From: Lachnospiraceae bacterium
GTDB lineage: Bacteria > Bacillota > Clostridia > Lachnospirales > Lachnospiraceae
Assembly (NCBI GenBank): GCA_910574195.1
Contig: CAJTBF010000001.1
Coordinates: 248,001 to 312,000 of the forward strand
Direction: 5' to 3'
DNA length: 64,000 nucleotides
The notes beneath the pieces were generated by a model, which was not told the DNA's origin, searched no databases, and worked only from the letters and a program-made list of their open reading frames with translations. Below are positions 1 to 64,000 of this stretch, piece after piece. The translations under genes and the position numbers were made by a program. Numbering within the stretch: the first letter of the stretch is position 1; every line of letters begins with the position of its first letter.

Positions 1-208
1 ACGTATCCCCTGCGGAGAGAGAAAATGTCTTTCCGTTTACTTCATAATATCCTGTCCCCGAAATCACATAATGAATACAATAATGATTCCGTACTCCCGG
101 CCCCCACTGGTATCCGGGCTCACATTTTTGATTTCCCACATTATACACCGACAGAGAATTGGGCCGTTCTCCGCCCACTTTATAAGAATATTTATAGGTT
201 CCTTCCAT
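1..208 (-). CDS. AraC-family transcriptional regulator, N-terminal part (runs off the left edge)
   Basis: An open frame on the minus strand starts at an ATG at 208 and continues past base 1 with no stop, giving 69 residues. It opens MEGTYKYSYKV and contains WGPGVRNHYCIHYVISG, GYYEVNGKTFSLSAGD. This is the cupin-like ligand-binding half typical of AraC/XylS regulators (pattern hyVisGkGyyevnGk.y.l.aGd). A GAGGG ribosome site lies six bases before the ATG. The DNA-binding half lies outside the window. It is divergent from galK-galT across about 390 bases, so a role in controlling galactose or glycoside use is an inference from position. I am confident of the family, not of the ligand. Confidence 0.85.
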   Translation of the reverse strand, partial: MEGTYKYSYKVGGERPNSLSVYNVGNQKCEPGYQWGPGVRNHYCIHYVISGTGYYEVNGKTFSLSAGDT

Positions 209-599
209 CTTCCGCCCTCGCTTTCTTTCCCGCTCTCCCGGTTTCTTTTTGCGTTCTTCCCAAAACACACTTTTTATCCGGAATATTCTTCCTTTATCCG
301 GATTGCCCCACAGATACCCTTGAGGATTTTCCCTTGTTTTTCTATCACAAAGTATACGCCTCTTTTCTCCAACTTTGCAACATAATTACATATATTTGCA
401 CGGATTTTTTATATACTTCCTTCCGAAAATATTCTATAATATATCACAGTACAAGGAGTGAAAAAATCTTTTTTCTCAAGATGCGATACTCCCTTCCAGA
501 CGACGTTTTTCGGTTCTTGTTCCCTGCGTCGTCTGTACATAGTCATGCGGCTTGCCGCACAGGTATAGAAACTGAAAGAAAGTGAGGAACAAAAAACAG
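209..599. promoter_or_regulatory. Divergent control region between araC-type gene and galK, with two hairpins
   Basis: This AT-rich intergenic stretch must hold promoters for both directions. A TATAAT at 435-440 is a candidate -10 toward galK, but no good -35 sits 16-18 bases upstream. The transcribed leader holds a perfect 9-base inverted repeat (cagacgacg at 497-505 and cgtcgtctg at 527-535) and then a short stem (tgcgg/ccgca, 546-559). The hairpins could be a regulator site or an mRNA control element. A long frame through 25-585 does not look like protein and was not called. Confidence 0.45.
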
Positions 600-1766
600 A
601 TGAAAGAAAAGTTATTCACAAAATTTGCAGAACTTTTCGGGGACGCCGAAAACACCGGATTCTACTTTTCTCCGGGAAGAGTCAATCTGATCGGAGAACA
701 TACAGATTATAATGGAGGACATGTGTTTCCCTGTGCCCTGACAATCGGCACTTACGGAGCAGCTCGAAAGCGTTCCGACCGTCTTGTGCACTTCTATTCG
801 ATGAATCTGGAAAATTTTGGTGTAGTAGAGGCCTCATTGGATGATCTGACCAATCAGGCGGCTTACGGTTGGGCCAATTATCCACTGGGCGTTGTATGGG
901 CTTTTGCACAAAAAGATCATACTCTGGATACCGGTTTCGATCTGGTCATCTGGGGCAATATCCCCAACGGCAGCGGTTTGTCTTCCTCCGCGTCTCTGGA
1001 AGTGCTCACCGGTGTCATTCTGTGCGATCTCTACCAGTTCTCTGACTTGAGCAGTATCGACCTGGCTCTGATCGGACAATATTCGGAAAATCAATTCAAC
1101 GGCTGTAACTGTGGAATTATGGATCAATTTGCCGTTGCCAATGGAAAAAAAGATCATGCCATTTTTTTGGATACCGCCACATTGCACTATGAATACGCTC
1201 CCGTCGTATTAAGTGATTCCAAAATCGTCATCACCAACAGTAAAGTGAAGCACAGTCTGGTGGATTCTGCCTATAATGACCGGCGGCAGGAATGTACGGA
1301 TGCACTTTCTCTGTTGAAGACGGTAACGGATATTCAAACACTGGGCGATCTGTCAATAGAAGCATTTGAAGCCTGTCAACATGTCCTTTCCGATCCCGTT
1401 CTGAAAAAGCGTGCAAAGCACGCCGTAGCGGAAAATCAGCGGACCATCGAGGCGGTGGCCGCACTGAAAGCCAATGACATCGTCCGTTTTGGAGAACTGA
1501 TGAACCAGTCCCATCTGTCCTTACGCGACGATTATGAAGTCTCCTGCGAAGAGATCGATATTCTGGTAGATCTGGCCTGGAATACCCCCGGCGTCGTCGG
1601 TTCCCGCATCACCGGAGGCGGCTTCGGTGGTTGTACCGTCAGTATTGTAAAAAATGAAGCGGTAGAGAATTTCATCTCCACCATAGGAGAAGCCTATCAG
1701 AAAAAAGTGGGACATAAAGCAGACTTTTACACCGTAGAGATCGGAGACGGGGCACGGAAAATGTAA
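600..1766 (+). CDS. galK: Galactokinase
   Basis: A cytosolic GHMP kinase that phosphorylates alpha-D-galactose to galactose-1-phosphate, the first committed Leloir step. The signature GRVNLIGEHTDYN is at residues 26-38, the phosphate-binding loop IPNGSGLSSSAS at 121-132, the CGIMDQFA segment with catalytic Asp near 175, and the closing GGGFGGC motif near the C-terminus. I place the start at ATG 600 (388 residues, the usual length) rather than at an upstream GTG at 582, because GTGAGG just upstream makes a plausible ribosome site. It is followed 36 bases later by galT on the same strand, so the two form an operon. No galE or transporter is visible in the window. Confidence 0.96.
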   Translation: MKEKLFTKFAELFGDAENTGFYFSPGRVNLIGEHTDYNGGHVFPCALTIGTYGAARKRSDRLVHFYSMNLENFGVVEASLDDLTNQAAYGWANYPLGVVWAFAQKDHTLDTGFDLVIWGNIPNGSGLSSSASLEVLTGVILCDLYQFSDLSSIDLALIGQYSENQFNGCNCGIMDQFAVANGKKDHAIFLDTATLHYEYAPVVLSDSKIVITNSKVKHSLVDSAYNDRRQECTDALSLLKTVTDIQTLGDLSIEAFEACQHVLSDPVLKKRAKHAVAENQRTIEAVAALKANDIVRFGELMNQSHLSLRDDYEVSCEEIDILVDLAWNTPGVVGSRITGGGFGGCTVSIVKNEAVENFISTIGEAYQKKVGHKADFYTVEIGDGARKM

Positions 1767-1802
1767 ATTACCGTACAAACACAGAAAGGAGCTTTCTTTA
1801 TC

Positions 1803-3296
1803 ATGAGATTGTATGAAAACATAAAAAAACTGGTTCAATATGGAATCGACACCGGCCTTACCCCGGTATGTGAACGAAATTATACAACCAATCTGCTGCT
1901 GGACTTGTTTCAGGAATCCGAATACGAGGATCTCCCCTGCGATCTGTCCGATTCCGTCCTGGAAGAAATTTTGAAAAATCTTCTGGACGAAGCCTGCAGC
2001 CGGAATCTCATCGAGGACAATATTGTGGCCCGGGACCTGTTCGACACAAAGATCATGAACTGTCTGCTGCCGCGCCCTGCACAGGTGCAGAAAAAATTCT
2101 GGGAGAACTATGCCGTCTCTCCAAAACAGGCCACTGCCAATTATTATCAATTCAGTCAGAACAGTGATTATATCCGCCGTTACCGCATTGCAAAAGATCA
2201 GAAATGGACGGTGGACACTGCGTACGGTACCCTGGATATTACGATCAACCTTTCCAAACCGGAAAAAGATCCGAAAGCCATTGCCGCTGCCGGAAGTGCC
2301 AAAAGTTCCTCTTATCCAAAATGTCTGCTCTGTATGGAAAATGAGGGGTATGCCGGACGCACAAACCATCCGGCCCGGGAAAACCATCGGATCATTCCCC
2401 TCACAATCAATCATTCTGACTGGGGTTTTCAGTATTCCCCCTATGTCTACTATAATGAACACTGTATCGTATTCAACGGGGAACATACTCCAATGAAGAT
2501 CGACCGTGCTGCTTTTTTGAAACTGTTCGATTTTGTGAAGCTGTTTCCTCATTATTTTCTTGGCTCTAATGCGGATCTCCCCATCGTCGGCGGCTCTATC
2601 TTAAGTCATGATCATTTCCAGGGCGGCCACTATACGTTTGCTATGGCAAAGGCTCCATTCACAGAACACTTTACGGTAAAAGGATACGAAGGTGTCACAG
2701 CCGGTATCGTAAAATGGCCTCTCTCCGTGATTCGTCTGCAGTGTGCCGATGAAATGCAGATCATAGATCTGGCAGAACATATTTTAAAGGTGTGGAGAAG
2801 TTATACGGACGAAACCGCTTTCATCTTTGCCGAAACCGACGGACAGCCGCACAATACCATCACGCCCATTGCGCGGAAACGAGGAGATCTCTATGAGTTA
2901 GATCTGACCTTGCGCAACAACATTACCACAGAGGAACATCCACTGGGTGTTTACCATCCTCACGCAGAACTGCATCATATTAAAAAAGAAAATATCGGAC
3001 TGATCGAAGTTATGGGACTGGCTGTCCTTCCGGCGCGTCTGAAAGGGGAGTTAGAACTTTTAAAGGAATATATTCTGGAAAAGAAAGACATTCGTTCCAA
3101 CGAAGTCATTGAAAAACATGCAGACTGGGTAGAACATTTCCTGCCCGCATATAAAGACATCCATGCAGATAATATCGAACATATTCTTCAGCAGGAAGTC
3201 GGAAACGTATTCTGCAAAGTCCTGGAAGATGCCGGTGTATACAAATATACACCCGAAGGGCTGGAAGCTTTCCGCCGTTTTATTGCTGCGCTTTGA
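1803..3296 (+). CDS. galT: UTP-hexose-1-phosphate uridylyltransferase, class II (Firmicute type)
   Basis: Transfers UMP between UDP-glucose and galactose-1-phosphate, taking the GalK product into UDP-galactose. At 497 residues it is the long Firmicute GalT class (GalT_2), not the about 350-residue enterobacterial form. The conserved block GGSILSHDHFQGGHY carries the histidine cluster used for the uridylyl intermediate. AGAAAGGAG sits 12 bases ahead of the ATG. It lies directly downstream of galK and is probably the last gene of the transcript, since a repeat element begins within a dozen bases of the stop. Confidence 0.96.
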   Translation: MRLYENIKKLVQYGIDTGLTPVCERNYTTNLLLDLFQESEYEDLPCDLSDSVLEEILKNLLDEACSRNLIEDNIVARDLFDTKIMNCLLPRPAQVQKKFWENYAVSPKQATANYYQFSQNSDYIRRYRIAKDQKWTVDTAYGTLDITINLSKPEKDPKAIAAAGSAKSSSYPKCLLCMENEGYAGRTNHPARENHRIIPLTINHSDWGFQYSPYVYYNEHCIVFNGEHTPMKIDRAAFLKLFDFVKLFPHYFLGSNADLPIVGGSILSHDHFQGGHYTFAMAKAPFTEHFTVKGYEGVTAGIVKWPLSVIRLQCADEMQIIDLAEHILKVWRSYTDETAFIFAETDGQPHNTITPIARKRGDLYELDLTLRNNITTEEHPLGVYHPHAELHHIKKENIGLIEVMGLAVLPARLKGELELLKEYILEKKDIRSNEVIEKHADWVEHFLPAYKDIHADNIEHILQQEVGNVFCKVLEDAGVYKYTPEGLEAFRRFIAAL

Positions 3297-3307
3297 TATC
3301 TGATAAA

Positions 3308-3588
3308 GTATAGTTTGTTGGCCAGTGTAAGCTGTCCGCCTCCCCCGGATGGGGCATGTATTACGGGATGCCCGGATGGGTATCCCCATCAGAACACACC
3401 TTACATTTTTGCAGAAAAATAGTCATGGCAGAAATACTTGTGTATCAGAACCTCTCAAAAAACGTCAGCGCTTAACGAGGTTTTTTCGAGTTTAGCGCCT
3501 GTTACATTTTTTGCGAAGCGAAAGCGGGGTGATGTGGACAAGTATTTCTGCCATGACGGATGATCGCTTTTTGTCCAACAAACTACAC
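3308..3588. repeat. 281-bp structured repeat, copy 1 (MITE-like)
   Basis: The element starts GTATAGTTTGTTGGCCA and ends, read from the other side, GTGTAGTTTGTTGGACA, giving terminal inverted repeats of about 17 bp with two mismatches. The left third is a REP-type unit also found near 10.2 and 16.2 kb. The core carries a perfect 20-bp inverted repeat (3422-3441 with 3538-3557) enclosing a second, imperfect stem (caaaaaacgt...). A second copy of the same length is at 18268-18548. There is no coding potential. The gap 3297-3622 contains nothing else I can support. Confidence 0.85.
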
Positions 3589-3622
3589 CCAAAAGACATT
3601 CCGGATATTTTTCCCTGACGGC

Positions 3623-4249
3623 TTATCTCAATCCGCTTTTCTTACCCTCTCTTTTTCTGCCCTTTCTTTCCTTTCCGCCTGCCGTCTTCTTCCGAACACT
3701 GTATCCGAACGTTCCCAATTTCTTACCCAGCCTGAAGTATCCGCCGTGAGAATAAGCGAGAAGTCCCGCCTTATTTAATTCCAGTGTATTCCTGGTATTC
3801 AGGTACGTTTCATCCACCTGCACAGCCGTCACTTCTGCCAGAAACATGTGATGGCTGCCCAGTTCCTTTACTTCCGTTACTCTGCATTCCATGTTCACCG
3901 GTGCCTCTTCCACAAGCGGCGCATAATGAAGTGTCTGTGCTTTTCCTCTGTGCAGGCCGGTCTCTGCCCACTTATCCACATCTCTCCCCGATTTTACCCC
4001 ACAATAATCCGTAGCCCACGCCAGCTTTTCCGTTGTCAGATTCAGAACAAACTCCCCGGACTCCTGCAGCATCCGGTAGGAATAGCGCTGCGGTCTTACA
4101 GAAATATACGCCATAGCCGGATTCGTACAGATCGTTCCGGTCCAGGCCACTGTCAGAATGTTGGTGTTCCCTTTTGTATCTCCGGTACTTACCAGCACGG
4201 CTGGCAGCGGATAAATCATATTCCCTGCTTTCCATATCTGTTTTCCCAT
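3623..4249 (-). CDS. Flavin reductase-like (FMN-binding split barrel) protein
   Basis: The 208-residue product begins MGKQIWKAGNMIYPLPAVLVSTGD and contains NILTVAWTGTICTNPAMAYISVRPQRYSY, the FMN-binding pattern of the flavin reductase/flavoredoxin family (pfam01613). Such proteins bind FMN and move electrons from NAD(P)H or ferredoxin-type donors; the partner here is unknown. I use ATG 4249, which has GGGGAG nine bases upstream, and not the longer open frame, because the extra N-terminus matches nothing in the family. The last 25 residues are Lys/Arg/Gly-rich (KERKGRKREGKK), an unusual basic tail. It faces the galT side and is separated from the upstream gene by about 125 bases. Confidence 0.85.
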   Translation of the reverse strand: MGKQIWKAGNMIYPLPAVLVSTGDTKGNTNILTVAWTGTICTNPAMAYISVRPQRYSYRMLQESGEFVLNLTTEKLAWATDYCGVKSGRDVDKWAETGLHRGKAQTLHYAPLVEEAPVNMECRVTEVKELGSHHMFLAEVTAVQVDETYLNTRNTLELNKAGLLAYSHGGYFRLGKKLGTFGYSVRKKTAGGKERKGRKREGKKSGLR

Positions 4250-4375
4250 AAAATTCTCCCCTTCCACATTTTCCGCAACAGTTCCGCCTTCGGCCTCCCT
4301 GTACACAAATCCTTTTCTGACAGCACATTCTGTCTCCACTATGTTCGCGGACTTCCTCTGAACCAGACATTCTCC

Positions 4376-6031
4376 TTACTGCTGCATAGCTTCCACAAGG
4401 GCAGGCACCAACTGCTTTTTCCGGGAAACCACTCCTTTGAGGTGCAGTTCGTCCATTTCCGCACGCAGGTCAAACGCACTGATCAGCTTCTCTCTCGCTT
4501 CCGGCCCCACGCACAACATCTCCGACGTCTCCGTAAGGATATTCGTCAGCATAAAGAAAATCATATGCAGGCTATGGTTCTTTCTTGCCTTTTCCAAATG
4601 CGGTAATACTTTCTCTTTTATATGTTTCAATTCATCCGCACTCATGGAATTCACCTGTCCTACTCCGAATACGGTGTCATTTACCGTAAACTGTTTGAAA
4701 TCCAAAAAGCAAATCTCCTCCGCTGTCTTTCCTTTCAGATTGCTTCCGGCGCGAAACATTGCCTGCGCCAGCATTTCCACATCTACTTCGGCAATCTCCG
4801 CCAACTTTCGTGCCGAGAGTTCATCCAGCGATGTACAGGTGGGAGAACGGAACATCAGGGTATCCGAAATGATCGCCGCACATAAAAGTCCCGCTATGGT
4901 GGGCGATACCGGAATTTGATTCTCCTGATACATCTGATACACAATGGTTGCCGTACAGCCCACAGGCTGATTCCGGAAAAACACCGGCCCCATCGTCTCG
5001 ATACTGCTCAATCTGTGGTGGTCTAAAATTTCCAGCACATCCGCCTGTTCCACCCCGTCCACGGCCTGATTTTTCTCGTTATGATCTACCAGAATCACCT
5101 GCTTCTTCCGACAATTTAAAAGCCGGCGCCTGGAAATAAATCCCAGGAAATTCCCCTTGTTATCCACCACCGGAAAATCACGGTAACGATTGCGCATCAT
5201 CACTTCCTTCACATCGTCCACATAATCCCGCATCCGAAACGTCACAAGCCCCTCTTTTTTGCTCATGAAATAGCGGATCGGAATACTCTGATTGATCAGT
5301 CTTGCCACCGTAAACGTATCATGAGGCGTGGTGATAATTACAATCTCTCTCTGCTCTGCCTGCGCCAGAATATCCGCGTCCACCCCGGTATCCACACAGA
5401 TAATCATACAGCTCACATTCAGATCAATGGCAAGCTGCTGTGCCTCCCGGCGATTTCCCAGAATCACCATGTCGTCCTGTTCAATAAATTCAGACATCAG
5501 TTCCCGGCTGGAAGCCACAATCCCCACCTTCCCTTTGGGCATGTAACTGTGCGGGTTTCCTGTAATAATGGTCCCCTCAATCGTAGAGGCCACATTCCGG
5601 TACTGTGTCTGCGAATCTGCAAGAATGGTACTGTCATACACATCCATATAAGAAGTCGCAATATCTCCGATGGTAATCACTCCCTCCAGTTTTCCCCTGC
5701 GCGTAATCGGAAGCGTCTTTACATTCTCCTTCTTCATCTTCGCCCAGGCTGTTTTGATGGACACCGAACCATCCAGTCCTTCCACTTCCCGCAATGCCAC
5801 ATCCTTCACCTGCACACGCAAGTCCGTAAGCAACGCGGGCGGTTTCACATCAAAATAATCCAGCACGTACTGCGTCTCCTCATTCAACTGGCCCGCCCGT
5901 CTCGCATTATGCCGTTCTCCCGTGAGTTTTGTACGCAATTCCGCATATGCAAGGGCGGAACAGATGGAATCCGTATCCGGATTCTTATGTCCCACCACAT
6001 AAATTTTATTATTAATTACACCGCGATCCAT
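4376..6031 (-). CDS. ppaC: Manganese-dependent inorganic pyrophosphatase with CBS and DRTGG domains
   Basis: A DHH-family (family II) pyrophosphatase that hydrolyses PPi to drive biosynthesis. The N-terminal motif GHKNPDTDS supplies metal ligands; downstream the DHN and DHH motifs (VDHNEKNQ, LDHHRLSS) complete the site. Between them are a CBS pair and a DRTGG domain, so at 551 residues it matches the clostridial regulatory form rather than the roughly 310-residue minimal enzyme. In characterised CBS-PPases the insert binds adenine nucleotides and sets activity; that is family knowledge. GGAAAGAG precedes the ATG. It is transcribed alone, away from the S1-domain gene. Confidence 0.93.
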   Translation of the reverse strand: MDRGVINNKIYVVGHKNPDTDSICSALAYAELRTKLTGERHNARRAGQLNEETQYVLDYFDVKPPALLTDLRVQVKDVALREVEGLDGSVSIKTAWAKMKKENVKTLPITRRGKLEGVITIGDIATSYMDVYDSTILADSQTQYRNVASTIEGTIITGNPHSYMPKGKVGIVASSRELMSEFIEQDDMVILGNRREAQQLAIDLNVSCMIICVDTGVDADILAQAEQREIVIITTPHDTFTVARLINQSIPIRYFMSKKEGLVTFRMRDYVDDVKEVMMRNRYRDFPVVDNKGNFLGFISRRRLLNCRKKQVILVDHNEKNQAVDGVEQADVLEILDHHRLSSIETMGPVFFRNQPVGCTATIVYQMYQENQIPVSPTIAGLLCAAIISDTLMFRSPTCTSLDELSARKLAEIAEVDVEMLAQAMFRAGSNLKGKTAEEICFLDFKQFTVNDTVFGVGQVNSMSADELKHIKEKVLPHLEKARKNHSLHMIFFMLTNILTETSEMLCVGPEAREKLISAFDLRAEMDELHLKGVVSRKKQLVPALVEAMQQ

Positions 6032-6124
6032 CTCTTTCCTCCCGATTTTCTAACTTTTTCTTTCCCTTTTCACAATCAGCTTACCATTTTTTTTGAAATT
6101 CGTCACCCCAATTTGCAAGATTAG

Positions 6125-6154
6125 TTGTTTTTTTCCTAAAACATATGGTATACT
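6125..6154 (+). promoter_or_regulatory. Promoter of the S1-domain gene
   Basis: TTGTTT at 6125-6130 and TATACT at 6149-6154 with an 18-base spacer, placing a start site about 100 bases before the ATG at 6260. Found by eye from consensus only. Confidence 0.55.
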
Positions 6155-6259
6155 GGTATCATGTAATATGCCCGGTGTGTATCTCGTATTTCAGATGTTT
6201 CACACAGGCGGATACTCCGTGGGTATATCAAATATAGAGAAGACATTGAGGTGTAGGAA

Positions 6260-7012
6260 ATGAGTGAAGAATTAAGAACAGAAGAGATGACCACGGAAAA
6301 TAGCCAGACCGTGGAAGACACAGTACAGGTAACAGAACAGTCGGCAGAGACACAGGCCAAAGCGGAAACCATGGCCGACTATGAGGAGCATTTTGACGAT
6401 GCCAATCCATGGAACCGTGTACAGGAATATATGGCAGAAAAAACCATACTTTCCGTAAAAGTAGAAGGCGTTGTAAATGGCGGTGTCATTGCCATGGTCG
6501 AGGGGCTCCGCGGATTCATTCCGGCATCCAAGCTCTCTTTATCCTATGTGGAAGATCTGGAAACCTTCCTGCTTAAGGAGATTGAAGTTCAGGTGATTGA
6601 TGTAGACCAGGCCAACAATCGTCTTGTTCTGTCTGCAAGAGATATTTTGCGGGCAAAGGAGAAAAAGGCCCGTCAGGATCAGATCGCGAACGTGAAAGTA
6701 GGTACTGTCATGGAAGGTGTTGTGGAAACCTTGCAGAATTACGGCGCATTTATCAAACTGGAGAACCAGCTCTCCGGTCTGGTACATGTTTCCCAGATTT
6801 CCCAGAAGCGTGTCAAACTGCCTTCCGATGTTTTGCAGGTCGGTGATGCAGTTACCGTCAAAGTCATTGGAATCAAAGACGGAAAGATCAGTCTGAGCAT
6901 GAAAGCACTGGAAAAACCGGCAGAAGAAGAAGTTCCGGAAAAAGTAGTTCTTCCAAAATCCGAGAACATCGGAACCAGCCTGGGCGGTCTGCTTAAAAAT
7001 CTGAAATTGTAA
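6260..7012 (+). CDS. S1 RNA-binding domain protein (short ribosomal S1-like)
   Basis: The 250-residue product has an acidic, Ser/Thr-rich N-terminus (1-45), then two S1 OB-fold domains at about 60-130 (VVNGGVIAMVEGLRGFIP) and 144-216 (VETLQNYGAFIKLENQLSGLVHVSQIS), then a short tail ending SLGGLLKNLKL. Firmicutes often have such reduced S1 homologues instead of the six-domain enterobacterial S1. They bind RNA and are thought to help translation or RNA turnover; the precise role here is not shown. The start has GAGGTGTAGG upstream and the gene ends at a clear terminator, so it is monocistronic. Confidence 0.9.
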   Translation: MSEELRTEEMTTENSQTVEDTVQVTEQSAETQAKAETMADYEEHFDDANPWNRVQEYMAEKTILSVKVEGVVNGGVIAMVEGLRGFIPASKLSLSYVEDLETFLLKEIEVQVIDVDQANNRLVLSARDILRAKEKKARQDQIANVKVGTVMEGVVETLQNYGAFIKLENQLSGLVHVSQISQKRVKLPSDVLQVGDAVTVKVIGIKDGKISLSMKALEKPAEEEVPEKVVLPKSENIGTSLGGLLKNLKL

Positions 7013-7041
7013 ACCCGTTTCAAACAATATATAACAAATAC

Positions 7042-7086
7042 GAGAGTCTCCTGCGATAGAAAAAATCACAGGAAACTCTCTTTTTT
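7042..7086 (+). terminator. Rho-independent terminator of the S1-domain gene
   Basis: gagagtctcctg (7042-7053) pairs with caggaaactctc (7069-7080), followed by six T residues. Confidence 0.85.
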
Positions 7087-7149
7087 ATGAAACCCGCTCC
7101 GCTGACAGAATTTCCTCCGGCGCAGTTTCGCCGCCGGTATGGCACTTCT

Positions 7150-7296
7150 CTATTCTCTGCGTTCACAATGTCCCCCGCAGTATTTACAGTTCCCCCCACA
7201 TTGAATGGACTTTCCATTTTTCCGATCCCGGATCATTCCCCGGATAATCCCCGCCACAATTGCAAGAAGAACAATACTTACCAAAGCTGTTCCCAT
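7150..7296 (-). CDS. FeoB-associated Cys-rich membrane peptide
   Basis: A 48-residue frame read directly from the minus strand: one N-terminal membrane segment (MGTALVSIVLLAIVAGII), a basic stretch RDRKNGK, and a tail with four cysteines in the pattern C-x3-C-x2-C-x3-C (CGGNCKYCGGHC). This is the FeoB_associated family (pfam12669). Its position about 50 bases after feoB on the same strand and a GGAGG ribosome site support a real gene. Its role is presumed to be accessory to ferrous iron uptake, perhaps metal or redox sensing near FeoB; no mechanism is established here. Confidence 0.88.
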   Translation of the reverse strand: MGTALVSIVLLAIVAGIIRGMIRDRKNGKSIQCGGNCKYCGGHCERRE

Positions 7297-7346
7297 TTTT
7301 TATTTCCTCCATTTATCTTCCATGAAATCTTAAACCGCCGTGCGCC

Positions 7347-9500
7347 TTATTTTGCACCTGCTATCTTCCCTGCCTGAAAACGCAGTGTCGTACTTTCTTT
7401 ATAAGGACGTATCAGCAGATACACAAATCCCACGACCAGCAAAAATGCAATCATCGTAAAGATTCCGAATCCGCCGCCTGTTACCAGCGTCCCAATCTGG
7501 TATACACATAAGGCAACCACATAGGCCAGCAATGTCTGATATCCAATGGCAAACCAGAACCACTTTGCATGATTCATTTCCCGCTTTATTGCGCCCATGG
7601 CTGCAAAACAGGGAGCGCACAACAGATTAAATACAAGGAAGGAATATGCTGCCAGCGCACTCATGCTTCCCGCCAGAGATCCCCAGATCTCCGCGCCATC
7701 TTCCGCCACTTCTTCCATTCCGTATAAAATGCCAAATGTACCGACTACATTCTCTTTTGCTACCAGACCGGTAATTGCCGCAACGGCTGCTTTCCAGTCT
7801 CCCCATCCGAGAGGGGTAAAAATCCATGCAAACGTATTTCCGATGGCCGCCAGAATGCTGTTTCCCAGTTCCATATCCTCCAGCATCCGGAATTCTCCAT
7901 CCACCCATCCAAAATAAGAGGTAAACCACACCAAAATGGTGGAAAGAAGAATAATGGTTCCCGCCTTCTTAATAAAGGACCAGCCGCGCTCCCACATGCT
8001 CCGCAGCACATTCCCCACTGTGGGCATATGATAAATCGGAAGCTCCATCACAAACGGCGCCGGATCCCCTGCGAACATCTTTGTCTTTTTTAAAATAATA
8101 CCGGAACAGATGACTGCCGCAATTCCTACAAAATACGCGCTTGGCGCTACCCAGGAAGCGCCGCCGAACAACGCGCCCGCAATCAGGCCGACAATCGGCA
8201 TCTTTGCACCGCATGGAATAAATGTGGTCGTCATAATCGTCATCTTCCGATCCCGGTCATTTTCAATGGTACGGGAAGCCATCACACCGGGTACTCCGCA
8301 GCCCATACCGATCAACATAGGAATAAAAGATTTCCCGGAAAGGCCGAATTTGCGGAAAACACGATCCATAATAAAGGCCACTCTTGCCATATATCCGCAG
8401 CTTTCCAGAAACGCAAGGAACAAAAACAGCACCAGCATCTGCGGCACAAATCCCAATACAGCGCCGACGCCGGCCACAATTCCATCCAGAATCAATCCCT
8501 GCAGCCAGTCTGCACAATGCAATGCCACCAGTATATTCTCCACCGCCGGCGGAATAATCTCTCCAAACAGAACATCGTTAGTCCAGTCCGTTACAAAACT
8601 TCCCACGGTGGTAACAGATACATAGTATACCAGCCACATTATAATCGCAAAGATTGGCAGCGCCAGAATCCGGTTTGTTACAATCCGGTCAATCCGGTCC
8701 GAAAGACTTTGCTGCCCTTTTCCGGCTTTCTTTGTACAGCATTCTCCGATAATCGAGGAGATATACACATAACGTTCATTGGTAATGATGCTTTCTGTAT
8801 CGTCGCCCATCTCCTCCTCAATCTGTGCAATTTCCGCAGACACATCCGGCACGATCTGCATCTGTTCCTGAATCTTATCGTCCTGTTCCAGAAGCTTAAT
8901 TGCAAAGAACCGTTTCTGCTCTTCTGGAACACTTTTTCCAAGCTTTTCCTCCACAGATTTCAGTACCGCCTCCACATTTTCCGACAGGGTATGTACCGGC
9001 ACGGCGCTCTTCCTCCCCGCCGCCTCGACGGCGCGATCCGCCGCTTCCAGCACTCCGGTTCCCTTCAGGGCCGAAATTTTCACTACCTCACATCCCATTT
9101 TTTCCGTCAGCTTCTGCATATGAATCTGATCCCCGTTTTTCTCTACAAGGTCCATCATATTCACCGCCATAACAACCGGAATTCCAAGCTCCATCAACTG
9201 CGTAGTCAGATACAGATTCCGCTCCATATTTGTCCCGTCCACAATATTCAGAATAGCGTCGGGACGCTCCTGAATCAGATAATTTCTTGCCACTACTTCC
9301 TCCAAGGTGTAGGGAGAGAGAGAATAAATTCCCGGAAGGTCCATAATCATAACATCCTTTTTCCCCTTCAGCTTTCCCTCTTTTTTCTCCACCGTAACAC
9401 CCGGCCAATTCCCGACAAATTGGTTCGAACCCGTCAAAGCGTTAAACAATGTAGTTTTTCCACTGTTCGGATTTCCTGCCAATGCAATTTTAACCGCCAT
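7347..9500 (-). CDS. feoB: Ferrous iron transport protein B
   Basis: Membrane Fe(II) transporter with a cytosolic N-terminal G domain: GNPNSGKTT (residues 9-17), DLPGIYSL (G3) and NMMD (G4), then a helical GDI-like region, two Gate repeats and about a dozen membrane helices. I choose ATG 9500 (MAVKIALAG, 717 residues), ten bases after AAGGAG; upstream ATGs at 9509 and 9524 are in frame but the first lies too close to, and the second ahead of, that ribosome site. It is third in feoA-feoA-feoB-Cys-rich peptide. The 110-base gap ahead of it holds its own TTAG-N6-CTAA dyad, so feoB may be controlled separately as well as with feoA. Confidence 0.97.
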   Translation of the reverse strand: MAVKIALAGNPNSGKTTLFNALTGSNQFVGNWPGVTVEKKEGKLKGKKDVMIMDLPGIYSLSPYTLEEVVARNYLIQERPDAILNIVDGTNMERNLYLTTQLMELGIPVVMAVNMMDLVEKNGDQIHMQKLTEKMGCEVVKISALKGTGVLEAADRAVEAAGRKSAVPVHTLSENVEAVLKSVEEKLGKSVPEEQKRFFAIKLLEQDDKIQEQMQIVPDVSAEIAQIEEEMGDDTESIITNERYVYISSIIGECCTKKAGKGQQSLSDRIDRIVTNRILALPIFAIIMWLVYYVSVTTVGSFVTDWTNDVLFGEIIPPAVENILVALHCADWLQGLILDGIVAGVGAVLGFVPQMLVLFLFLAFLESCGYMARVAFIMDRVFRKFGLSGKSFIPMLIGMGCGVPGVMASRTIENDRDRKMTIMTTTFIPCGAKMPIVGLIAGALFGGASWVAPSAYFVGIAAVICSGIILKKTKMFAGDPAPFVMELPIYHMPTVGNVLRSMWERGWSFIKKAGTIILLSTILVWFTSYFGWVDGEFRMLEDMELGNSILAAIGNTFAWIFTPLGWGDWKAAVAAITGLVAKENVVGTFGILYGMEEVAEDGAEIWGSLAGSMSALAAYSFLVFNLLCAPCFAAMGAIKREMNHAKWFWFAIGYQTLLAYVVALCVYQIGTLVTGGGFGIFTMIAFLLVVGFVYLLIRPYKESTTLRFQAGKIAGAK

Positions 9501-9579
9501 TTTTTGCATTTCTCCTTTTCTCATTCTCTTTCAAACATTTTTGCGCCTTCTCAGACGAGATAGTTTTTACTATTTACTA

Positions 9580-9593
9580 TTAGTTTTAACTAA
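9580..9593. promoter_or_regulatory. Candidate iron-repressor dyad upstream of feoB
   Basis: TTAGTTTTAACTAA is a dyad of the form TTAG-N6-CTAA, the same form and length as the site over the feoA promoter at 10102-10115. It lies in an AT-rich gap between feoA and feoB. Assignment to the DtxR-type protein encoded at 10803 is inference. Confidence 0.55.
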
Positions 9594-9611
9594 TTTCTGT
9601 GCAAAAAAATA

Positions 9612-9833
9612 TTATTCTACCAGAATCATTTCTGCATCCGCTTTCCGCACAGATAATTCATACCCTCTTACCGTCACTTCCACAGGATCCCCAAGAGGCG
9701 CGACTTTTCTCACAAAAATTTCAACCCCTTTTGTAATTCCCATATCCATGATCCGCCTTCTCACCGGTCCTTCCCCGGTTAATCTTATCACTTTCGCAGT
9801 TGCTCCACATGGAATCTCTTTTAAGGTCTTCAT
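9612..9833 (-). CDS. feoA: FeoA-family SH3-like protein (second)
   Basis: The 73-residue product MKTLKEIPCGATAKVIRL...RRRIMDMGITKGVEIFVRKVAPLGDPVEVTVRGYELSVRKADAEMILV is a typical FeoA: a small beta-barrel thought to bind the FeoB cytoplasmic region and support Fe(II) uptake. The conserved features are the R-x-MGI-x-G turn and the closing G-x-x-L-x-x-R-x-x-A-x-x-I pattern. It lies 15 bases after the first feoA on the same strand, so the two are co-transcribed. Confidence 0.92.
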   Translation of the reverse strand: MKTLKEIPCGATAKVIRLTGEGPVRRRIMDMGITKGVEIFVRKVAPLGDPVEVTVRGYELSVRKADAEMILVE

Positions 9834-9848
9834 TCCTTCTCCCTCCTC

Positions 9849-10067
9849 TCATCCAATCATGATTTTATTTGCCATATCTTTTCCGATTGCAACACGGGAA
9901 TCTTTCACATTCACAATCATATTCCCATTGCTCACAGATATGACCGTTACCTCTCCTCCGGTCACAAACCCAAGGTTTTCCAGAAAACGCTTTGTCTCTC
10001 CGCGGCCTCCAACCTTACGGATAATCCCAGGTTCCCCTTCTTTTACCAATGATAACGGCATCATCAC
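9849..10067 (-). CDS. feoA: FeoA-family SH3-like protein (first)
   Basis: The 72-residue product MMMPLSLVKEGEPGIIRKVGGRGETKRFLENLGFVTGGEVTVISVSNGNMIVNVKDSRVAIGKDMANKIMIG has the FeoA layout but is clearly diverged from its neighbour: R-x-LENLGFVTG in place of R-x-MDMGITKG. Two different small FeoA proteins ahead of feoB are common in clostridia. AAGGTGAG precedes the start. This is the first gene of the feo transcript, directly after the promoter/operator at 10101-10132. Confidence 0.92.
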   Translation of the reverse strand: MMMPLSLVKEGEPGIIRKVGGRGETKRFLENLGFVTGGEVTVISVSNGNMIVNVKDSRVAIGKDMANKIMIG

Positions 10068-10100
10068 TCACCTTCTTCCCAGCAAGGAATTTTTTACATA

Positions 10101-10132
10101 GTTAGTATATGCTAACGTTTGTTTGTTGTCAA
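10101..10132 (-). promoter_or_regulatory. feo promoter with overlapping metal-repressor operator
   Basis: Reading the minus strand, TTGACA (10132-10127), a 17-base spacer and TATACT (10109-10104) form a near-consensus promoter. The -10 sits inside the dyad GTTAGCATATACTAAC (10116-10101). An operator over the -10 is the usual arrangement for repression by an iron-loaded DtxR/IdeR-type protein, and such a gene lies 700 bases away at 10803. Confidence 0.75.
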
Positions 10133-10212
10133 GTACCTTTTTTCTCTCTTGCCCTCTTTTCTGCAAAATGTTATACTAAAATATACCTTATTGGACATTA
10201 GTAGTCCAATTA

Positions 10213-10371
10213 GTATACCTTATCGGACAGCTGTAGCTGTCCGTCCGCCCGAAGGGCATGAATTACGGGATGCCCGGATGGGTACCTAGTTGGACGGCGT
10301 TAGCCGTCCACTCGTGCGGAGCAAATCAAATACGGGATGCCTGGATGGGTATACCCATCCGGACATCCCGC
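10213..10371. repeat. REP-type palindromic repeats, two tandem units plus inverted fragment
   Basis: Unit one runs from GTATACC at 10213 to GGGTACC at 10286 and contains the hairpins ggacagct/agctgtcc and gggcat/atgccc. A second, shorter unit ends at GGGTATAC near 10354 and is followed by an inverted piece, making the stem cgggatg...catcccg (10333-10370). Related units are at 16232-16306 and form the left end of the 281-bp repeats. The gap 10068-10453 otherwise holds only the feo promoter and the ribosome site of the GNAT gene. Confidence 0.75.
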
Positions 10372-10453
10372 AACTCATATCTCTGCGCGGCAGACGGAAT
10401 AAGGTATAGGCAGGCAGAAATGCTTCATTGAAAAATAAGAAGGAGAATTTTTT

Positions 10454-10732
10454 ATGGATTTTATTTATCAGAAAAATCGGATTGCGCTTTACGATAACGA
10501 AAAACCGGAAAAGATGCTCGCAGAAGTCACTTTCCCATCCACGGATTCCGATACCGTCGAGATCAACCACACTTTTGTAGATGATTCTCTGCGCGGGCAG
10601 GGCATTGCCGGGAAATTAATGACGGCCGCTGCACAGGAACTGCGCAGACAAGAAAAAAAAGCTGTGCTTTCCTGTTCCTATGCAGTAAAATGGTTCGAAA
10701 AACACCCGGAATATCAGGATATTTTGAAATGA
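10454..10732 (+). CDS. GNAT-family N-acetyltransferase, short YjdJ-like type
   Basis: The 92-residue product has the compact GCN5-like fold of COG2388: an N-terminal beta region, then VDDSLRGQGIAGKLMTAAAQELR, the acetyl-CoA pyrophosphate-binding loop (R/Q-x-x-G-x-G/A), then VLSCSYAVKWFEKHPEYQDIL, the family's usual C-terminus. The substrate is unknown. AGAAGGAG lies ahead of the ATG. It is followed by the DtxR-type regulator 70 bases later on the same strand. Confidence 0.85.
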   Translation: MDFIYQKNRIALYDNEKPEKMLAEVTFPSTDSDTVEINHTFVDDSLRGQGIAGKLMTAAAQELRRQEKKAVLSCSYAVKWFEKHPEYQDILK

Positions 10733-10802
10733 CGTGCCATGCATTGGCCATCCAATCGGCAGCAGAACAACCCCCTATTTCTATCATCGAGGTGATCAAT
10801 TG

Positions 10803-11162
10803 ATGCATATAAATGAATCGGCAGAAAACTATTTGGAAACTATACTGATTTTAAGTGAATCCCGCCCTGTCGTACGTGCCGTAGACATCGCGGCAGAGCT
10901 TGATTTTAAAAAATCCAGTGTCAGCGTTGCTATGAAAAAACTGCGGGAAAGTCATCACATTACCGTGACACCGGAAGGTTTTATCTACCTGACCGAAAGC
11001 GGAAAAGAGATCGCAGACAGAATCTATGAACGGCATAAACTACTCTCCTCCTGGCTGGAGCGCTTAGGCGTGGATCCAAAAGTAGCCGTCGCAGACGCCT
11101 GTCGGATTGAACATGTAATCAGCGCCGAAAGTTTCGAAGCAATTAAAAAGCATATTCAATAA
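10803..11162 (+). CDS. DtxR/IdeR-type metal-dependent transcriptional repressor
   Basis: The 119-residue product has an N-terminal winged helix (SAENYLETILILSE...VRAVDIAAELDFKKSSVSVAMKKL) and a dimerisation helix region with ERHKLL (His78) and ACRIEHVIS (Cys100, Glu103, His104). This Cys-x-x-Glu-His arrangement matches the iron-responsive DtxR/IdeR metal site; Mn-sensing MntR has Glu in place of the Cys. It lacks the C-terminal SH3 domain of actinobacterial DtxR. I place the start at ATG 10803 with GAGGTGATC upstream. The adjacent feo operon carries matching dyads, so iron repression of feo is the likely job. Confidence 0.88.
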   Translation: MHINESAENYLETILILSESRPVVRAVDIAAELDFKKSSVSVAMKKLRESHHITVTPEGFIYLTESGKEIADRIYERHKLLSSWLERLGVDPKVAVADACRIEHVISAESFEAIKKHIQ

Positions 11163-11176
11163 GGACATCTCTACCT

Positions 11177-11275
11177 GGGGCTGTTGCAAAACACAAAGAA
11201 CAAACAATATATAGTTGTAAAATTCCTTATAATCAAACTATATATTGTGCATATCCGTTAGTTTGCAGCAGTCCC
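11177..11275. repeat. 99-bp nested palindrome with IS6-like ends
   Basis: Outer arms GGGGCTGTTGCAAAAC (11177-11192) and GTTTGCAGCAGTCCC (11261-11275) pair imperfectly; inner arms caatatatagtt (11205-11216) and aactatatattg (11236-11247) pair perfectly. The ends resemble IS6-family termini (general form GG..CTGTTGCAAA). A T6 run follows on the plus strand, so it may also act as the terminator of the DtxR-type gene. Either a tiny MITE or a compound terminator. Confidence 0.6.
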
Positions 11276-11303
11276 TTTTTTCAGACTTTCCTCTTGGGGT
11301 CTC

Positions 11304-12203
11304 TCACTCCTCTTTCATTCTTTTTAAAATATTATCATAATACTTTTTATTAATTTCAAATCCAATATACTCCCTGTTTAAATTTTTAGCGGCAACCAAT
11401 GTTGTCCCACATCCACAAAACGGATCCAGCACCACTTGTCCTTCTAAGGTTGCTAATGAGATTAATATCTCCATAAGTTTCACGGCCTTTTGAGTCGGAT
11501 GCAATCCTCGATCAGACTTTTGGGGTTGTACTTTCAATATATTAGAACAAACCTCCAATCCTACATTTAATGTCACCTGCTCTTTTAATATTCTTTCATT
11601 AAATGCACCGACTTCATACTCCAAAATATTATCCGTCAGCGTACTCCCCTGAGGATAGGGCTTCATAAACCACAAAATTGGTTCAAACAAAGGTCTGAGG
11701 TTTCCTATTTTCCATCCTTCCCACACTTTACTATTTTCGATATCATTCCTTCTGTCAAATACACAACTTACTCTTTGTGCTCTGTAAGCGGCCGTATCTT
11801 TTTCCCATGCAATCATATCTTTAAAAATAAATCCTGCATCTTCCATCGCGCAAATACATCTATGAGCCATTCTTCTTCCAGCAAAGATAAAGCAACTGGC
11901 ACCCGGCTTTAACACTCGAAGCCAATCTTTTGCCCATAACGAACACCAATTATAATATTCCTTCGGCATATTTTTATCTGCCTGCGACCAACCATTTAAC
12001 GGCTTTCCCCTGGTCTTAAATACACTTCCTGCTTTTTCCTGTGACGGACTTTTTCCTAATAATGCACTATTCGTATTATTATGTAATACGTCCCATTCAT
12101 CATAACTGATTCCATATGGTATATCAGACAATATTAAATGAACAGATTCCGTTTCAATATTTTTTATTAATTGTATGGAATCACCCAATTCTATTCTGCT
12201 CAT
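11304..12203 (-). CDS. Type II DNA methyltransferase, HindIII-type (AAGCTT) partner
   Basis: The 299-residue product carries the catalytic motif IV SDIPYG (residues 26-31) before the AdoMet motif I DPFCGCGTT (260-268), the order of beta-class amino-methyltransferases. The segment GLHPTQKAV just before motif I is typical of the class. It lies 11 bases downstream of a gene closely resembling HindIII endonuclease, so it should modify adenine in AAGCTT; the specificity is inferred from the partner. The gene is noticeably richer in A+T than its neighbours, consistent with transfer. Confidence 0.93.
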   Translation of the reverse strand: MSRIELGDSIQLIKNIETESVHLILSDIPYGISYDEWDVLHNNTNSALLGKSPSQEKAGSVFKTRGKPLNGWSQADKNMPKEYYNWCSLWAKDWLRVLKPGASCFIFAGRRMAHRCICAMEDAGFIFKDMIAWEKDTAAYRAQRVSCVFDRRNDIENSKVWEGWKIGNLRPLFEPILWFMKPYPQGSTLTDNILEYEVGAFNERILKEQVTLNVGLEVCSNILKVQPQKSDRGLHPTQKAVKLMEILISLATLEGQVVLDPFCGCGTTLVAAKNLNREYIGFEINKKYYDNILKRMKEE

Positions 12204-12214
12204 ACTCTACTCAC

Positions 12215-13105
12215 CTACTTACATAATTTATTAATATATGAGTTTATCGCATTTATCTTTTCATGCAGCTTTTTTGCTTTTATTAATTCTTCGATCGCCT
12301 TTTCACGTGTATATTTTTGTATTTCCTCGATACATTGATTCCAATACATAATTTCGGTTTTAGCTCTATATATAATCAAATGTTTATAACTATTTAAAAT
12401 ATTACTATATTCATTTTTTGATAATCCCAGCTTTTTGGCAACATAGGAATCCATCTTAGGTAAAAAACAATGTTTTGCACTTGAAAAAGCAAGTGACTTG
12501 TCTCTTGCGATCATTTGAGATGCATTCCATAACGCCTCAAGTGATAAAAATTCTGTTTCTTTTATATTTTGTTCTAACATAATTGATATATGTTCCCATG
12601 CAAGTAAACAGACATTATTTTCCAAGGCTTTTGAATATATTTGACTCGTAGATTGAGGATATTGAAAATATGGAGCAACCAGCACAGCATATTCATTCTC
12701 AGAACCTCTCCAATCACTTAAATTACTAACTTTAAAATCTTTCTGATTTTTCGCCGTTCTGCTCAGCCTAAAACATTTCGCATCAGCTACCAGACTATAA
12801 TTATAACCTGATTGACTCTCTGCCAATATATCTGCACTATCTGCCCTTTCATCCAATGCTCTTGAAGCTAGTCCTAACAATCTAAAACATCTTGCCAGCA
12901 CAATATCAGAAGCCTTTGAATATAACTTTTCTTCTGTCGAATCATGTTCAATATTCTCCGGGATTATCCCAATTTCTTTTACAATACTTTTAAACACATC
13001 TTCCGATAAACAATCAATATAAGTGCGAAGTTCCCCTGTTGCAATTTTAAATTCTCCAGCATTAAGAGATACTTCTTTTATTTTTCGGATTAATTGTGCA
13101 AACAC
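12215..13105 (-). CDS. HindIII-family type II restriction endonuclease
   Basis: The 296-residue product contains SLVADAKCFRLSRTAKNQKDFKV, which I recognise as nearly identical to the catalytic stretch of R.HindIII, including the D-x-K metal-site motif (VADAK, residues 106-110). EEKLYSKASDIVLA, APYFQYP and WEHISIML also match the family, and the length fits. It should cut AAGCTT as a dimer. It is the first gene of an R-M pair on the minus strand. AAGCTT still occurs at ten or more places in this window, so the host shows no strong site avoidance, which suits a recent arrival. Confidence 0.95.
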   Translation of the reverse strand: MFAQLIRKIKEVSLNAGEFKIATGELRTYIDCLSEDVFKSIVKEIGIIPENIEHDSTEEKLYSKASDIVLARCFRLLGLASRALDERADSADILAESQSGYNYSLVADAKCFRLSRTAKNQKDFKVSNLSDWRGSENEYAVLVAPYFQYPQSTSQIYSKALENNVCLLAWEHISIMLEQNIKETEFLSLEALWNASQMIARDKSLAFSSAKHCFLPKMDSYVAKKLGLSKNEYSNILNSYKHLIIYRAKTEIMYWNQCIEEIQKYTREKAIEELIKAKKLHEKINAINSYINKLCK

Positions 13106-13249
13106 TTACTCACTCCTCTTCCTAATCTCTACTTTTACAGTATAGAACATCCGTTCCCTAATTGCAATTCATTTTTGTATTTTATTTTATCATATCAATT
13201 TGCATATTTCTATTCTTTCTTTTTTTCTCTCCTTCTTCTAATTTTTTTA

Positions 13250-13277
13250 TTGACAAATATATTATATGGTATATAAT
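13250..13277 (+). promoter_or_regulatory. Promoter of the PadR-DUF1700-DUF4097 operon
   Basis: TTGACA (13250-13255), 16-base spacer, TATAAT (13272-13277). The following 35 bases are a run of alternating A/T with overlapping dyads (tatatactatatatttatata), the kind of site PadR regulators often bind, so self-repression is plausible. Confidence 0.75.
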
Positions 13278-13350
13278 ATAAATATATTAATTATATACTA
13301 TATATTTATATATACAGTTTTCTATTATACGAATTGAAAGGGGGATTCCT

Positions 13351-13668
13351 ATGACATTTCCATTGACTCCGCCTCTGTTTGACCTGCTTGTTCTGTCCGT
13401 CATTGCCAAGTCGGATTCCTATGGCTATCAGATCAGTCAAATCGTCAAGCTGGTTGCCAACACGAAGGATTCCGCGCTCTATCCCATTCTTCGCCGGCTT
13501 CAGGAACAGCAGTTTCTGCAGACCTATGACCAGCAATATCAAGGGCGAAACCGAAAATATTACATGATCACTGACACCGGACGCAACTATCTGGAAACAC
13601 TGTCCGGAGAATGGGAACGATATAAAGCGATCATTGATCAGATTGTGAATGGAGGGAACAGCAAATGA
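13351..13668 (+). CDS. PadR-family transcriptional regulator
   Basis: The 105-residue product is a PadR winged-helix protein: LFDLLVLSVIAKSDSYGYQISQIVKLV (first helices), ALYPILRRLQEQQFLQTYDQQYQGRNRKYYMITDTGRNYLE (recognition helix and wing), then a short dimerisation helix. PadR proteins are usually repressors of linked envelope or export genes. It overlaps the next gene by four bases (ATGA), so translation is coupled, and the promoter lies in the A/T-rich region just ahead. Confidence 0.94.
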   Translation: MTFPLTPPLFDLLVLSVIAKSDSYGYQISQIVKLVANTKDSALYPILRRLQEQQFLQTYDQQYQGRNRKYYMITDTGRNYLETLSGEWERYKAIIDQIVNGGNSK

Positions 13669-14243
13669 CCAGATCAGACTATATGACCATCCTTGCCCAT
13701 CATCTGCGGCGTCTGCCAAGAGAAGATTATAACCGGGCAATCGAATATTTTGAAGAATATTTTGACGATGCAGGACCACAGCAGGAACAGAATGCCATTG
13801 AAGATCTCGGCAGTCTGGAGGAGGCCGCCAAAGAACTGATTATGAATCTGGCAGAGCGAAATGTAACGGAACCACCTAAGACGATAAAGCGCGGAATTCA
13901 CACCGCATGGATCGGTATTTTAGGAATCTGTGCCGCTCCCATCGCGATCCCTGTGGCGCTTGTGATTCTCTGTCTTTTGTTTACATGCGTACTGATGATC
14001 CTCACCTTGCTCCTTGGCGCATTCTGTATCGTAGCAGGTGGAATTGTAGGAATCATCGGTGGATTTTTCCTCCTGTTTCAGACTCTGGCAGACGGAATTG
14101 CAACCCTTGGATTGGGTCTTTTCCTACTGGGGTTCGGCATTCTTTGCACGTATGGAATGTTCTATCTGGACCGATGGATTCTAAAAAAAATCACTGCTAT
14201 ATTAGGTAGAATTACAAAAGGAGGACGCAGACATGAAGCATAA
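13665..14243 (+). CDS. DUF1700 (HAAS) membrane protein
   Basis: The 192-residue product has an N-terminal HAAS helical domain (residues 1-65, with LPREDYNRAIEYFEEYFDDAG and EDLGSLEEAAKELI) and then hydrophobic helices between about 80 and 175 rich in Ile, Leu and Gly. Such proteins sit between a PadR gene and a DUF4097 gene in many Firmicutes and probably act as a membrane adaptor of that module; the biochemical role is unknown. It overlaps both neighbours by a few bases. Confidence 0.9.
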   Translation: MTRSDYMTILAHHLRRLPREDYNRAIEYFEEYFDDAGPQQEQNAIEDLGSLEEAAKELIMNLAERNVTEPPKTIKRGIHTAWIGILGICAAPIAIPVALVILCLLFTCVLMILTLLLGAFCIVAGGIVGIIGGFFLLFQTLADGIATLGLGLFLLGFGILCTYGMFYLDRWILKKITAILGRITKGGRRHEA

Positions 14244-15219
14244 CAGGAAAAAACTTCTCCTGCTCTCCCTGTGCATGATGGTTGCAGGAGGTATCCTCAC
14301 AGGGCTTGGACTATTTTTTGGCGGATACCCGGGTGTCACTCTTTCCGGGGAAGGGCTGTATTCCCCATACAGAGAAAATCAGAAAACTCCCTATCTTCTG
14401 AAAAAAACAAAACTGGAGCATTGTTCCAATATAGAATTTGTGATAGACTCCTATGCCAATATACAGATTCTTTCATCCCGGGATTCTGACTTTTATCTGG
14501 AATACAAACTGGACGGTTGTTATCCCGAACCGACATATGAAGTAAAAGATCATACCCTTCACTTTTCACAAAAGGAATCGCGCCGGGGGCAGACCTATTT
14601 TTTCAATCTAAGTCTCCCCGCTCCTTCTAAGGAAAGTACCCCCTACGTCACTCTTTATGTTCCGGAAGAGCAGAAAATAAAAAATCTACACCTTTTCAGC
14701 AGTATGGGAAATATCTCTCTGTCGGATCTGAATGTGGAGCAGGCAGAACTCACCTCCGAATATGGAAATGTAAACCTGCAAACCCTGCAGGCAAAGCAGT
14801 TTTCCCTGCATATAGAATCCGGAAATTTGGAAGCAGAATCTCTGACAGCCGATCAACTTCTGCTTTCCTGTGACTACGGTAACGCCACTTTGCATCATTT
14901 TCAGGGAAAAAATGCAGATCTTTCCCTGGAAAGCGGCAATCTCCATCTGGATGCAAAAGAACTGGAACAATTAACCTGCACAAACACATATGGAAATACC
15001 AACATCCGGCTTCCGGAAGATTTGGCTTCCTATACAATTGACGCTCATACAGACTACGGGCAGATTCATCTTCCAGAACAGACCTCACAGGGCCGTCTTA
15101 CTTCCTCCGATATGGAAGAAACCTATCAGCTCGAAGGAAGCTCCGGAAAAAAACTTTCCATTCATGCCGAGGACGGAAACATTACACTTTCTCAGGAGTT
15201 CAAGTCAAATACCCCATAG
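14233..15219 (+). CDS. DUF4097 beta-strand repeat protein, membrane-anchored
   Basis: The 328-residue product has an N-terminal membrane anchor (KKLLLLSLCMMVAGGILTGLG) and then an extracellular body of short repeated beta strands: SSMGNISLSDL, SEYGNVNLQTL, ESGNLEAESL, CDYGNATLHHF, ESGNLHLDA, NTYGNTNIRL, TDYGQIHLP, EDGNITLS. The recurring [ST]-x-x-G-[NQ]-[IVLA] turn is the DUF4097 beta-solenoid hallmark, related to LiaG/YvlB-type envelope proteins. It is third in the PadR operon. A role in envelope-stress response is suggested by family, not shown here. Confidence 0.88.
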   Translation: MKHNRKKLLLLSLCMMVAGGILTGLGLFFGGYPGVTLSGEGLYSPYRENQKTPYLLKKTKLEHCSNIEFVIDSYANIQILSSRDSDFYLEYKLDGCYPEPTYEVKDHTLHFSQKESRRGQTYFFNLSLPAPSKESTPYVTLYVPEEQKIKNLHLFSSMGNISLSDLNVEQAELTSEYGNVNLQTLQAKQFSLHIESGNLEAESLTADQLLLSCDYGNATLHHFQGKNADLSLESGNLHLDAKELEQLTCTNTYGNTNIRLPEDLASYTIDAHTDYGQIHLPEQTSQGRLTSSDMEETYQLEGSSGKKLSIHAEDGNITLSQEFKSNTP

Positions 15220-15310
15220 CAGGCTACGGGGCATGAAATATGTTACGCGCAGCAAACTGCGGGGGATTTGGTCTGCACTCCGTTTCGCTGAACTTCTACA
15301 CAAAAAATAC

Positions 15311-15343
15311 GGAATCCCGTCGGAATAATTCCCACGGGATTCC
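15311..15343. terminator. Bidirectional-type hairpin between DUF4097 and arsC-like genes
   Basis: ggaatcccgt (15311-15320) pairs perfectly with acgggattcc (15334-15343) in the gap between the two convergent genes. The T-run is weak. Confidence 0.55.
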
Positions 15344-15399
15344 CTTCCGGAAACAACGCTTCTCAAACACTTTGATGAAAACCGGATAAATCCACCGGC

Positions 15400-15753
15400 T
15401 CAGATCGTCTCCCACTCTTTCTCCCGAAATCCTACCAGCACTTTATCCTCTGTCACTAAAATCGGTCGTTTTACCAGCATCCCATCTGTCGCTAAAAGTT
15501 CCAACTGTTCTTCTTCACTCAACTCCGGCAGACGATCCTTTAACTTCTTTTCTTTGTATAGAATTCCACTGGTATTAAAAAAGCGCTTCAAAGGAAGCCC
15601 GCTCTTTTGATGCCACTCTGCCAATTCCTCTTTTGAGGGATTTTCCAGACGAATATCTCGCTCTGTAAAAGAAAATGCTCTTTCCGTCAGCCATTTTTTT
15701 GCCTTCTGACAGGTCGAACACTTTGGATACCATACCAATAACACTTTTGTCAC
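15400..15753 (-). CDS. ArsC/Spx-family thioredoxin-fold protein
   Basis: The 117-residue product has YPKCSTCQKAKKWL near the N-terminus, an ArsC-fold CxxC (Cys12, Cys15), then the usual RDI, PSKEELAEW, GLPLKRFFNTSG and DGMLVKRPIL segments. The family covers glutaredoxin-linked arsenate reductases and Spx-type regulators. KRPIL plus lack of Spx-specific features makes a YffB/ArsC-like reductase more likely, but with no arsenic genes nearby I would not call it an arsenate reductase. Confidence 0.88.
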   Translation of the reverse strand: MTKVLLVWYPKCSTCQKAKKWLTERAFSFTERDIRLENPSKEELAEWHQKSGLPLKRFFNTSGILYKEKKLKDRLPELSEEEQLELLATDGMLVKRPILVTEDKVLVGFREKEWETI

Positions 15754-15848
15754 CCGCTTTCTTTTTATTTATTTCTTACTTTTCCCTTTCTATTGTGCAG
15801 ACTTTTTCAGGAAATGTCAATATTGTATCTACTGCTCTTCCGAAAAAT

Positions 15849-15993
15849 CATAACAGTTCAGCCTTCGGCCTCACTGTTATGGAATCCAGCCCATTGAAAG
15901 TTTGCTTTCAGCAAAGGGCTGGATTCTTTCACTGGATTTACACATTCTCACGGACTTTGCAGCAGGCGCAAAGTCCTGGCCTGAACTGTTATG
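15849..15993. repeat. 145-bp palindromic element, copy A
   Basis: Perfect 13-bp terminal inverted repeats (cataacagttcag at 15849-15861, ctgaactgttatg at 15981-15993) enclose two hairpins: gaatccagccc/gggctggattc (15882-15926) and ggactttgc/gcaaagtcc (15952-15976). A near-identical copy follows directly. No coding potential. Confidence 0.85.
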
Positions 15994-15998
15994 AAAAA

Positions 15999-16144
15999 TT
16001 AACTATTCAGCCTTCGACCTCACTGTTATGTAAATCTGGCCCATTGAAAGTTTGCTTTCAGCAAAGGGCTGGATTCTTTCACTGGATTTACACATTCTCA
16101 CGGACTTTGCAACAGGCGCAAAGTCCTGGACTGAATCAGTTACG
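15999..16144. repeat. 145-bp palindromic element, copy B (tandem with A)
   Basis: The sequence from about 16034 to 16125 is almost identical to copy A. The ends (taactattcag / ctgaatcagtta) are still inverted repeats but with a one-base indel, and the first hairpin arm has decayed. The gap 15754-16363 therefore consists of two tandem elements, a promoter at 16163-16190 and a REP unit at 16232-16306. Confidence 0.8.
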
Positions 16145-16162
16145 AAAAATCTTCTTTTCACC

Positions 16163-16190
16163 TTGCAATTTTTCTTTTTTGTGTTATATT
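16163..16190 (+). promoter_or_regulatory. Candidate promoter for the FprA gene
   Basis: TTGCAA (16163-16168), 16-base spacer, TATATT (16185-16190). A REP unit lies between it and the gene and would be part of the leader RNA. Confidence 0.5.
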
Positions 16191-16231
16191 TTACTTTTAG
16201 GGCGAAATTTATTTTCGTCCCATACAATCCT

Positions 16232-16306
16232 GTATACCCATCCGGGCATCCCGTATCTCATGCCCCTCTGACGGACAGACAGCTAATACTGTCCAATAAG
16301 GTATAC
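16232..16306. repeat. REP-type palindromic unit, reverse orientation
   Basis: The unit is bounded by GTATAC at both ends. It matches in reverse the unit at 10213-10286, including cgggcatcccg and the ggacagacagc/actgtcc stem. Confidence 0.75.
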
Positions 16307-16363
16307 CCATACCGGAACGGGCATGATTCCGGGTGATTTTGCACATAAAAGGAGGAATTTATT

Positions 16364-17572
16364 ATGCATTGTATTAGAAAAATCACAGAGGATTTCTACT
16401 GGGTAGGCGCAAACGACCGTCGGCTGGCGCTTTTCGAAAATCTTTTTCCCATTCCAAAAGGCGTGTCCTACAATTCTTATCTGTTGCTGGATGAAAAAAC
16501 TGTTTTGTTCGACACGGTTGATGCGGCTGTCGGCAGACAATTTCTGGAGAATATCCAGGCTGTACTTAACGGACGTTCTCTGGATTACCTTGTCATTCAT
16601 CACATGGAACCGGATCACTGTGCTTTGATCAGTGACTTGCTCCTGCGTTATCCCGATCTCAAACTGATCGGAAGCGCCAAAACATTTCCCATGCTCCAAC
16701 AGTTCCATGGCAGCCTGGATCTGAAGAACCGCACCGTCACCGTAAAAGAAGGAGATACCTTTTCCTGTGGCAGACATACTCTTTCCTTCCTCATGGCACC
16801 CATGGTACACTGGCCCGAAGTCATGATGACTTACGATCTTACAGAAAAACGATTGTTCTCCGCAGATGCTTTCGGAACATTCGGCGCCCTGAATGGGAGA
16901 ATCTTTAACGATGAAATGGACTTTGACCGTGACTATCTGGAAGACGCCCGCCGGTATTATACCAACATCGTCGGAAAATACGGGGTACAGGTTCAAAATG
17001 TCCTGAAAAAGGCCGCCGCTCTGGATATCCGGATGCTCTGCCCGCTGCACGGTCCAATCTGGAGAAATAATCTACAATATATCCTGGAAAAATACGATAT
17101 CTGGAGTAAATACGAGCCAGAAACATCCGGTGTTCTGATCGTCTATGGTTCCATGTACGGCAATACAGAAAATCTGGCCAATGTTCTGGCCTCCCTGCTG
17201 GCAGAATCCGGAGTCACACACATTGCCATGCATGATGTTTCCACTTCCCATGTATCGGAACTCATCGCAGACGCTTTCCGATACAGCCATATCGTTCTTG
17301 CCTCCCCCACTTACAATGGAGGGATTTATCCGGCTATGGCAAGCTATCTGGAAGATATGAAAGCTTTGAATGTACAGAATCGTACCGTTGCTGTACTGGG
17401 AAATGGAACATGGGCGCCCACCTCAACGAAACAGATTACGGAAAAGCTGCAAAGTATGAAACATATGACACTTCTTACGGAAGACTTTTCCATAAAATCT
17501 ACTCTGCAGGAGACGCAGATGGAAGAACTTCATGCTATTTGCCGGAAAATTTCCGATTCGATACGGTCCTGA
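16364..17572 (+). CDS. fprA: FprA-family A-type flavodiiron protein
   Basis: The 402-residue product is a metallo-beta-lactamase domain followed by a flavodoxin domain. The diiron ligands include HHMEPDH (79-85), the downstream MAPMVHWPE histidine, the SADAFGTFG aspartate and the LCPLHGP histidine. The flavodoxin FMN loop is VYGSMYGNTE near 262-271. Such proteins reduce O2 to water, or NO, in anaerobes, using rubredoxin or similar donors. AAAGGAGG precedes the ATG. It appears to be a single-gene transcript; a short palindrome overlaps the stop region. Confidence 0.95.
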   Translation: MHCIRKITEDFYWVGANDRRLALFENLFPIPKGVSYNSYLLLDEKTVLFDTVDAAVGRQFLENIQAVLNGRSLDYLVIHHMEPDHCALISDLLLRYPDLKLIGSAKTFPMLQQFHGSLDLKNRTVTVKEGDTFSCGRHTLSFLMAPMVHWPEVMMTYDLTEKRLFSADAFGTFGALNGRIFNDEMDFDRDYLEDARRYYTNIVGKYGVQVQNVLKKAAALDIRMLCPLHGPIWRNNLQYILEKYDIWSKYEPETSGVLIVYGSMYGNTENLANVLASLLAESGVTHIAMHDVSTSHVSELIADAFRYSHIVLASPTYNGGIYPAMASYLEDMKALNVQNRTVAVLGNGTWAPTSTKQITEKLQSMKHMTLLTEDFSIKSTLQETQMEELHAICRKISDSIRS

Positions 17573-17601
17573 TAACTATTCAGCCTGCGGCTTCATAGTT
17601 A
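17573..17601. repeat. Short REP palindrome after fprA
   Basis: taactat...atagtta encloses agcc/ggct. It is the same type as the cagcctt-cggc palindromes at 15.9, 16.0, 29.9 and 63.4 kb and lies directly on the stop codon of fprA. Confidence 0.65.
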
Positions 17602-17651
17602 CCATTCCTGATTCTTCCCATAGAAAACCACTTCCCCCCGGCAGCATTTGG

Positions 17652-17660
17652 TGCTATAAT
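17652..17660 (+). promoter_or_regulatory. Extended -10 promoter for the cytidylate-kinase-like gene
   Basis: TGCTATAAT is a perfect extended -10 about 57 bases before the ATG at 17717; no good -35 is seen. Confidence 0.5.
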
Positions 17661-17716
17661 GGGAAGAGTATTATATGGTTTTCACACCGGTAAGGTTCAC
17701 AAAGGAGGAATTCGTC

Positions 17717-18202
17717 ATGAAACTAGTTATTACGATGAGTCGTCGTTCCGGTACAGGTGCCAGTATCATTGCCAATGAGCTCTCCGTAAAACTTGGTATC
17801 CCTGTATACGATAAGACATACATTGAGCAGACACTGGAAGCACATGAATATGAGAACGAGGCAGAAGCCATCCGCAAGCTGGCAGGCAACCCCTGTATCA
17901 TCCTTGGCCGCTGCGCTTCTCATATTTTAAAGGACCGCATGAACGTTTTAAATATCTATGTCTGTGCCGACAAGGAAGATCGGATTCATCGTATCATGAA
18001 GCTGGAATCCCTTTCCTATGAAGAAGCCGCTGAAAAAGTAGAGCGTACAGATACACAGCGCGCTGCTTATTATCATGAACATACCGGAAGAACCTGGGGG
18101 GACGTCAACGATTATCATATGATTCTCAACACATCCGATCTGGGAATGGAGAATTGTGCCGGTATTCTTATGCATTATTTTGAAAAGCTGGAATATATCT
18201 AA
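17717..18202 (+). CDS. Cytidylate kinase-like family protein
   Basis: The 161-residue product starts MKLVITMSRRSGTGASIIANELSVKLGIPVYDKTYIE, a Walker A variant (SRRSGTGAS) of the cytidylate-kinase-like family (pfam13189). GRCASHILKDRMNVLNIYV, RIMKLESLSYEEAAEKVERTDTQRAAYYHEHTGRTWGDVNDYHMILNTSDLG and the final helix fit. At 161 residues it is some 40 shorter than the usual member, missing much of the lid region between ENEAEAIRKL and GNPC. AGGAGG sits eight bases before the start. Substrate unknown; it is unlikely to be the essential Cmk. Confidence 0.85.
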   Translation: MKLVITMSRRSGTGASIIANELSVKLGIPVYDKTYIEQTLEAHEYENEAEAIRKLAGNPCIILGRCASHILKDRMNVLNIYVCADKEDRIHRIMKLESLSYEEAAEKVERTDTQRAAYYHEHTGRTWGDVNDYHMILNTSDLGMENCAGILMHYFEKLEYI

Positions 18203-18267
18203 GTACAAAGCCTGTTGTTGACAGCTTTTCCATATACCATACCTAATTGACATTAGTAATCCAATTA

Positions 18268-18548
18268 GTATAGTTTGTTGGACAGTGTAAGCTGTCCGCC
18301 TACACCGGATGGGGCATGTATTACGGGATGCCCGGATGAGTATACCCATCAGAACACACCTTACATTTTTGAAGAAAAATAGTCAGGGCAGAAATACTTG
18401 TGTATCAGAACCTCTCAAAAAACGTCAGCGCTTAACGAGGTTTTTTCGAGTTTAGCGTCTGTTACGTTTTTTGCGAAGCGAAAGCGGGGTGATGTGGACA
18501 AGTATTTCTGTCCTGGCGGACGATTGCTATTTGTCCAATAAAGCATAC
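18268..18548. repeat. 281-bp structured repeat, copy 2
   Basis: Same length and order of parts as the copy at 3308-3588. Terminal inverted repeats are GTATAGTTTGTTGGACA against GTATGCTTTATTGGACA. The 20-base stem is 18382-18401 with 18498-18517. Relative to copy 1 the stem has a T to G change at 18386 matched by A to C at 18513, plus two changes on the right arm that make G-T pairs. The gap 18203-18748 holds this element, a possible small terminator near 18590-18612 and the terminator below. Confidence 0.85.
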
Positions 18549-18626
18549 TTATCGAACTACAAATATTCCGTAAGATATAGCACACAGAAAACCTGTCACC
18601 GGCGGGTTTTTCGCATACAATGGTAT

Positions 18627-18684
18627 ATAGAAAAAGACACTGACCGTGGTTCTTTGAACCTTACGGTACAGTGTCTTTTTCTAT
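18627..18684. terminator. Bidirectional terminator before the foldase-like lipoprotein gene
   Basis: atagaaaaagacactg (18627-18642) pairs perfectly with cagtgtctttttctat (18669-18684), with a further inner stem (ggtt/aacc). A-rich and T-rich flanks allow it to work in either direction. Confidence 0.85.
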
Positions 18685-18748
18685 CCATATATCCTCTGCA
18701 TCTTCGAGAAATCTTCCGACCACATTTTTTCACCGTGATTCCGTCTTT

Positions 18749-19822
18749 CTATTCTTCTGCAGCGCCTGCTCCTGCGCCATCGTATTCTGCTTCGCTCTCC
18801 AATATGCTGACGCCCTGATCCTGGAATTTTACTTTTTTCCAGACGGTGTCATTCACAAAAATCTCTGTCTCTTCCCTCCATTTTTCCATGATGGAATCAT
18901 ATTGTTCCTGCTTTCGGTTATTCACGATGGTTTCTTTTTCCGCATCAGTGGCCTCCCGATCCAGAAGACTGGTTACCTTTCCCACATACAAACCATAGTC
19001 GGACTCCACCACATCCGTGACTTCCCCTTCCTCCAATTTATCTGCCGCTTCCACCAGTTTTGCATCGGGGGACGTAGATTCTGCATCAAAAGCGGCGGTC
19101 TGCACCTCCACTCCCGCGTCCGCCGCGGCGGTATCAATGTCTTTTTCCTCACTGTCCTGCAGGTCTTTGGCAAAGGCTTTTGCCGTCTTCTTTAGTTCCT
19201 CTTTCTCTTCGTCGGTCATATCCTCCGTCGTACCGTCGTCTTTTGTCTTTGTATAGCGGAAATACACATACTTCATACTTTTCTGTGCCGCCTCTTCATC
19301 CGATACCTCTTCGTCCACTCCTTCTTTCATAGGCGCATCCATCTTCTGCCGGATGGTGGCCAGCTCCAGATATTCCTCCACATACTTTTTATATCCGGAA
19401 ACCGTCTCCTTCTCTTCCAGCGCATTGTCCTCATCGAACTTTGCCACAGCCTCTTCTATGGCTTTGTGCTCCTCTTCCGTCAACTCAATTTCATAATCTT
19501 CCGCGTGCTGCCGGAGCAGATACAGATTCTCCAAGTCCTCCATTATCTGTTCCTTCACACTTTCTTCCTGGGTTTTTCCTTCCTCGATCTCCTGGGACCA
19601 AATCTCTCCGCCGGACATCCCCATCATACTTTTATAAAACTCCTCATACTGCGCCTGGCTCATCCTGGCATAAAAGTTCGCAACTCCATAAGGAATCTCT
19701 TCTCCTCCCACGGTTGCCACAATCTCGTCCTGATTCACCTTCGAGCCACACCCTGCAAGCGATACGGCAGCCAGCATCCCTGCCATAGCCCATACGATCC
19801 CTTTTTTCTTCCACTGCCCCAT
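18749..19822 (-). CDS. SurA-N/PrsA-like peptidyl-prolyl isomerase-type lipoprotein
   Basis: The 357-residue product has a lipoprotein signal peptide with lipobox SLAGC (Cys25), so it is anchored outside the membrane. A SurA-N-like helical region follows (about 35-170), then a highly acidic, Lys/Glu-rich section, then a C-terminal part with EGEVTDVVESDYGLYVGKV that resembles a parvulin rotamase end (GeVsdvv.s.yGyhv.kv). It is a likely extracytoplasmic folding factor of the PrsA type; whether the rotamase domain is active is unclear because its core is degenerate. It lies downstream of mfd by 79 bases, probably in the same transcript. Confidence 0.82.
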   Translation of the reverse strand: MGQWKKKGIVWAMAGMLAAVSLAGCGSKVNQDEIVATVGGEEIPYGVANFYARMSQAQYEEFYKSMMGMSGGEIWSQEIEEGKTQEESVKEQIMEDLENLYLLRQHAEDYEIELTEEEHKAIEEAVAKFDEDNALEEKETVSGYKKYVEEYLELATIRQKMDAPMKEGVDEEVSDEEAAQKSMKYVYFRYTKTKDDGTTEDMTDEEKEELKKTAKAFAKDLQDSEEKDIDTAAADAGVEVQTAAFDAESTSPDAKLVEAADKLEEGEVTDVVESDYGLYVGKVTSLLDREATDAEKETIVNNRKQEQYDSIMEKWREETEIFVNDTVWKKVKFQDQGVSILESEAEYDGAGAGAAEE

Positions 19823-19901
19823 AGTATCTATCCTCCTAAATCTCCTTTTCCTTAAGTAAGCCGTTATTTTCCGCCCATCTGCTTATTATAATCTGTTTTT
19901 C

Positions 19902-22900
19902 CTAAAGTAACAAGCCTTTTATCCCATTTAACAGGTTTTTCACAAGTTCCAGCACGTCTGCATCTCTTTCTTTCCTGGCCTGGTTTCTCTTTCGATAGAG
20001 AAAATAAGGCGGAGTTTCTGTCTTAAATTGTAATTCCCTGTTCCATGCCGCCAGCAGGAGGGGAATTTTCTGCGGATCCACCTTCGCTTTCTCATACATG
20101 ACAATTTTCAACTCTCCCTGCTTTGCCTCCACACTGGTCACATAAACAGAATGCGCCAATGACTTCAATAATGCAATCTGCAAAAGCTGATGGACTTTTT
20201 TGGGAATATCCCCAAACCGGTCAATCAACTCTTCCACCATATCATCCATCTCCTCCTCACTGGACACGGCCGCAATTCGTTTATAAATATCCAGCTTCTG
20301 ATATTCATTGGAAATATAACTTTCCGGAATATAGGCATCCACATTCAGATCCAGAGAAGTGGGGAATTCCTCTTCTTCCAGTTCCCCCTTCTCCCTCTTC
20401 ACCGCTTCATTCAACATCTTGCAGTACAAGTCATACCCTACGGCCTCCATATGGCCGTGCTGTTCCGCTCCCAGCAGGTTCCCGGCGCCGCGGATTTCCA
20501 GATCCCGCATGGCGATCTTAAATCCGGAACCCAGATCCGTAAATTCCCGAATCGCTGCCAGCCGTTTCTCCGCCACTTCCTGGAGCAATTTATCTCTTCG
20601 ATACAAAAGAAATGCGTATGCCATTCGGTTGGAACGCCCGACTCGCCCCCGAAGTTGATACAGTTGGGAAAGGCCCAGCCGGTCCGCATCATGAATGATC
20701 ATCGTATTGGCATTGGAAATATCCAGCCCGGTCTCAATAATCGTTGTAGAAACCAACACGTCAATATCCCCGTTGATAAAATCATACATGATATTTTCCA
20801 ACTGCCGTTCCTGCATCTGTCCATGTGCAAATGCCACCGACGCCTCAGGCACCAGCTTCTGCACCCGGCCGGCCACATCCGCGATATCCTGCACCCGGTT
20901 ATAAACATAATAGACCTGTCCGGCCCGGGAAAGTTCCCGCTCTATGGCTTCACGCACCATCTCTTCATTGTATTCCATCACATAGGTCTGAATGGGCATC
21001 CGATCCATAGGCGCTTCCTCCAGGACACTCATATCCCGGATTCCGATGAGGCTCATATGAAGTGTCCGGGGAATCGGTGTTGCCGTCAACGTCAGCACGT
21101 CCACATTCTCTCTGAGCTTCTTGATTTTTTCCTTATGCGTCACTCCAAAGCGCTGTTCCTCATCAATCACCAGAAGTCCCAGATCTTTATATCCCACATC
21201 TTTGGACAGGACACGATGTGTCCCAATGACGATATCCACCAGCCCGCTTTTCAGATCTTCCAGTGTCTTTTTCTGTTCCGTCGGTGTGCGGAACCTGCAT
21301 AACAGATCAATTCGCACAGGGAAATTCTTCATCCGCTGTACAAACGTATTATAGTGCTGCTGTGCCAGAATGGTGGTGGGAACGAGATACACCACCTGTC
21401 TGCTCTCCTGTACCGCCTTAAACGCCGCACGAATGGCAATCTCTGTCTTGCCATACCCCACATCTCCGCAGATCAGCCGGTCCATAATCTTTGGGCTCTC
21501 CATGTCCCGTTTGGTATCCTCAATGGCCTGTCTCTGGTCTTCCGTCTCTTCAAAAGGAAACATTTCTTCAAATTCCTTTTGCCAGACAGTATCCGTTCCA
21601 TATACATATCCGTCTGCCTGCTGTCTTGCCGCATAAAGCTGTACCAGATCTCTGGCAATCTCCTGTACCGCGGAACGTACCTGCTTTTTCGTTCTTCCCC
21701 ACTGGCTGGTCCCCAGGGTGTTTAGCTTTGGTTTTTTCGCCTCCCCGCCGGCAAACTTCTGAATCAGGTCCAATTGGGTTGCCGGAATATAGAGCACGCC
21801 TCCCCCGGCATAGGTAATCTTCATATAATCCTTTGTAATCCGATCCACCTGCATTTTCTCAATTCCCTGATAAATGCCCAGCCCATGGTTTTCATGCACC
21901 ACATAATCTCCTGGCCTCAGTTCCGTGAAATCCTGAATCTTCTGCCCTTCATAACTCCTGCGTCGTCTCTTTTTTTTCTGCCGGCCGAAAATATCCGTCT
22001 CGGAAATCACCATGAATTTTAGAAGGGGATACTCATACCCTTCCGCCACATATCCGTACGTAACCAGAATTTCCCCGGGCAAAATCTCACGTTCCAGATT
22101 CTCACTATAAAAGCTGCTCAAATCATAATCCCGCAAATCTTCTGCCAGCCGTTTTGCTCTGGTACGGGAACCTGACAGCAGAAGCACCCGGTATCCGTTT
22201 CGTTTCAAACGCTTCAGATCCTTTGTCAGCATCTCAAAACTATTGTTATAAGGATTGACGCCCTTTGTCTGCATCCGGTAGGTTTCACGAAGCAGAAATT
22301 GGCCGCACTTGGACTCCAGTGTGGTAAAGCCGATTCCGGAGAGGCCATTCATCTTTTCCACGATTTCTTTTGTCGAAAAGACCAGCCTCTCTCCTTCTTC
22401 GGACTCCATTCCTGCCTCTTCCCGCCCTTTACAACTCTCCCGGTATTCCTGTTCCGTCTTCTTGGACTGCTCCACAAGACGCACCGGTTCGTCCAGAAGA
22501 AGCAGGGTATCTCCCGCCGGAAAATAATCCAGAAACGACGATTTTTCCCAGGAAGCATCCGCCAGTTCCGCAGCAGGATAAATCACAATCTCGTCCAGGT
22601 TCTCGATAGAACGCTGACTCTCCACATCAAACGTCCGCAATGAATCAATTTCATCCCCCCACAATTCCAGACGCACCGGAAGTTCTTCCGTCAACGAATA
22701 CAGATCCAGAATTCCTCCCCGGACGGCAAACTGTCCCGGACTTTCAATCTCTGTTTCCCGTTCATATCCCATATCGGCCAGTTTCTTTTGCAATTCTGAA
22801 AAATCCAGTGCTTCCCCTGTCTGCAAATGAATTTGACGGGCCGCCACCTCCGTTCTGGGCGGAAGTCCGTCCAAAAGTGCATCCATGGTCGTAATGACCG

Positions 22901-23303
22901 TCAACCCCGAAGCACTTTCTTCCTTCCCCTCCTGATACAAATCCTGATACGGCATCTGACGAACCCGGACATCACATTCCAGCAGCGCCCGTATCACTTC
23001 CATCCGCTGGCTCAGCAAATATTTCCCTTTGATATCTGCATGATAAAACAACAGATCCTTTGCCGGATAGTAAAACACATTCTCATCCAGAAAACGGTAT
23101 TCTTCCCAGGCTTTTTTCGCTTTTTCCTCACTGGAAAAAACGATGAGCCGAAATCTGCACCCATCGCCCAATTCATACATCAAATGTGTTTTTTGAGAAT
23201 TCACACACCCTGTAATCTGCAGAATTCCCCGGCCTTTTGTCCTCTTTTGTATTATTTCCTCATAGTCCGCCAGTTCCCGCAGCGGCGCCACCAATGCTTT
23301 CAC
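19902..23303 (-). CDS. mfd: Transcription-repair coupling factor
   Basis: The 1133-residue product has the full Mfd layout: N-terminal UvrB-like region, the RNA-polymerase-interacting CarD-like domain (DFTELRPGDYVVHENHGLGIYQGIEKM), the translocase core with Walker A GDVGYGKTEIA, the DEEQRFG box, TATPIPRT motif, and QLRGRVGRSNRMAYAF, then the TRCF C-terminal domain. It removes RNA polymerase stalled at lesions and recruits UvrA. It starts five bases after pth ends, so the two are co-transcribed, an order often seen in Firmicutes. Confidence 0.98.
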   Translation of the reverse strand: MKALVAPLRELADYEEIIQKRTKGRGILQITGCVNSQKTHLMYELGDGCRFRLIVFSSEEKAKKAWEEYRFLDENVFYYPAKDLLFYHADIKGKYLLSQRMEVIRALLECDVRVRQMPYQDLYQEGKEESASGLTVITTMDALLDGLPPRTEVAARQIHLQTGEALDFSELQKKLADMGYERETEIESPGQFAVRGGILDLYSLTEELPVRLELWGDEIDSLRTFDVESQRSIENLDEIVIYPAAELADASWEKSSFLDYFPAGDTLLLLDEPVRLVEQSKKTEQEYRESCKGREEAGMESEEGERLVFSTKEIVEKMNGLSGIGFTTLESKCGQFLLRETYRMQTKGVNPYNNSFEMLTKDLKRLKRNGYRVLLLSGSRTRAKRLAEDLRDYDLSSFYSENLEREILPGEILVTYGYVAEGYEYPLLKFMVISETDIFGRQKKKRRRRSYEGQKIQDFTELRPGDYVVHENHGLGIYQGIEKMQVDRITKDYMKITYAGGGVLYIPATQLDLIQKFAGGEAKKPKLNTLGTSQWGRTKKQVRSAVQEIARDLVQLYAARQQADGYVYGTDTVWQKEFEEMFPFEETEDQRQAIEDTKRDMESPKIMDRLICGDVGYGKTEIAIRAAFKAVQESRQVVYLVPTTILAQQHYNTFVQRMKNFPVRIDLLCRFRTPTEQKKTLEDLKSGLVDIVIGTHRVLSKDVGYKDLGLLVIDEEQRFGVTHKEKIKKLRENVDVLTLTATPIPRTLHMSLIGIRDMSVLEEAPMDRMPIQTYVMEYNEEMVREAIERELSRAGQVYYVYNRVQDIADVAGRVQKLVPEASVAFAHGQMQERQLENIMYDFINGDIDVLVSTTIIETGLDISNANTMIIHDADRLGLSQLYQLRGRVGRSNRMAYAFLLYRRDKLLQEVAEKRLAAIREFTDLGSGFKIAMRDLEIRGAGNLLGAEQHGHMEAVGYDLYCKMLNEAVKREKGELEEEEFPTSLDLNVDAYIPESYISNEYQKLDIYKRIAAVSSEEEMDDMVEELIDRFGDIPKKVHQLLQIALLKSLAHSVYVTSVEAKQGELKIVMYEKAKVDPQKIPLLLAAWNRELQFKTETPPYFLYRKRNQARKERDADVLELVKNLLNGIKGLLL

Positions 23304-23308
23304 AGGCT

Positions 23309-23887
23309 CTACTCTTCTTTCTTTTTCTGATTATATTCATTCATCGCAGTTCCAATATTTCCCGATACGATTCGTTCCGACGCACAGACTGCCGCAAGAT
23401 ATCCTTCCTCCATCAGACCTTGTTCCCCTTTCGAAAAATGTCCGGTCACATAGTCTGCCAGATCCATCTTCTCCGGCTTTTCTCCCACGCCAATCCGCAG
23501 CCGTGCAAATTCCTGTCCGCCCAGATGCGCAATGATATTTTTCATACCGTTGTGTCCTCCGGCGCTTCCTTTTGCACGGATCCGAAGCTGTCCTATTTCC
23601 AGATTGATATCATCGTAGATCACCAGCAGATCTTTTTGTATGTCAATCTTATAGTAATCCACCAGACTTCTCACACTTTCTCCACTCAAATTCATATATG
23701 TCTGAGGTTTTGCCAGCAGTACATTCTGTCCTCCCAGAATCCCTTTTCCAACCAGCGCCCGGTGCGCCCTGGTCTGCACAGAAATATTATATTTCTCCGC
23801 AATCCTGTCTATAACCTCAAATCCCACATTATGCCTGGTCCCTTCATATTTTCGGGAAGGATTCCCCAGTCCTACAACAAGAAACAT
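23309..23887 (-). CDS. pth: Peptidyl-tRNA hydrolase
   Basis: Releases tRNA from peptidyl-tRNA that drops off ribosomes. The 192-residue product opens MFLVVGLGNPSRKYEGTRHNVGFEVID, with the catalytic His in RHN; KPQTYMNLSGESV, YDDINLEIGQLRIRAKGSAGGHNGMKNI and RLRIGVG complete the family motifs. I use ATG 23887, seven bases after AGAGGG, since the ten-residue upstream extension fits no family member. It is first in a pth-mfd operon. Confidence 0.97.
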   Translation of the reverse strand: MFLVVGLGNPSRKYEGTRHNVGFEVIDRIAEKYNISVQTRAHRALVGKGILGGQNVLLAKPQTYMNLSGESVRSLVDYYKIDIQKDLLVIYDDINLEIGQLRIRAKGSAGGHNGMKNIIAHLGGQEFARLRIGVGEKPEKMDLADYVTGHFSKGEQGLMEEGYLAAVCASERIVSGNIGTAMNEYNQKKKEE

Positions 23888-24007
23888 TTCTTTGCCCTCT
23901 TTTCCTGCAATATTCACACTCCAATTGGAGACGTTCTATGATACCCGCATATTTTTCCGCGTTCCTTCATACATTTATAAAAATGAAAAAGACACTCTGG
24001 AGGTTTT

Positions 24008-24445
24008 ATGGGATCCAAAACAAAAATCATTGTTCTTCATATGAAAGAAATCATCTATACTGCCGTCTTTGCTGCTCTCGGCATTCTGCTGATCATTCTG
24101 CTGCTTGTCATGTTCCGCCCGGACGGGAAAAAAACATCGACCAACACCGATACCCAAAAATATACTCCTGGTATCTACACTTCTACCCTGACACTTAATA
24201 ATACAAACCTGGAAGTGGAGGTATCGGTCGACGAATCACACATCAATTCGATCCGCTTTTCGAATCTGGATGAAAGTGTCGCCACGATGTTCCCTCTGAT
24301 TCAGCCCGCCATCGAAGAGATCGCGGAACAGATCTACGACACGCAGTCCCTGGAAAATATCACACTTTCCGACAAAACACCCTATACATCTCAGGTGATT
24401 TTGGAAGCAATTACACAAACAGTCGAAAAAGCCGCAGTCGATTAG
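24008..24445 (+). CDS. Small membrane-anchored protein with FMN-binding-like repeat
   Basis: The 145-residue product has one N-terminal membrane helix (IIYTAVFAALGILLIILLLVMF), a short linker, then YTPGIYTSTLTLNNTNLEVEVSVDESHINSIRFS...LEAITQTVEKA. The G-x-Y...V-x-V-x-x-x-x-I-x-x-I pattern resembles the extracellular FMN_bind domain, but the SGAT threonine to which FMN is normally attached is missing (SDKTPYTS in that place), so it may not carry flavin. GGAGG lies four bases before the ATG. A terminator overlaps the stop. Function unknown. Confidence 0.75.
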   Translation: MGSKTKIIVLHMKEIIYTAVFAALGILLIILLLVMFRPDGKKTSTNTDTQKYTPGIYTSTLTLNNTNLEVEVSVDESHINSIRFSNLDESVATMFPLIQPAIEEIAEQIYDTQSLENITLSDKTPYTSQVILEAITQTVEKAAVD

Positions 24446-24454
24446 GCTGCGGCT
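24430..24454 (+). terminator. Terminator overlapping the stop codon of the small membrane protein
   Basis: agccgcag (24430-24437) pairs with ctgcggct (24447-24454), then cttctt. Confidence 0.65.
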
Positions 24455-24488
24455 CTTCTTGCCATACTATCCCCACATACAACGACAA

Positions 24489-24752
24489 TCAGCCATCTAC
24501 AATCAGATACTGCCCGTTGGGAAGCGGGAATACCTCTGATGCTTCTTCCAGCTCATCCCGGTTCATACCGTCCACATCAATTCCGTTTTCATGAAAATAG
24601 TCCCGGACTTCGTCCAGAGAATCCACGACGACTGCCATACAGTCCTCCAAAAACGCCTCTGCCTCTTCCATTGTCTCTGCCACCGGCTCATCAAATAATT
24701 GAGACTGGTTCTTTAAGAAAGTCAACAGACATTCTTCGCTATACTCGTTCAT
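24489..24752 (-). CDS. Conserved small acidic protein, function unknown
   Basis: The 87-residue acidic product MNEYSEECLLTFLKNQSQLFDEPVAETMEEAEAFLEDCMAVVVDSLDEVRDYFHENGIDVDGMNRDELEEASEVFPLPNGQYLIVDG has no catalytic motif I recognise. I recall similar short proteins in Lachnospiraceae, sometimes labelled glyoxalase without clear reason; I would not repeat that label. It follows the HAD phosphatase gene by 14 bases on the same strand, so it is probably co-expressed with it. Confidence 0.75.
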   Translation of the reverse strand: MNEYSEECLLTFLKNQSQLFDEPVAETMEEAEAFLEDCMAVVVDSLDEVRDYFHENGIDVDGMNRDELEEASEVFPLPNGQYLIVDG

Positions 24753-24766
24753 GCTCTTTAACCTCC

Positions 24767-25423
24767 CTATTCCTTAATCAGCTTCATGACCTCTTCAGGA
24801 GAACCGGCAAGATCTCTTGCCCCGGCTTCCTCAAGAACCGCACGACTTCGGAATCCCCACGTCACGCCAATGGTCCGCATATGTGCAGCCATTCCCGTTG
24901 CAATGTCCACTTCAGAGTCCCCGATATAAATCGTCTCTTCCGGAAGACTCCCGCACTTGTCTGCAATCTGCAGCGCCGCTTCAGGATCCGGCTTCCTGGG
25001 TATGCCTGACTGCTGGCCCTGTATATGGCAAAACATGTCTTTCCCAAAAATCGTCTCTACCACATGAACTGCCTGACAATGCGGCTTGTTCGACAGCACG
25101 GCCAGCCGAAGCCCCCGCCGCTTCATCGCCTCCAGCATTCCGGGAATTCCTTCATAAGGTACTACATGATATGTGCAGTTCTCATCAAATATGCGCCCAT
25201 ATATCTGCATCGCCTCTTCGATCCGGCTTAAATCTGTCTCACCGGCCTCCAAAAGCGACTTTTCTATCAATACACGGGCACCGTTGCCAACAAATTCCCG
25301 GCAGCGCTCCTGGGAAATTCTCGAAAGCCCCATTGCACGCAAAGTCTCATTTACTGAAAAGGTAAGAGATTCCAGCGTATCCGTCAATGTTCCATCCAAA
25401 TCAAAGATACATAATTTGTACAT
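24767..25423 (-). CDS. HAD-superfamily phosphatase, phosphoglycolate phosphatase-like
   Basis: The 218-residue product has HAD motif I FDLDGTLTDT with the nucleophile and acid Asp near residues 8 and 10, a helical C1 cap, motif II LSNKPH, motif III lysine in RKPDPEA and motif IV IGDSEVDI. This is the Gph/PpaX-like group; the substrate could be phosphoglycolate or another small phosphate ester. I start at ATG 25423 directly before the HAD core and drop a 21-residue upstream extension. Confidence 0.9.
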   Translation of the reverse strand: MYKLCIFDLDGTLTDTLESLTFSVNETLRAMGLSRISQERCREFVGNGARVLIEKSLLEAGETDLSRIEEAMQIYGRIFDENCTYHVVPYEGIPGMLEAMKRRGLRLAVLSNKPHCQAVHVVETIFGKDMFCHIQGQQSGIPRKPDPEAALQIADKCGSLPEETIYIGDSEVDIATGMAAHMRTIGVTWGFRSRAVLEEAGARDLAGSPEEVMKLIKE

Positions 25424-25510
25424 GACTTCTTCATACCCTTCTTTTTTATCTAAAAATATCATAGTATGAAGCCATGGAAATTTCAACTATAAATTTCTGT
25501 TTTTTGTATT

Positions 25511-26293
25511 TTATTTTCCAAGCAGGTAATGCCGCATGGCTTTCAATGCATTTTTTTCAAGCCGGCTTACCTGTGCCTGAGAAATCTGGATCTGTTCTGC
25601 TACTTCCATCTGCGTTTTTCCCTCAAAAAAACGAAGCCGGATAATATATCTCTCCCGCTCATTCAACCGTTCCATAGCCGCCTCCAGCGATAACTCTTCG
25701 ATCCAGTTTTCCTCCCTGCTTTTCTTATCGCTGACCTGGTCCATCACATACAGGGTATCTCCTCCATCGCTGTACACCGGTTCGTACAGACTCATGGGAG
25801 CCTGGATTGCATCCAGCGCAAACACAATATCTTCTTTCGCAATCCCGATTTCCTCTGCAATCTCCTGCACGGTCGGTTCTTTCATATGCTTCCGCATATA
25901 TCCCTCTTTCGCATAGATCGCTTTGTATGCCGTGTCCCGCAGGGACCGGCTCACCCGAATGGAATTATTGTCCCGCAGATATCTGCGGATCTCCCCGATA
26001 ATCATGGGAACCGCGTAGGTGGAAAACTTGACTTCCCTTCCCGGATCAAAATTGTCCACCGCTTTCATCAGCCCCACACAGCCGATCTGGAACAGGTCGT
26101 CTACATTTTCACTGCTTCCGGCAAACCGTTTAATGACACTTAAGACCAGACGCAGGTTTCCTTTGATATATTCCTCCCTTGCCGCTTCATCCCCCTCTTT
26201 GATACGCACAAACAAAGCCTCCTTCTCTTCTTCTTTCAAGAGAGGAAGCTTTGCCGTATTCACACCACATATTTCTACTTTATTCAGAGCCAT
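25511..26293 (-). CDS. sigG: RNA polymerase sporulation sigma factor SigG
   Basis: The 260-residue product is the late forespore sigma factor: MALNKVEICGVNTAKLPLL is the diagnostic SigG N-terminus, followed by region 2 (DDLFQIGCVGLMKAVDNFDP), region 3 and region 4 (TQMEVAEQIQISQAQVSRLEKNAL). The start at ATG 26293 has AGGAGG seven bases ahead and gives the normal length. In many clostridia sigG lies directly after sigE; here putP and a beta-CASP hydrolase separate them by 3.7 kb. Confidence 0.97.
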   Translation of the reverse strand: MALNKVEICGVNTAKLPLLKEEEKEALFVRIKEGDEAAREEYIKGNLRLVLSVIKRFAGSSENVDDLFQIGCVGLMKAVDNFDPGREVKFSTYAVPMIIGEIRRYLRDNNSIRVSRSLRDTAYKAIYAKEGYMRKHMKEPTVQEIAEEIGIAKEDIVFALDAIQAPMSLYEPVYSDGGDTLYVMDQVSDKKSREENWIEELSLEAAMERLNERERYIIRLRFFEGKTQMEVAEQIQISQAQVSRLEKNALKAMRHYLLGK

Positions 26294-26455
26294 CGTTCGA
26301 ATCCTCCTGCCAGATAATAAAAAATAATCTAGTAGAATTCTTCTCACTCTGCCAAATTGTTATTCCATGGAACCGAAAATTTAAAAAACTTTTAGCCCTT
26401 GACAAACGAAGTATCCGGTACTATATCTGCTCAGAATATGACACTTTGTCCGCCT

Positions 26456-27982
26456 TTATCTCCCGCTGGCACGTTCAAACTCTTTCACGATCACTTCCTC
26501 GGGAGCCGGCGTCGCCAGACTCACGATCACATGCAGCGCCGCCGCCACCAAAAATGCCGGAAGCAGCTCATAAATATCCCATGCGCCGCCCATCGGCCGC
26601 ACCAGATACTTCCAGACGAACACCATCGTTCCGCCGGAGATCATACTCACGATGGCCCCGTATTTGTTGGAGCGTTTCCAGAACAATGCCAATAGCATCA
26701 CCGGCCCGAACACTGCGCCAAACCCTGCCCATGCAAAGGATACGATCCCGAACACAGAACTATTCGGATCGATTGCCAGAATCACTCCCAGAACCGCAAT
26801 AAAAAGTACGGTCAAACGAGCCGCCAGCAAAGAAGATTTCTCCCGGATGTTTAAATGAAAGACTCCTTTCAGGAGATTCTCGGAAATGCTGGAGGATGCC
26901 GCCAGAAGCTGCGAATCTGCCGTGGACATGGTGCAGGCAAGGATCCCGGACATAATCAGCCCGGCAATCAAAATCCCCAGAATCCCGCTTTTACTCATGA
27001 GTGTTCCGACCACAATAATCAATTTTTCGGAATCCGCGCCTTCCAATGTCTCAATGACGCCGCCTTTACTCAGGCTGTATCCGACAATTCCGATAAAAAT
27101 AGCCACACCCATAGAGATCACCACCCAGATCGCGGCAATCCGTCTGGAAAGCGGGATTTTATTTTCATCTTCAATGGCCATAAACCGCAGCAGAATATGC
27201 GGCATTCCGAAATATCCCAGCCCCCATGCAAACGTGGACGCAATTTTTATGGCTCCGTACTCCTGTGCCGCCCCGTCACTGTAAATACTGGTCAGCGACA
27301 AATATCCCGGCAGCTCGCCCGCCTGTCCCACAACCAGGTCCACGCCGCCCGCTGCGCGCACACCGAAGAGAACCACACAGATCAACGCCACCGACATTAC
27401 AATACTCTGAATCAAGTCCGTCGTACTGGCCGCTGAAAAACCACCCAGCGCCGTATAGGCAACGATCACCACCGCACTGATCAGCATGGCATAAAAATAA
27501 GGGATCTGAAACAGGGTGGAAAATAACTTCCCGCATGCCGCAAATCCGGAAGCCGTATAGGGGATAAAGAAAATCACAATAAAAACGGCGGAAACCGCAA
27601 TCAGAATATTGCTCTTATCCCGATACCTGTTGGCAAAAAAATCCGGAATGGTGATCGCATTGCCCGCGATCACGGAATACCGTCTCAGGCGCTTCGCAAC
27701 TATCAGCCAGTTAAAATATGTACCCACTGCCAATCCAATGGCCGTCCAGGCTGCATCTGCCACTCCGGTGAGATAAGCAACCCCCGGCAGCCCCATCAAA
27801 AGCCAGCTGCTCATATCCGAAGCTTCCGCGCTCATGGCCGTTACCAGCGGCCCCAGCTTTCGTCCGCCAAGATAATAATCCCCCGTTGATCTGTTCTGTT
27901 TCATAAAATAGAAGCCTACTGCGACCATTCCCACCAGATAGGCGACAATGATCAAAAAGATGCCCCACGTTCTACCGTCCAT
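26456..27982 (-). CDS. putP: Sodium/proline symporter
   Basis: The 508-residue solute:sodium symporter has about 13 membrane helices. DYYLGGRKLGPLVTAMSAEASDMSSWLLMGLPGVAY is the PutP signature with the Na+-site region, and FANRYRDKSN and GGFSAASTTDLIQ fit the family. It imports proline with Na+. It stands between sigG and the beta-CASP gene; the 174-base gap upstream contains a striking 39-base palindrome. Confidence 0.95.
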   Translation of the reverse strand: MDGRTWGIFLIIVAYLVGMVAVGFYFMKQNRSTGDYYLGGRKLGPLVTAMSAEASDMSSWLLMGLPGVAYLTGVADAAWTAIGLAVGTYFNWLIVAKRLRRYSVIAGNAITIPDFFANRYRDKSNILIAVSAVFIVIFFIPYTASGFAACGKLFSTLFQIPYFYAMLISAVVIVAYTALGGFSAASTTDLIQSIVMSVALICVVLFGVRAAGGVDLVVGQAGELPGYLSLTSIYSDGAAQEYGAIKIASTFAWGLGYFGMPHILLRFMAIEDENKIPLSRRIAAIWVVISMGVAIFIGIVGYSLSKGGVIETLEGADSEKLIIVVGTLMSKSGILGILIAGLIMSGILACTMSTADSQLLAASSSISENLLKGVFHLNIREKSSLLAARLTVLFIAVLGVILAIDPNSSVFGIVSFAWAGFGAVFGPVMLLALFWKRSNKYGAIVSMISGGTMVFVWKYLVRPMGGAWDIYELLPAFLVAAALHVIVSLATPAPEEVIVKEFERASGR

Positions 27983-28030
27983 TTCTCTTTCCTCGCTTTT
28001 TCTTCATTGATGGTCGCAGTCTATTTCTCA

Positions 28031-28069
28031 GTAATTCCCCGTTCGACACAGTGTCGAGCGGGGAATTAC
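28031..28069. repeat. 39-base near-perfect palindrome upstream of putP
   Basis: gtaattccccgttcgacac (28031-28049), one central base, gtgtcgagcggggaattac (28051-28069): 19 paired positions with a single T-G. It lies 49 bases before the putP start and 87 bases after the beta-CASP gene. There is no T-run, so a plain terminator is doubtful; it could be an operator. It includes TTCGACA, the same heptamer as a Spo0A box. Confidence 0.8.
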
Positions 28070-28156
28070 ACATACCACCGATACAATAAATACATCATCA
28101 CACTGATATTTCAGCACTGTACTATTGTAAAGTACGCGCGGCCACCTCGTTGTATT

Positions 28157-29764
28157 TTACCACGTATCCCATTTATCTGCAAGGTGTAATATCTGTGCTT
28201 CGAATTTTGCTTTATCTTTATTTGCCAATCCGCTGCAGCGGCCCACCACGTCAAGCAGCCGCCTTGCAGCCGCCAGGAGACGTTCGAATGCCGCGTCTGC
28301 CTTTCTCTGGACAGCTTTCTTTGGCTTCACCGGAATCCGGACACCCTCCGAGATAATCTCATTCGTCAACAGATCGGCTTCTCCACCCGGAAACGGTGCG
28401 AACGTCTGACATCCGAAACGTTCCTCCACCACCTGCGCAAATTCTTCCGTCACCTGATCCTCCCCGTGCACGACAAATACACGCTGCGGAGGCGCCTGAA
28501 ATCCGTCAAGCCATCGCAATAATCCATTTTTGTCTGCATGACCGCTGATCCCTTTTAAAGATTCGATCCGGGCACGCACTTCGATGGGCTCCCCAAACAG
28601 ACGTACATTCTTCACGCCGTCAATCAGGCTCCGCCCCAATGTGCCTACCGCCTGATACCCTACGAACAGAATCGTACATTCTTCACGCCACAGATTATGC
28701 TTCAGATGGTGACGGATTCGTCCCGCATCGCACATACCGGAAGCCGAAATGATCACTTTTGGCTTTTCAATCGTATTAATCATACGGGAATCGTCACTGC
28801 TTGTGGAAATCTTCAGACCAGGGAACACCAGCGGGTTAATTCCTGCATTGACCAGGCGCAGCGCCTCCTCTGCAAAACATTCCCGCATATTTTTTGTAAA
28901 AGATTTGGTTGCCTCAATGGCCAGAGGACTGTCCAGATATACCTCAAACCCCGTGTACTCCGGCAGCAGATTTTTCTCTTTGATCTCCCGGATAAAATAG
29001 AGCAGCTCCTGTGTCCGTCCCACGGCAAAAGAGGGAATCACCACATTTCCTCCCACATCAAACGTCTCTTTGAGGACTTTGGTAAACGCGCCTACATAAT
29101 CAATCTCACCCGTCGCATGCAGCCGGTTTCCATACGTGGATTCGATCACAACGTAATCCGCTGATTCCGTGAAAGAAGGTTCCTTGATGATGGGCTGACG
29201 GAGATTTCCCACATCACCGGAAAATACAATTTTCCTGCTCTCTTCTCCCTCCGTCACCCAGATTTCAATACTGGCGGATCCCAGAAGATGCCCCACATCC
29301 GTAAAACGTACTTCTATGCCCTCACATAGCTGTATCTTCGCCCCATATTCACAGGGCCGGAACAATTCCAACGCATCCAGCGCGTCCTGCATCTCATAAA
29401 CCGGCTCATAAGTCTCATAGCCGGCACGCTTCCCTTTCCGATTCCGCCATTCCGCCTCAAACTCCTGAATATGCGCACTGTCACGCAGCATAATGTTACA
29501 CAAATCCGCTGTCGCAAACGTGGTAATTACTTCCCCTTTGAATCCGTCCTTTACCAGCTTGGGAAGCATCCCTGAATGATCGATATGTGCATGTGTCAAA
29601 AGCACATAATCTACTTCATTCTGCGGAATCGGTAATCCGGGATTCTCATAGAGATCCGGTCCCTGCTCCATCCCGCAATCCACCAGAATATTCTTCCCTG
29701 CCGCCTGAAGCCAATGACAGCTTCCGGTCACTTCGTGCGCCGCTCCGATAAACGTAAGCTTCAT
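28157..29764 (-). CDS. MBL-fold/beta-CASP metallo-hydrolase with RNA-specificity domain
   Basis: The 535-residue product starts MKLTFIGAAHEVTGSCH. The zinc motif THAHIDHSG (HxHxDH at 58-63), a beta-CASP insert (KVIISASGMCDAGRIRHHLKHNL) and the C-terminal KGISGHADKNGLL/VHGEDQV segments are those of the YsxC-like/CPSF-type beta-CASP nucleases (COG1236). Bacterial members are presumed RNases, although substrates are rarely known. I use ATG 29764 after AAGGTGA instead of a 32-residue upstream extension. The tail (about 490-535) is basic and not conserved. Confidence 0.9.
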   Translation of the reverse strand: MKLTFIGAAHEVTGSCHWLQAAGKNILVDCGMEQGPDLYENPGLPIPQNEVDYVLLTHAHIDHSGMLPKLVKDGFKGEVITTFATADLCNIMLRDSAHIQEFEAEWRNRKGKRAGYETYEPVYEMQDALDALELFRPCEYGAKIQLCEGIEVRFTDVGHLLGSASIEIWVTEGEESRKIVFSGDVGNLRQPIIKEPSFTESADYVVIESTYGNRLHATGEIDYVGAFTKVLKETFDVGGNVVIPSFAVGRTQELLYFIREIKEKNLLPEYTGFEVYLDSPLAIEATKSFTKNMRECFAEEALRLVNAGINPLVFPGLKISTSSDDSRMINTIEKPKVIISASGMCDAGRIRHHLKHNLWREECTILFVGYQAVGTLGRSLIDGVKNVRLFGEPIEVRARIESLKGISGHADKNGLLRWLDGFQAPPQRVFVVHGEDQVTEEFAQVVEERFGCQTFAPFPGGEADLLTNEIISEGVRIPVKPKKAVQRKADAAFERLLAAARRLLDVVGRCSGLANKDKAKFEAQILHLADKWDTW

Positions 29765-29880
29765 AATCTTCACCTTGCTTTCTCGAGGGCTTCTGCCCCG
29801 TTTCTGTACTTTTCTATGCCTCTTTTGTATCCTGCATCCATTTTGACATCTTCCGGACATGGATGTAATTTCTTACAAAT

Positions 29881-29909
29881 AGTATACCATTCCCGGCAAA
29901 GGCCGTAAA
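29881..29909 (-). promoter_or_regulatory. Promoter of the beta-CASP hydrolase gene
   Basis: On the minus strand TTTACG (29909-29904), 17-base spacer, TATACT (29886-29881). Confidence 0.6.
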
Positions 29910-29938
29910 GGAATATTTCAGTTTCATTCCTCATATCG

Positions 29939-29969
29939 GTAACCGTTCAGCCTTTGGCAGAACTGTTAC
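29939..29969. repeat. Short REP palindrome overlapping the sigE stop codon
   Basis: gtaaccgttc...gaactgttac with an inner gcc/ggc, the same family as copies at 15.85, 16.0, 17.6 and 63.4 kb. The sigE stop codon (29966-29968) lies within its right arm, as fprA's stop does in the 17.6 kb copy. Confidence 0.65.
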
Positions 29970-30706
29970 TCATACCGGACCATTTCCCGTTTCAGACGCT
30001 GCATGATCTTTTTTTCAAGACGGGAAATATATGACTGTGAAATTCCCAGAAAATCTGCCACCTCTTTCTGCGTTTTTTCTTCTCCTTCCGGATCGTCCAG
30101 GCCAAAACGCATGCGGACAATCAGTTTTTCACGGCTGGACAGCTTATTGATCGCTTTCACAAGAAGCCGACGTTCCGCCTCCGTTTCCAGATCCTTGTAG
30201 ATGGTATCTTCCTCCGTCCCCAAAATATCTGACAGCAGCAATTCATTTCCGTCCCAATCGACATTTAACGGTTCGTCAATCGACACTTCCATCTTTGTTT
30301 TATTATTTCGGCGCAGATACATCAAAATCTCATTTTCAATACACCGGGACGCATAGGTGGCCAATTTGATCTTCTTGGACGGATTAAACGTATTGATCGC
30401 CTTGATCAGTCCAATCGTTCCAATTGAAATCAAATCCTCCACGCCGACTCCTGTATTGTCGAATTTTTTTGCTATGTATACAACCAGACGCAGATTATGT
30501 TCAATCAACTGTTTTTTCGCCTGTTCATCCCTTTCCGTTCCCAGTCCCGCAATCACCTCATATTCTTCCTCCGTTTCCAAAGGGGCCGGAAGCACTTCTG
30601 TTCCTCCGATATAATGAATCTCCTTCTGACCGGAAAAGAAAATACTTCGTAAATCCGGTATGATTTTTAATTTAAACTGCTGCGGTACTGCTACTTTCAC
30701 TACCAT
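29966..30706 (-). CDS. sigE: RNA polymerase sporulation sigma factor SigE
   Basis: Mother-cell early sigma factor, 246 residues, made as an inactive precursor. The first 28 or so residues ([24 protein letters not shown]) are the amphipathic pro-sequence, followed by the processing region before [15 protein letters not shown]. Region 2 is [39 protein letters not shown] and region 4 [23 protein letters not shown]. It lies 26 bases after spoIIGA, its processing protease, in the standard order. Confidence 0.97.
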
Positions 30707-30732
30707 TCTTACATCCTCCCGTCCTTTCTCTT

Positions 30733-31560
30733 CTACTGCCGCATCAGGCTGTCTGGATTTAGAATCATCTGATACTCTTCCCCGTCTGAAATCGCGCCTT
30801 CACCGATTCCGATGACCGGGCGCATGACACGGATTCTTTTTTCCTCTCCCGGTAAGCCAAGTTCCATTTCTCTGGCCCGAAAGACCGGCATGATTCCCTC
30901 GCCTTTGACCGTACGATACGGAATATACCGAAGCCCGATTTTCTCCCACTCCCCTTTCGATAACGCTTCTTTCTCCTCCCCTTTTTTCAACATCTCTCTG
31001 GCAAATCCAGAATCCACAACATGGACCGGCTCCCCCGATACAGGATCCGTCAGTCCGTTTCCTGTATCAATCAATCCCTCCAGCCGAAATACCCCTGTCT
31101 GCATATGCAGGGACACTTCACAGATCTGCCTCCGTCTTTCCTGAAAACGCATCAGCCCCCTCCAAATTCCACAGGAAAGATAGTATACTGCCACGGCTGC
31201 CGCAAAAAAAAGGCTCCCTGTGCGAATCCAGGGACGCATTGCCTGCAAAATTCCTCCCATCAAAAAAGCAGCTACATATAAAAACAGGAATGCCCGACAG
31301 AATTCTTTTTTCTTTTGCACACCCAGCCCAGCCAGAATCATCACCGTATTCACCACGCCATGATACAACAACAGTTTTACTGCTCCCGGCAGCGGAATCG
31401 CCACAATCAGGCAGGTCAATCCCGCTCCCACAGCGCCTCCCAAAAAGACTCTTCCGTTTTTCACCGGATATTTCCGTATCCTTTTTACGGACAGCAGTAA
31501 CAGGGAGTCCATCATAAAATTCATGAAAAATAAGACATCTATGTACAGTTCATAATACAT
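30733..31560 (-). CDS. spoIIGA: Sigma-E processing peptidase SpoIIGA
   Basis: A membrane aspartic protease that cleaves pro-SigE at the sporulation septum. The 275-residue product has about five N-terminal membrane helices (residues 1-135) and a C-terminal protease domain with the active-site motif [13 protein letters not shown] (Asp165). It starts the spoIIGA-sigE transcript; a promoter with the wide spacer and a Spo0A box typical of spoIIG lies upstream, behind the ftsZ terminator. Confidence 0.95.
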
Positions 31561-31675
31561 GTACTATCCCTTCCTTTTCTGCTTCCCGCATGTCCCCTGC
31601 AGGATGGCAGCCCTGACTTTTTTGATATCTTTCGTCTCAGGATTTCTTCCGCTCCTTTCTCCACGTACAAAAAGT

Positions 31676-31741
31676 ATTATAGGCAGATTTCTCTCAAATC
31701 TTTGTCAGATGATGGCGAAACTTTTACAATATGTTTCGACA
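31676..31741 (-). promoter_or_regulatory. Spo0A-type spoIIG promoter
   Basis: On the minus strand: a perfect 0A box TGTCGAA (31741-31735), then CTGACA (31708-31703) and TATAAT (31681-31676) separated by 21 bases. A -35 and -10 too far apart for unaided polymerase, with 0A boxes at and upstream of the -35, is the known design of B. subtilis spoIIG. TGACAAA (31707-31701), a 6/7 match to the box, overlaps the -35. Confidence 0.75.
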
Positions 31742-31750
31742 AAAAAAGAA

Positions 31751-31790
31751 GCCCCCTTCCACAGACAAAAAATCATCTGTGGAAGGGGGC
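31751..31790 (-). terminator. Terminator of the dcw cluster after ftsZ
   Basis: gcccccttccacaga (31751-31765) and tctgtggaagggggc (31776-31790) form a perfect 15-bp stem; on the minus strand a T-rich run follows. It separates ftsZ from spoIIGA. Confidence 0.92.
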
Positions 31791-31804
31791 CCCCTTCTTT
31801 CTCA

Positions 31805-33007
31805 TTATTTCTTAAAGAAGTCCGGTATCTTAATGGACTGTTCTCTCACACCGCTGCTGGGGGACATCCTCGGCTGTGTCGGCGGTACTGCCCCGCCTGC
31901 CGGACGCACGCTGCCCTGCGGCCTTGTTCCCGCCGTACGAATCGGACGAATCTCACCGTCCATAGGCATTCTGCTCACCATATCCCCTGACGGAAGAATG
32001 GATCCCATCTTCTGCTGTCCTTCCAGTCTTGCTTTCAGCTTGGAAGAACTGCCGCCCACATTATGCAGTCCGGTGGCAATCACTGTGATCTTTGCTTCAT
32101 CCGACTTTGTATCATCATATGTGGCGCCAAAAATAATATTGGCGTTCTCCCCTGCCAGTTCCTGCACAAACTCCGCCGCATCGGAAGCATCCATCAATGT
32201 AATATCTCCGGATACATTGATGATCACATGGGAAGCCCCCTGAATGGTGGTCTCAAGCAGCGGACTCGCTACGGCCTGCTTCACTGCCTCCAGCGCCTTA
32301 TCATCTCCGCGTCCCGCGCCAATCCCAATATGAGCGATTCCCTTATCTTTCATAACCGTCTGCACATCTGCAAAGTCCAGATTAATCAGAGAAGGTACAT
32401 TGATCAGATCGGTAATGCCCTGAATCCCCTGCTGCAGCACTTCATCCGCTTTCTTCAAAGCTTCCGGCATCGTAGTTCTTCTGTCCACCACTTCCAGTAA
32501 CTTATCATTGGGAATCACGATCAGCGTGTCCACATTCTCTTTCAGTTTATCGATCCCGGCCAACGCATTCGCCATACGGGTTCTGGACTCAAACCGGAAA
32601 GGCTTTGTCACCACACCTACCGTCAGCGCGCCCTGCTCTTTGGCAATCCGTGCAACGACGGGAGTAGCGCCGGTTCCCGTTCCGCCGCCCATCCCACAGG
32701 TTACAAAGACCATATCCGCACCTTTCAACGCTGCGGAAACCTCTTCGGAGCTTTCCTCTGCCGCTTTTTCCCCTACTTCCGGCTGTGCCCCCGCGCCCAG
32801 TCCCTTGGTCAGCTTTTCCCCAATCTGCATCAGAGTGGGAGCTTTACAAAGCTGCAGTGCCTGTTTATCTGTATTGATTGCGATGAATTCCACACCTGCA
32901 ATCTGTTCATCGATCATACGGTTCACGGCATTGTTGCCGCCTCCGCCCACACCGACTACAATAATTCGTGCGGCGGCTTCTGATTCGTTGGTTTTAATTT
33001 CTAACAA
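31805..33007 (-). CDS. ftsZ: Cell division protein FtsZ
   Basis: Tubulin-like GTPase that forms the division ring; 400 residues. Motifs: [14 protein letters not shown] near the N-terminus, the GTP signature [15 protein letters not shown], the T7 loop [11 protein letters not shown], and the conserved C-terminal peptide [10 protein letters not shown] after a Pro/Arg-rich linker. The start is a TTG at 33007 (MLEIKTNES), eight bases after AAGGAGG. An in-frame upstream ATG at 33028 lies just 5' of that ribosome site and would make the ribosome site part of the coding sequence. The usual GGAGNN is GGGGNN here. Last gene of the dcw run. Confidence 0.97.
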
Positions 33008-33171
33008 GAGTACTTCCTCCTTTATCATCTCATCAATGCAATCTGCATTTTCTTCCTATTGAACGATATAATCCAATATGTATATAATAAGGTCTTTTCC
33101 GCAAATAATCAATAGCTTTTTTATGTATTTTCTGTTTTTTTCTTACATTTTTTCCTGTATACTTTCCTTTC

Positions 33172-34341
33172 TCATCCTCCTGCAGCCGTGTCCGGTACAA
33201 ATCGAATGGAACCGTCTGAAACACTGTAATTCTCCAGATGGAGAACCCCCGTCTGCCCTGCATATAATCCATTCATTTTTTCCAGGATCGGAGGAATCTG
33301 CGCCAGCTTTTCCGGAAATCCGCCGCTCCCAATCTGTGCCCGTATCCCGTTGAAATGGAGTGTAATTTCCGTCCCCGTGCAGGTAATCTTATCCGGAACC
33401 AGTTCCCTTTTTCCCAACAACTCTGTCAACATCCCGATCCCGGAGAACACTTCCTTATCCGTAATCGGAAGCACTTCTCCAAGACGTAGTTTCTCTGTTT
33501 CTATCTCCAGCCCTTCCACATAAGGTACCCCTTCTATCACATCCGGCGCCACCAGAGAAGCCACGCCCTTCCGGTCAAAATATAAAGACTGCTCCCGATA
33601 CTCGATCCTTCCTGCAAATACTTTTTCTTTTACCTGTACCTCCACTTTCCGAGGAGATCTCAACACCACTTTTACCTGCTCCACGGCCGGAGGCAGCTCC
33701 GCTTCCTTTTGATTGTACCGCCAGAGTACATAAAGGGAATTTCTGGAATAAGGATCCTGCCGCAGCCACTGCGTCACTTCCTGCTCCGTACAATACTGAT
33801 TTCCCGAAACAACGATTTGCCGTGTCTCAAACAGAAAAAGCAGCAGGCTTCCTATCGCGCCGATTCCCAAAATTCCGAAAAAGAACCTTGTCACATATCT
33901 CCATACAGATTTCCCGTGCTTCTTTTTTTCCCTCTTCCTGTCCGAATCCATCGAGTGTCTCTGCATCCCCTCCTGCGAAAAACGATCCGGGATTCGTCCT
34001 CCCCGGCCATTCTGCTCCGTATATCTCCTGCTGCTTCGATCCTCCCTGACATTTCCGTGGTTCTCTGCACCGCGCCGGTTCGCATTGCCTCTTTTCTTCA
34101 TCCTGTCCTGCCGGTGGGCATTCGTTCTCTGCTCTTCCCTGCCCTGCCGGTATGCATTCGTTCTTAACTCTTCCCTGCCCTGCCGGCCGGTACCTGCACG
34201 TCGGTACATATTGCTCTGTTCCACATGAACTTTTCTGTCCTCCGCACCGTGCCTGACTTTTCCTTCCGCTTTCCGTCCCGGATTTCTGCCATCGGAGCCT
34301 GCAAGGTTCTGCGGATGCACCGGACGTTCCTTTCCTGCCAT
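33172..34341 (-). CDS. divIB: Cell division protein FtsQ/DivIB with long basic cytoplasmic tail
   Basis: A single-pass divisome protein. Residues 1-145 are a very basic, Arg/Gln/Asn/Gly-rich cytoplasmic tail, far longer than usual. It includes three 12-residue repeats (RQGREELRTNAY, RQGREEQRTNAH, RQDRMKKRGNAN) encoded by a 36-bp tandem repeat. The membrane helix is FFFGILGIGAIGSLLLFLF, followed by a POTRA domain (RQIVVSGNQYCTEQEVTQWL) and the FtsQ/DivIB beta domain. It sits between ftsW and ftsZ. Confidence 0.92.
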   Translation of the reverse strand: MAGKERPVHPQNLAGSDGRNPGRKAEGKVRHGAEDRKVHVEQSNMYRRAGTGRQGREELRTNAYRQGREEQRTNAHRQDRMKKRGNANRRGAENHGNVREDRSSRRYTEQNGRGGRIPDRFSQEGMQRHSMDSDRKREKKKHGKSVWRYVTRFFFGILGIGAIGSLLLFLFETRQIVVSGNQYCTEQEVTQWLRQDPYSRNSLYVLWRYNQKEAELPPAVEQVKVVLRSPRKVEVQVKEKVFAGRIEYREQSLYFDRKGVASLVAPDVIEGVPYVEGLEIETEKLRLGEVLPITDKEVFSGIGMLTELLGKRELVPDKITCTGTEITLHFNGIRAQIGSGGFPEKLAQIPPILEKMNGLYAGQTGVLHLENYSVSDGSIRFVPDTAAGG

Positions 34342-34387
34342 GGACGTTCCTCCTAATTGTTTCCTCTGTTCCCGGAATCTGTTCTTT

Positions 34388-35539
34388 TTATTTTACCAGA
34401 TTTGACACACTTAGTACAAGCCCCATTTCCAGCAGCAAAAACAGCACCGAGGTTCCCCCGTAACTGATAAACGGCAACGTAATTCCTGTATTCGGAATGG
34501 TATTTGTGACAACCGCAATATTTAAAATCACCTGAATCATCATATGTGCCATAGCGCCGGAAGCAATCAATGCTCCCAACAGGTCTTTCGCATGAGTCGC
34601 AATTACAAATAAGCGCCAGATCAGAATCAAAAAAAGCAACACAATAAAGCTTGCGCCCACCAATCCCAGCTCTTCACAAATGATGGAAAAGATCATGTCA
34701 TTCTGCGCTTCCGGCAAAAATCCCAGCTTCTGCACACTTTCCCCCAGACCTCTCCCGAACAGTCCTCCGGAACCGATGGCATACAGACCCTGCAGTGTCT
34801 GATATCCCTTTTCATACTGCTCCGGATGTCTCCAAATTGCCAGCCGTTCCAGCCTGTAGCTTTCCAGGGCCAAAAACACACCCATAAATCCGACCGCCGC
34901 CACACCCATAAAAATAAACTGCGCATACTTTGGGCTTGCCACAAAAATCAAAACCGCCGCAATTCCCAGAATAATAATTGCCGTACTTAGATTACTGGCG
35001 CCCACCAAAGCGACAATCGGCAGCACCGGAATCATTACTTTCAACAAAGTACGTATTTTTCCCATTGTTTTTACATTTCCGGATACCAGGCAGGCCAGAA
35101 AGAAAATCAGGGCTACTTTCGCAAATTCTGACGGTTGAAACGAAACAGGGCCCAAAGACAACCATCTTTTGGACCCATTATACTCATCTCCTATCAACAT
35201 CACCGCAACCGACAGCGCAACCGCCGCCAGATATCCCAAATTTGCCAGCGGCATCCACTTGTGATAATCAATCCCGGCCACCAAAAACATTCCGGCCAGC
35301 CCAAGAGCCGTCGCAAACCCCTGCTTTTTCAAATAATAGAACGAATCATGAAATTTCACTTCTCCATTGTATGCACTGGTACTGTATAACAAAATCAATC
35401 CGATTCCCACCAAAAGAAGAATCACCGTCAGCATGGTATAATCATATTTCTTTTTTTCCTGTTCCGCCGGAGTGTCCGCTCCTTCGCGAGACCGTCCCCG
35501 GCTTCCTGACACACGGTATGCTCCCGCATACTTTGGCAT
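34388..35539 (-). CDS. ftsW: Peptidoglycan polymerase/SEDS protein FtsW
   Basis: The 383-residue SEDS protein has about ten membrane helices; it makes septal glycan strands with its partner class B transpeptidase. LLYSTSAYNG (early), GDEYNGSKRWLSLGPVSFQPSEFAKVALI (the family core) and PFISYGGTSVLFLLLEMGLVLSV (the C-terminal signature) are all present. The first 32 residues are polar and precede the membrane. Located murD-ftsW-ftsQ in the dcw order. Confidence 0.95.
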   Translation of the reverse strand: MPKYAGAYRVSGSRGRSREGADTPAEQEKKKYDYTMLTVILLLVGIGLILLYSTSAYNGEVKFHDSFYYLKKQGFATALGLAGMFLVAGIDYHKWMPLANLGYLAAVALSVAVMLIGDEYNGSKRWLSLGPVSFQPSEFAKVALIFFLACLVSGNVKTMGKIRTLLKVMIPVLPIVALVGASNLSTAIIILGIAAVLIFVASPKYAQFIFMGVAAVGFMGVFLALESYRLERLAIWRHPEQYEKGYQTLQGLYAIGSGGLFGRGLGESVQKLGFLPEAQNDMIFSIICEELGLVGASFIVLLFLILIWRLFVIATHAKDLLGALIASGAMAHMMIQVILNIAVVTNTIPNTGITLPFISYGGTSVLFLLLEMGLVLSVSNLVK

Positions 35540-35574
35540 ACAAATTCACTCCTTATATCCTGGTTTCATTCTTC

Positions 35575-36996
35575 TCATCCCTGTCCGCTCTGAGCAAACC
35601 GTAATACAAGTTCTTTGAATTTCTCTCCCCGTTCTTCATAATTCTTAAACATCCCCCAGCTTGCGCAGGCCGGAGACAGCAGCACCGCATCTCCCGGCTT
35701 TGCAAACTTCACGCAAACTTTCACTGCTTCCTCAAAAGAATCCACCAGAATGGTTTCTTCAAAGCCAAGGCGCTGCGCTGTCGCAGCAATCTTTTCCCTG
35801 GTCGCACCGACCAATACCAGCTTTTTCACCTTTCCGTCAAACGCCCGGATCCATTCTTCATAAGAGGAACCTTTGTCATACCCGCCGCCAATCAGAAGTG
35901 TGGGGCGATTCATTGCCTGAATTCCCCGGATCGCCGCGTCCGGATTGGTTCCTTTCGAGTCGTTGTAATATGCCACGCCATCGATTTCTTTCACAAATTC
36001 AATCCGATGTTCGACACCTTGAAACTCCCGAATCACCTTCCGTATAATCGAAAGCGGAACCCCATAAGCCGCAGCCATAGCCACGGCAGCCATCACATTC
36101 TCATAATTATGCGTTCCCAAAAGCTGTAACTCTTCCAGGCGGCAGATCACTTCGGGCCGGACATCCCGATAAATGATCTTTCCGTCTTCCAGATAGATCC
36201 CTCTTTCCAGTTTACGCCTGCTGCTGAAATATAGAACCTTCGTTTTTAAATTTTCTCCAAACTTTCTTGTCACCTCATCCTCATAATTGAGCACACAGGT
36301 ATCTTCCTCCGTCTGGTTCTTCGAAATATTTTCTTTTGCGGCAATATAAGCCTCCATCGTATGATGGCGGTTCAAATGGTCCGGCGTAATGTTCAAAATC
36401 GCACTTACTTTCGGACGAAACGTATGTATGGTCTCCAGCTGAAAGCTGCTCATCTCCGCCACAACCACCGATTCCGGTACGGTCTCCGGCGCCGCCTGGG
36501 TATAAGGATTTCCAATATTCCCTACCACATATACCGAATCCTTGTATTGTTTCATAATTTCACCCAGCAGCGTGGTAGTCGTGGTCTTTCCGTTGGTCCC
36601 GGTAATGGCCAGCACATCTCCCTGTCCATATACATAGGCAAGCTCCACTTCCCCCCAGATTGGAATCTGCATCTCTTCCATTTTTTTCACAATGGGAAGA
36701 TCCGTCGGCACTCCCGGGCTGATCACCACCAGCTCCAGCGTATCCAGTACCTCTTCCGGAAATGCGCCCAGCACCACCTGAACCCGTCCCGGTTTTTCCC
36801 CGGAAGAATCCTCTGATACGTCCGAACTCTCTGCCCCGACGCTTTCCAACATCTCTGCTTTCAGAATTGCCGTATCCAACGCCTCATTCTGGTCATAGAG
36901 AATCACCTCTGCGCCTTCTCCAAGCAGCATCCTGCCTGCACCCACTCCGCTGATTCCCGATCCAAACACCAATACCTGCTTTCCGCTGACTTCCAT
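35575..36996 (-). CDS. murD: UDP-N-acetylmuramoyl-L-alanine--D-glutamate ligase
   Basis: Adds D-Glu to UDP-MurNAc-Ala in the cytoplasm. Motifs: an N-terminal nucleotide-sugar-binding Rossmann loop GSGISGVGAG, the ATP loop ITGTNGKTTTTTLL, the central NITPDHLNRH, EHRIEFV, NDSKGTNPDA and SPACASWGMFKNYEERGEKF. I choose ATG 36996 (473 residues), placed after GGGGGT; an ATG at 37002 overlapping the mraY stop is equally in frame. An inserted acidic stretch near ESSDVSEDSSGEKPG around residues 50-65 is not usual. Confidence 0.96.
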   Translation of the reverse strand: MEVSGKQVLVFGSGISGVGAGRMLLGEGAEVILYDQNEALDTAILKAEMLESVGAESSDVSEDSSGEKPGRVQVVLGAFPEEVLDTLELVVISPGVPTDLPIVKKMEEMQIPIWGEVELAYVYGQGDVLAITGTNGKTTTTTLLGEIMKQYKDSVYVVGNIGNPYTQAAPETVPESVVVAEMSSFQLETIHTFRPKVSAILNITPDHLNRHHTMEAYIAAKENISKNQTEEDTCVLNYEDEVTRKFGENLKTKVLYFSSRRKLERGIYLEDGKIIYRDVRPEVICRLEELQLLGTHNYENVMAAVAMAAAYGVPLSIIRKVIREFQGVEHRIEFVKEIDGVAYYNDSKGTNPDAAIRGIQAMNRPTLLIGGGYDKGSSYEEWIRAFDGKVKKLVLVGATREKIAATAQRLGFEETILVDSFEEAVKVCVKFAKPGDAVLLSPACASWGMFKNYEERGEKFKELVLRFAQSGQG

Positions 36997-36998
36997 AC

Positions 36999-37955
36999 TC
37001 ATACCCCCATCAATGCAATCAGGCACAAAACGGCCGTTGTAATGGAAAACACTGCAACCACCCGCGTCTCTGACCATCCACTCAACTCAAAATGATGATG
37101 GATCGGCGCCATCTTGAAAAAACGTTTTCCGCCCGTCTTCTTAAAATATGTTACCTGTATGATCACCGAAACCACCTCTGCCACATAAATCAAACCGACG
37201 ATCACAATAAACAGCGGCATCTGCATCATGTAGGCCGTCCCTGCCACAAAACCACCCAGCGCCAGAGAGCCGGTATCTCCCATAAACACACTGGCCGGAT
37301 ACACATTAAACAGAAGGAATCCCATCAGTGCGCCCACCACGGCACAGGTAATCGGTTCAATGCCGCTTTTGCTTCCGATGGCCACCACGGTAAAAAAAGT
37401 AGCCACAAGCACCGTCACGCTGGATGCCAGTCCGTCCAGTCCGTCGGTAAAATTGGTTCCGTTCACGGTCCCGATCACAGCCACAAACAAAAGCGGAACC
37501 GCCGCCCAGCCAATATCCCAGTACATTCCCCCGGAAAAGGGGACCAGAAGCGTCAACGGAATCTTTGCAATCCGTACAAGGTAGAATGCAAAAACCGCCG
37601 TCACAATGATCTGCAGCGCCATCTTCTGTCCCGGAAATAATCCGTCGGAACGTTTCATCACCACTTTCAGATAGTCGTCCAGAAATCCGATCAGTCCAAA
37701 CCCCGCGGTCAAAAACAGCACGGGAATAATCTTTGGATATTCTTTTACATACAGCAAAGACGTGATGACCACACTTCCCAGAATGATCACACCGCCCATG
37801 GTCGGTGTACCTGCTTTCTTTAAATGGGACTGTACCCCTTCCACACGTTCTGTCTGTCCTACCTTTAGTTTTCTAAGAAAAGGAATCACTACCGGTCCCA
37901 TGATCAAACTCAATACAAAGGAAATCAATACCGGTATTACTACCTGATTCTCCAT
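36999..37955 (-). CDS. mraY: Phospho-N-acetylmuramoyl-pentapeptide transferase
   Basis: Makes lipid I on the inner membrane face. The 318-residue protein has about ten helices, with KKAGTPTMGG, the catalytic FLDDYLK, NGTNFTDGLDGLAS and KMAPIHHHFELSGWSE, all MraY hallmarks. It ends in the immediate vicinity of the murD start (stop and start only a few bases apart), so the two are translationally coupled. Confidence 0.97.
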   Translation of the reverse strand: MENQVVIPVLISFVLSLIMGPVVIPFLRKLKVGQTERVEGVQSHLKKAGTPTMGGVIILGSVVITSLLYVKEYPKIIPVLFLTAGFGLIGFLDDYLKVVMKRSDGLFPGQKMALQIIVTAVFAFYLVRIAKIPLTLLVPFSGGMYWDIGWAAVPLLFVAVIGTVNGTNFTDGLDGLASSVTVLVATFFTVVAIGSKSGIEPITCAVVGALMGFLLFNVYPASVFMGDTGSLALGGFVAGTAYMMQMPLFIVIVGLIYVAEVVSVIIQVTYFKKTGGKRFFKMAPIHHHFELSGWSETRVVAVFSITTAVLCLIALMGV

Positions 37956-38057
37956 ATATACACCTCACATCTCTTTTGTTTCATCTGTTACAGTATACCG
38001 CATCCTCATTGATTTTTCAATATGAACCATTTCCGCGGCGGCCATTCAAAGATATTA

Positions 38058-39800
38058 TTACTGTTCCGTCTTTTCTCCTACTGCCGTCCGTTCCATCCCC
38101 AGATACGGTAATACATTGTCATAAATACTGCGCAGAACCGGCGCCGCAATGGTCCCTCCGTAATAGATTCCCTGTGGATTATGAATTACGACCATCCCGA
38201 TGATCTGCGGATCGTCCGCCGGAGCAAATCCGATAAAAGAAGAAATATATTTATTGGCGCTGCGGGGCAGCGTCTGGGATGTGGCTGTCTTTCCACCGAT
38301 CCGGTATCCTTCAATATAAGCATTCTTCCCGGAGCCTTCCGCAACTACACTCTCCAAAAGCATTCGCATCGTAGCGGAAGTTTTCTCCGATACAATCCCG
38401 CTTTTCTCTTTATAGGAAAACTGTTTTTTTTCCGTTCCGTCCGTATTCAGAACTGCCATGCCCAGATGAGGGGTGATCCGTCTTCCTCCATTGACCAGGG
38501 AGCTGACCGTTGTCAGCATCTGAATTGGCGTGATTTGAAAGGACTGTCCAAACGTCATGGTCGCAAGTTCCACCGTACCAATATCTTCCTTCCGATGCAT
38601 GATCGTTCCCGCTTCCCCGGGAAGATCTACATTTGTCAGGCTTAACAGCCCGAACTGCTGAAAATATTCATAGAACCGATCGGAACCCAGCCGCAGTCCG
38701 ATATCAATAAATACAGGATTACAGGAATTCTGTATCCCCTGTACAAAGGTTTCCGCCCCGTGGCCGCCCACTTTATGGCACCGGATTTTCCGATCCTCCA
38801 CCATCCGGTATCCGGGACAGGAAAATGTATCGGTAAGACTGACCACGCCCTCTTCCAGACAGGCGGAGGAGGTAATGATCTTAAATGTGGACCCCGGCTC
38901 ATACGTATCATTGATACACCCGTTTCTCCACATCTGATTCAACAGGTCCTGCTTTTCTTCCTCCGTCACATTTCCCACTTCCTCTTGCAGTGTAAAAGGA
39001 TCGTTCAGATCAAATTCCGGCACATTGACCATGGCAAGGATTTCTCCGTTCTGCGGATTCATCAGAATGACCGAGACGCGGTCCGCCTGCTTTTCTTCCA
39101 GCGCTTTTTCCGCCGCCTGCTGGCAGAATGCCTGCATATTATAATCCAGGCTGATCTGCAGCGTGTCCCCTCTCACCGGTTCCACACGGTCCTCCGCCAC
39201 GCCTTCCAGTTCAATTCCTCTGGCGTCCGTCACCGTCAGAATGGTTCCGTTCTGCCCTTTCAGTTCATCCTCATACTTTACCTCTAACCCGATAATCCCC
39301 TGGTTATCTCCACCTGTAAAACCAAGGACCTTTGACGCCACCTCGCCATAAGGATAGAAACGTCTGAAATCTTCGTCCACTTTGACTCCTGCCAGATTAT
39401 AATCCCGGATGCGGTCCCCCACTTCCTTTTCCACATTGGTCTTTACTTTTTCCATGGAGGATACTTTTTCCACTCTTCTTCGTACTGTCTCCTCGTCCAG
39501 TTCCAGCTCTTTTGACAACACGGCGATCACCTGCTGTGGTTCCTGGATCTGGCTATGGATGACGGAAATCGTACAAACCGTCTTATTGGTCGCCAGTACC
39601 ACACCGTTTCTGTCCACAATTTCCCCACGGGCCGCTTTAATCTCCCGTTCTCTTTCGTGAAGCGCCTCTGCCTTTTTCTGATAATATGCTGCATCAAAAA
39701 TCATCAGATAAGTCAGTCTTCCAATCAGGCCGAGAATCGTAATAAAAGCCACACCGAATACTACCAGTATTTTTTTCTTATTATATGTCTTATTCTTCAT
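38058..39800 (-). CDS. Class B penicillin-binding transpeptidase (FtsI/SpoVD type), KTA variant
   Basis: The 580-residue bitopic transpeptidase has an N-terminal helix (ILVVFGVAFITILGLIG), a PBP dimer domain with RGEIVDRNGVVLATN, and the penicillin-binding domain: S304TFK307, S359CN and, where KTG is nearly universal, K504TA in GGKTATSQTLPRS. There is no PASTA domain. Together with the next gene upstream it makes a pair as in clostridia with FtsI and SpoVD. Which is vegetative and which sporulation-specific cannot be told from sequence alone; adjacency to mraY suggests spoVD position. Confidence 0.9.
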   Translation of the reverse strand: MKNKTYNKKKILVVFGVAFITILGLIGRLTYLMIFDAAYYQKKAEALHEREREIKAARGEIVDRNGVVLATNKTVCTISVIHSQIQEPQQVIAVLSKELELDEETVRRRVEKVSSMEKVKTNVEKEVGDRIRDYNLAGVKVDEDFRRFYPYGEVASKVLGFTGGDNQGIIGLEVKYEDELKGQNGTILTVTDARGIELEGVAEDRVEPVRGDTLQISLDYNMQAFCQQAAEKALEEKQADRVSVILMNPQNGEILAMVNVPEFDLNDPFTLQEEVGNVTEEEKQDLLNQMWRNGCINDTYEPGSTFKIITSSACLEEGVVSLTDTFSCPGYRMVEDRKIRCHKVGGHGAETFVQGIQNSCNPVFIDIGLRLGSDRFYEYFQQFGLLSLTNVDLPGEAGTIMHRKEDIGTVELATMTFGQSFQITPIQMLTTVSSLVNGGRRITPHLGMAVLNTDGTEKKQFSYKEKSGIVSEKTSATMRMLLESVVAEGSGKNAYIEGYRIGGKTATSQTLPRSANKYISSFIGFAPADDPQIIGMVVIHNPQGIYYGGTIAAPVLRSIYDNVLPYLGMERTAVGEKTEQ

Positions 39801-39880
39801 AGAAAAACCTTACAAAAGACATTTTTATAACATATTATCTGTCCTGTAAGGTTATGCCTGTTCCTTCCGGAATGCATAGT

Positions 39881-41905
39881 TCACTCCGCCGGGATTCCTG
39901 TGGCCCAGCTATCCAGATCCGGCGTATACTCCTCGTCCAAATACGGCCCGTCTTCATAAGCATAGGGATCCGCGTAATCCATCCCATAATCCACATATTC
40001 TTCGGAGATTGGTTCCGCCACCTCTGGTTCTGCCTGCGCACCGCCGGGATCTGCCGCCTCCGTCATCGAAATACTCAGATAAGGAAACGTCTGTTCCATG
40101 ATCTTCCGGGACAATTCCAATACATACTGACTTAAGGACTGGTCTGCCACATTGGGCCGGTCAATGACCACATAGAGTACCACTTCCGGATTCTCCAACG
40201 GTGCGCAGCCGATAAAGGACAGCAGATACTGTTCATTACCCCGGGGAAGTTTTTCCGCCGTTCCGGTCTTCGCACCGATATCATACCCCGGTACGGCCGC
40301 CGGTTTTCCGGTTCCATATTCCATGACGGCGCGCAGATATGGTTTCAATTTTTCGGAAGTTTCCGCGGAAACTGTCTTGCGCAGCATAACCGGATCTTTC
40401 GTCTCAATGACTTTCCCATCCTCATCCTGAATCTGTTTTACCACATGCGGTTCATAATAATACCCTCCATTTACCAGAGAGCAGAAAGCCGCCGCCATCT
40501 GTGTCATCGTCACATTAAAGCTCTGACCAAACGAGCAGGTCGCCAGATCCACATCCTTCATATTCTCTGCTGTATACAGTAGTTCTCTGGTATAAGCTTC
40601 CCCCGGAAGATCTATCCCGGTATATTCTCCAAATCCAAACACATGCTGATACCGGATAAAATTTTCCACTCCGATACTCTCTGCCATGTGCATCAATCCC
40701 ACATTACAGGAATAGGCAACACAATCCTGCACACTCACCGGGCCGTGTCCGGTCTTTAAATGACAATAAATATCATAGTCTCCCACATGCAGCATCCCGC
40801 CGCACATATATCCCTCTTCTCCGGAGAGTGTTCCTGTCTCCAGGCCGGCCGCCACCGTAAAGGGCTTCATCGTGGAACCGGGTTCATAAGCATCGCTGAC
40901 ACAGAAATTTCTCCATACCTGATTCATGGCATCCAGCTTCTGCTCCTCCGTCATCCCGCTCCATGTCTCTTCCGAATACAAAAAAGACAAATCTCTTGGA
41001 TTGTTCAGGTCAAAATTGGGATAGGATGCTTCCGCCAGAATCTCCCCCGTATTGGGATTCATCATGATAACCGCCGTATGATCGCTTCCCTGTTCTCCCG
41101 GACGCACCTCGCCTGCATGTGCCTGATTAAATTCCAGAATGCATTGTTCCACCATACTCTGCAAAGTAACATCGATCGTAGACACCACCGTATTTCCATT
41201 CTTTGCCGCTTTTACGGTTCGTTCCAGGGACGCGTCCTCGTTAAAATACCCGTACTCCCGCCCGTCCGTTCCGTTTAATATCTCGTCATAGGCGCTTTCA
41301 ATTCCGATGATGCCCTCATTTCCGTTTACCGAAAAGCCTACCACATTACTTGCCAGTGTACGGTAAGGATAATTCCGTCTGTAATCTTCCTCCAGCCAGA
41401 CGCCTTTCACATGCGGATAACGTTTTGTATCCTCCTTCAACGCTTTGAATTCCTGCGCTTTTTCATAACTGATCTCTTTCGCGAGAATTTCATACTGGCT
41501 TTCGGGCCGTTCCTGTATCACCTGCCGGATTGTCTCTTCCGCAATTCCAAAACATTCCGTTAGAATCCTTATGGTATCTTCTTCATATTTTTTTTCTTCT
41601 GACTGCATCACCAGAACATCCAGGATCACATTATATACACGTTCGCTTGTCGCCATCTTGGTTCCGTTGCAATCCACAATATCCCCGCGCTTATATGGGA
41701 TCACCCGGCTGTCGTACTGCTGCTGCGCCAGAACAATCTTCGTATATCCGCTTCCCTTTGACGCATTGATATAAGTAATCTTTCCGACCAAAGCAATAAA
41801 AGCCAGTATGACCACCATAAAGACCAATACCAGCTTCTCCTGCATTCTCTTTGGAAATTTTTTCGTTAAAAATTCAAATCTATTTCTACGTTTTCTAACT
41901 GCCAT
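39881..41905 (-). CDS. Class B penicillin-binding transpeptidase (FtsI/PBP2B type)
   Basis: The 674-residue protein is the septal or paralogous partner of the gene downstream. Basic N-terminus, helix LVLVFMVVILAFIALVG, dimer domain (KRGDIVDCNGTKMATS), then EPGSTMK, YSCN and the normal GAKTGTAEKLPRG. The C-terminal 50 residues are acidic and Tyr/Asp/Pro-rich. I place the start at ATG 41905 (MAVRKRRNR) ten bases after the upstream ftsL stop, following AAGGACGG; a longer frame would overlap ftsL. Confidence 0.9.
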   Translation of the reverse strand: MAVRKRRNRFEFLTKKFPKRMQEKLVLVFMVVILAFIALVGKITYINASKGSGYTKIVLAQQQYDSRVIPYKRGDIVDCNGTKMATSERVYNVILDVLVMQSEEKKYEEDTIRILTECFGIAEETIRQVIQERPESQYEILAKEISYEKAQEFKALKEDTKRYPHVKGVWLEEDYRRNYPYRTLASNVVGFSVNGNEGIIGIESAYDEILNGTDGREYGYFNEDASLERTVKAAKNGNTVVSTIDVTLQSMVEQCILEFNQAHAGEVRPGEQGSDHTAVIMMNPNTGEILAEASYPNFDLNNPRDLSFLYSEETWSGMTEEQKLDAMNQVWRNFCVSDAYEPGSTMKPFTVAAGLETGTLSGEEGYMCGGMLHVGDYDIYCHLKTGHGPVSVQDCVAYSCNVGLMHMAESIGVENFIRYQHVFGFGEYTGIDLPGEAYTRELLYTAENMKDVDLATCSFGQSFNVTMTQMAAAFCSLVNGGYYYEPHVVKQIQDEDGKVIETKDPVMLRKTVSAETSEKLKPYLRAVMEYGTGKPAAVPGYDIGAKTGTAEKLPRGNEQYLLSFIGCAPLENPEVVLYVVIDRPNVADQSLSQYVLELSRKIMEQTFPYLSISMTEAADPGGAQAEPEVAEPISEEYVDYGMDYADPYAYEDGPYLDEEYTPDLDSWATGIPAE

Positions 41906-41915
41906 CTGTCCGTCC

Positions 41916-42458
41916 TTACTCTGCCGGATTTCCTGACTTCGCCAGAACACCATTCTCCGGAATCCTGTTATACTGCTTCACACTGTCGCCGACGGGGCTT
42001 TCATAAGACACCACGCTCCCCTGCGCCGCATAGACCATCCCCAGTTCGTTGACCGCTCTGTCTCTGACAGTATCCAGATTCACGGAATCTTCTGCGGCCT
42101 GATAAGCCGCATTGTTTTCTTCCGTCAGCTCCGCAAGCTCCCTTTGCAGCGTCGTAATATTCTCCGATCTGCTGACAGTCTCCGACTGCAGCCTCAAATA
42201 CAGAAAACACAATACCACGGCGCAGATCGCCGCACCGGCCAGAAATACTGCATACGCCGTATTGATGTGCAAAGCTTTTTTTCGGTTCTTCTGAACCTGA
42301 CGGCTTGTCGTTTTTTCATGTACCGTTTCCCCTTCCGGCACATATCTGGGCAGAACTTCCGGCTGTCTTACGATATTCCCATATACATACGCCTGTTCTT
42401 CCCTACTGCTTTGGTATCTATGATACGTTCTTCTTCCGTAACCTGCATATGCTGCCAT
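41916..42458 (-). CDS. ftsL: FtsL-type cell division protein
   Basis: The 180-residue bitopic protein has a basic, Tyr/Arg-rich cytoplasmic N-terminus (1-68), one helix (AVFLAGAAICAVVLCFLYLRL) and an extracellular leucine-zipper-like coiled coil (SENITTLQRELAELTEENNAAYQ), ending RAVNELGMVYAAQGSVVSY, the typical FtsL/DivIC end. It lies between rsmH and the first transpeptidase, the standard ftsL slot. Confidence 0.88.
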   Translation of the reverse strand: MAAYAGYGRRTYHRYQSSREEQAYVYGNIVRQPEVLPRYVPEGETVHEKTTSRQVQKNRKKALHINTAYAVFLAGAAICAVVLCFLYLRLQSETVSRSENITTLQRELAELTEENNAAYQAAEDSVNLDTVRDRAVNELGMVYAAQGSVVSYESPVGDSVKQYNRIPENGVLAKSGNPAE

Positions 42459-42543
42459 AGGCCCTATGCCCCTTTCTTTTTACCGGTTGCTCCCACTCCG
42501 GTAAATCTATTTTATATACTCCGACTGTTTTAGAAAAGGCCCC

Positions 42544-43503
42544 TTACACCTTTCCTCCGCTGCGAACCTCACACCGTTCAAACACCCGCAGCCTGGCACT
42601 TTTTGAACGACGGTTCTTCTCCAATTCCTCCTCCCCAGGAAGAACCGGCTTTTTTGTCACCACTTTCCCCTTTGAGATCTTCCCGCAGACACATACAGGA
42701 AAATGGCTTGGACAAATACACGGATTTTCCAGTTTCCGAAACGTGCTTTTCACAATCCGGTCCTCTAGTGAATGAAAGGTAATGATACAGATTCTTCCGC
42801 CAGGATTCAACAGATCAATCATTGTCTCCAACGTTCCCTGTAACACTTCAAGCTCTCGATTTAACTCAATCCGAAGCGCCTGAAACGTCCGCTTGGACGG
42901 GTGCCCGGATGCTTTCCTGATCTTCATCGGAATCGCATGCCGAATCACCTCGTTCAACTGTTCTGTCGTCTCGATCGGCGTCTGCTCTCGTTCCATTACG
43001 ATATACTTCGCAATATTCTTCGCAAATCTGTCCTCTCCATAATCCCGAATCACACGATATAAATCCGCTTCACTGTAGGAATTGACAATATCTTTTGCCG
43101 TCTTATGCCCTCTCTGATCCATACGCATGTCCAACGGCGCATTCAGCCGGTAGGAAAATCCCCGTTCCGGCGTATCCAATTGATAGGAAGACACGCCAAG
43201 ATCAAGTACAATCCCATCCACTCTCTCAATTCCAATCTCTTCCAGACGCAGTTTCATCTCACAATAATTACTCCGAATCATTGTGACCTTCTCCCCGAAA
43301 CCGCGCAGACGTTCTCCGGCTGCCGCAATCGCAGCCGCGTCCTGGTCTATTCCAATAAATCTCCCCTGATCATTCAGATGCTCACACACTGCAAAGGCAT
43401 GTCCTCCTCCTCCCAGTGTGGCATCCACGTAGACACCGTCCGGTTTTATCCTTAGATTGTCCACTGTTTCTTTCAATAACACCGAAGTGTGCTGAAATGC
43501 CAT
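42544..43503 (-). CDS. rsmH: 16S rRNA (cytosine-1402-N4)-methyltransferase
   Basis: The 319-residue product opens [17 protein letters not shown], then the AdoMet site [35 protein letters not shown], and the C-terminal [12 protein letters not shown] plus Cys-rich [15 protein letters not shown]. It methylates C1402 in the ribosomal P site. I use ATG 43503 after GGGAGG; an open frame extends 62 residues further upstream but carries no family sequence. Second gene of the dcw cluster. Confidence 0.97.
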
Positions 43504-43564
43504 TCTATCCTCCCTTTTTGTCTGCCGGAAAACCTCCGGTATCCGTCTTCTTTTTTCTCCCGTA

Positions 43565-44002
43565 TCAGATGCGGATTCCAATGGCTTCCATCCGCTCTGC
43601 GATGGCATCCAGGTCTTCCTCACTGACAGCACTTCTTTCTTCCCAAAGTTCCTTATCCCAGATTTCCACACGATCCTGAACTCCCACAAGGACTACGTCC
43701 TTTTCAAGATTTGCAGCTTTTCTAAGACTCGGCGGTACAAGCACTCTCCCCTGCTTGTCAAAACTTCCTTCCGAAGCACTTCCGAAAAAATAGCGTTTGA
43801 ATATTCTGGCATCCTTATTCATTCGTGGTAATGTCTCCAGCTCCGCGACAAACTTACTCCACTCTTCCTGGGAATACACAAACAGACAGCCTTCCAGCCC
43901 GTTACAGATCACGAACTTCTCCCCCAGATCATCCCGCAGTCTTGCCGGGATGATCAGCCGGCCCTTTTCGTCTATACTGTGATTAAACTCCCCCAGTAAC
44001 AT
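43565..44002 (-). CDS. mraZ: Transcriptional regulator MraZ
   Basis: The 145-residue protein carries two AbrB-like half barrels: [22 protein letters not shown] and [21 protein letters not shown], each with the DxxGR..(I/V)P core. MraZ oligomers bind direct TGG-type repeats and repress the dcw operon. Such repeats overlap and follow the promoter here (44045-44116), so autorepression is likely. Confidence 0.96.
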
Positions 44003-44044
44003 CCAGAACTCCTTTTACCATAATGTGGGTTCTGTACTTATCCC

Positions 44045-44116
44045 CCATTTTCTACCACTTTGCTTCATATACTTACCACTTGCCTCCATTGTACTCCACA
44101 TTCCAGTCTTTTTCAA
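44045..44116 (-). promoter_or_regulatory. dcw promoter with MraZ-type direct repeats
   Basis: On the minus strand: TTGAAA (44116-44111), 17-base spacer, TACAAT (44093-44088). TGG occurs at 44098, 44088, 44078, 44057 and 44047, a 10-base period with one unit skipped (21 between the third and fourth). MraZ is known to recognise TGGG-type repeats at this period. The sites start in the promoter spacer and extend downstream of the -10. Confidence 0.78.
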
Positions 44117-44210
44117 CCCTTTTTTTGTTTTTTGATCATATCCCGTAGTTATCGCATTTTTGAACCATGACATTGCATTCATGAACACATTTCGCGGCAT
44201 AGGTATAAAA

Positions 44211-44240
44211 AAAGGACCTCCGCTTCCGCTTCGGTCCTTT
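44211..44240 (-). terminator. Terminator after the small membrane protein gene
   Basis: aaaggacc (44211-44218) pairs with ggtccttt (44233-44240); the minus strand continues into seven T residues. Confidence 0.82.
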
Positions 44241-44252
44241 TCCCATATTGAC

Positions 44253-44495
44253 TTATTCCGCAGTCGTGAGTCCATTCAGATATGTGTTCACAGCATCATA
44301 ATTCACAGAGGCAACTGCCCGCTCCTGATTCGCCGTGTATGTGTCGTACGCAGAATACCCCAGCCAGCCGATTAATGCAAGCCCGGCCAATGTAAGCGCA
44401 GACTTTCTCACAATGTTCATCATACGCTGCTTTCTCATATTCTTCTTTCTATTTACCTTTTCCTGCTTATAGCGGTCTACTTTTTCCTGACTCAT
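44253..44495 (-). CDS. Small single-pass membrane protein, unknown function
   Basis: The 80-residue product has a strongly basic N-terminus (MSQEKVDRYKQEKVNRKKNMRKQRMMNIVRK), one membrane helix (SALTLAGLALIGWLGYSAYDTY) and a short outer tail. AGAAGGAG precedes the start and a terminator follows, so it is a real single-gene unit just upstream of the dcw promoter. The topology recalls small Sec/division accessory peptides, but there is no diagnostic motif. Confidence 0.75.
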   Translation of the reverse strand: MSQEKVDRYKQEKVNRKKNMRKQRMMNIVRKSALTLAGLALIGWLGYSAYDTYTANQERAVASVNYDAVNTYLNGLTTAE

Positions 44496-44629
44496 ATCAC
44501 AAAGCTCCTTCTAATCTCACTTTTTCATCCTGATACAAGTATCTTCTCTGCTTCGGTATCCTCTGTACTCCCACCGTACCATTCACAGACCGATCATCTC
44601 ATACGAATCTTAGTATACCACATCTTTCT

Positions 44630-45469
44630 CTAAACCACAACAATAATTCCACCATCATTTGCATACATACTGCTGATTCCGGCTGTATCAATAATAAAGC
44701 TGGATTTCACCGCAATCTTCTCCAATAAAGCCTTCTGCACAGCCAACGCACGTTCTTTGCAATTACAATGTGAGATGGCAAGAATCTTTTCCTCTGGTCT
44801 TTCGATCCCCGCCGCCACATGTTCTGTCAATTTCGCCAATGCCTTTTTTATCCCTCTCGCCTGCCCCAATTGACAGATCGTCCCTTCCGGTGTTGCGCCC
44901 ATTACCGGTTTGATATTCAGTGCACCCGCAACCAGAGACTTGATTCCGGTCAGCCTTCCGTTCTTGCGCAGTGTATCCAGATTCTCCAGCACAAAATACG
45001 TATTTTGTCCGGCAATGTACTTTTCCACTGTCTCCACTACCTGCTCAAAAGGCATCCCTGCTTCTTCACATTCCTGAATCTTCAATGCAATCAATGTCTC
45101 CCCGATGGAGGCCGAGCGGGAATTGAAGATATAAATCTCCTTCTCTCCATATTCTTCTATATAAAGATTCTTCCCAAGTACCGCGCTGTTATAAGAACCG
45201 CTCAGTTCCGCCGAAAGCGTAACGACATAGATTCTTTCGGCTTCACAGTGATATCTCCCCATATATTCTTCCGGAGACGGGCAGGAAGATTTCGGACATT
45301 CCGCACATTCCGCCACTCTTCGAAGAAAGTCTGCCTGATCAAAAGACGCATCATCTATGATCCTGACACCTCCGACCTCCATACTCAGAGATGCCGTCTC
45401 AAAATAACCGCTCTGTTTCATCTCCCCGGTAAGCTCTCCGCAACTGTCCACAATTACTTTATAACTCAT
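44630..45469 (-). CDS. DegV-family fatty-acid-binding protein
   Basis: The 279-residue product has the FakB/DegV layout: VIVDSCGELTGEM near the start, VVTLSAELSGSYNSAVLGK (the loop that contacts the lipid head group), FNSRSASIGETLIALKI, LRKNGRLTGIKSLV, and a second domain ending IIDTAGISSMYANDGGIIVVV. DegV proteins bind single fatty acids; FakB forms present them to the kinase FakA. The usual HtGPG motif near the C-terminus is replaced here by YANDGG. I use ATG 45469 after GGGAGG. No fakA is visible nearby. Compare the DegV domain fused to a kinase at 52212. Confidence 0.9.
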   Translation of the reverse strand: MSYKVIVDSCGELTGEMKQSGYFETASLSMEVGGVRIIDDASFDQADFLRRVAECAECPKSSCPSPEEYMGRYHCEAERIYVVTLSAELSGSYNSAVLGKNLYIEEYGEKEIYIFNSRSASIGETLIALKIQECEEAGMPFEQVVETVEKYIAGQNTYFVLENLDTLRKNGRLTGIKSLVAGALNIKPVMGATPEGTICQLGQARGIKKALAKLTEHVAAGIERPEEKILAISHCNCKERALAVQKALLEKIAVKSSFIIDTAGISSMYANDGGIIVVV

Positions 45470-45639
45470 CCTTACATCCTCCCGACTCACACAAACAATA
45501 TCAGAACTTTTACGTGTGTAATAAATTTCTATTTCACATAGTTTTTATTACTACGTTTTAATATATCACACTTTTCTTCAATTGCATAGTTTTTTTTTGA
45601 AATTCTGTGAAGCAATCGGTATCAGTAACCGTGATCCAG

Positions 45640-46422
45640 CTATCCCAGTGCCACGTCCAGAATCATCATTAGAATAAACCCAAGAGCCACTCCGATGGTT
45701 GCAAGATTGGTATGCTTTCCGCACTGCGCTTCCGGCACCAGTTCCTCCACCACTACATAAATCATCGCACCGGCCGCAAAAGCTAACAGATAAGGCAAAA
45801 TTGGCACAATCAGTTGGGTAAGCGCAATCGTAATCAACGCGGCGATGGGTTCCACAATTCCTGACGCCATCCCATATAAAAATGCTTTTTTTCTGGAAAC
45901 ACCGTCTCCCCGGAGCGGCAGAGATATGATTGCCCCCTCCGGAAAATTCTGTACCGCAATCCCGATTGCCAGTACAAACGCGCCGGCCATAGACATCAAT
46001 GCACTTCCGCTCATCACACCGGCAAAAGTAACTCCCACTGCCATCCCTTCCGGAACATTATGCAGCGTGACCGCAAGCACCAGCATCGTCGTTTTTTTGA
46101 AACCATCTTTCATCCCGCCTAATTCTTCATTGATCCAGTACATATGTGGTGTCAGCATATCCAATATCAACAGAAACCCCATCCCGGCCAGAAATCCAAC
46201 CGTTGCTGGGAACCAGGCAACACAATCCTGTTCTCCCGACATCTCGATTGCCGGGATCAAAAGCGACCAGATTGACGCTGCGATCATTACCCCGGAAGCA
46301 AAACCAAGCAGTGCTTTTTGCAGCCGTTCATTCATCTCATTCCGAAGAAAAAATACCATAGCGGCACCCAGTGTCGTCCCCGCAAATGGGATCAGTATGC
46401 CGATCAAAACATTCCAGTCCAT
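45640..46422 (-). CDS. ZIP-family divalent metal transporter
   Basis: The 260-residue protein has eight predicted helices. HNVPEGMAVGVTFAG carries the ZIP metal-site motif in helix 4 (HNxPEG), and NFPEGAIISLPLRG the helix 5 partner. Members import Zn, Mn or Fe; the metal here is not evident. The upstream region 46423-46730 holds strong hairpins that may form a leader RNA. Confidence 0.93.
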   Translation of the reverse strand: MDWNVLIGILIPFAGTTLGAAMVFFLRNEMNERLQKALLGFASGVMIAASIWSLLIPAIEMSGEQDCVAWFPATVGFLAGMGFLLILDMLTPHMYWINEELGGMKDGFKKTTMLVLAVTLHNVPEGMAVGVTFAGVMSGSALMSMAGAFVLAIGIAVQNFPEGAIISLPLRGDGVSRKKAFLYGMASGIVEPIAALITIALTQLIVPILPYLLAFAAGAMIYVVVEELVPEAQCGKHTNLATIGVALGFILMMILDVALG

Positions 46423-46502
46423 CTTTCTTTCTCCATTCCTCTTAAAATTTGCTGTTCACGTTATCATATGCAGAAATCCCTGGTTTGCGAGTGGTTCCTT
46501 TC

Positions 46503-46584
46503 GCTAAAGTTGCTTTGGCGGGTGACCGACGATTATCCGGGCAGAACGTAGATCTCCCATCACCAGGCAGCGCAGTGCCTGGTG
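46503..46584. other. Structured intergenic segment upstream of the ZIP gene
   Basis: gctaaag/ctttggc (46503-46519) and a perfect stem caccaggca/tgcctggtg (46561-46584) lie in a GC-richer island between the ZIP start (46422) and the plus-strand promoter at 46642. It would be leader RNA for the ZIP gene. I could not match it to a riboswitch class I know. The rest of 46423-46730 holds only the promoter and ribosome site of the next gene. Confidence 0.45.
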
Positions 46585-46641
46585 CGGTGTGAACAGTAAT
46601 CTAATTTTTCCTATATTTCTGTATTTTTATCCTTTTTTTAG

Positions 46642-46670
46642 TTGTCCATGGCATTGCTTTCGTGTATAAT
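46642..46670 (+). promoter_or_regulatory. Promoter of the small P-loop protein gene
   Basis: TTGTCC (46642-46647), 17-base spacer, TATAAT (46665-46670). Confidence 0.75.
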
Positions 46671-46730
46671 AGATACAAGAGAATTTGAGCCATGATACTC
46701 AAAAATTTTTACATAAAGGAGAGATTCGCC

Positions 46731-47153
46731 ATGGTAAATTTAATAACAGGCCCCAGAGGGAGCGGAAAGACACAACAGATGATTGAACTTGCAAACGAAA
46801 AGGTTAAGACCTCCAACGGCAACGTTGTCCTGATCAAAAAAAGCCGCCGGGATACATACAGTGTCAATTTTAATATCCGTGCCATCTGCATGGCCGACTA
46901 CTGCGATATCACAACATTAGAAGAACTGATCGGATTTTTATACGGTATGGTAGCCGGAAACCATGATATTGAGACAATCTTTATTGATGGTGTTTTAAAA
47001 CAGGCTGATATTACCCTTGACAATATTTCTGTATTTATGCAGAAGATCAATAAGATTTCCAAGGAAAATAACATCGAATTTTACATCAGCGTCAGCGCAG
47101 AAAAAGAAAAAATTCCGGATATTGAAAATCCGGATTATAAAGTAATCTGCTAA
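46731..47153 (+). CDS. Small P-loop NTPase, unknown function
   Basis: The 140-residue product starts MVNLITGPRGSGKTQQMIELA, with Walker A GPRGSGKT at residues 7-14, and has IETIFIDGV as a likely Walker B near 80. It lacks the extra domains of kinases, RecA or thymidine kinase but resembles a stripped-down AAA/thymidine-kinase-like core. AAAGGAGAG lies ahead of the ATG; a strong promoter and terminator bracket it as a single gene. I do not recognise the family. Confidence 0.75.
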   Translation: MVNLITGPRGSGKTQQMIELANEKVKTSNGNVVLIKKSRRDTYSVNFNIRAICMADYCDITTLEELIGFLYGMVAGNHDIETIFIDGVLKQADITLDNISVFMQKINKISKENNIEFYISVSAEKEKIPDIENPDYKVIC

Positions 47154-47156
47154 AAT

Positions 47157-47210
47157 GAAGAAGCCGTTGCTCCATAGAGTTCTCACCCTCTATCTTGCAA
47201 CGGCTCCTTC
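47157..47210. terminator. Bidirectional terminator between convergent genes
   Basis: gccgttgc (47163-47170) pairs with gcaacggc (47197-47204) and the inner atagag/ctctat continues the stem; it lies between the P-loop gene and the minus-strand gene ending at 47226. Confidence 0.8.
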
Positions 47211-47225
47211 GTTTTCCGATATTTC

Positions 47226-48920
47226 TCAGGAATCTTCTTCCATCCCTTCTGTACTTTCTTCTTCTGTACTCTCTTCCTCCGTATCCTCATCCTCCCTCTC
47301 AACAGGAGACGTTTTCGTTTTTCCATTCAGAGAAAGTACCGTATTCGTTTCCTCTCCCACTTTGTACTCTATGGTCACTTCATCCCCGATCTCATAGCGG
47401 ATAATCCCAATATAATCTGTTACCGGAATATCAAAAATCGCATCCGTCCCTTCCAGCATGATAAAATAGTGGGAATTTCCATCCACAACTCCCTGCGCAA
47501 TTTTACGAATCGGAGCGGTTATTTTTTCCACCTGGCGGGTATCCGCATCCACGACTTTAATGCCATTTTCATACATCAGACTGGTATAGGACTCCTCACA
47601 GGAACTCACCGTATCCCCGATGGCAACAATCTGATACTTCTGTACATTCACCATGGCATACTTTTTTACCAGTCCGGCATCATCTTTTAGCGCAATGAAA
47701 TACGTCGGCTCCCCGGAAATATTCAGCAGCAGAGGGAAGGTCGCCACATATTTCAAATTCTGTACCTGGCCCTCGGCAGAAGACATCGCCGAAGTTTCCG
47801 TTGCGCCCTCAATTGCATAAAATTTTGTTTCCATCGTCCTCTGATTCATCAGTACAAATCCCACGTTAGACTGATCCCCGCTGACGGAAGTTACACCTGT
47901 ATACACCCATACATCGTCATCCACTGCCAGATAATTATATCCGTTGGTCGTAATCAGACAGTCTTTCTGCCCCAGAACACTGTTGAAATATCCGTGCTTC
48001 AACGTTCCATAATAATCATACAATTCCACCAGCAGATCCGCCGAATAGGCCCTGTCAATCCATTGCGGCACGTCCTCAATCGCATAATCCTGTGTCTCCC
48101 CTGTCACCGCGTTACACAAAACAACCCGTCCCACGGTCACACCGCCGAACAGACCAATATTATATTTGCGCACCGGGCAGATCCAGTAAGGAACCCCTTC
48201 CTCATCAATCTCAAAACTCAGTTCATTAAAAATATAAGTGGGATACCGAAAGCGTAAATGCCGGTATATATTCCGGTTAAAATGATCACTTGTGGTATAC
48301 TTCATTCCCTCACTCAGTTTGACAAGTTCTGTATTCTGTGTTGCCATGTCAATGCGGACATACGCCGGAATCCCGTCGCTTTGATTGGTAAACCACTTGA
48401 TCAGACTGGCATACCGCAGCGGAGATACCCGTACCGGCTGATCCTGATAATTAATCTGGCTATACAGATCATCCACCTCAAACTGAGAAACCATGTCCAC
48501 CATACTGCCCATTTTCCGATTTCCCAGAATCTGGGCCGAATCACGATCCAAAAGCGGAATCTGATCGAAAGAAAGTTCTTCGATATCCTTGGTAAATTCT
48601 CCCTCCTTCACTTCCAGAAGCTGCTGATACTTCCTGGCATTTACGATGGGAGAGGAAAGAAGGGAACCAATCAGGTAACTTCCCACCAACAGTACCAGTA
48701 CTCCCCCGATCAATTTAAATCCTTTCAGTTCCTTCCATTCATGACGGGCAGGCTTTTTCTTTTTCAGATAAAAAAGTGCCGCCAGAATGACCACCAGAAT
48801 CAAAAACATCCACAAGTCCGAGGAATGCAGATTTAGTGCAGGCAGCGCAACATAATAATAAACCGCTGCAAGAACCAGTACCGCAAGAATCGCAATTCCT
48901 TTCCATTTTCTTTTTTTCAT
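47226..48920 (-). CDS. Large membrane-anchored protein of unknown function
   Basis: The 564-residue product has a basic start, two or three N-terminal helices (GIAILAVLVLAAVYYYVALPALNL, LWMFLILVVILAALFYL, LIGGVLVLLVGSYLIGSLL) and a long soluble part of about 450 residues with short beta-rich repeats (FGGVTVGRVVLCNAVTGETQDYAIEDVP, NVGFVLMNQRTMETKFYAIEGA), each pairing V-L-x-[ND] with T-x-[ED]-T and Y-A-I-E. It ends in an acidic low-complexity tail (EDTEEESTEEESTEG). I do not recognise a family. The repeats suggest a beta-propeller-like or PepSY-like scaffold; that is a guess. Confidence 0.75.
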   Translation of the reverse strand: MKKRKWKGIAILAVLVLAAVYYYVALPALNLHSSDLWMFLILVVILAALFYLKKKKPARHEWKELKGFKLIGGVLVLLVGSYLIGSLLSSPIVNARKYQQLLEVKEGEFTKDIEELSFDQIPLLDRDSAQILGNRKMGSMVDMVSQFEVDDLYSQINYQDQPVRVSPLRYASLIKWFTNQSDGIPAYVRIDMATQNTELVKLSEGMKYTTSDHFNRNIYRHLRFRYPTYIFNELSFEIDEEGVPYWICPVRKYNIGLFGGVTVGRVVLCNAVTGETQDYAIEDVPQWIDRAYSADLLVELYDYYGTLKHGYFNSVLGQKDCLITTNGYNYLAVDDDVWVYTGVTSVSGDQSNVGFVLMNQRTMETKFYAIEGATETSAMSSAEGQVQNLKYVATFPLLLNISGEPTYFIALKDDAGLVKKYAMVNVQKYQIVAIGDTVSSCEESYTSLMYENGIKVVDADTRQVEKITAPIRKIAQGVVDGNSHYFIMLEGTDAIFDIPVTDYIGIIRYEIGDEVTIEYKVGEETNTVLSLNGKTKTSPVEREDEDTEEESTEEESTEGMEEDS

Positions 48921-49099
48921 ACTTCATCCTTTCTTCCGTCCCCTTTTGTAAGGGACTTTTCATCAAATCTTTCTGCCGCCGCCTGCCTTCGCTGCCTTCG
49001 TCTCCTGAGCCCTTTTCTTTCGCGGCCAGAAACCCGCTATTGGCAGCTTTTCCGCATACTGCGCTTATCGAACTGCGAATGTTCCATAAGCATAGAACC

Positions 49100-50545
49100 T
49101 TAAAATTTTCTTCTCCACAATTCCGGTGATACCAGAAGCAGATATGGCATAATCTCCAGACGTCCTACTAACATATCCATGCAGAATACGACTTTGGACA
49201 GCACGGAAAACTGCGCGAAATTATTTACCGGGCCTACCTGAGAAATACCGGGCCCCACATTATTTAATGTTGTCAGCACCGCGCTGAAATTCGTCGCAAA
49301 ATCAAAATTGTTCAACGACACCACCAGAATGGATCCGATTAATACTAAAATGTAACAAATAAAATAAATATATACGCCATGCATCGTGTCTGCCCCTACT
49401 TTTTTTCCATTCACCTTTACAAGCGTCACCGCTTTCGGGTGCAGCATCCGCATCACTTCCTGACGAATACTTTTCAATAAAATCAACAATCTGGAAACTT
49501 TCATTCCACCCCCGGTCGAACCGGCACAGGCGCCAATCACCATCAACGTTAGCAAAATCATCTTACTAAGTTCCGGCCATAGATCGTAATTGGCCGTACA
49601 GAATCCGGTCGTTGTAATAATTGCCGCCACCTGGAAGGAAGCATAGCGAAATGCATGCAAAATATTTCCATAAAGATGCAGGATGTCCACACTGATCAAC
49701 ACCGCTGCTCCGATAATAATTCCCAGATAAACCCGAAGTTCCTCGTTCTTCAAAGTATCCCGCCAATTCTTTAAGCGAAGTAAGAAGTACAGATTAAAAT
49801 TCACTCCGAACAGAATCATAAATACCGTAATCACACCGTCAATGTAGGCGCTGTCATAATACGCCACACTTGCATTCCGGTTCGAAAATCCCCCTGTTCC
49901 GGCTGTACTGAATGCATGCAGCAGAGCATCGTAAAAGTTCATCCCCCCTAGCAACAACAGAATCACTTCCACCACCGTTAGGACAAAATACATCAAATAT
50001 AAAATCCGGGCCGTACTTCTCGCACGGGGCACCAGTTTATCCGCCTCCGGTCCCGGTACCTCCGCCCGCATCAGATGCATGGAATTCTCGTCATCCAGAG
50101 ACGTCAGCATCATGACAAACATCAGCACACCCATGCCGCCGATCCAATGTGTAAAGCTCCGCCAGAAAGAAATCCCCTTCGGCAGCGCCTCAATCTCTGT
50201 TAAAATGGTAGAACCTGTGGTAGTAAATCCGGACACCGTCTCAAAAAAGGCGTCCAGATAACTGGGAATGCTCCCTGACCAGAAAAAAGGAAGTGCGCCG
50301 AACAGCGACCACAAAATCCACGCGGAACCTACAATAATCATTCCCTCTTTTGCATAGATCATCTGATCCTTCGGTTTTTTTCTTCCCGCCAGTATATAAA
50401 TCCCGATCAACACCGCGCTTACCGGCAGAAAATACCATCCGCTCTGTTCCCCGTAGAGCAACGCCACAAATGCCGGCACCAAAAGGAGAAGTCCTTCCAC
50501 ACCCAGCATTTTCCCTATGATATAGATTGTCATTCTTGTATTCAT
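49100..50545 (-). CDS. trkH: Trk-type potassium uptake membrane subunit TrkH
   Basis: The 481-residue potassium channel-like transporter has four pore repeats: TVSGFTTTGSTIL, FSTAGTGGFSNRNAS, TTTGFCTANYDLW and TLNNVGPGISQVGPV supply the selectivity loops. IGACAGSTGGGMKVSRLL is the TrkH helix M5 signature. It is followed upstream by trkA on the same strand, 16 bases apart, so the operon is trkA-trkH. Confidence 0.95.
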   Translation of the reverse strand: MNTRMTIYIIGKMLGVEGLLLLVPAFVALLYGEQSGWYFLPVSAVLIGIYILAGRKKPKDQMIYAKEGMIIVGSAWILWSLFGALPFFWSGSIPSYLDAFFETVSGFTTTGSTILTEIEALPKGISFWRSFTHWIGGMGVLMFVMMLTSLDDENSMHLMRAEVPGPEADKLVPRARSTARILYLMYFVLTVVEVILLLLGGMNFYDALLHAFSTAGTGGFSNRNASVAYYDSAYIDGVITVFMILFGVNFNLYFLLRLKNWRDTLKNEELRVYLGIIIGAAVLISVDILHLYGNILHAFRYASFQVAAIITTTGFCTANYDLWPELSKMILLTLMVIGACAGSTGGGMKVSRLLILLKSIRQEVMRMLHPKAVTLVKVNGKKVGADTMHGVYIYFICYILVLIGSILVVSLNNFDFATNFSAVLTTLNNVGPGISQVGPVNNFAQFSVLSKVVFCMDMLVGRLEIMPYLLLVSPELWRRKF

Positions 50546-50561
50546 ATTCTACGCCTCTGCC

Positions 50562-51920
50562 CTATATCAAAATATCCTCGATATCCTGAATCTGCCTCTC
50601 CATCGTCACAACGATCACATTATCCCCGACCTGAATGCTGTCATCCCCGTTGGGTATGATAATCCTGCGTCCTCTTGCAATACATGCAATCAGGTTGTTT
50701 GATTTCAATGACAATTTCTTCAGCGGAATATCCGTATACGCTGTCGGCGCATTTACAATGAACTCCAACGCTTCCACTTTTCCGTCAATCAACTGATACA
50801 TCGTCTCTACATTCACACTGCCCTGGGAATTCCGCCTCGCACGTACATAGCTGAGAATTGCATCTGCAGTAACCGTTTTCGCGGATACGACACTGTCCAG
50901 CCCGAGTTCCTCAATCATCTTTGCTCTGCGGTCTTCATTGACTTTCAAAATAATCTTGGATACCCCCTGCTTTTTCGCAAACAGAGACATAATAATATTT
51001 TCCTCGTCCATCCCGGTCAAAGAGACAAATGCATCTGCTTCCTGCAAGCCTTCCTCCAGCAGCAGATCATGGTTTGACGCATCCCCGTGAATAATGGTCG
51101 CTTTCGGAAGATTCTCACACAATCCCTCACACTTTTCCCGGTTGATTTCGATAATTTTAATCTGCATCCCTAAATTGGACAACTGCATTCCCAGATAATA
51201 GCTCACCCGGCCGCCGCCACAGATCAGCACCCTTTTAATCTTTGACTTTCGATACCCAAACTGCTTAAAAAAACTGCGGATTTCTTTGTGGGATGCGGCA
51301 ATGTGCAGTCTGTCGCCCGCTTTCATTACAAATTCTCCATCCGGAATCACCACATCCTCCCCGCGCTCCACCGCGCAGACCAGCATCTTCACCTGAAACC
51401 GATTATACATCTCGGCAAGAGACATTTCCTTTAAACCACTCTGCTCCGTAATCCAGAACTCAATGAGTTCCACCCGGCCCTTTACAAATGTTTCAATCTT
51501 ACTTGCATCCGGAAACAGCATCTGACGGGCAATCTCCTGCCCCATCGTCAGTTCCGGGTTCACTGCCATACTCAGGTGCATGTCCTCTTTCAAAAAATCA
51601 ATCTGCTGATAGTAAATCGGGTTCCGTACCCTGGCAATGGTATGCCGCGCACCGATCCGTCTGGCAATCAGACAACTTAACATATTACATTCATCCGTGG
51701 ACGTACATGCGATCAACAGTTCCGCATCCTGTACGCCTGCACTTTTCTGTACCTCCACACTTCCCCCGTCTCCATGCACGCAAAAAATGTCCATGTGATT
51801 CATTGCATCCCGAAGTTTTCCTTCATTACTGTCAATCATTACCACATCATATTCTTCCGCGGAAAGTTGTTTCGCCAGCTTATAGCCTACCTTTCCGTCC
51901 CCGATGATCACGATTTTCAT
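50562..51920 (-). CDS. trkA: Trk potassium uptake regulatory protein TrkA
   Basis: The 452-residue cytosolic regulator is two RCK_N/RCK_C repeats: MKIVIIGDGKVGYKLAKQL (NAD-binding GxGxxG) at the start and RVLICGGGRVSYYLGMQL at about 230. Each is followed by a small TrkA_C domain (DGEFVMKAGDRLHIAAS; NGDDSIQVGDNVIVVT). It gates TrkH with nucleotides. I start at ATG 51920, since the longer frame adds 32 residues with no family match. Confidence 0.95.
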   Translation of the reverse strand: MKIVIIGDGKVGYKLAKQLSAEEYDVVMIDSNEGKLRDAMNHMDIFCVHGDGGSVEVQKSAGVQDAELLIACTSTDECNMLSCLIARRIGARHTIARVRNPIYYQQIDFLKEDMHLSMAVNPELTMGQEIARQMLFPDASKIETFVKGRVELIEFWITEQSGLKEMSLAEMYNRFQVKMLVCAVERGEDVVIPDGEFVMKAGDRLHIAASHKEIRSFFKQFGYRKSKIKRVLICGGGRVSYYLGMQLSNLGMQIKIIEINREKCEGLCENLPKATIIHGDASNHDLLLEEGLQEADAFVSLTGMDEENIIMSLFAKKQGVSKIILKVNEDRRAKMIEELGLDSVVSAKTVTADAILSYVRARRNSQGSVNVETMYQLIDGKVEALEFIVNAPTAYTDIPLKKLSLKSNNLIACIARGRRIIIPNGDDSIQVGDNVIVVTMERQIQDIEDILI

Positions 51921-52015
51921 GTCATAAAACCTCTTCTTCCCCAAATTCTCTATTCGGATAATACCGAAACAAAAGAGCAATTTTTCTTTTAGGCTGTTTT
52001 CTATATAGCAGAGCA

Positions 52016-52044
52016 ATTATAGCACTTTTATCCAAAAAGTACAA
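52016..52044 (-). promoter_or_regulatory. Promoter of the trkA-trkH operon
   Basis: On the minus strand TTGTAC (52044-52039), 17-base spacer, TATAAT (52021-52016), with TGC before the -10 giving an extended -10. Confidence 0.78.
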
Positions 52045-52100
52045 CGCCTATTCCTGGAACAATCGGCTTCTTCCGATTTTACTGCAAAACACCGCAGAAA

Positions 52101-52131
52101 ATGCCTACACTTCAAATTGAAATGTAGGCAT
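52101..52131 (-). terminator. Terminator of the V4R-GGDEF-kinase-DegV operon
   Basis: atgcctaca (52101-52109) pairs with tgtaggcat (52123-52131); an inner ttcaa/ttgaa extends the stem to about 14 bp with one mismatch. TTTTCT follows on the minus strand. Confidence 0.87.
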
Positions 52132-52211
52132 CGCCTGCATTAAATTTTAAACATTTTACCTGCCTGTTTGACCGAAAGCATATCATTTTTTGTTCTTTTC
52201 TATTTTATCCT

Positions 52212-54920
52212 TTATTCCTGAAATACTCCTGTTTCCATCCTTGATGCCCGGGAATAAGAAATAACCGCCTCATTCTTTTTCATGAACAGCAGCCCAAAGG
52301 AACCCGGACCGCAGTTACTTGAAATTGCAGAGGATGCTTTTTGTAAATAAACCCTCTCAAAAGGACAGTATTGCTTCACCAGCTTCTGTATATAAAGAAG
52401 GCTTTTCTCATCCATCCCACAATAAGTAATAAACAGAATACGCCGGTCAATATTTTTCGCATCCAAAAGTGCCTTTCTCACATAACTCTTTATCACATGC
52501 GCAAAATCACCGATCTCCGCACCGCCGACTACCATTTTGCTTTTTCGAAGCACAAGAACCGGATGCAGAAGAAGGGAGTCACAGAGAACCTGTATCCGTT
52601 TCGGTATTCTTCCCGCACGACACATCATATTGGTGCTGTTGATGATAAAAGCCGACGAAATGTAACGCCTCAACTGTCCCAGCGCTTCCACAATTTCCGC
52701 TTTTGTCGCATGATGTTCTGCCATATAGGCGGCATACAGGACAGAAAGTCCCATACTGCTTGACAGATGTCCCGAATCAATCACCGTCACATTCTCAAAA
52801 GATTTTGCCGCCTCCACCGCATGATGATATCCCTGGCTTACATTCTTTGCCATGGTAATATGTATCACATTCTGTGCTTCCGTCAGCCTATCCGCAAAAA
52901 ATCTTTCGTAATCTTCCACATCCGGGGGCTGGGATTCACCGCTTTTCCCTTCCGCTATGTAGAATAAAAGCTCATCTGCTTTCAACTCCACTTCATCCAA
53001 AAAGCGTCCCTGATCTGTGCAGACGTAATAGGGACATACGGAGATTCCAAATTCCTTCTTTAAAGACTCCGGAAGATCGCATACACTATCCGTTGTAACC
53101 AGAACCAACTGTCTCTGTGTCTGTTCAAAAATCAGAACCTCTTTTCCAATCTCAGACTGTCTGGCTTCCTCGCTCAGCTTTACCAGCTCCTTGGGAAGAA
53201 TACTCAGGACGGTTGCTTCCAGAAGCGCTCCACTTACCGGCTTTGCCAGATAGCCGCTAAAGCCTTCTTTCCGATAAAGAAGCTGGTTATCACTCCCCGC
53301 ATTGGCAGTCAATGCAATCACCGGCACATCCTGACACAAACCGCCCGGCTGCGTACGAAGCGCATGGAGACACTCTATTCCGTCCATCTCCGGCATCAAA
53401 TGATCCATCAGAATTCCATCATAATGTTGAACCTGTGTCAGTTTCAGACAATCGCTCCCGCTTAAAACAGTCTCGATCTGAATTTTTGTATCCGCAAGAA
53501 GTTTCCGTGTAACCATCAGGTTCATTTCGTTGTCATCCACCACAAGCAAATGCGCTTCCGGTGCCTCAAAACTCTGCCTGTACTGCTTCTCATCATGATT
53601 CTTCACCCGGGAATCCAATGTAAATGTTCCCAGCTCTCTTTCATCTACAATGTCCTGTTCCAGTGTAACAATAAACTTAGATCCCTTCGTATAAACACTG
53701 TTGACACTGATTTCCCCGCCCATCAGCTCTACAAGCTGACGGACAATACTCAGTCCCAGTCCTGTACCTTCAATATGACGATTTCTTTCTTCATCTACCC
53801 TGCGAAACGCATTAAAAAGGTACGGAATATTTTCCTTTTTTACCCCCTGTCCTGTATCCTCCACAGAATACCAGACACGCACCCTGTTTAGCCCCAGCCG
53901 TTCACATCGTGCGGAAAGGGTAACCGACCCCTTATCCGTATATTTTACGGCATTATTCAGAAGATTGATCAAAACCTGCTTGATGCGCACCTCATCGCCG
54001 CAGAGCATACTTGGAATGGAGGAATCCACTTGCAGCCGAAACTCGATTCCTTTCTCCTTCGCCTTAATCCATATCATATTGACAATCTCGGAAAAAAGCT
54101 TCCCTGTCTCATAAGATACATTGATAATCTCCATCTTTCCGGATTTGATTTTGGACAGATCGAGAATATCATTGATCAACGTAAGCAGCATCTTACTGGC
54201 GCCCTGAATGTTCCTCGCATTTTCGGCAACTTCCTCCGAGATATTCCCCCGCAGAGTAATCTCATTCAATCCGATGATCGTATTAATCGGCGTGCGAATC
54301 TCATGGCTCATACTGGTAAAAAAATAATTTTCCGCCTGATTCAGCTCTTCTATTTCTTTTTTCTGCTGTATGGAAAGTTCATTCTCCTCCTCATACAAAC
54401 TGTTCTGAAAAAGCAGTAACACACTGGTCAATACTCCTGTCAGAATCACACAGCGCACAGAGTCAAAATGAGCCTGCGCCGCGGTATTCTGCACGACAAG
54501 TGCCGGATAATAATAAGCAATATAATAGCAGGCGATTGTCTCCACCATGCAAAACAGAAAAAATATGCCTTTCCGTTTTCCTTCCAGCGCAATACTTATA
54601 TAAATAAAACAAAGTACAAACCACTCGGGCGCGCCCCCGTATGCTCCACCCGCCGAAAAAAAACTGATCGGAAAAAGCAGGAGAAGAAGTATCACAATCG
54701 CTGTCGCTCCCGCATTGATGCGATCCTTTTTTATACTTACTTTCAGTACAACCACCATATAGATAAGACTGAACAGCAATACATACAAATTAAATGCATA
54801 CCTGCTCATAAGCAGTATGAAAATCAACGCAATCATGCTGATGCCTGTGACCAGACGAAACATGCGTTCCCGCAGACTAAGCCTGTGGTCGAATGCTTTA
54901 TCAAACCATTTTTTTAACAC
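52212..54920 (-). CDS. Hybrid sensor histidine kinase with C-terminal DegV (FakB-like) domain
   Basis: The 902-residue protein, in order: about six membrane helices (20-173), coiled-coil signalling helix, HisKA with SHEIRTP (His206), HATPase with N322 region LLNNAVKYT, DTGQG (355-359) and GTGLG (385-389), a receiver (Asp506 acceptor in ILMDHLMPEMDG, Asp462/463, Lys560), then a complete DegV domain (about 604-885). The latter has VTTDSVCDLPESL, HITMAKNVSQGYHHAVEAA, DSGHLSSSMGLSVLYAAYMA, CRAGRIPKRIQ and NCGPGSFGLLFM. The HtGPG histidine that contacts the fatty acid head group in FakB is Asn here. The start is a GTG with AGGAGG ten bases ahead. Last gene of a five-gene operon, 66 bases after the kinase upstream. 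Fatty-acid sensing or loading coupled to phosphorelay is the inference. Confidence 0.93.
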   Translation of the reverse strand: MLKKWFDKAFDHRLSLRERMFRLVTGISMIALIFILLMSRYAFNLYVLLFSLIYMVVVLKVSIKKDRINAGATAIVILLLLLFPISFFSAGGAYGGAPEWFVLCFIYISIALEGKRKGIFFLFCMVETIACYYIAYYYPALVVQNTAAQAHFDSVRCVILTGVLTSVLLLFQNSLYEEENELSIQQKKEIEELNQAENYFFTSMSHEIRTPINTIIGLNEITLRGNISEEVAENARNIQGASKMLLTLINDILDLSKIKSGKMEIINVSYETGKLFSEIVNMIWIKAKEKGIEFRLQVDSSIPSMLCGDEVRIKQVLINLLNNAVKYTDKGSVTLSARCERLGLNRVRVWYSVEDTGQGVKKENIPYLFNAFRRVDEERNRHIEGTGLGLSIVRQLVELMGGEISVNSVYTKGSKFIVTLEQDIVDERELGTFTLDSRVKNHDEKQYRQSFEAPEAHLLVVDDNEMNLMVTRKLLADTKIQIETVLSGSDCLKLTQVQHYDGILMDHLMPEMDGIECLHALRTQPGGLCQDVPVIALTANAGSDNQLLYRKEGFSGYLAKPVSGALLEATVLSILPKELVKLSEEARQSEIGKEVLIFEQTQRQLVLVTTDSVCDLPESLKKEFGISVCPYYVCTDQGRFLDEVELKADELLFYIAEGKSGESQPPDVEDYERFFADRLTEAQNVIHITMAKNVSQGYHHAVEAAKSFENVTVIDSGHLSSSMGLSVLYAAYMAEHHATKAEIVEALGQLRRYISSAFIINSTNMMCRAGRIPKRIQVLCDSLLLHPVLVLRKSKMVVGGAEIGDFAHVIKSYVRKALLDAKNIDRRILFITYCGMDEKSLLYIQKLVKQYCPFERVYLQKASSAISSNCGPGSFGLLFMKKNEAVISYSRASRMETGVFQE

Positions 54921-54986
54921 CCTTCATTTACCTCCTAATAACATGGATGCCGCCAACGCAATCTTGCTGAATCCCTTTTTGATATA

Positions 54987-57479
54987 CTAGAAACCAGCAA
55001 TGCTTTCGCACACTTCTTCATACATACGAAGTAACGTCGGATGATGCTCTCTGATAAAATCCACGTCTCCCCTCTTTCCCGCCATCTCCAGTGTTTTTGC
55101 ATACTCTGAGAGCCGTTCTGCACCAATTGTCAGCGATGTACTTTTTAATGCGTGAACCTTGACTGCATAATCCGTCCAGTTGCCCGCCTCGTAAAGAGCG
55201 ATGATCTCCTTTTTCTTTTCTTCGCTCTGATCACAAAACATCTGCAGCATCTCCAGATAAAATTCCTCTTCCCCACTGCAATAAGCCAGTCCCATCTCTC
55301 TATTAATACCTGCTTTTGCAAACAGATCGTCAGGTTCCTCTTTTACAGGTACATCTCCACATTCTGTTTTTATAGGTACATCTTCAGACTCTGCTTTTGC
55401 CTCGCCAGTCGAAACTTCCGCATGATTCTGTATGCACTGTTTCGGCAGCATACGGCGTAAAGCTCTCTCCAGAACAGAACGTTCGATCGGCTTCGGGATA
55501 AATTCTGTAAACCCTTCATTTTTGAACATCTCTCTGGCACCGCTGATTGTATTTGCCGTCAACGCAACAATCGGAATCTCCTGATAAATTCCATTTTCAA
55601 TCTCACGTATACAGCGTAATGTCTCCACACCATCAAATCCAGGCATCATATGATCCAGAAACACAATATCATAGACGGTATTTCTACACCATTGTACGGC
55701 CGCTCTTCCACTTAAACAAGTATCCACCTGTATCCCATAACTGCCCAGAACACCTTTTGCCACTACAAGATTCATCTCTTCATCATCAACAACAAGTACC
55801 CGTACTCCGTTACAGTAAAACGGCCTGTGGCCGGAATCCTGAACCTCTTCAAATCCATCCCCCTGTGCCACACCCCTTAATAGATTTACAACAGAAAGAG
55901 CAAAAAACGGTTTTCGCAGCACAAGAAGTTTGCTCTCTTTATCCACAACAAACTTTTTATCTGCAATGACTACCACCGGCATACTCTCTGCCAATTCTTT
56001 ATAATAGGAACTGTTCTCCTCATATTCCGTCTGTGCAATAAATACATGTGTCATCTTATGCTCTTTGAGCAACTTCAAAAGCCCTTCAAAATTATGAGCC
56101 TGATATCCCTCAATACCAAGCCCTTCCACCATATGAAGGATCATATTGTCATAATACATTCTTATTTCATCACAAGTGTATTTCTCCGGTCTGAAATAAC
56201 ACGCGATGCAGACCTTCTCCACATCTACAATTTGGATCCCCGGTGCCGGATCTTTCACTTCCTGCGGAATCGTAATGTGTGCCTCCAACCCATGCTGCCC
56301 TTCACTTTCAAAATGAACAAAACCTCCCATGGCATGAAGAAGGCCCCTGGCAATGGGAATCCCCAGACCCAGTCCCCCTGCAAAGCGGCTGCTTCCGGAA
56401 TCTGCCTGATAAAATTCATCATACATCTGTGTAAGCTGAGAAGTTGTCATACCGATCCCCGTATCATAGATATCGATGAGTAGATTGATCCCATACTCTT
56501 CCTTCCGAAATCCGACATGGACATAGATTCCCCCCTCTTCTGTAAACTTAAGGGAATTTTCCAAAAGAATTTTAAGTACATGGGAGATTTTTTCTGCATC
56601 GCCTATCAGCACTGCCGGTACCTGCGGTTCCACATCAAACACTATCTCCAGTTCCCCTCTGCTGCTCTGCATTGCAGTCATGGTAATCACATCATTGACC
56701 ACCGAGGTCAACATATATTCTTCCTTTATCGCAGTCAAGGTACCTTCTACAATCTCCGTATAATCCAGCATATTATTAATCTGGCTTGACAGGCGCTTCC
56801 CTGCCATCTGTATCGACTGCATGTCTTCCCTGATCTCCGGAGAAAGCTCTTTTCCAAGCGCCACCTCACTGATCCCAATTACCATGTTGATCGGAGTCCG
56901 AAGTTCATGGGAAACATTGGACAAAAACTCGGCATTCTGTCGCCCTGCTTCCTCCAACTCTGAAAGTGTATTTTCGTGCCGTCTCCTTGCCGCCTTTCTC
57001 CTGTCAAGCCGATATCTTGCAATCAAAAATGCTCCCACCGTCACTGCCGCACCCAGTACCAAACGTACCAATTCCCGGACACCCATTCCGGAAGTAATCG
57101 TATGAAGAACCAAAAAATGATAAAAAAGTGCCAGAATGTACAGACCGACTGTTATATACAGCAACCTTTTCCTATCCCGCAAAGAAAAAATAAGAAGCAG
57201 GATACATGCCAGAACAGGTATCTCAAAAAGTACCTCCCTATGCACTCCAAAGAAAAAAAATTCAATCAGTACCAATCCTGCACACAGATTTTCATACAGT
57301 AAGCCAACTCCCTCGACTCTGATGTGAACCCACCAGAGAATCATGCATCCGATGACAATCAACGGGACAATCCACAGCTCCCATGACAGGGCCGCCGTAA
57401 CCAGGATCAGCATCGCACTGAACGTACTGGCAACAACTGCCAAAAGCAGATATATACTTGTCTGCTCATGTTCTCTCAT
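54987..57479 (-). CDS. Hybrid sensor histidine kinase (HK-pseudoREC-REC-HPt)
   Basis: The 830-residue protein has about five or six membrane helices (8-155), HisKA with SHELRTP (His191), HATPase (N309 region LLENSLKFT; GGLGLG at 368-373), a receiver-like segment (about 422-538) that lacks the phosphorylatable Asp cluster, a true receiver (558-678; Asp565/566, Asp609, Lys663), a Lys/Glu linker with repeated DVP-x-K, and an HPt domain (725-830) with KVHALKST (His776). The whole phosphorelay His-Asp-His lies in one chain, so the final Asp must be elsewhere; the lone receiver whose stop overlaps this gene's start is the natural target. Confidence 0.93.
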   Translation of the reverse strand: MREHEQTSIYLLLAVVASTFSAMLILVTAALSWELWIVPLIVIGCMILWWVHIRVEGVGLLYENLCAGLVLIEFFFFGVHREVLFEIPVLACILLLIFSLRDRKRLLYITVGLYILALFYHFLVLHTITSGMGVRELVRLVLGAAVTVGAFLIARYRLDRRKAARRRHENTLSELEEAGRQNAEFLSNVSHELRTPINMVIGISEVALGKELSPEIREDMQSIQMAGKRLSSQINNMLDYTEIVEGTLTAIKEEYMLTSVVNDVITMTAMQSSRGELEIVFDVEPQVPAVLIGDAEKISHVLKILLENSLKFTEEGGIYVHVGFRKEEYGINLLIDIYDTGIGMTTSQLTQMYDEFYQADSGSSRFAGGLGLGIPIARGLLHAMGGFVHFESEGQHGLEAHITIPQEVKDPAPGIQIVDVEKVCIACYFRPEKYTCDEIRMYYDNMILHMVEGLGIEGYQAHNFEGLLKLLKEHKMTHVFIAQTEYEENSSYYKELAESMPVVVIADKKFVVDKESKLLVLRKPFFALSVVNLLRGVAQGDGFEEVQDSGHRPFYCNGVRVLVVDDEEMNLVVAKGVLGSYGIQVDTCLSGRAAVQWCRNTVYDIVFLDHMMPGFDGVETLRCIREIENGIYQEIPIVALTANTISGAREMFKNEGFTEFIPKPIERSVLERALRRMLPKQCIQNHAEVSTGEAKAESEDVPIKTECGDVPVKEEPDDLFAKAGINREMGLAYCSGEEEFYLEMLQMFCDQSEEKKKEIIALYEAGNWTDYAVKVHALKSTSLTIGAERLSEYAKTLEMAGKRGDVDFIREHHPTLLRMYEEVCESIAGF

Positions 57480-57838
57480 TTCTTCTCAAACTCCTTTTCA
57501 ATCCGCTCCAGCAAATCCTGTGGGAGAAATGGCTTTTTCAGATAATTGACTGCTCCCAGCCTGATTGCACTCATCACGTCATCCTCATATCCTGATGCGG
57601 TCAGGAATATTACAGGAATCTCATCGTATTTTCCTTTCATCTGTTCAAAGGTCTCGATTCCATTCATTCCAGGCATCTCAATATCCAGAAGAACCAAATC
57701 TATGGACTCATTCTCCAGCTTTTGAAGTGCCTTTTCTCCCGATTCCGCAAGGATCACATCATACTGCTTCTCCAGTATAATCTTGGTTCTCCTTAAATTC
57801 ATTGCATCATCATCTACCACTAAAATACGTTTTTGCAT
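57476..57838 (-). CDS. Stand-alone response regulator receiver (CheY-like)
   Basis: The 120-residue single REC domain has the acidic pocket in LVVDDDAMN (Asp9-11), phospho-acceptor Asp52 in LVLLDIEMPGMNG, Thr80 and Lys102 (LKKPF). It carries no output domain. Its stop overlaps the start of the HPt-bearing kinase (ATGA), and it lies 28 bases after the diguanylate cyclase. It probably receives phosphate from the HPt and acts by protein contact, possibly on its cyclase neighbour; the output is not shown by sequence. Confidence 0.93.
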   Translation of the reverse strand: MQKRILVVDDDAMNLRRTKIILEKQYDVILAESGEKALQKLENESIDLVLLDIEMPGMNGIETFEQMKGKYDEIPVIFLTASGYEDDVMSAIRLGAVNYLKKPFLPQDLLERIEKEFEKK

Positions 57839-57866
57839 ATACTGTTCCCTCCGTTCTCTCCTCTTT

Positions 57867-59120
57867 TTATCTCTTCTCAGATATAGAATGCTTTTCTACT
57901 TTTCGATCCCTGTATGCATTCAGAACTTCCTTTGCATCTTTTAAAATCTCATCCAGGGATATTTCATTGTACCTTTCATTTATCTCTACAATTCCATAAC
58001 TGAAACTGCATTGATATTTTCCATAGAATTCTTCTTCAAACTCCCGTAAGATTTCGGCCAGTTTCCTGTTCATCAGTTCTGCCATATTACCGGTAAGGAC
58101 AACACAGAATTCATCTCCGCCAATCCGTGCAAACGTGTCTCCACCTCGGAAATTTTTCCGGACAATTTCTACAACATTCTGAATATAGTCGTCCCCTGCC
58201 TGATGCCCCAACACTTCATTCACCTCTTCCAGACCATCCAGTTTCAGGTAACAAAGCGTTGCCTCCAGCTCTTCACACAAAACAATCTCCATATATTCTT
58301 CAAAGAAGGAACGATTCTTAATGCCTGTCAGCGGATCCCGGTTTTCCTTGCTGGTAAGATTTCGAACATTCCGCTTCTCGTCCGTAATATCAACCACCAC
58401 ATGCACATAAGAGGAATGTTCTTTCCACTCCATCTGGAAAGAAGTGACACGGTACGCGGTATCAAGCTCACCTTCCATCTCCCATACCTTATACTGTTCA
58501 TTGCTGTCCCATTTTAAAAGTTCGGTCTGAAAAGAGAGGCGCCGTTTGCAGGTTTCGCAAAAAGATTTATCCATAATTCCTACCTGCTTTTTCTTATTAC
58601 AGTATATAATTTCCCTGCTGTCTTTATCTACAACAAGAAGCCATTCCTTTCGCTTACTCAGCATCTCTACCAAAAGCTCATTGTAGCCTTCAATCATCTC
58701 TGCACGACGTTCTGCTTTTACCGCTTCTTCCTGCAATTTTGCTTCTCTTTCCTTTAACTGTCTCGTCATTTCATTAAATGCAACAGAAAATTCCCCCAGA
58801 TAAGCTACATGCTGGGAATAGTCCCCCTTTGCCACCTGCTGCGCCTGCCAGGTAAGATGATTCAGATTTGCATGAAGATTTTTCAAATTTTCGCAGAGAA
58901 AATTATATTCCTCCGGAAACTCCACAGAAAGATTTCCTTTTGAAAGTTCTGCCGAATAGGAGACCAATTCCCTCACTGCCGTCTCCAGATACTGAAGTCC
59001 GCGTCCCAGATCCTTATATGGTTCGCTCAACGCATCTACTTCAAAATGCTCAATCCAGGAATCATAAAGAATCCCTCTTAAGTATTCAAATAACAGTTCA
59101 CAATTCTTATTCGTCTCCAT
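57867..59120 (-). CDS. Soluble HAMP-PAS-GGDEF diguanylate cyclase
   Basis: The 417-residue protein has no membrane helix. Residues 50-130 look like two tandem HAMP-type helical hairpins (LSKGNLSVEFPEEYNFL, VAKGDYSQHVAYLGEFSVAFNEMTRQL). A PAS-like region follows (143-248) with a CETC pair (188-191), which could bind a metal or redox group. The GGDEF domain (255-415) carries ARIGGDEF (334-338), the Mg ligand region CYLKLDGLEEVNEVLGH, and RGGD (325-328), the RxxD I-site five residues ahead. It should therefore make c-di-GMP and be product-inhibited. Confidence 0.93.
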   Translation of the reverse strand: METNKNCELLFEYLRGILYDSWIEHFEVDALSEPYKDLGRGLQYLETAVRELVSYSAELSKGNLSVEFPEEYNFLCENLKNLHANLNHLTWQAQQVAKGDYSQHVAYLGEFSVAFNEMTRQLKEREAKLQEEAVKAERRAEMIEGYNELLVEMLSKRKEWLLVVDKDSREIIYCNKKKQVGIMDKSFCETCKRRLSFQTELLKWDSNEQYKVWEMEGELDTAYRVTSFQMEWKEHSSYVHVVVDITDEKRNVRNLTSKENRDPLTGIKNRSFFEEYMEIVLCEELEATLCYLKLDGLEEVNEVLGHQAGDDYIQNVVEIVRKNFRGGDTFARIGGDEFCVVLTGNMAELMNRKLAEILREFEEEFYGKYQCSFSYGIVEINERYNEISLDEILKDAKEVLNAYRDRKVEKHSISEKR

Positions 59121-59142
59121 TTTACGTGTCCGTCCCCCTTAC

Positions 59143-59679
59143 TTATTCCTTTCTGTCTGCCCGGAACCGGCATACTCTGTCACCGGTAGCCCAGCAGTTT
59201 ACCTCTGTCGCGGTATAACTTTTTCCTGTATAGGAAGTGAGAATCCCGGACAAAAATCCCTCATCATAATTACAAACTGTCTCTCCCAGGAGGGGAAGTC
59301 CGGAACAATCGGCATCCTCAGACATCGTAAGGATGGCTTCCCCTGTGTCCTCCTCAAACTTCTCTATCCGAAGCACACCTATTTTAAACTCTTCCAAACG
59401 TTTCTGAAGTAACGCCATAAACTCTGACAATTCCAGAGACGAATCCAGATATTTCTGTGCAAAATATACGCCCGCCCGGTACCCTGCATCTCGAAAAATA
59501 CGGATCTGTTCCTCTTTTCCGAACCGTTCTGTCAATTCCTCACGAAGCGAATACTCCAAAAGTCTGTACACAGCAACCGGAAGTTCTGCCCCCAGATTTT
59601 CCCTTCCTTTTTCCTGTATCTGCATATAATCTGCAAGCCGATACTCCTTTCTGTCCCTCAAAAAAACATTTTCCTCCAA
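59143..59679 (-). CDS. V4R (4-vinyl reductase) domain protein
   Basis: The 178-residue protein has an alpha-helical first half (LGAELPVAVYRLLEYSLREELTERFG, RIFRDAGYRAGVYFA) and a V4R second half (GLPLLGETVCNYDEGFLSGILTSYTGKSYTATEVNCWATGDRVCRFRA) with Cys125, 136, 162 and 170 placed as in the family's predicted Zn or ligand site. V4R domains bind small, often hydrophobic molecules and feed signalling proteins. The start is TTG 59679, seven bases after GTGAGGG; no better start is seen. It is the first gene of the operon, 22 bases ahead of the cyclase. Confidence 0.88.
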   Translation of the reverse strand: MEENVFLRDRKEYRLADYMQIQEKGRENLGAELPVAVYRLLEYSLREELTERFGKEEQIRIFRDAGYRAGVYFAQKYLDSSLELSEFMALLQKRLEEFKIGVLRIEKFEEDTGEAILTMSEDADCSGLPLLGETVCNYDEGFLSGILTSYTGKSYTATEVNCWATGDRVCRFRADRKE

Positions 59680-59723
59680 TGAAAAACCCTCACTTTACTA
59701 TTTTTTATCGTATGGGCTTAGAC

Positions 59724-59750
59724 GCATGAAATATTCCCTCAAATTCATGC
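59724..59750. promoter_or_regulatory. Inverted repeat upstream of the V4R operon
   Basis: gcatgaa (59724-59730) and ttcatgc (59744-59750) form a perfect 7-bp dyad with a 13-base centre, 45-71 bases before the V4R start. A TACGAT lies just downstream of it on the minus strand, but no consensus -35. Candidate operator. Confidence 0.45.
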
Positions 59751-59879
59751 TTCCATACTCAGCTTTTTTCATTATAACGGATTTTTCTCTGTTTGCCAAT
59801 CACCGAAATAACAAAATCAGAAAGTCTATGCAAATCCCCCGCCACCGGCAGTTTGTCCGCATACGATGTGATAAAAAAA

Positions 59880-59905
59880 GAAAGCCTGCCCAAAGGCAGA
59901 CTTTC
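59880..59905 (-). terminator. Terminator of the EF-G-like gene
   Basis: gaaagcctgcc (59880-59890) pairs with ggcagactttc (59895-59905), tetraloop caaa, then a run of seven T on the minus strand. Confidence 0.88.
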
Positions 59906-59918
59906 CGGTTTTTCTCTT

Positions 59919-61994
59919 CTATTCTGCTGCAGCTCTGGCTGCAATCTCTTTTTCCTGTACATCGGACGGCGCCTGCTCATATCTTGCAAAGGTATAAGCG
60001 TAGGTTCCTCTTCCACCTGTCATGGAACGAAGAATGGTGCAATATCCAAACAACCCCGTCATCGGAATATCCGCTTCAATAACCTGCTTTCCTCCGGCAA
60101 TCGGATTCATGCCAAGTACCCGGCCACGTCTTTTGTTCAGATCACCCATTACATCTCCGGTATAACTGTCCGGAACCGTTACTTTCAGAGAAACAATGGG
60201 TTCTAGAAGTACCGGATGCGCTTCCATGAAGCCCTTCTTAAATGCCTGAATGGTGGCCGTCTTAAATGCCATCTCCGAGGAATCTACCGGATGATAGGAA
60301 CCGTCATACAGCGTCGCCTTCACACCCACAACCGGATAACCTGCAAGAGGTCCTTTCAGAACGGAATCCTGCAGCCCTTTTTCCACCGCCGGGAAATAAT
60401 TCTTCGGTACGGCGCCTCCAACCACTACTTCCTCAAATACATAGGGTACTTCCAGATCTCCGGACGGTTCAAACCGCATCTTTACGTGCCCATACTGTCC
60501 ATGTCCACCGGACTGCTTCTTATACTTGGTGTCCACGTCCGAATTCTTGCGGATGGTCTCCCGAAACGCTACTTTTGGTGTCTCCAGAAGGATTTCCACC
60601 TTATACCTTGCTGCCAGTTTGCTGGCTGTGATCTCCAGATGCTGGTCTCCCATACCATACAGCAGCGACTGCCGGTTCTCGCTGTCCACTACGGCTTTCA
60701 AAGTCACATCCTCCGCCATCATCCGTGCCAGCGCCTGTGCCACCTTATCTTCCTCCCCTTTATTCTTTACGCGGTACCGCATATATGTATAGGGAACGGA
60801 ATATTCCGTCTTCGTATAGAGAACCTGCGTAGCCTTGGTGGAAAGTGTATCTCCGGTCTTCGTACTGGTCAGCTTCGCAATCGCTCCGATATCTCCGGCA
60901 AACAGTTCACTGACTTCCGTCGGTTTATTCCCGCACATTACATACAGCTTGCCCGGCTTTTCTTCGGATTCACTTCCCGCATTATACAGGACATCCTCTC
61001 CTTTGAGCACGCCGGAACATACTTTAATGAACGAATATTTCCCGATGAACGGATCCACCATCGTCTTAAACACGTATGCTGTCTTTGCCTTGGAAAAATC
61101 ATAATTCGCTTCAAAAATATCGTTCGTCGTCCGATTGATTCCCGCACAGCTTCTCTTATCCGGACTGGGGAAGAAACGTACAATATCCGAAAGCAGATTC
61201 GCCGCGCCCTGCGCCTGCACATTGGATCCCATGGCCACGGGAACGATGGAACCGTCCATCACTTCCGTACGCATTGCCGCACGGATCTCTTCCACAGAAA
61301 ATTCCTCGCCGCCGAAATACCGCTCCATGAACTCTTCGCTGGTTTCTGCCACCGCTTCCATCAGAGAATCCCGCAGCGTCTCCAGATTCGCCATACAATA
61401 TTCCGGGATCTCACATTCTTCTCTCTGTCCGATGCCGGTATATCTTCTTCCCGCATTCTTGATAATATTAATATATCCTACCAGCTTTTCATTCTCCCGG
61501 ATCGGCTGAAAATGAGGTGCAATCTTCTTGCCGTACTTTTCCGTCAAATCTTCCACTACCTGACGGAAACTGGCATCGTCCACATCCATCTCCGTCACGT
61601 AGATCATACGCGGCAGATTATACTTGTCGCACAGCTCCCACGCCTTTTCTGTTCCCACCTGGACTCCGGCTTTTCCGGACACCACGATGACGGCGGCATC
61701 GGCAGCGCTGACTGCCTCTTCCACTTCCCCGACAAAATCAAAATATCCCGGTGTATCCAGTATATTAATCTTCGCCTTTTCCCATTCGATCGGTACAATG
61801 CTTGTGCTGATCGAAAATCCACGCTTCTGTTCTTCCTTATCAAAATCACTTGTCGTATTGGACTCTGCAACTTTGCCCATACGGTTTGATGCTCCAGATA
61901 CATATAACATTGCTTCCACAAGACTTGTCTTCCCACTGCCTCCGTGTCCAAGCAATACTACATTTCTAATCTCATCTGTTCTGTAAACCTTCAT
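59919..61994 (-). CDS. Elongation factor G paralogue, type II (EF-G2-like)
   Basis: The 691-residue, five-domain translational GTPase has P-loop GHGGSGKT (16-23), DTPGYFDF (80-87) with Tyr84 where EF-G has the catalytic His, and TEMD (134-137) in place of the NKxD guanine-specificity motif. SGGHGQYGHVKM and GGAVPKNYFPAVEKG are domain IV/V EF-G sequence. The Tyr is shared with EF-G2/FusA2 paralogues. It is not the housekeeping fusA, which would sit with rpsL/rpsG. I start at ATG 61994, seven bases after AGGAGG. It stands alone between its own promoter and terminator. Role may be recycling, ribosome rescue or a stress state; unproven. Confidence 0.9.
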   Translation of the reverse strand: MKVYRTDEIRNVVLLGHGGSGKTSLVEAMLYVSGASNRMGKVAESNTTSDFDKEEQKRGFSISTSIVPIEWEKAKINILDTPGYFDFVGEVEEAVSAADAAVIVVSGKAGVQVGTEKAWELCDKYNLPRMIYVTEMDVDDASFRQVVEDLTEKYGKKIAPHFQPIRENEKLVGYINIIKNAGRRYTGIGQREECEIPEYCMANLETLRDSLMEAVAETSEEFMERYFGGEEFSVEEIRAAMRTEVMDGSIVPVAMGSNVQAQGAANLLSDIVRFFPSPDKRSCAGINRTTNDIFEANYDFSKAKTAYVFKTMVDPFIGKYSFIKVCSGVLKGEDVLYNAGSESEEKPGKLYVMCGNKPTEVSELFAGDIGAIAKLTSTKTGDTLSTKATQVLYTKTEYSVPYTYMRYRVKNKGEEDKVAQALARMMAEDVTLKAVVDSENRQSLLYGMGDQHLEITASKLAARYKVEILLETPKVAFRETIRKNSDVDTKYKKQSGGHGQYGHVKMRFEPSGDLEVPYVFEEVVVGGAVPKNYFPAVEKGLQDSVLKGPLAGYPVVGVKATLYDGSYHPVDSSEMAFKTATIQAFKKGFMEAHPVLLEPIVSLKVTVPDSYTGDVMGDLNKRRGRVLGMNPIAGGKQVIEADIPMTGLFGYCTILRSMTGGRGTYAYTFARYEQAPSDVQEKEIAARAAAE

Positions 61995-62065
61995 GCTGCT
62001 GCCTCCTTGCGTCATTTTTTACGTGCACTTTAGGATTCTGACCTCGCAGTACACACCATGTTCAT

Positions 62066-62094
62066 ATTGTACTAAATTTCTACATTTATTACAA
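62066..62094 (-). promoter_or_regulatory. Promoter of the EF-G-like gene
   Basis: On the minus strand TTGTAA (62094-62089), 17-base spacer, TACAAT (62071-62066), about 65 bases before the start codon region. Confidence 0.7.
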
Positions 62095-62311
62095 CTCTTT
62101 TATAAATATTTCACAACTTTTCTGCGATCATTCTATGGTATTTGTCTCTGTTGAATCATGTCCTCACGAAATACGCCAGACTGCGCATTCCTGAGCCGTG
62201 AAAAGTATTATCTGTCTCTTACAGAGGGAACCCGACACAGGTTTCCACTTGCAGCAGACCGTTTAAAATGCTAAAATGTCTGTATTGCAAAAGCAGAAAG
62301 GATTTTGAACT

Positions 62312-63409
62312 ATGTCTGAAAAGAAAATCGGATTCATAGGACTGGGACTGATCGGCGGCTCCATCGCAAAAGCAATCCGGCAATATTATCCTGCCTGGAA
62401 GATCCTGGCCTTTGATAAAAATAAAGAAACGCTGGCGCTGGCCGTACAGGAAGGAACTATTCATACCTCCTGTTCTTCTATTGACGAACATTTCCGGGAC
62501 TGTGCCTACATTTTTCTGTGTGCCCCTATTTCCTATAATACCGCTTATTTAAGTCAGCTCAAAGAGTATCTGGGGCCGGACTGTATCCTGACAGATGTAG
62601 GCAGCGTGAAAACATCCATCCATGAAGAAGTGACCGCATTGGGATTAGAAGAGTATTTTATCGGCGGCCATCCTATGGCAGGTTCCGAAAAAAGCGGATT
62701 TATCAATGCAAAAGCGCATCTGATCGAAAACGCATATTACATTCTGACACCGTCTGCCATGGTTTCCGAAGAAAAGTTATCCGCATATCGTACTTTCGTG
62801 GAATCGCTGAAAGCCCTTCCCATCATACTGGACTATCGGGAGCACGACTACGTCACAGGCACGATCAGTCATTTACCACACATTCTTGCGGCCAGCCTGG
62901 TCAATTTCGTTCGGAACACAGATACCAAGGAGGAATTGATGAAACATCTTGCCGCAGGCGGTTTTAAAGATATTACACGCATTGCCTCTTCCTCTCCGAT
63001 TATGTGGCAGCAGATCTGCTTAAAAAATAAAGAACATCTCTCACACATTCTTGGAGCATATATCCGGACATTGCAGCAGACAAAAGAATGGGTGGATACC
63101 GGAGAAGAAACCGCTCTTTATTCCATGTTCGAGACTTCCCGCGATTATCGGAATTCCATGCCCAACAGCTCCTGCGGTCCCATCAAAAAACAATATGCCG
63201 TATACTGTGATATCATTGACGAGGCCGGAGGAATCGCCACCATCGCCACCATTCTGGCAAGTAATCTGATCAATATCAAAAACATCGGCATTATTCACAA
63301 CCGGGAATTCGAGGAAGGAGTTCTGCGAATTGAATTTTATGAAGAAGAGGCTTCTGTGAGGGCCGCCGCACTTCTGAAAAAATACCGGTATATTGTCTAT
63401 GAAATTTAA
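62312..63409 (+). CDS. tyrA: Prephenate dehydrogenase with C-terminal ACT domain
   Basis: The 365-residue product has the NAD-binding GLGLIGGSIAKAI (GxGxxG), the DVGSVKTSIHEEV and GGHPMAGSEKSGF segments with the prephenate-contacting His, SHLPHILAASLV, and a C-terminal ACT domain from about 290 (GGIATIATILASNLINIKNIGIIHNREFEEGVLRIEF) for tyrosine feedback. It converts prephenate to hydroxyphenylpyruvate. It is followed by aroA in the same direction, so an aromatic amino acid operon starts here. Confidence 0.95.
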   Translation: MSEKKIGFIGLGLIGGSIAKAIRQYYPAWKILAFDKNKETLALAVQEGTIHTSCSSIDEHFRDCAYIFLCAPISYNTAYLSQLKEYLGPDCILTDVGSVKTSIHEEVTALGLEEYFIGGHPMAGSEKSGFINAKAHLIENAYYILTPSAMVSEEKLSAYRTFVESLKALPIILDYREHDYVTGTISHLPHILAASLVNFVRNTDTKEELMKHLAAGGFKDITRIASSSPIMWQQICLKNKEHLSHILGAYIRTLQQTKEWVDTGEETALYSMFETSRDYRNSMPNSSCGPIKKQYAVYCDIIDEAGGIATIATILASNLINIKNIGIIHNREFEEGVLRIEFYEEEASVRAAALLKKYRYIVYEI

Positions 63410-63430
63410 AAGACATTGAAACATTTGGCT

Positions 63431-63461
63431 GTAACAGTCCAGCCTTCGGCTCCCCTGTTAC
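63431..63461. repeat. Short REP palindrome between tyrA and aroA
   Basis: gtaacag (63431-63437) pairs with ctgttac (63455-63461) around cagcc-ttc-ggct. Same family as the copies at 15.85, 16.0, 17.6 and 29.9 kb, again just after a stop codon. Confidence 0.65.
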
Positions 63462-63536
63462 ATTACGCTTCGCCAGAGGCAGATATTTACTTGAAAAAAC
63501 GAAAACTTTTGTTCCAGGAAAGGACGGAATCATAGT

Positions 63537-64000
63537 ATGGATACCATAGAATTGACAAATATTACAGGATTGCGCGGAGAAGTCCGAGTGCCGGGAGACA
63601 AATCCATCTCTCACCGCAGCGTCATGCTTGGCGCCATTGCACAGGGCATCACAGAAGTCTCTCATTTTTTACAGGGGGCAGACTGCCTTGCCACCATCGA
63701 CTGTTTTCGCCGGATGGGAATTGAAGTGGAACACAGACAGACTTCTCTTGTAATCCACGGAAGAGGACTGCACGGATTACACGCTCCCACAGAACTTTTA
63801 AATGTAGGCAACAGCGGCACTACCACCCGGCTTCTATCCGGTATTCTGTCCGGGCAGCCTTTTGATTCCAAATTATCCGGAGATGAATCCCTCAATTCCC
63901 GCCCCATGAAGCGGATTATCGAACCGCTTACCCAAATGGGCGCCAATATTTCCAGTATTCTTCGAAACGACTGCGCACCGCTCTATATCACGCCGGGACA
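63537..64000 (+). CDS. aroA: 3-phosphoshikimate 1-carboxyvinyltransferase (EPSP synthase), 5' part, runs off the right edge
   Basis: An open frame from ATG 63537 continues to the window end without stop (154 residues seen). It starts MDTIELTNITGLRGEVRVPGDKSISHRSVMLGAIAQG; VPGDKSISHRS is the substrate-binding signature, and NVGNSGTTTRLLSGIL is the second EPSP synthase motif (GNSGTT), then SGDESLNSRPMKRIIEPLTQMGA. AAAGGA lies 10-15 bases upstream. It sits next to tyrA in the shikimate branch. Confidence 0.96.
   Translation, partial: MDTIELTNITGLRGEVRVPGDKSISHRSVMLGAIAQGITEVSHFLQGADCLATIDCFRRMGIEVEHRQTSLVIHGRGLHGLHAPTELLNVGNSGTTTRLLSGILSGQPFDSKLSGDESLNSRPMKRIIEPLTQMGANISSILRNDCAPLYITPG

Follow-up and report, generated by a model that had tools for sequence, protein, structure and literature searches.

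How do a V4R protein, a GGDEF protein, a lone receiver and two hybrid kinases come to lie in a row in a Lachnospiraceae bacterium, and what could they control together? The window, the whole 64,000-nucleotide stretch of DNA that was analysed, carries the five open reading frames on the minus strand, separated in gene order by 22, 28, -4 and 66 bases; an earlier note had given these frames, order and gaps, and the ORF coordinates bear it out. The V4R protein (178 aa, TTG start, 59143..59679; identified by Pfam, alignment and fold) is preceded by a promoter-like site, TTGGCA-17-TATAAT (59771..59799, minus strand, 11 of 12). The GGDEF protein (57867..59120), a predicted pseudo-cyclase, consists of a helical N-terminal part, a PAS-like part and the GGDEF domain. 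The lone receiver, lREC (120 aa, 57476..57838), was assigned by Pfam and by a tree, and the two kinases by Pfam: HK1 (54987..57479) has six hydrophobic segments followed by HisKA-HATPase, a pseudo-REC, REC and HPt, and HK2 (52212..54920) has five hydrophobic segments followed by HisKA-HATPase-REC-DegV. A hairpin identified by folding energy lies after HK2 (52090..52150, minus strand) and is a possible terminator. The "one strong terminator" of the earlier note holds as far as the hairpin is concerned (-29.1 kcal/mol, z -7.5), but the U-tract is short (U4) and the site is not among the 13 found by a terminator scan.

The operon is flanked by EF-G upstream and by TrkA and TrkH downstream. Three other loci (L098, L099 and L100) keep the identical five-gene order and have no EF-G, TrkA or TrkH match over 9 kb on the upstream side and about 2 kb on the downstream side; chance adjacency of the five genes was rejected because the order persists amid other flanks. 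A promoter-like site of similar kind can be seen before V4R in L099, and none in L098 or L100. A near-identical plasmid copy of the operon was rejected, as megablast, the only search used, gave no match. No Rfam element reached gathering scores in 45000-64000, and a genome search for a c-di-GMP-I riboswitch, equally silent on all its controls, gave no match. Elsewhere in the window, a restriction-modification pair at 11304-13105, made up of a DNA methylase (PF01555) and the adjoining HindIII-type restriction endonuclease (PF09518), overlaps the 2-kb bin of lowest GC (0.36), and an ODP metallo-beta-lactamase plus flavodoxin protein of the flavodiiron type is located at 16364-17572. The operon is real and partly conserved, and it is a variant of known two-component and c-di-GMP parts. 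Its five genes are two modules: module A (lREC-HK1-HK2) and module B (V4R with a GGDEF-type partner).

In module A, lREC matches REC with 108 bits, and Pfam finds HisKA, HATPase, REC and HPt in HK1 and HisKA, HATPase, REC and DegV in HK2. The putative pseudo-REC of HK1 has no Pfam match and is assigned from its position and missing Asp. Among 397 genomes of the family, 18, counting the window's, have an HK2 orthologue of at least 74% identity, near full length in 16; V4R is found in 2 of the 18 genomes and is absent from 16. Five other genomes of the genus have HK2 at 76-78% identity (6/12 counting the window's). The lREC-HK1-HK2 order is seen in the fetched loci, which were taken from the top of the HK2 match list rather than at random. 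We tabulated 70 HK2 rows, 24 close and 46 more distant; in L059 and in one L060 row the gene treated as HK1 is a different one. Just upstream of HK1, 22 of the close rows have an intact lone REC, one (L030) has a remnant and one (L033) has none. The distant rows have REC-HD-GYP in 15 cases (14 by script; L057, where HK1 is split and the scripted class was "none", was moved there by eye), GGDEF plus HD-GYP in 4, GGDEF in 4, REC with other parts in 5, a lone REC in 1 and none in 10, with 7 at or near a contig edge. REC plus HD_5 is confirmed by Pfam in L053, L054 and L057. REC-HD-GYP is a predicted c-di-GMP phosphodiesterase.

All trees were quick ones with SH-aLRT support only. The HK2 tree nests the lone-REC clade (25 rows, L033 included, support 99) beside L053, which has REC-HD-GYP. 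The tree favours loss of the HD-GYP part in the window lineage, leaving lREC, a direction of domain loss that we infer. The change between lone REC and HD-GYP occurs twice on this tree, once in L077, and receiver types are labile, with 14 changes across all five classes. The HPt domain follows DegV of HK2 in 13 rows, and in the 12 of these with a visible HK1, none of the HK1 proteins (0/12) has an HPt; this pattern suggests a single HPt serving both kinases. Departures from one HPt per kinase pair are L064, with an HPt match in a separate gene, and L067, with none seen.

The C-terminus of HK2 matches DegV with 128 bits and resembles FakB1 chains and FakB structures. In FakB1, His270 belongs to the carboxylate network, and Arg173 is a further residue for comparison (PMC8892158). 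The His270 position is Asn in 68/72 kinase DegV domains and the Arg173 position is Arg in 38/72, the window's belonging to both groups; from these residues, a role of the kinase DegV domain as a Fak substrate carrier appears unlikely. HK2 resembles FakB in the DegV domain and differs in its fusion to a kinase and in the mostly Asn residue at His270.

In module B, the V4R protein passes the Pfam threshold (PF02830, 54 bits, cut-off 31), and its sole NCBIfam match, MsvR, is below the cut-off (57 bits, 220 needed). Residues of note are C125, C136, E159, C162 and C170. The last four make up a predicted Cys/Glu/Cys/Cys metal site of the MopR/PoxR type (matches to PoxR and MopR are weak) and are kept in 81/81 V4R sequences; the aligned MopR/PoxR site binds Zn. 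Lipid sensing by V4R, as the earlier note had it, is unsupported; the protein is a putative small-molecule or redox sensor. Among the best 80 of 374 V4R loci, 77 have a partner with the same N-terminal region, adjacent or fused (8/77 fused). The partners are mostly of the GGDEF type and a few are kinases: in L176, L177 and L019 (= L164), V4R lies beside the same N-terminal region leading into a histidine kinase or GHKL, not GGDEF. Such partners raise the possibility that V4R serves this N-terminal region generally as a sensor in trans. Several loci were fetched twice from one place (L010/L110, L012/L127, L014/L159, L015/L144, L016/L139, L017/L113, L019/L164, L020/L115, L024/L135, L036/L108 and L037/L103), and one of each pair was used in the module B, active-site and linkage counts.

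The GGDEF protein had been read as HAMP-PAS-GGDEF. GGDEF stands (84 bits), while HAMP is below the Pfam cut-off (21 of 25 bits) and PAS has no Pfam match; a PAS-like part is nevertheless supported by the predicted structure (mean pLDDT 82, pTM 0.44), which has a mixed sheet before GGDEF and whose best Foldseek hits are structures of PAS-GGDEF-EAL proteins (5xgb, E 4.8e-13). The active site was read with the residue roles of PleD. The GGDEF motif (334-338) and the I-site (R325-x-x-D328, intact as claimed before) are present, and the first metal-binding Asp is replaced by K293. At this position, 72 V4R-linked GGDEF proteins have D (56), Q (10), K (5) or G (1). All 15 K/Q proteins, those of the window and of L098-L111, form one clade (support 98), so that the residue is K/Q in 15/15 clade members as against D in 56/57 others. 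R325 and D328 of the I-site and G335-F338 are invariant in 15/15 clade members. Seven residues invariant in 17 intact members (D293, K298, D302, K404, K408, G264 and I320) are lost or nearly lost in the clade, and 7/15 members have S or D in place of the first G of GGDEF. The divergence ratio of GGDEF to the PAS-like part is 1.45 in the clade and 0.59 in intact members. A different worn GGDEF motif is seen in L122, L124 and L126.

As the metal Asp is lost while the I-site is kept, the GGDEF protein of the window clade is probably a pseudo-cyclase, one that most likely retained c-di-GMP binding at the I-site. The earlier note had instead made it an active cyclase switched by lREC. That reading, which we consider quite improbable, can draw on the retained GGDEF motif, N301 and R332, and on the V4R-linked relatives outside the clade, of which 51/57 have the metal Asp together with an unbroken GGDEF motif; activity is also reported for proteins in which the GGDEF motif itself varies (PMC3974145). 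It is opposed by the clade-wide absence of the metal Asp, the loss of further invariant residues and the relatively faster evolution of the GGDEF part. The name "cyclase" is doubtful for a protein with K293, phosphorelay control of an active cyclase, the central step of the earlier note, is unlikely, and the evidence is better for a phosphorelay linked with a V4R pseudo-cyclase.

The window genome has five GGDEF matches, one HD-GYP match (PF13487) and two PilZ matches. The only PF13487 match lies in a REC-HD-GYP gene on contig C6, with a hybrid kinase gene after it (L180, 2262-3860 and 4231-6777). One GGDEF protein is an intact paralogue without V4R (C1:513010-514143). Two such GGDEF proteins (E 1e-30), one worn and V4R-adjacent and one intact, are found in 13/15 clade genomes; of the 13 intact paralogues, 5 are fused to V4R and 8 have no V4R within the short stretch fetched (the metal-Asp residue of L192 was assigned by eye). 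The intact paralogues of L194 and L196 have, by eye, N-terminal residues resembling those of fused V4R-GGDEF proteins with the V4R part absent, which suggests loss of V4R. This pairing could mean that the pseudo-GGDEF protein forms a hetero-dimer with the intact paralogue under control of V4R and lREC, with c-di-GMP binding at the I-site secondary. We consider this, too, quite improbable: the worn and intact members do occur together in 13/15 clade genomes, with no V4R seen near the intact one in 8/13 within the short fetched stretch, but two of the 15 genomes (2.4 and 2.6 Mb) have a single GGDEF member.

The pseudo-cyclase clade is also where the modules meet. In 9/15 clade loci, lREC or HK2 is next to V4R/GGDEF, in three arrangements: V4R-GGDEF-lREC-HK1-HK2 (window, L098, L099 and L100), lREC-HK1-HK2-V4R-GGDEF (L107 and L111, with HK2-V4R-GGDEF at a contig start in L109) and lREC-V4R-GGDEF (L103 and L108). 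The other six loci (L101, L102, L104, L105, L106 and L110) show no linkage over about 9 kb, or over a shorter span where a contig ends. The conserved order and co-occurrence that the earlier note proposed to look for are found in part: the five-gene order is shared by the window and L098-L100, but 6/15 clade loci are unlinked and the association is essentially that of one clade. In two species lREC has been relocated, being found at the V4R loci (L036/L037) as against the kinase loci (L033/L030); the genomes of L103 (G398) and L108 (G401) have a 33-residue lREC remnant, or none, at the kinase locus. The lREC at the V4R locus of L103 and L108 nests in the lone-REC clade of a weakly resolved receiver tree, where L057 is represented by an incorrect gene with a long branch. 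A close HK2 is present in 13/14 clade genomes versus 2/34 others (50 of the 80 V4R loci). The L133 genome (close HK2 with intact GGDEF) and the L102 genome (worn GGDEF, no HK2) are exceptions; the clade genomes of L112 and L119 also carry a fused intact V4R-GGDEF. The GGDEF state changes 3 times on the tree, and an independent-pairs test of co-occurrence, with 4 pairs, 0 of them informative, gave it no support outside one clade (L153, L165 and L172 left out of both). The association of HK2 with V4R-GGDEF is mainly one clade on the tree; co-occurrence of the modules is essentially that of one clade and hence no statistical proof.

The genes could also be merely co-transcribed and co-inherited, with phosphorylated lREC acting elsewhere or as a phosphate sink and V4R/GGDEF regulated separately. 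This is a rather unlikely alternative: the lREC-bearing module A exists in genomes lacking V4R and V4R/GGDEF is unlinked in those six clade loci, while the three joined arrangements and the two species with lREC beside V4R speak against it. We tentatively favour, at a little under an even chance, the joining of two older modules, with phosphorylated lREC docking on a V4R/pseudo-GGDEF complex that combines three inputs. The membrane hybrid kinases HK1 and HK2-DegV would feed one HPt, which would phosphorylate the receiver. The ancestral receiver would have been the switch of a REC-HD-GYP c-di-GMP phosphodiesterase, whose HD-GYP part was lost here. V4R would act in trans as the sensor of its HAMP-like/PAS-like/GGDEF partner, in the clade a pseudo-cyclase most likely still binding c-di-GMP at the I-site. 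The docked complex would thus receive the kinase signal, the V4R ligand or redox state, and c-di-GMP, and would relay its output, perhaps to the intact GGDEF paralogue encoded at a separate locus. The sequence itself shows the gene order, the kinds of receiver, the lost residues and the co-occurrence, and from these we infer each phosphotransfer, binding and catalytic step. The boldest form, a phosphorelay that shed its phosphodiesterase and whose stripped receiver was rewired onto a V4R-sensing pseudo-cyclase, the latter reading c-di-GMP and directing the intact paralogue, three signals on one dead enzyme, seems to us rather unlikely. If true, the scheme would show a second-messenger circuit rewired through loss of enzymes with the switches kept, V4R would become known as a partner that acts in trans on GGDEF proteins, and gut Lachnospiraceae would have a route from kinases to c-di-GMP in which one kinase carries a FakB-like domain.

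A search of open-access papers on V4R with diguanylate cyclase or GGDEF, and on DegV with HD-GYP or histidine kinase, gave no such system; a published V4R/diguanylate cyclase case is a fusion of V4R with photoactive yellow protein. Among the closest known systems are H-NOX proteins with diguanylate cyclases. The RpfC/RpfG (DSF) system has a membrane hybrid kinase with REC and HPt, a REC-HD-GYP partner and c-di-GMP output. These parts recur in distant module A loci, including the Rpf-type REC-HD-GYP regulator, and HK1 is likewise a hybrid kinase with REC and HPt; here, however, there is a second kinase with DegV, and the window has a lone REC without HD-GYP. The V4R domains of the phenol sensors MopR, PoxR and DmpR are fused to sigma-54 activators, whereas here V4R is separate or GGDEF-fused, with 15-18% identity. 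PopA has a degenerate GGDEF with a worn active site and binds c-di-GMP. The fatty acid DSF is reported to bind RpfC (PMC5391125). The Cys spacing of the window V4R, 26 and 8, equals that of C206/C232/C240 of MsvR (PMC3729527); MsvR differs in being a DNA-binding regulator of methanogens. SgmT is described as a c-di-GMP receptor (PMC3509222). The window protein shares with PopA and SgmT a worn GGDEF active site and, as predicted from its RxxD I-site, c-di-GMP binding by the GGDEF part, and differs from both in its linkage to V4R and a lone receiver.
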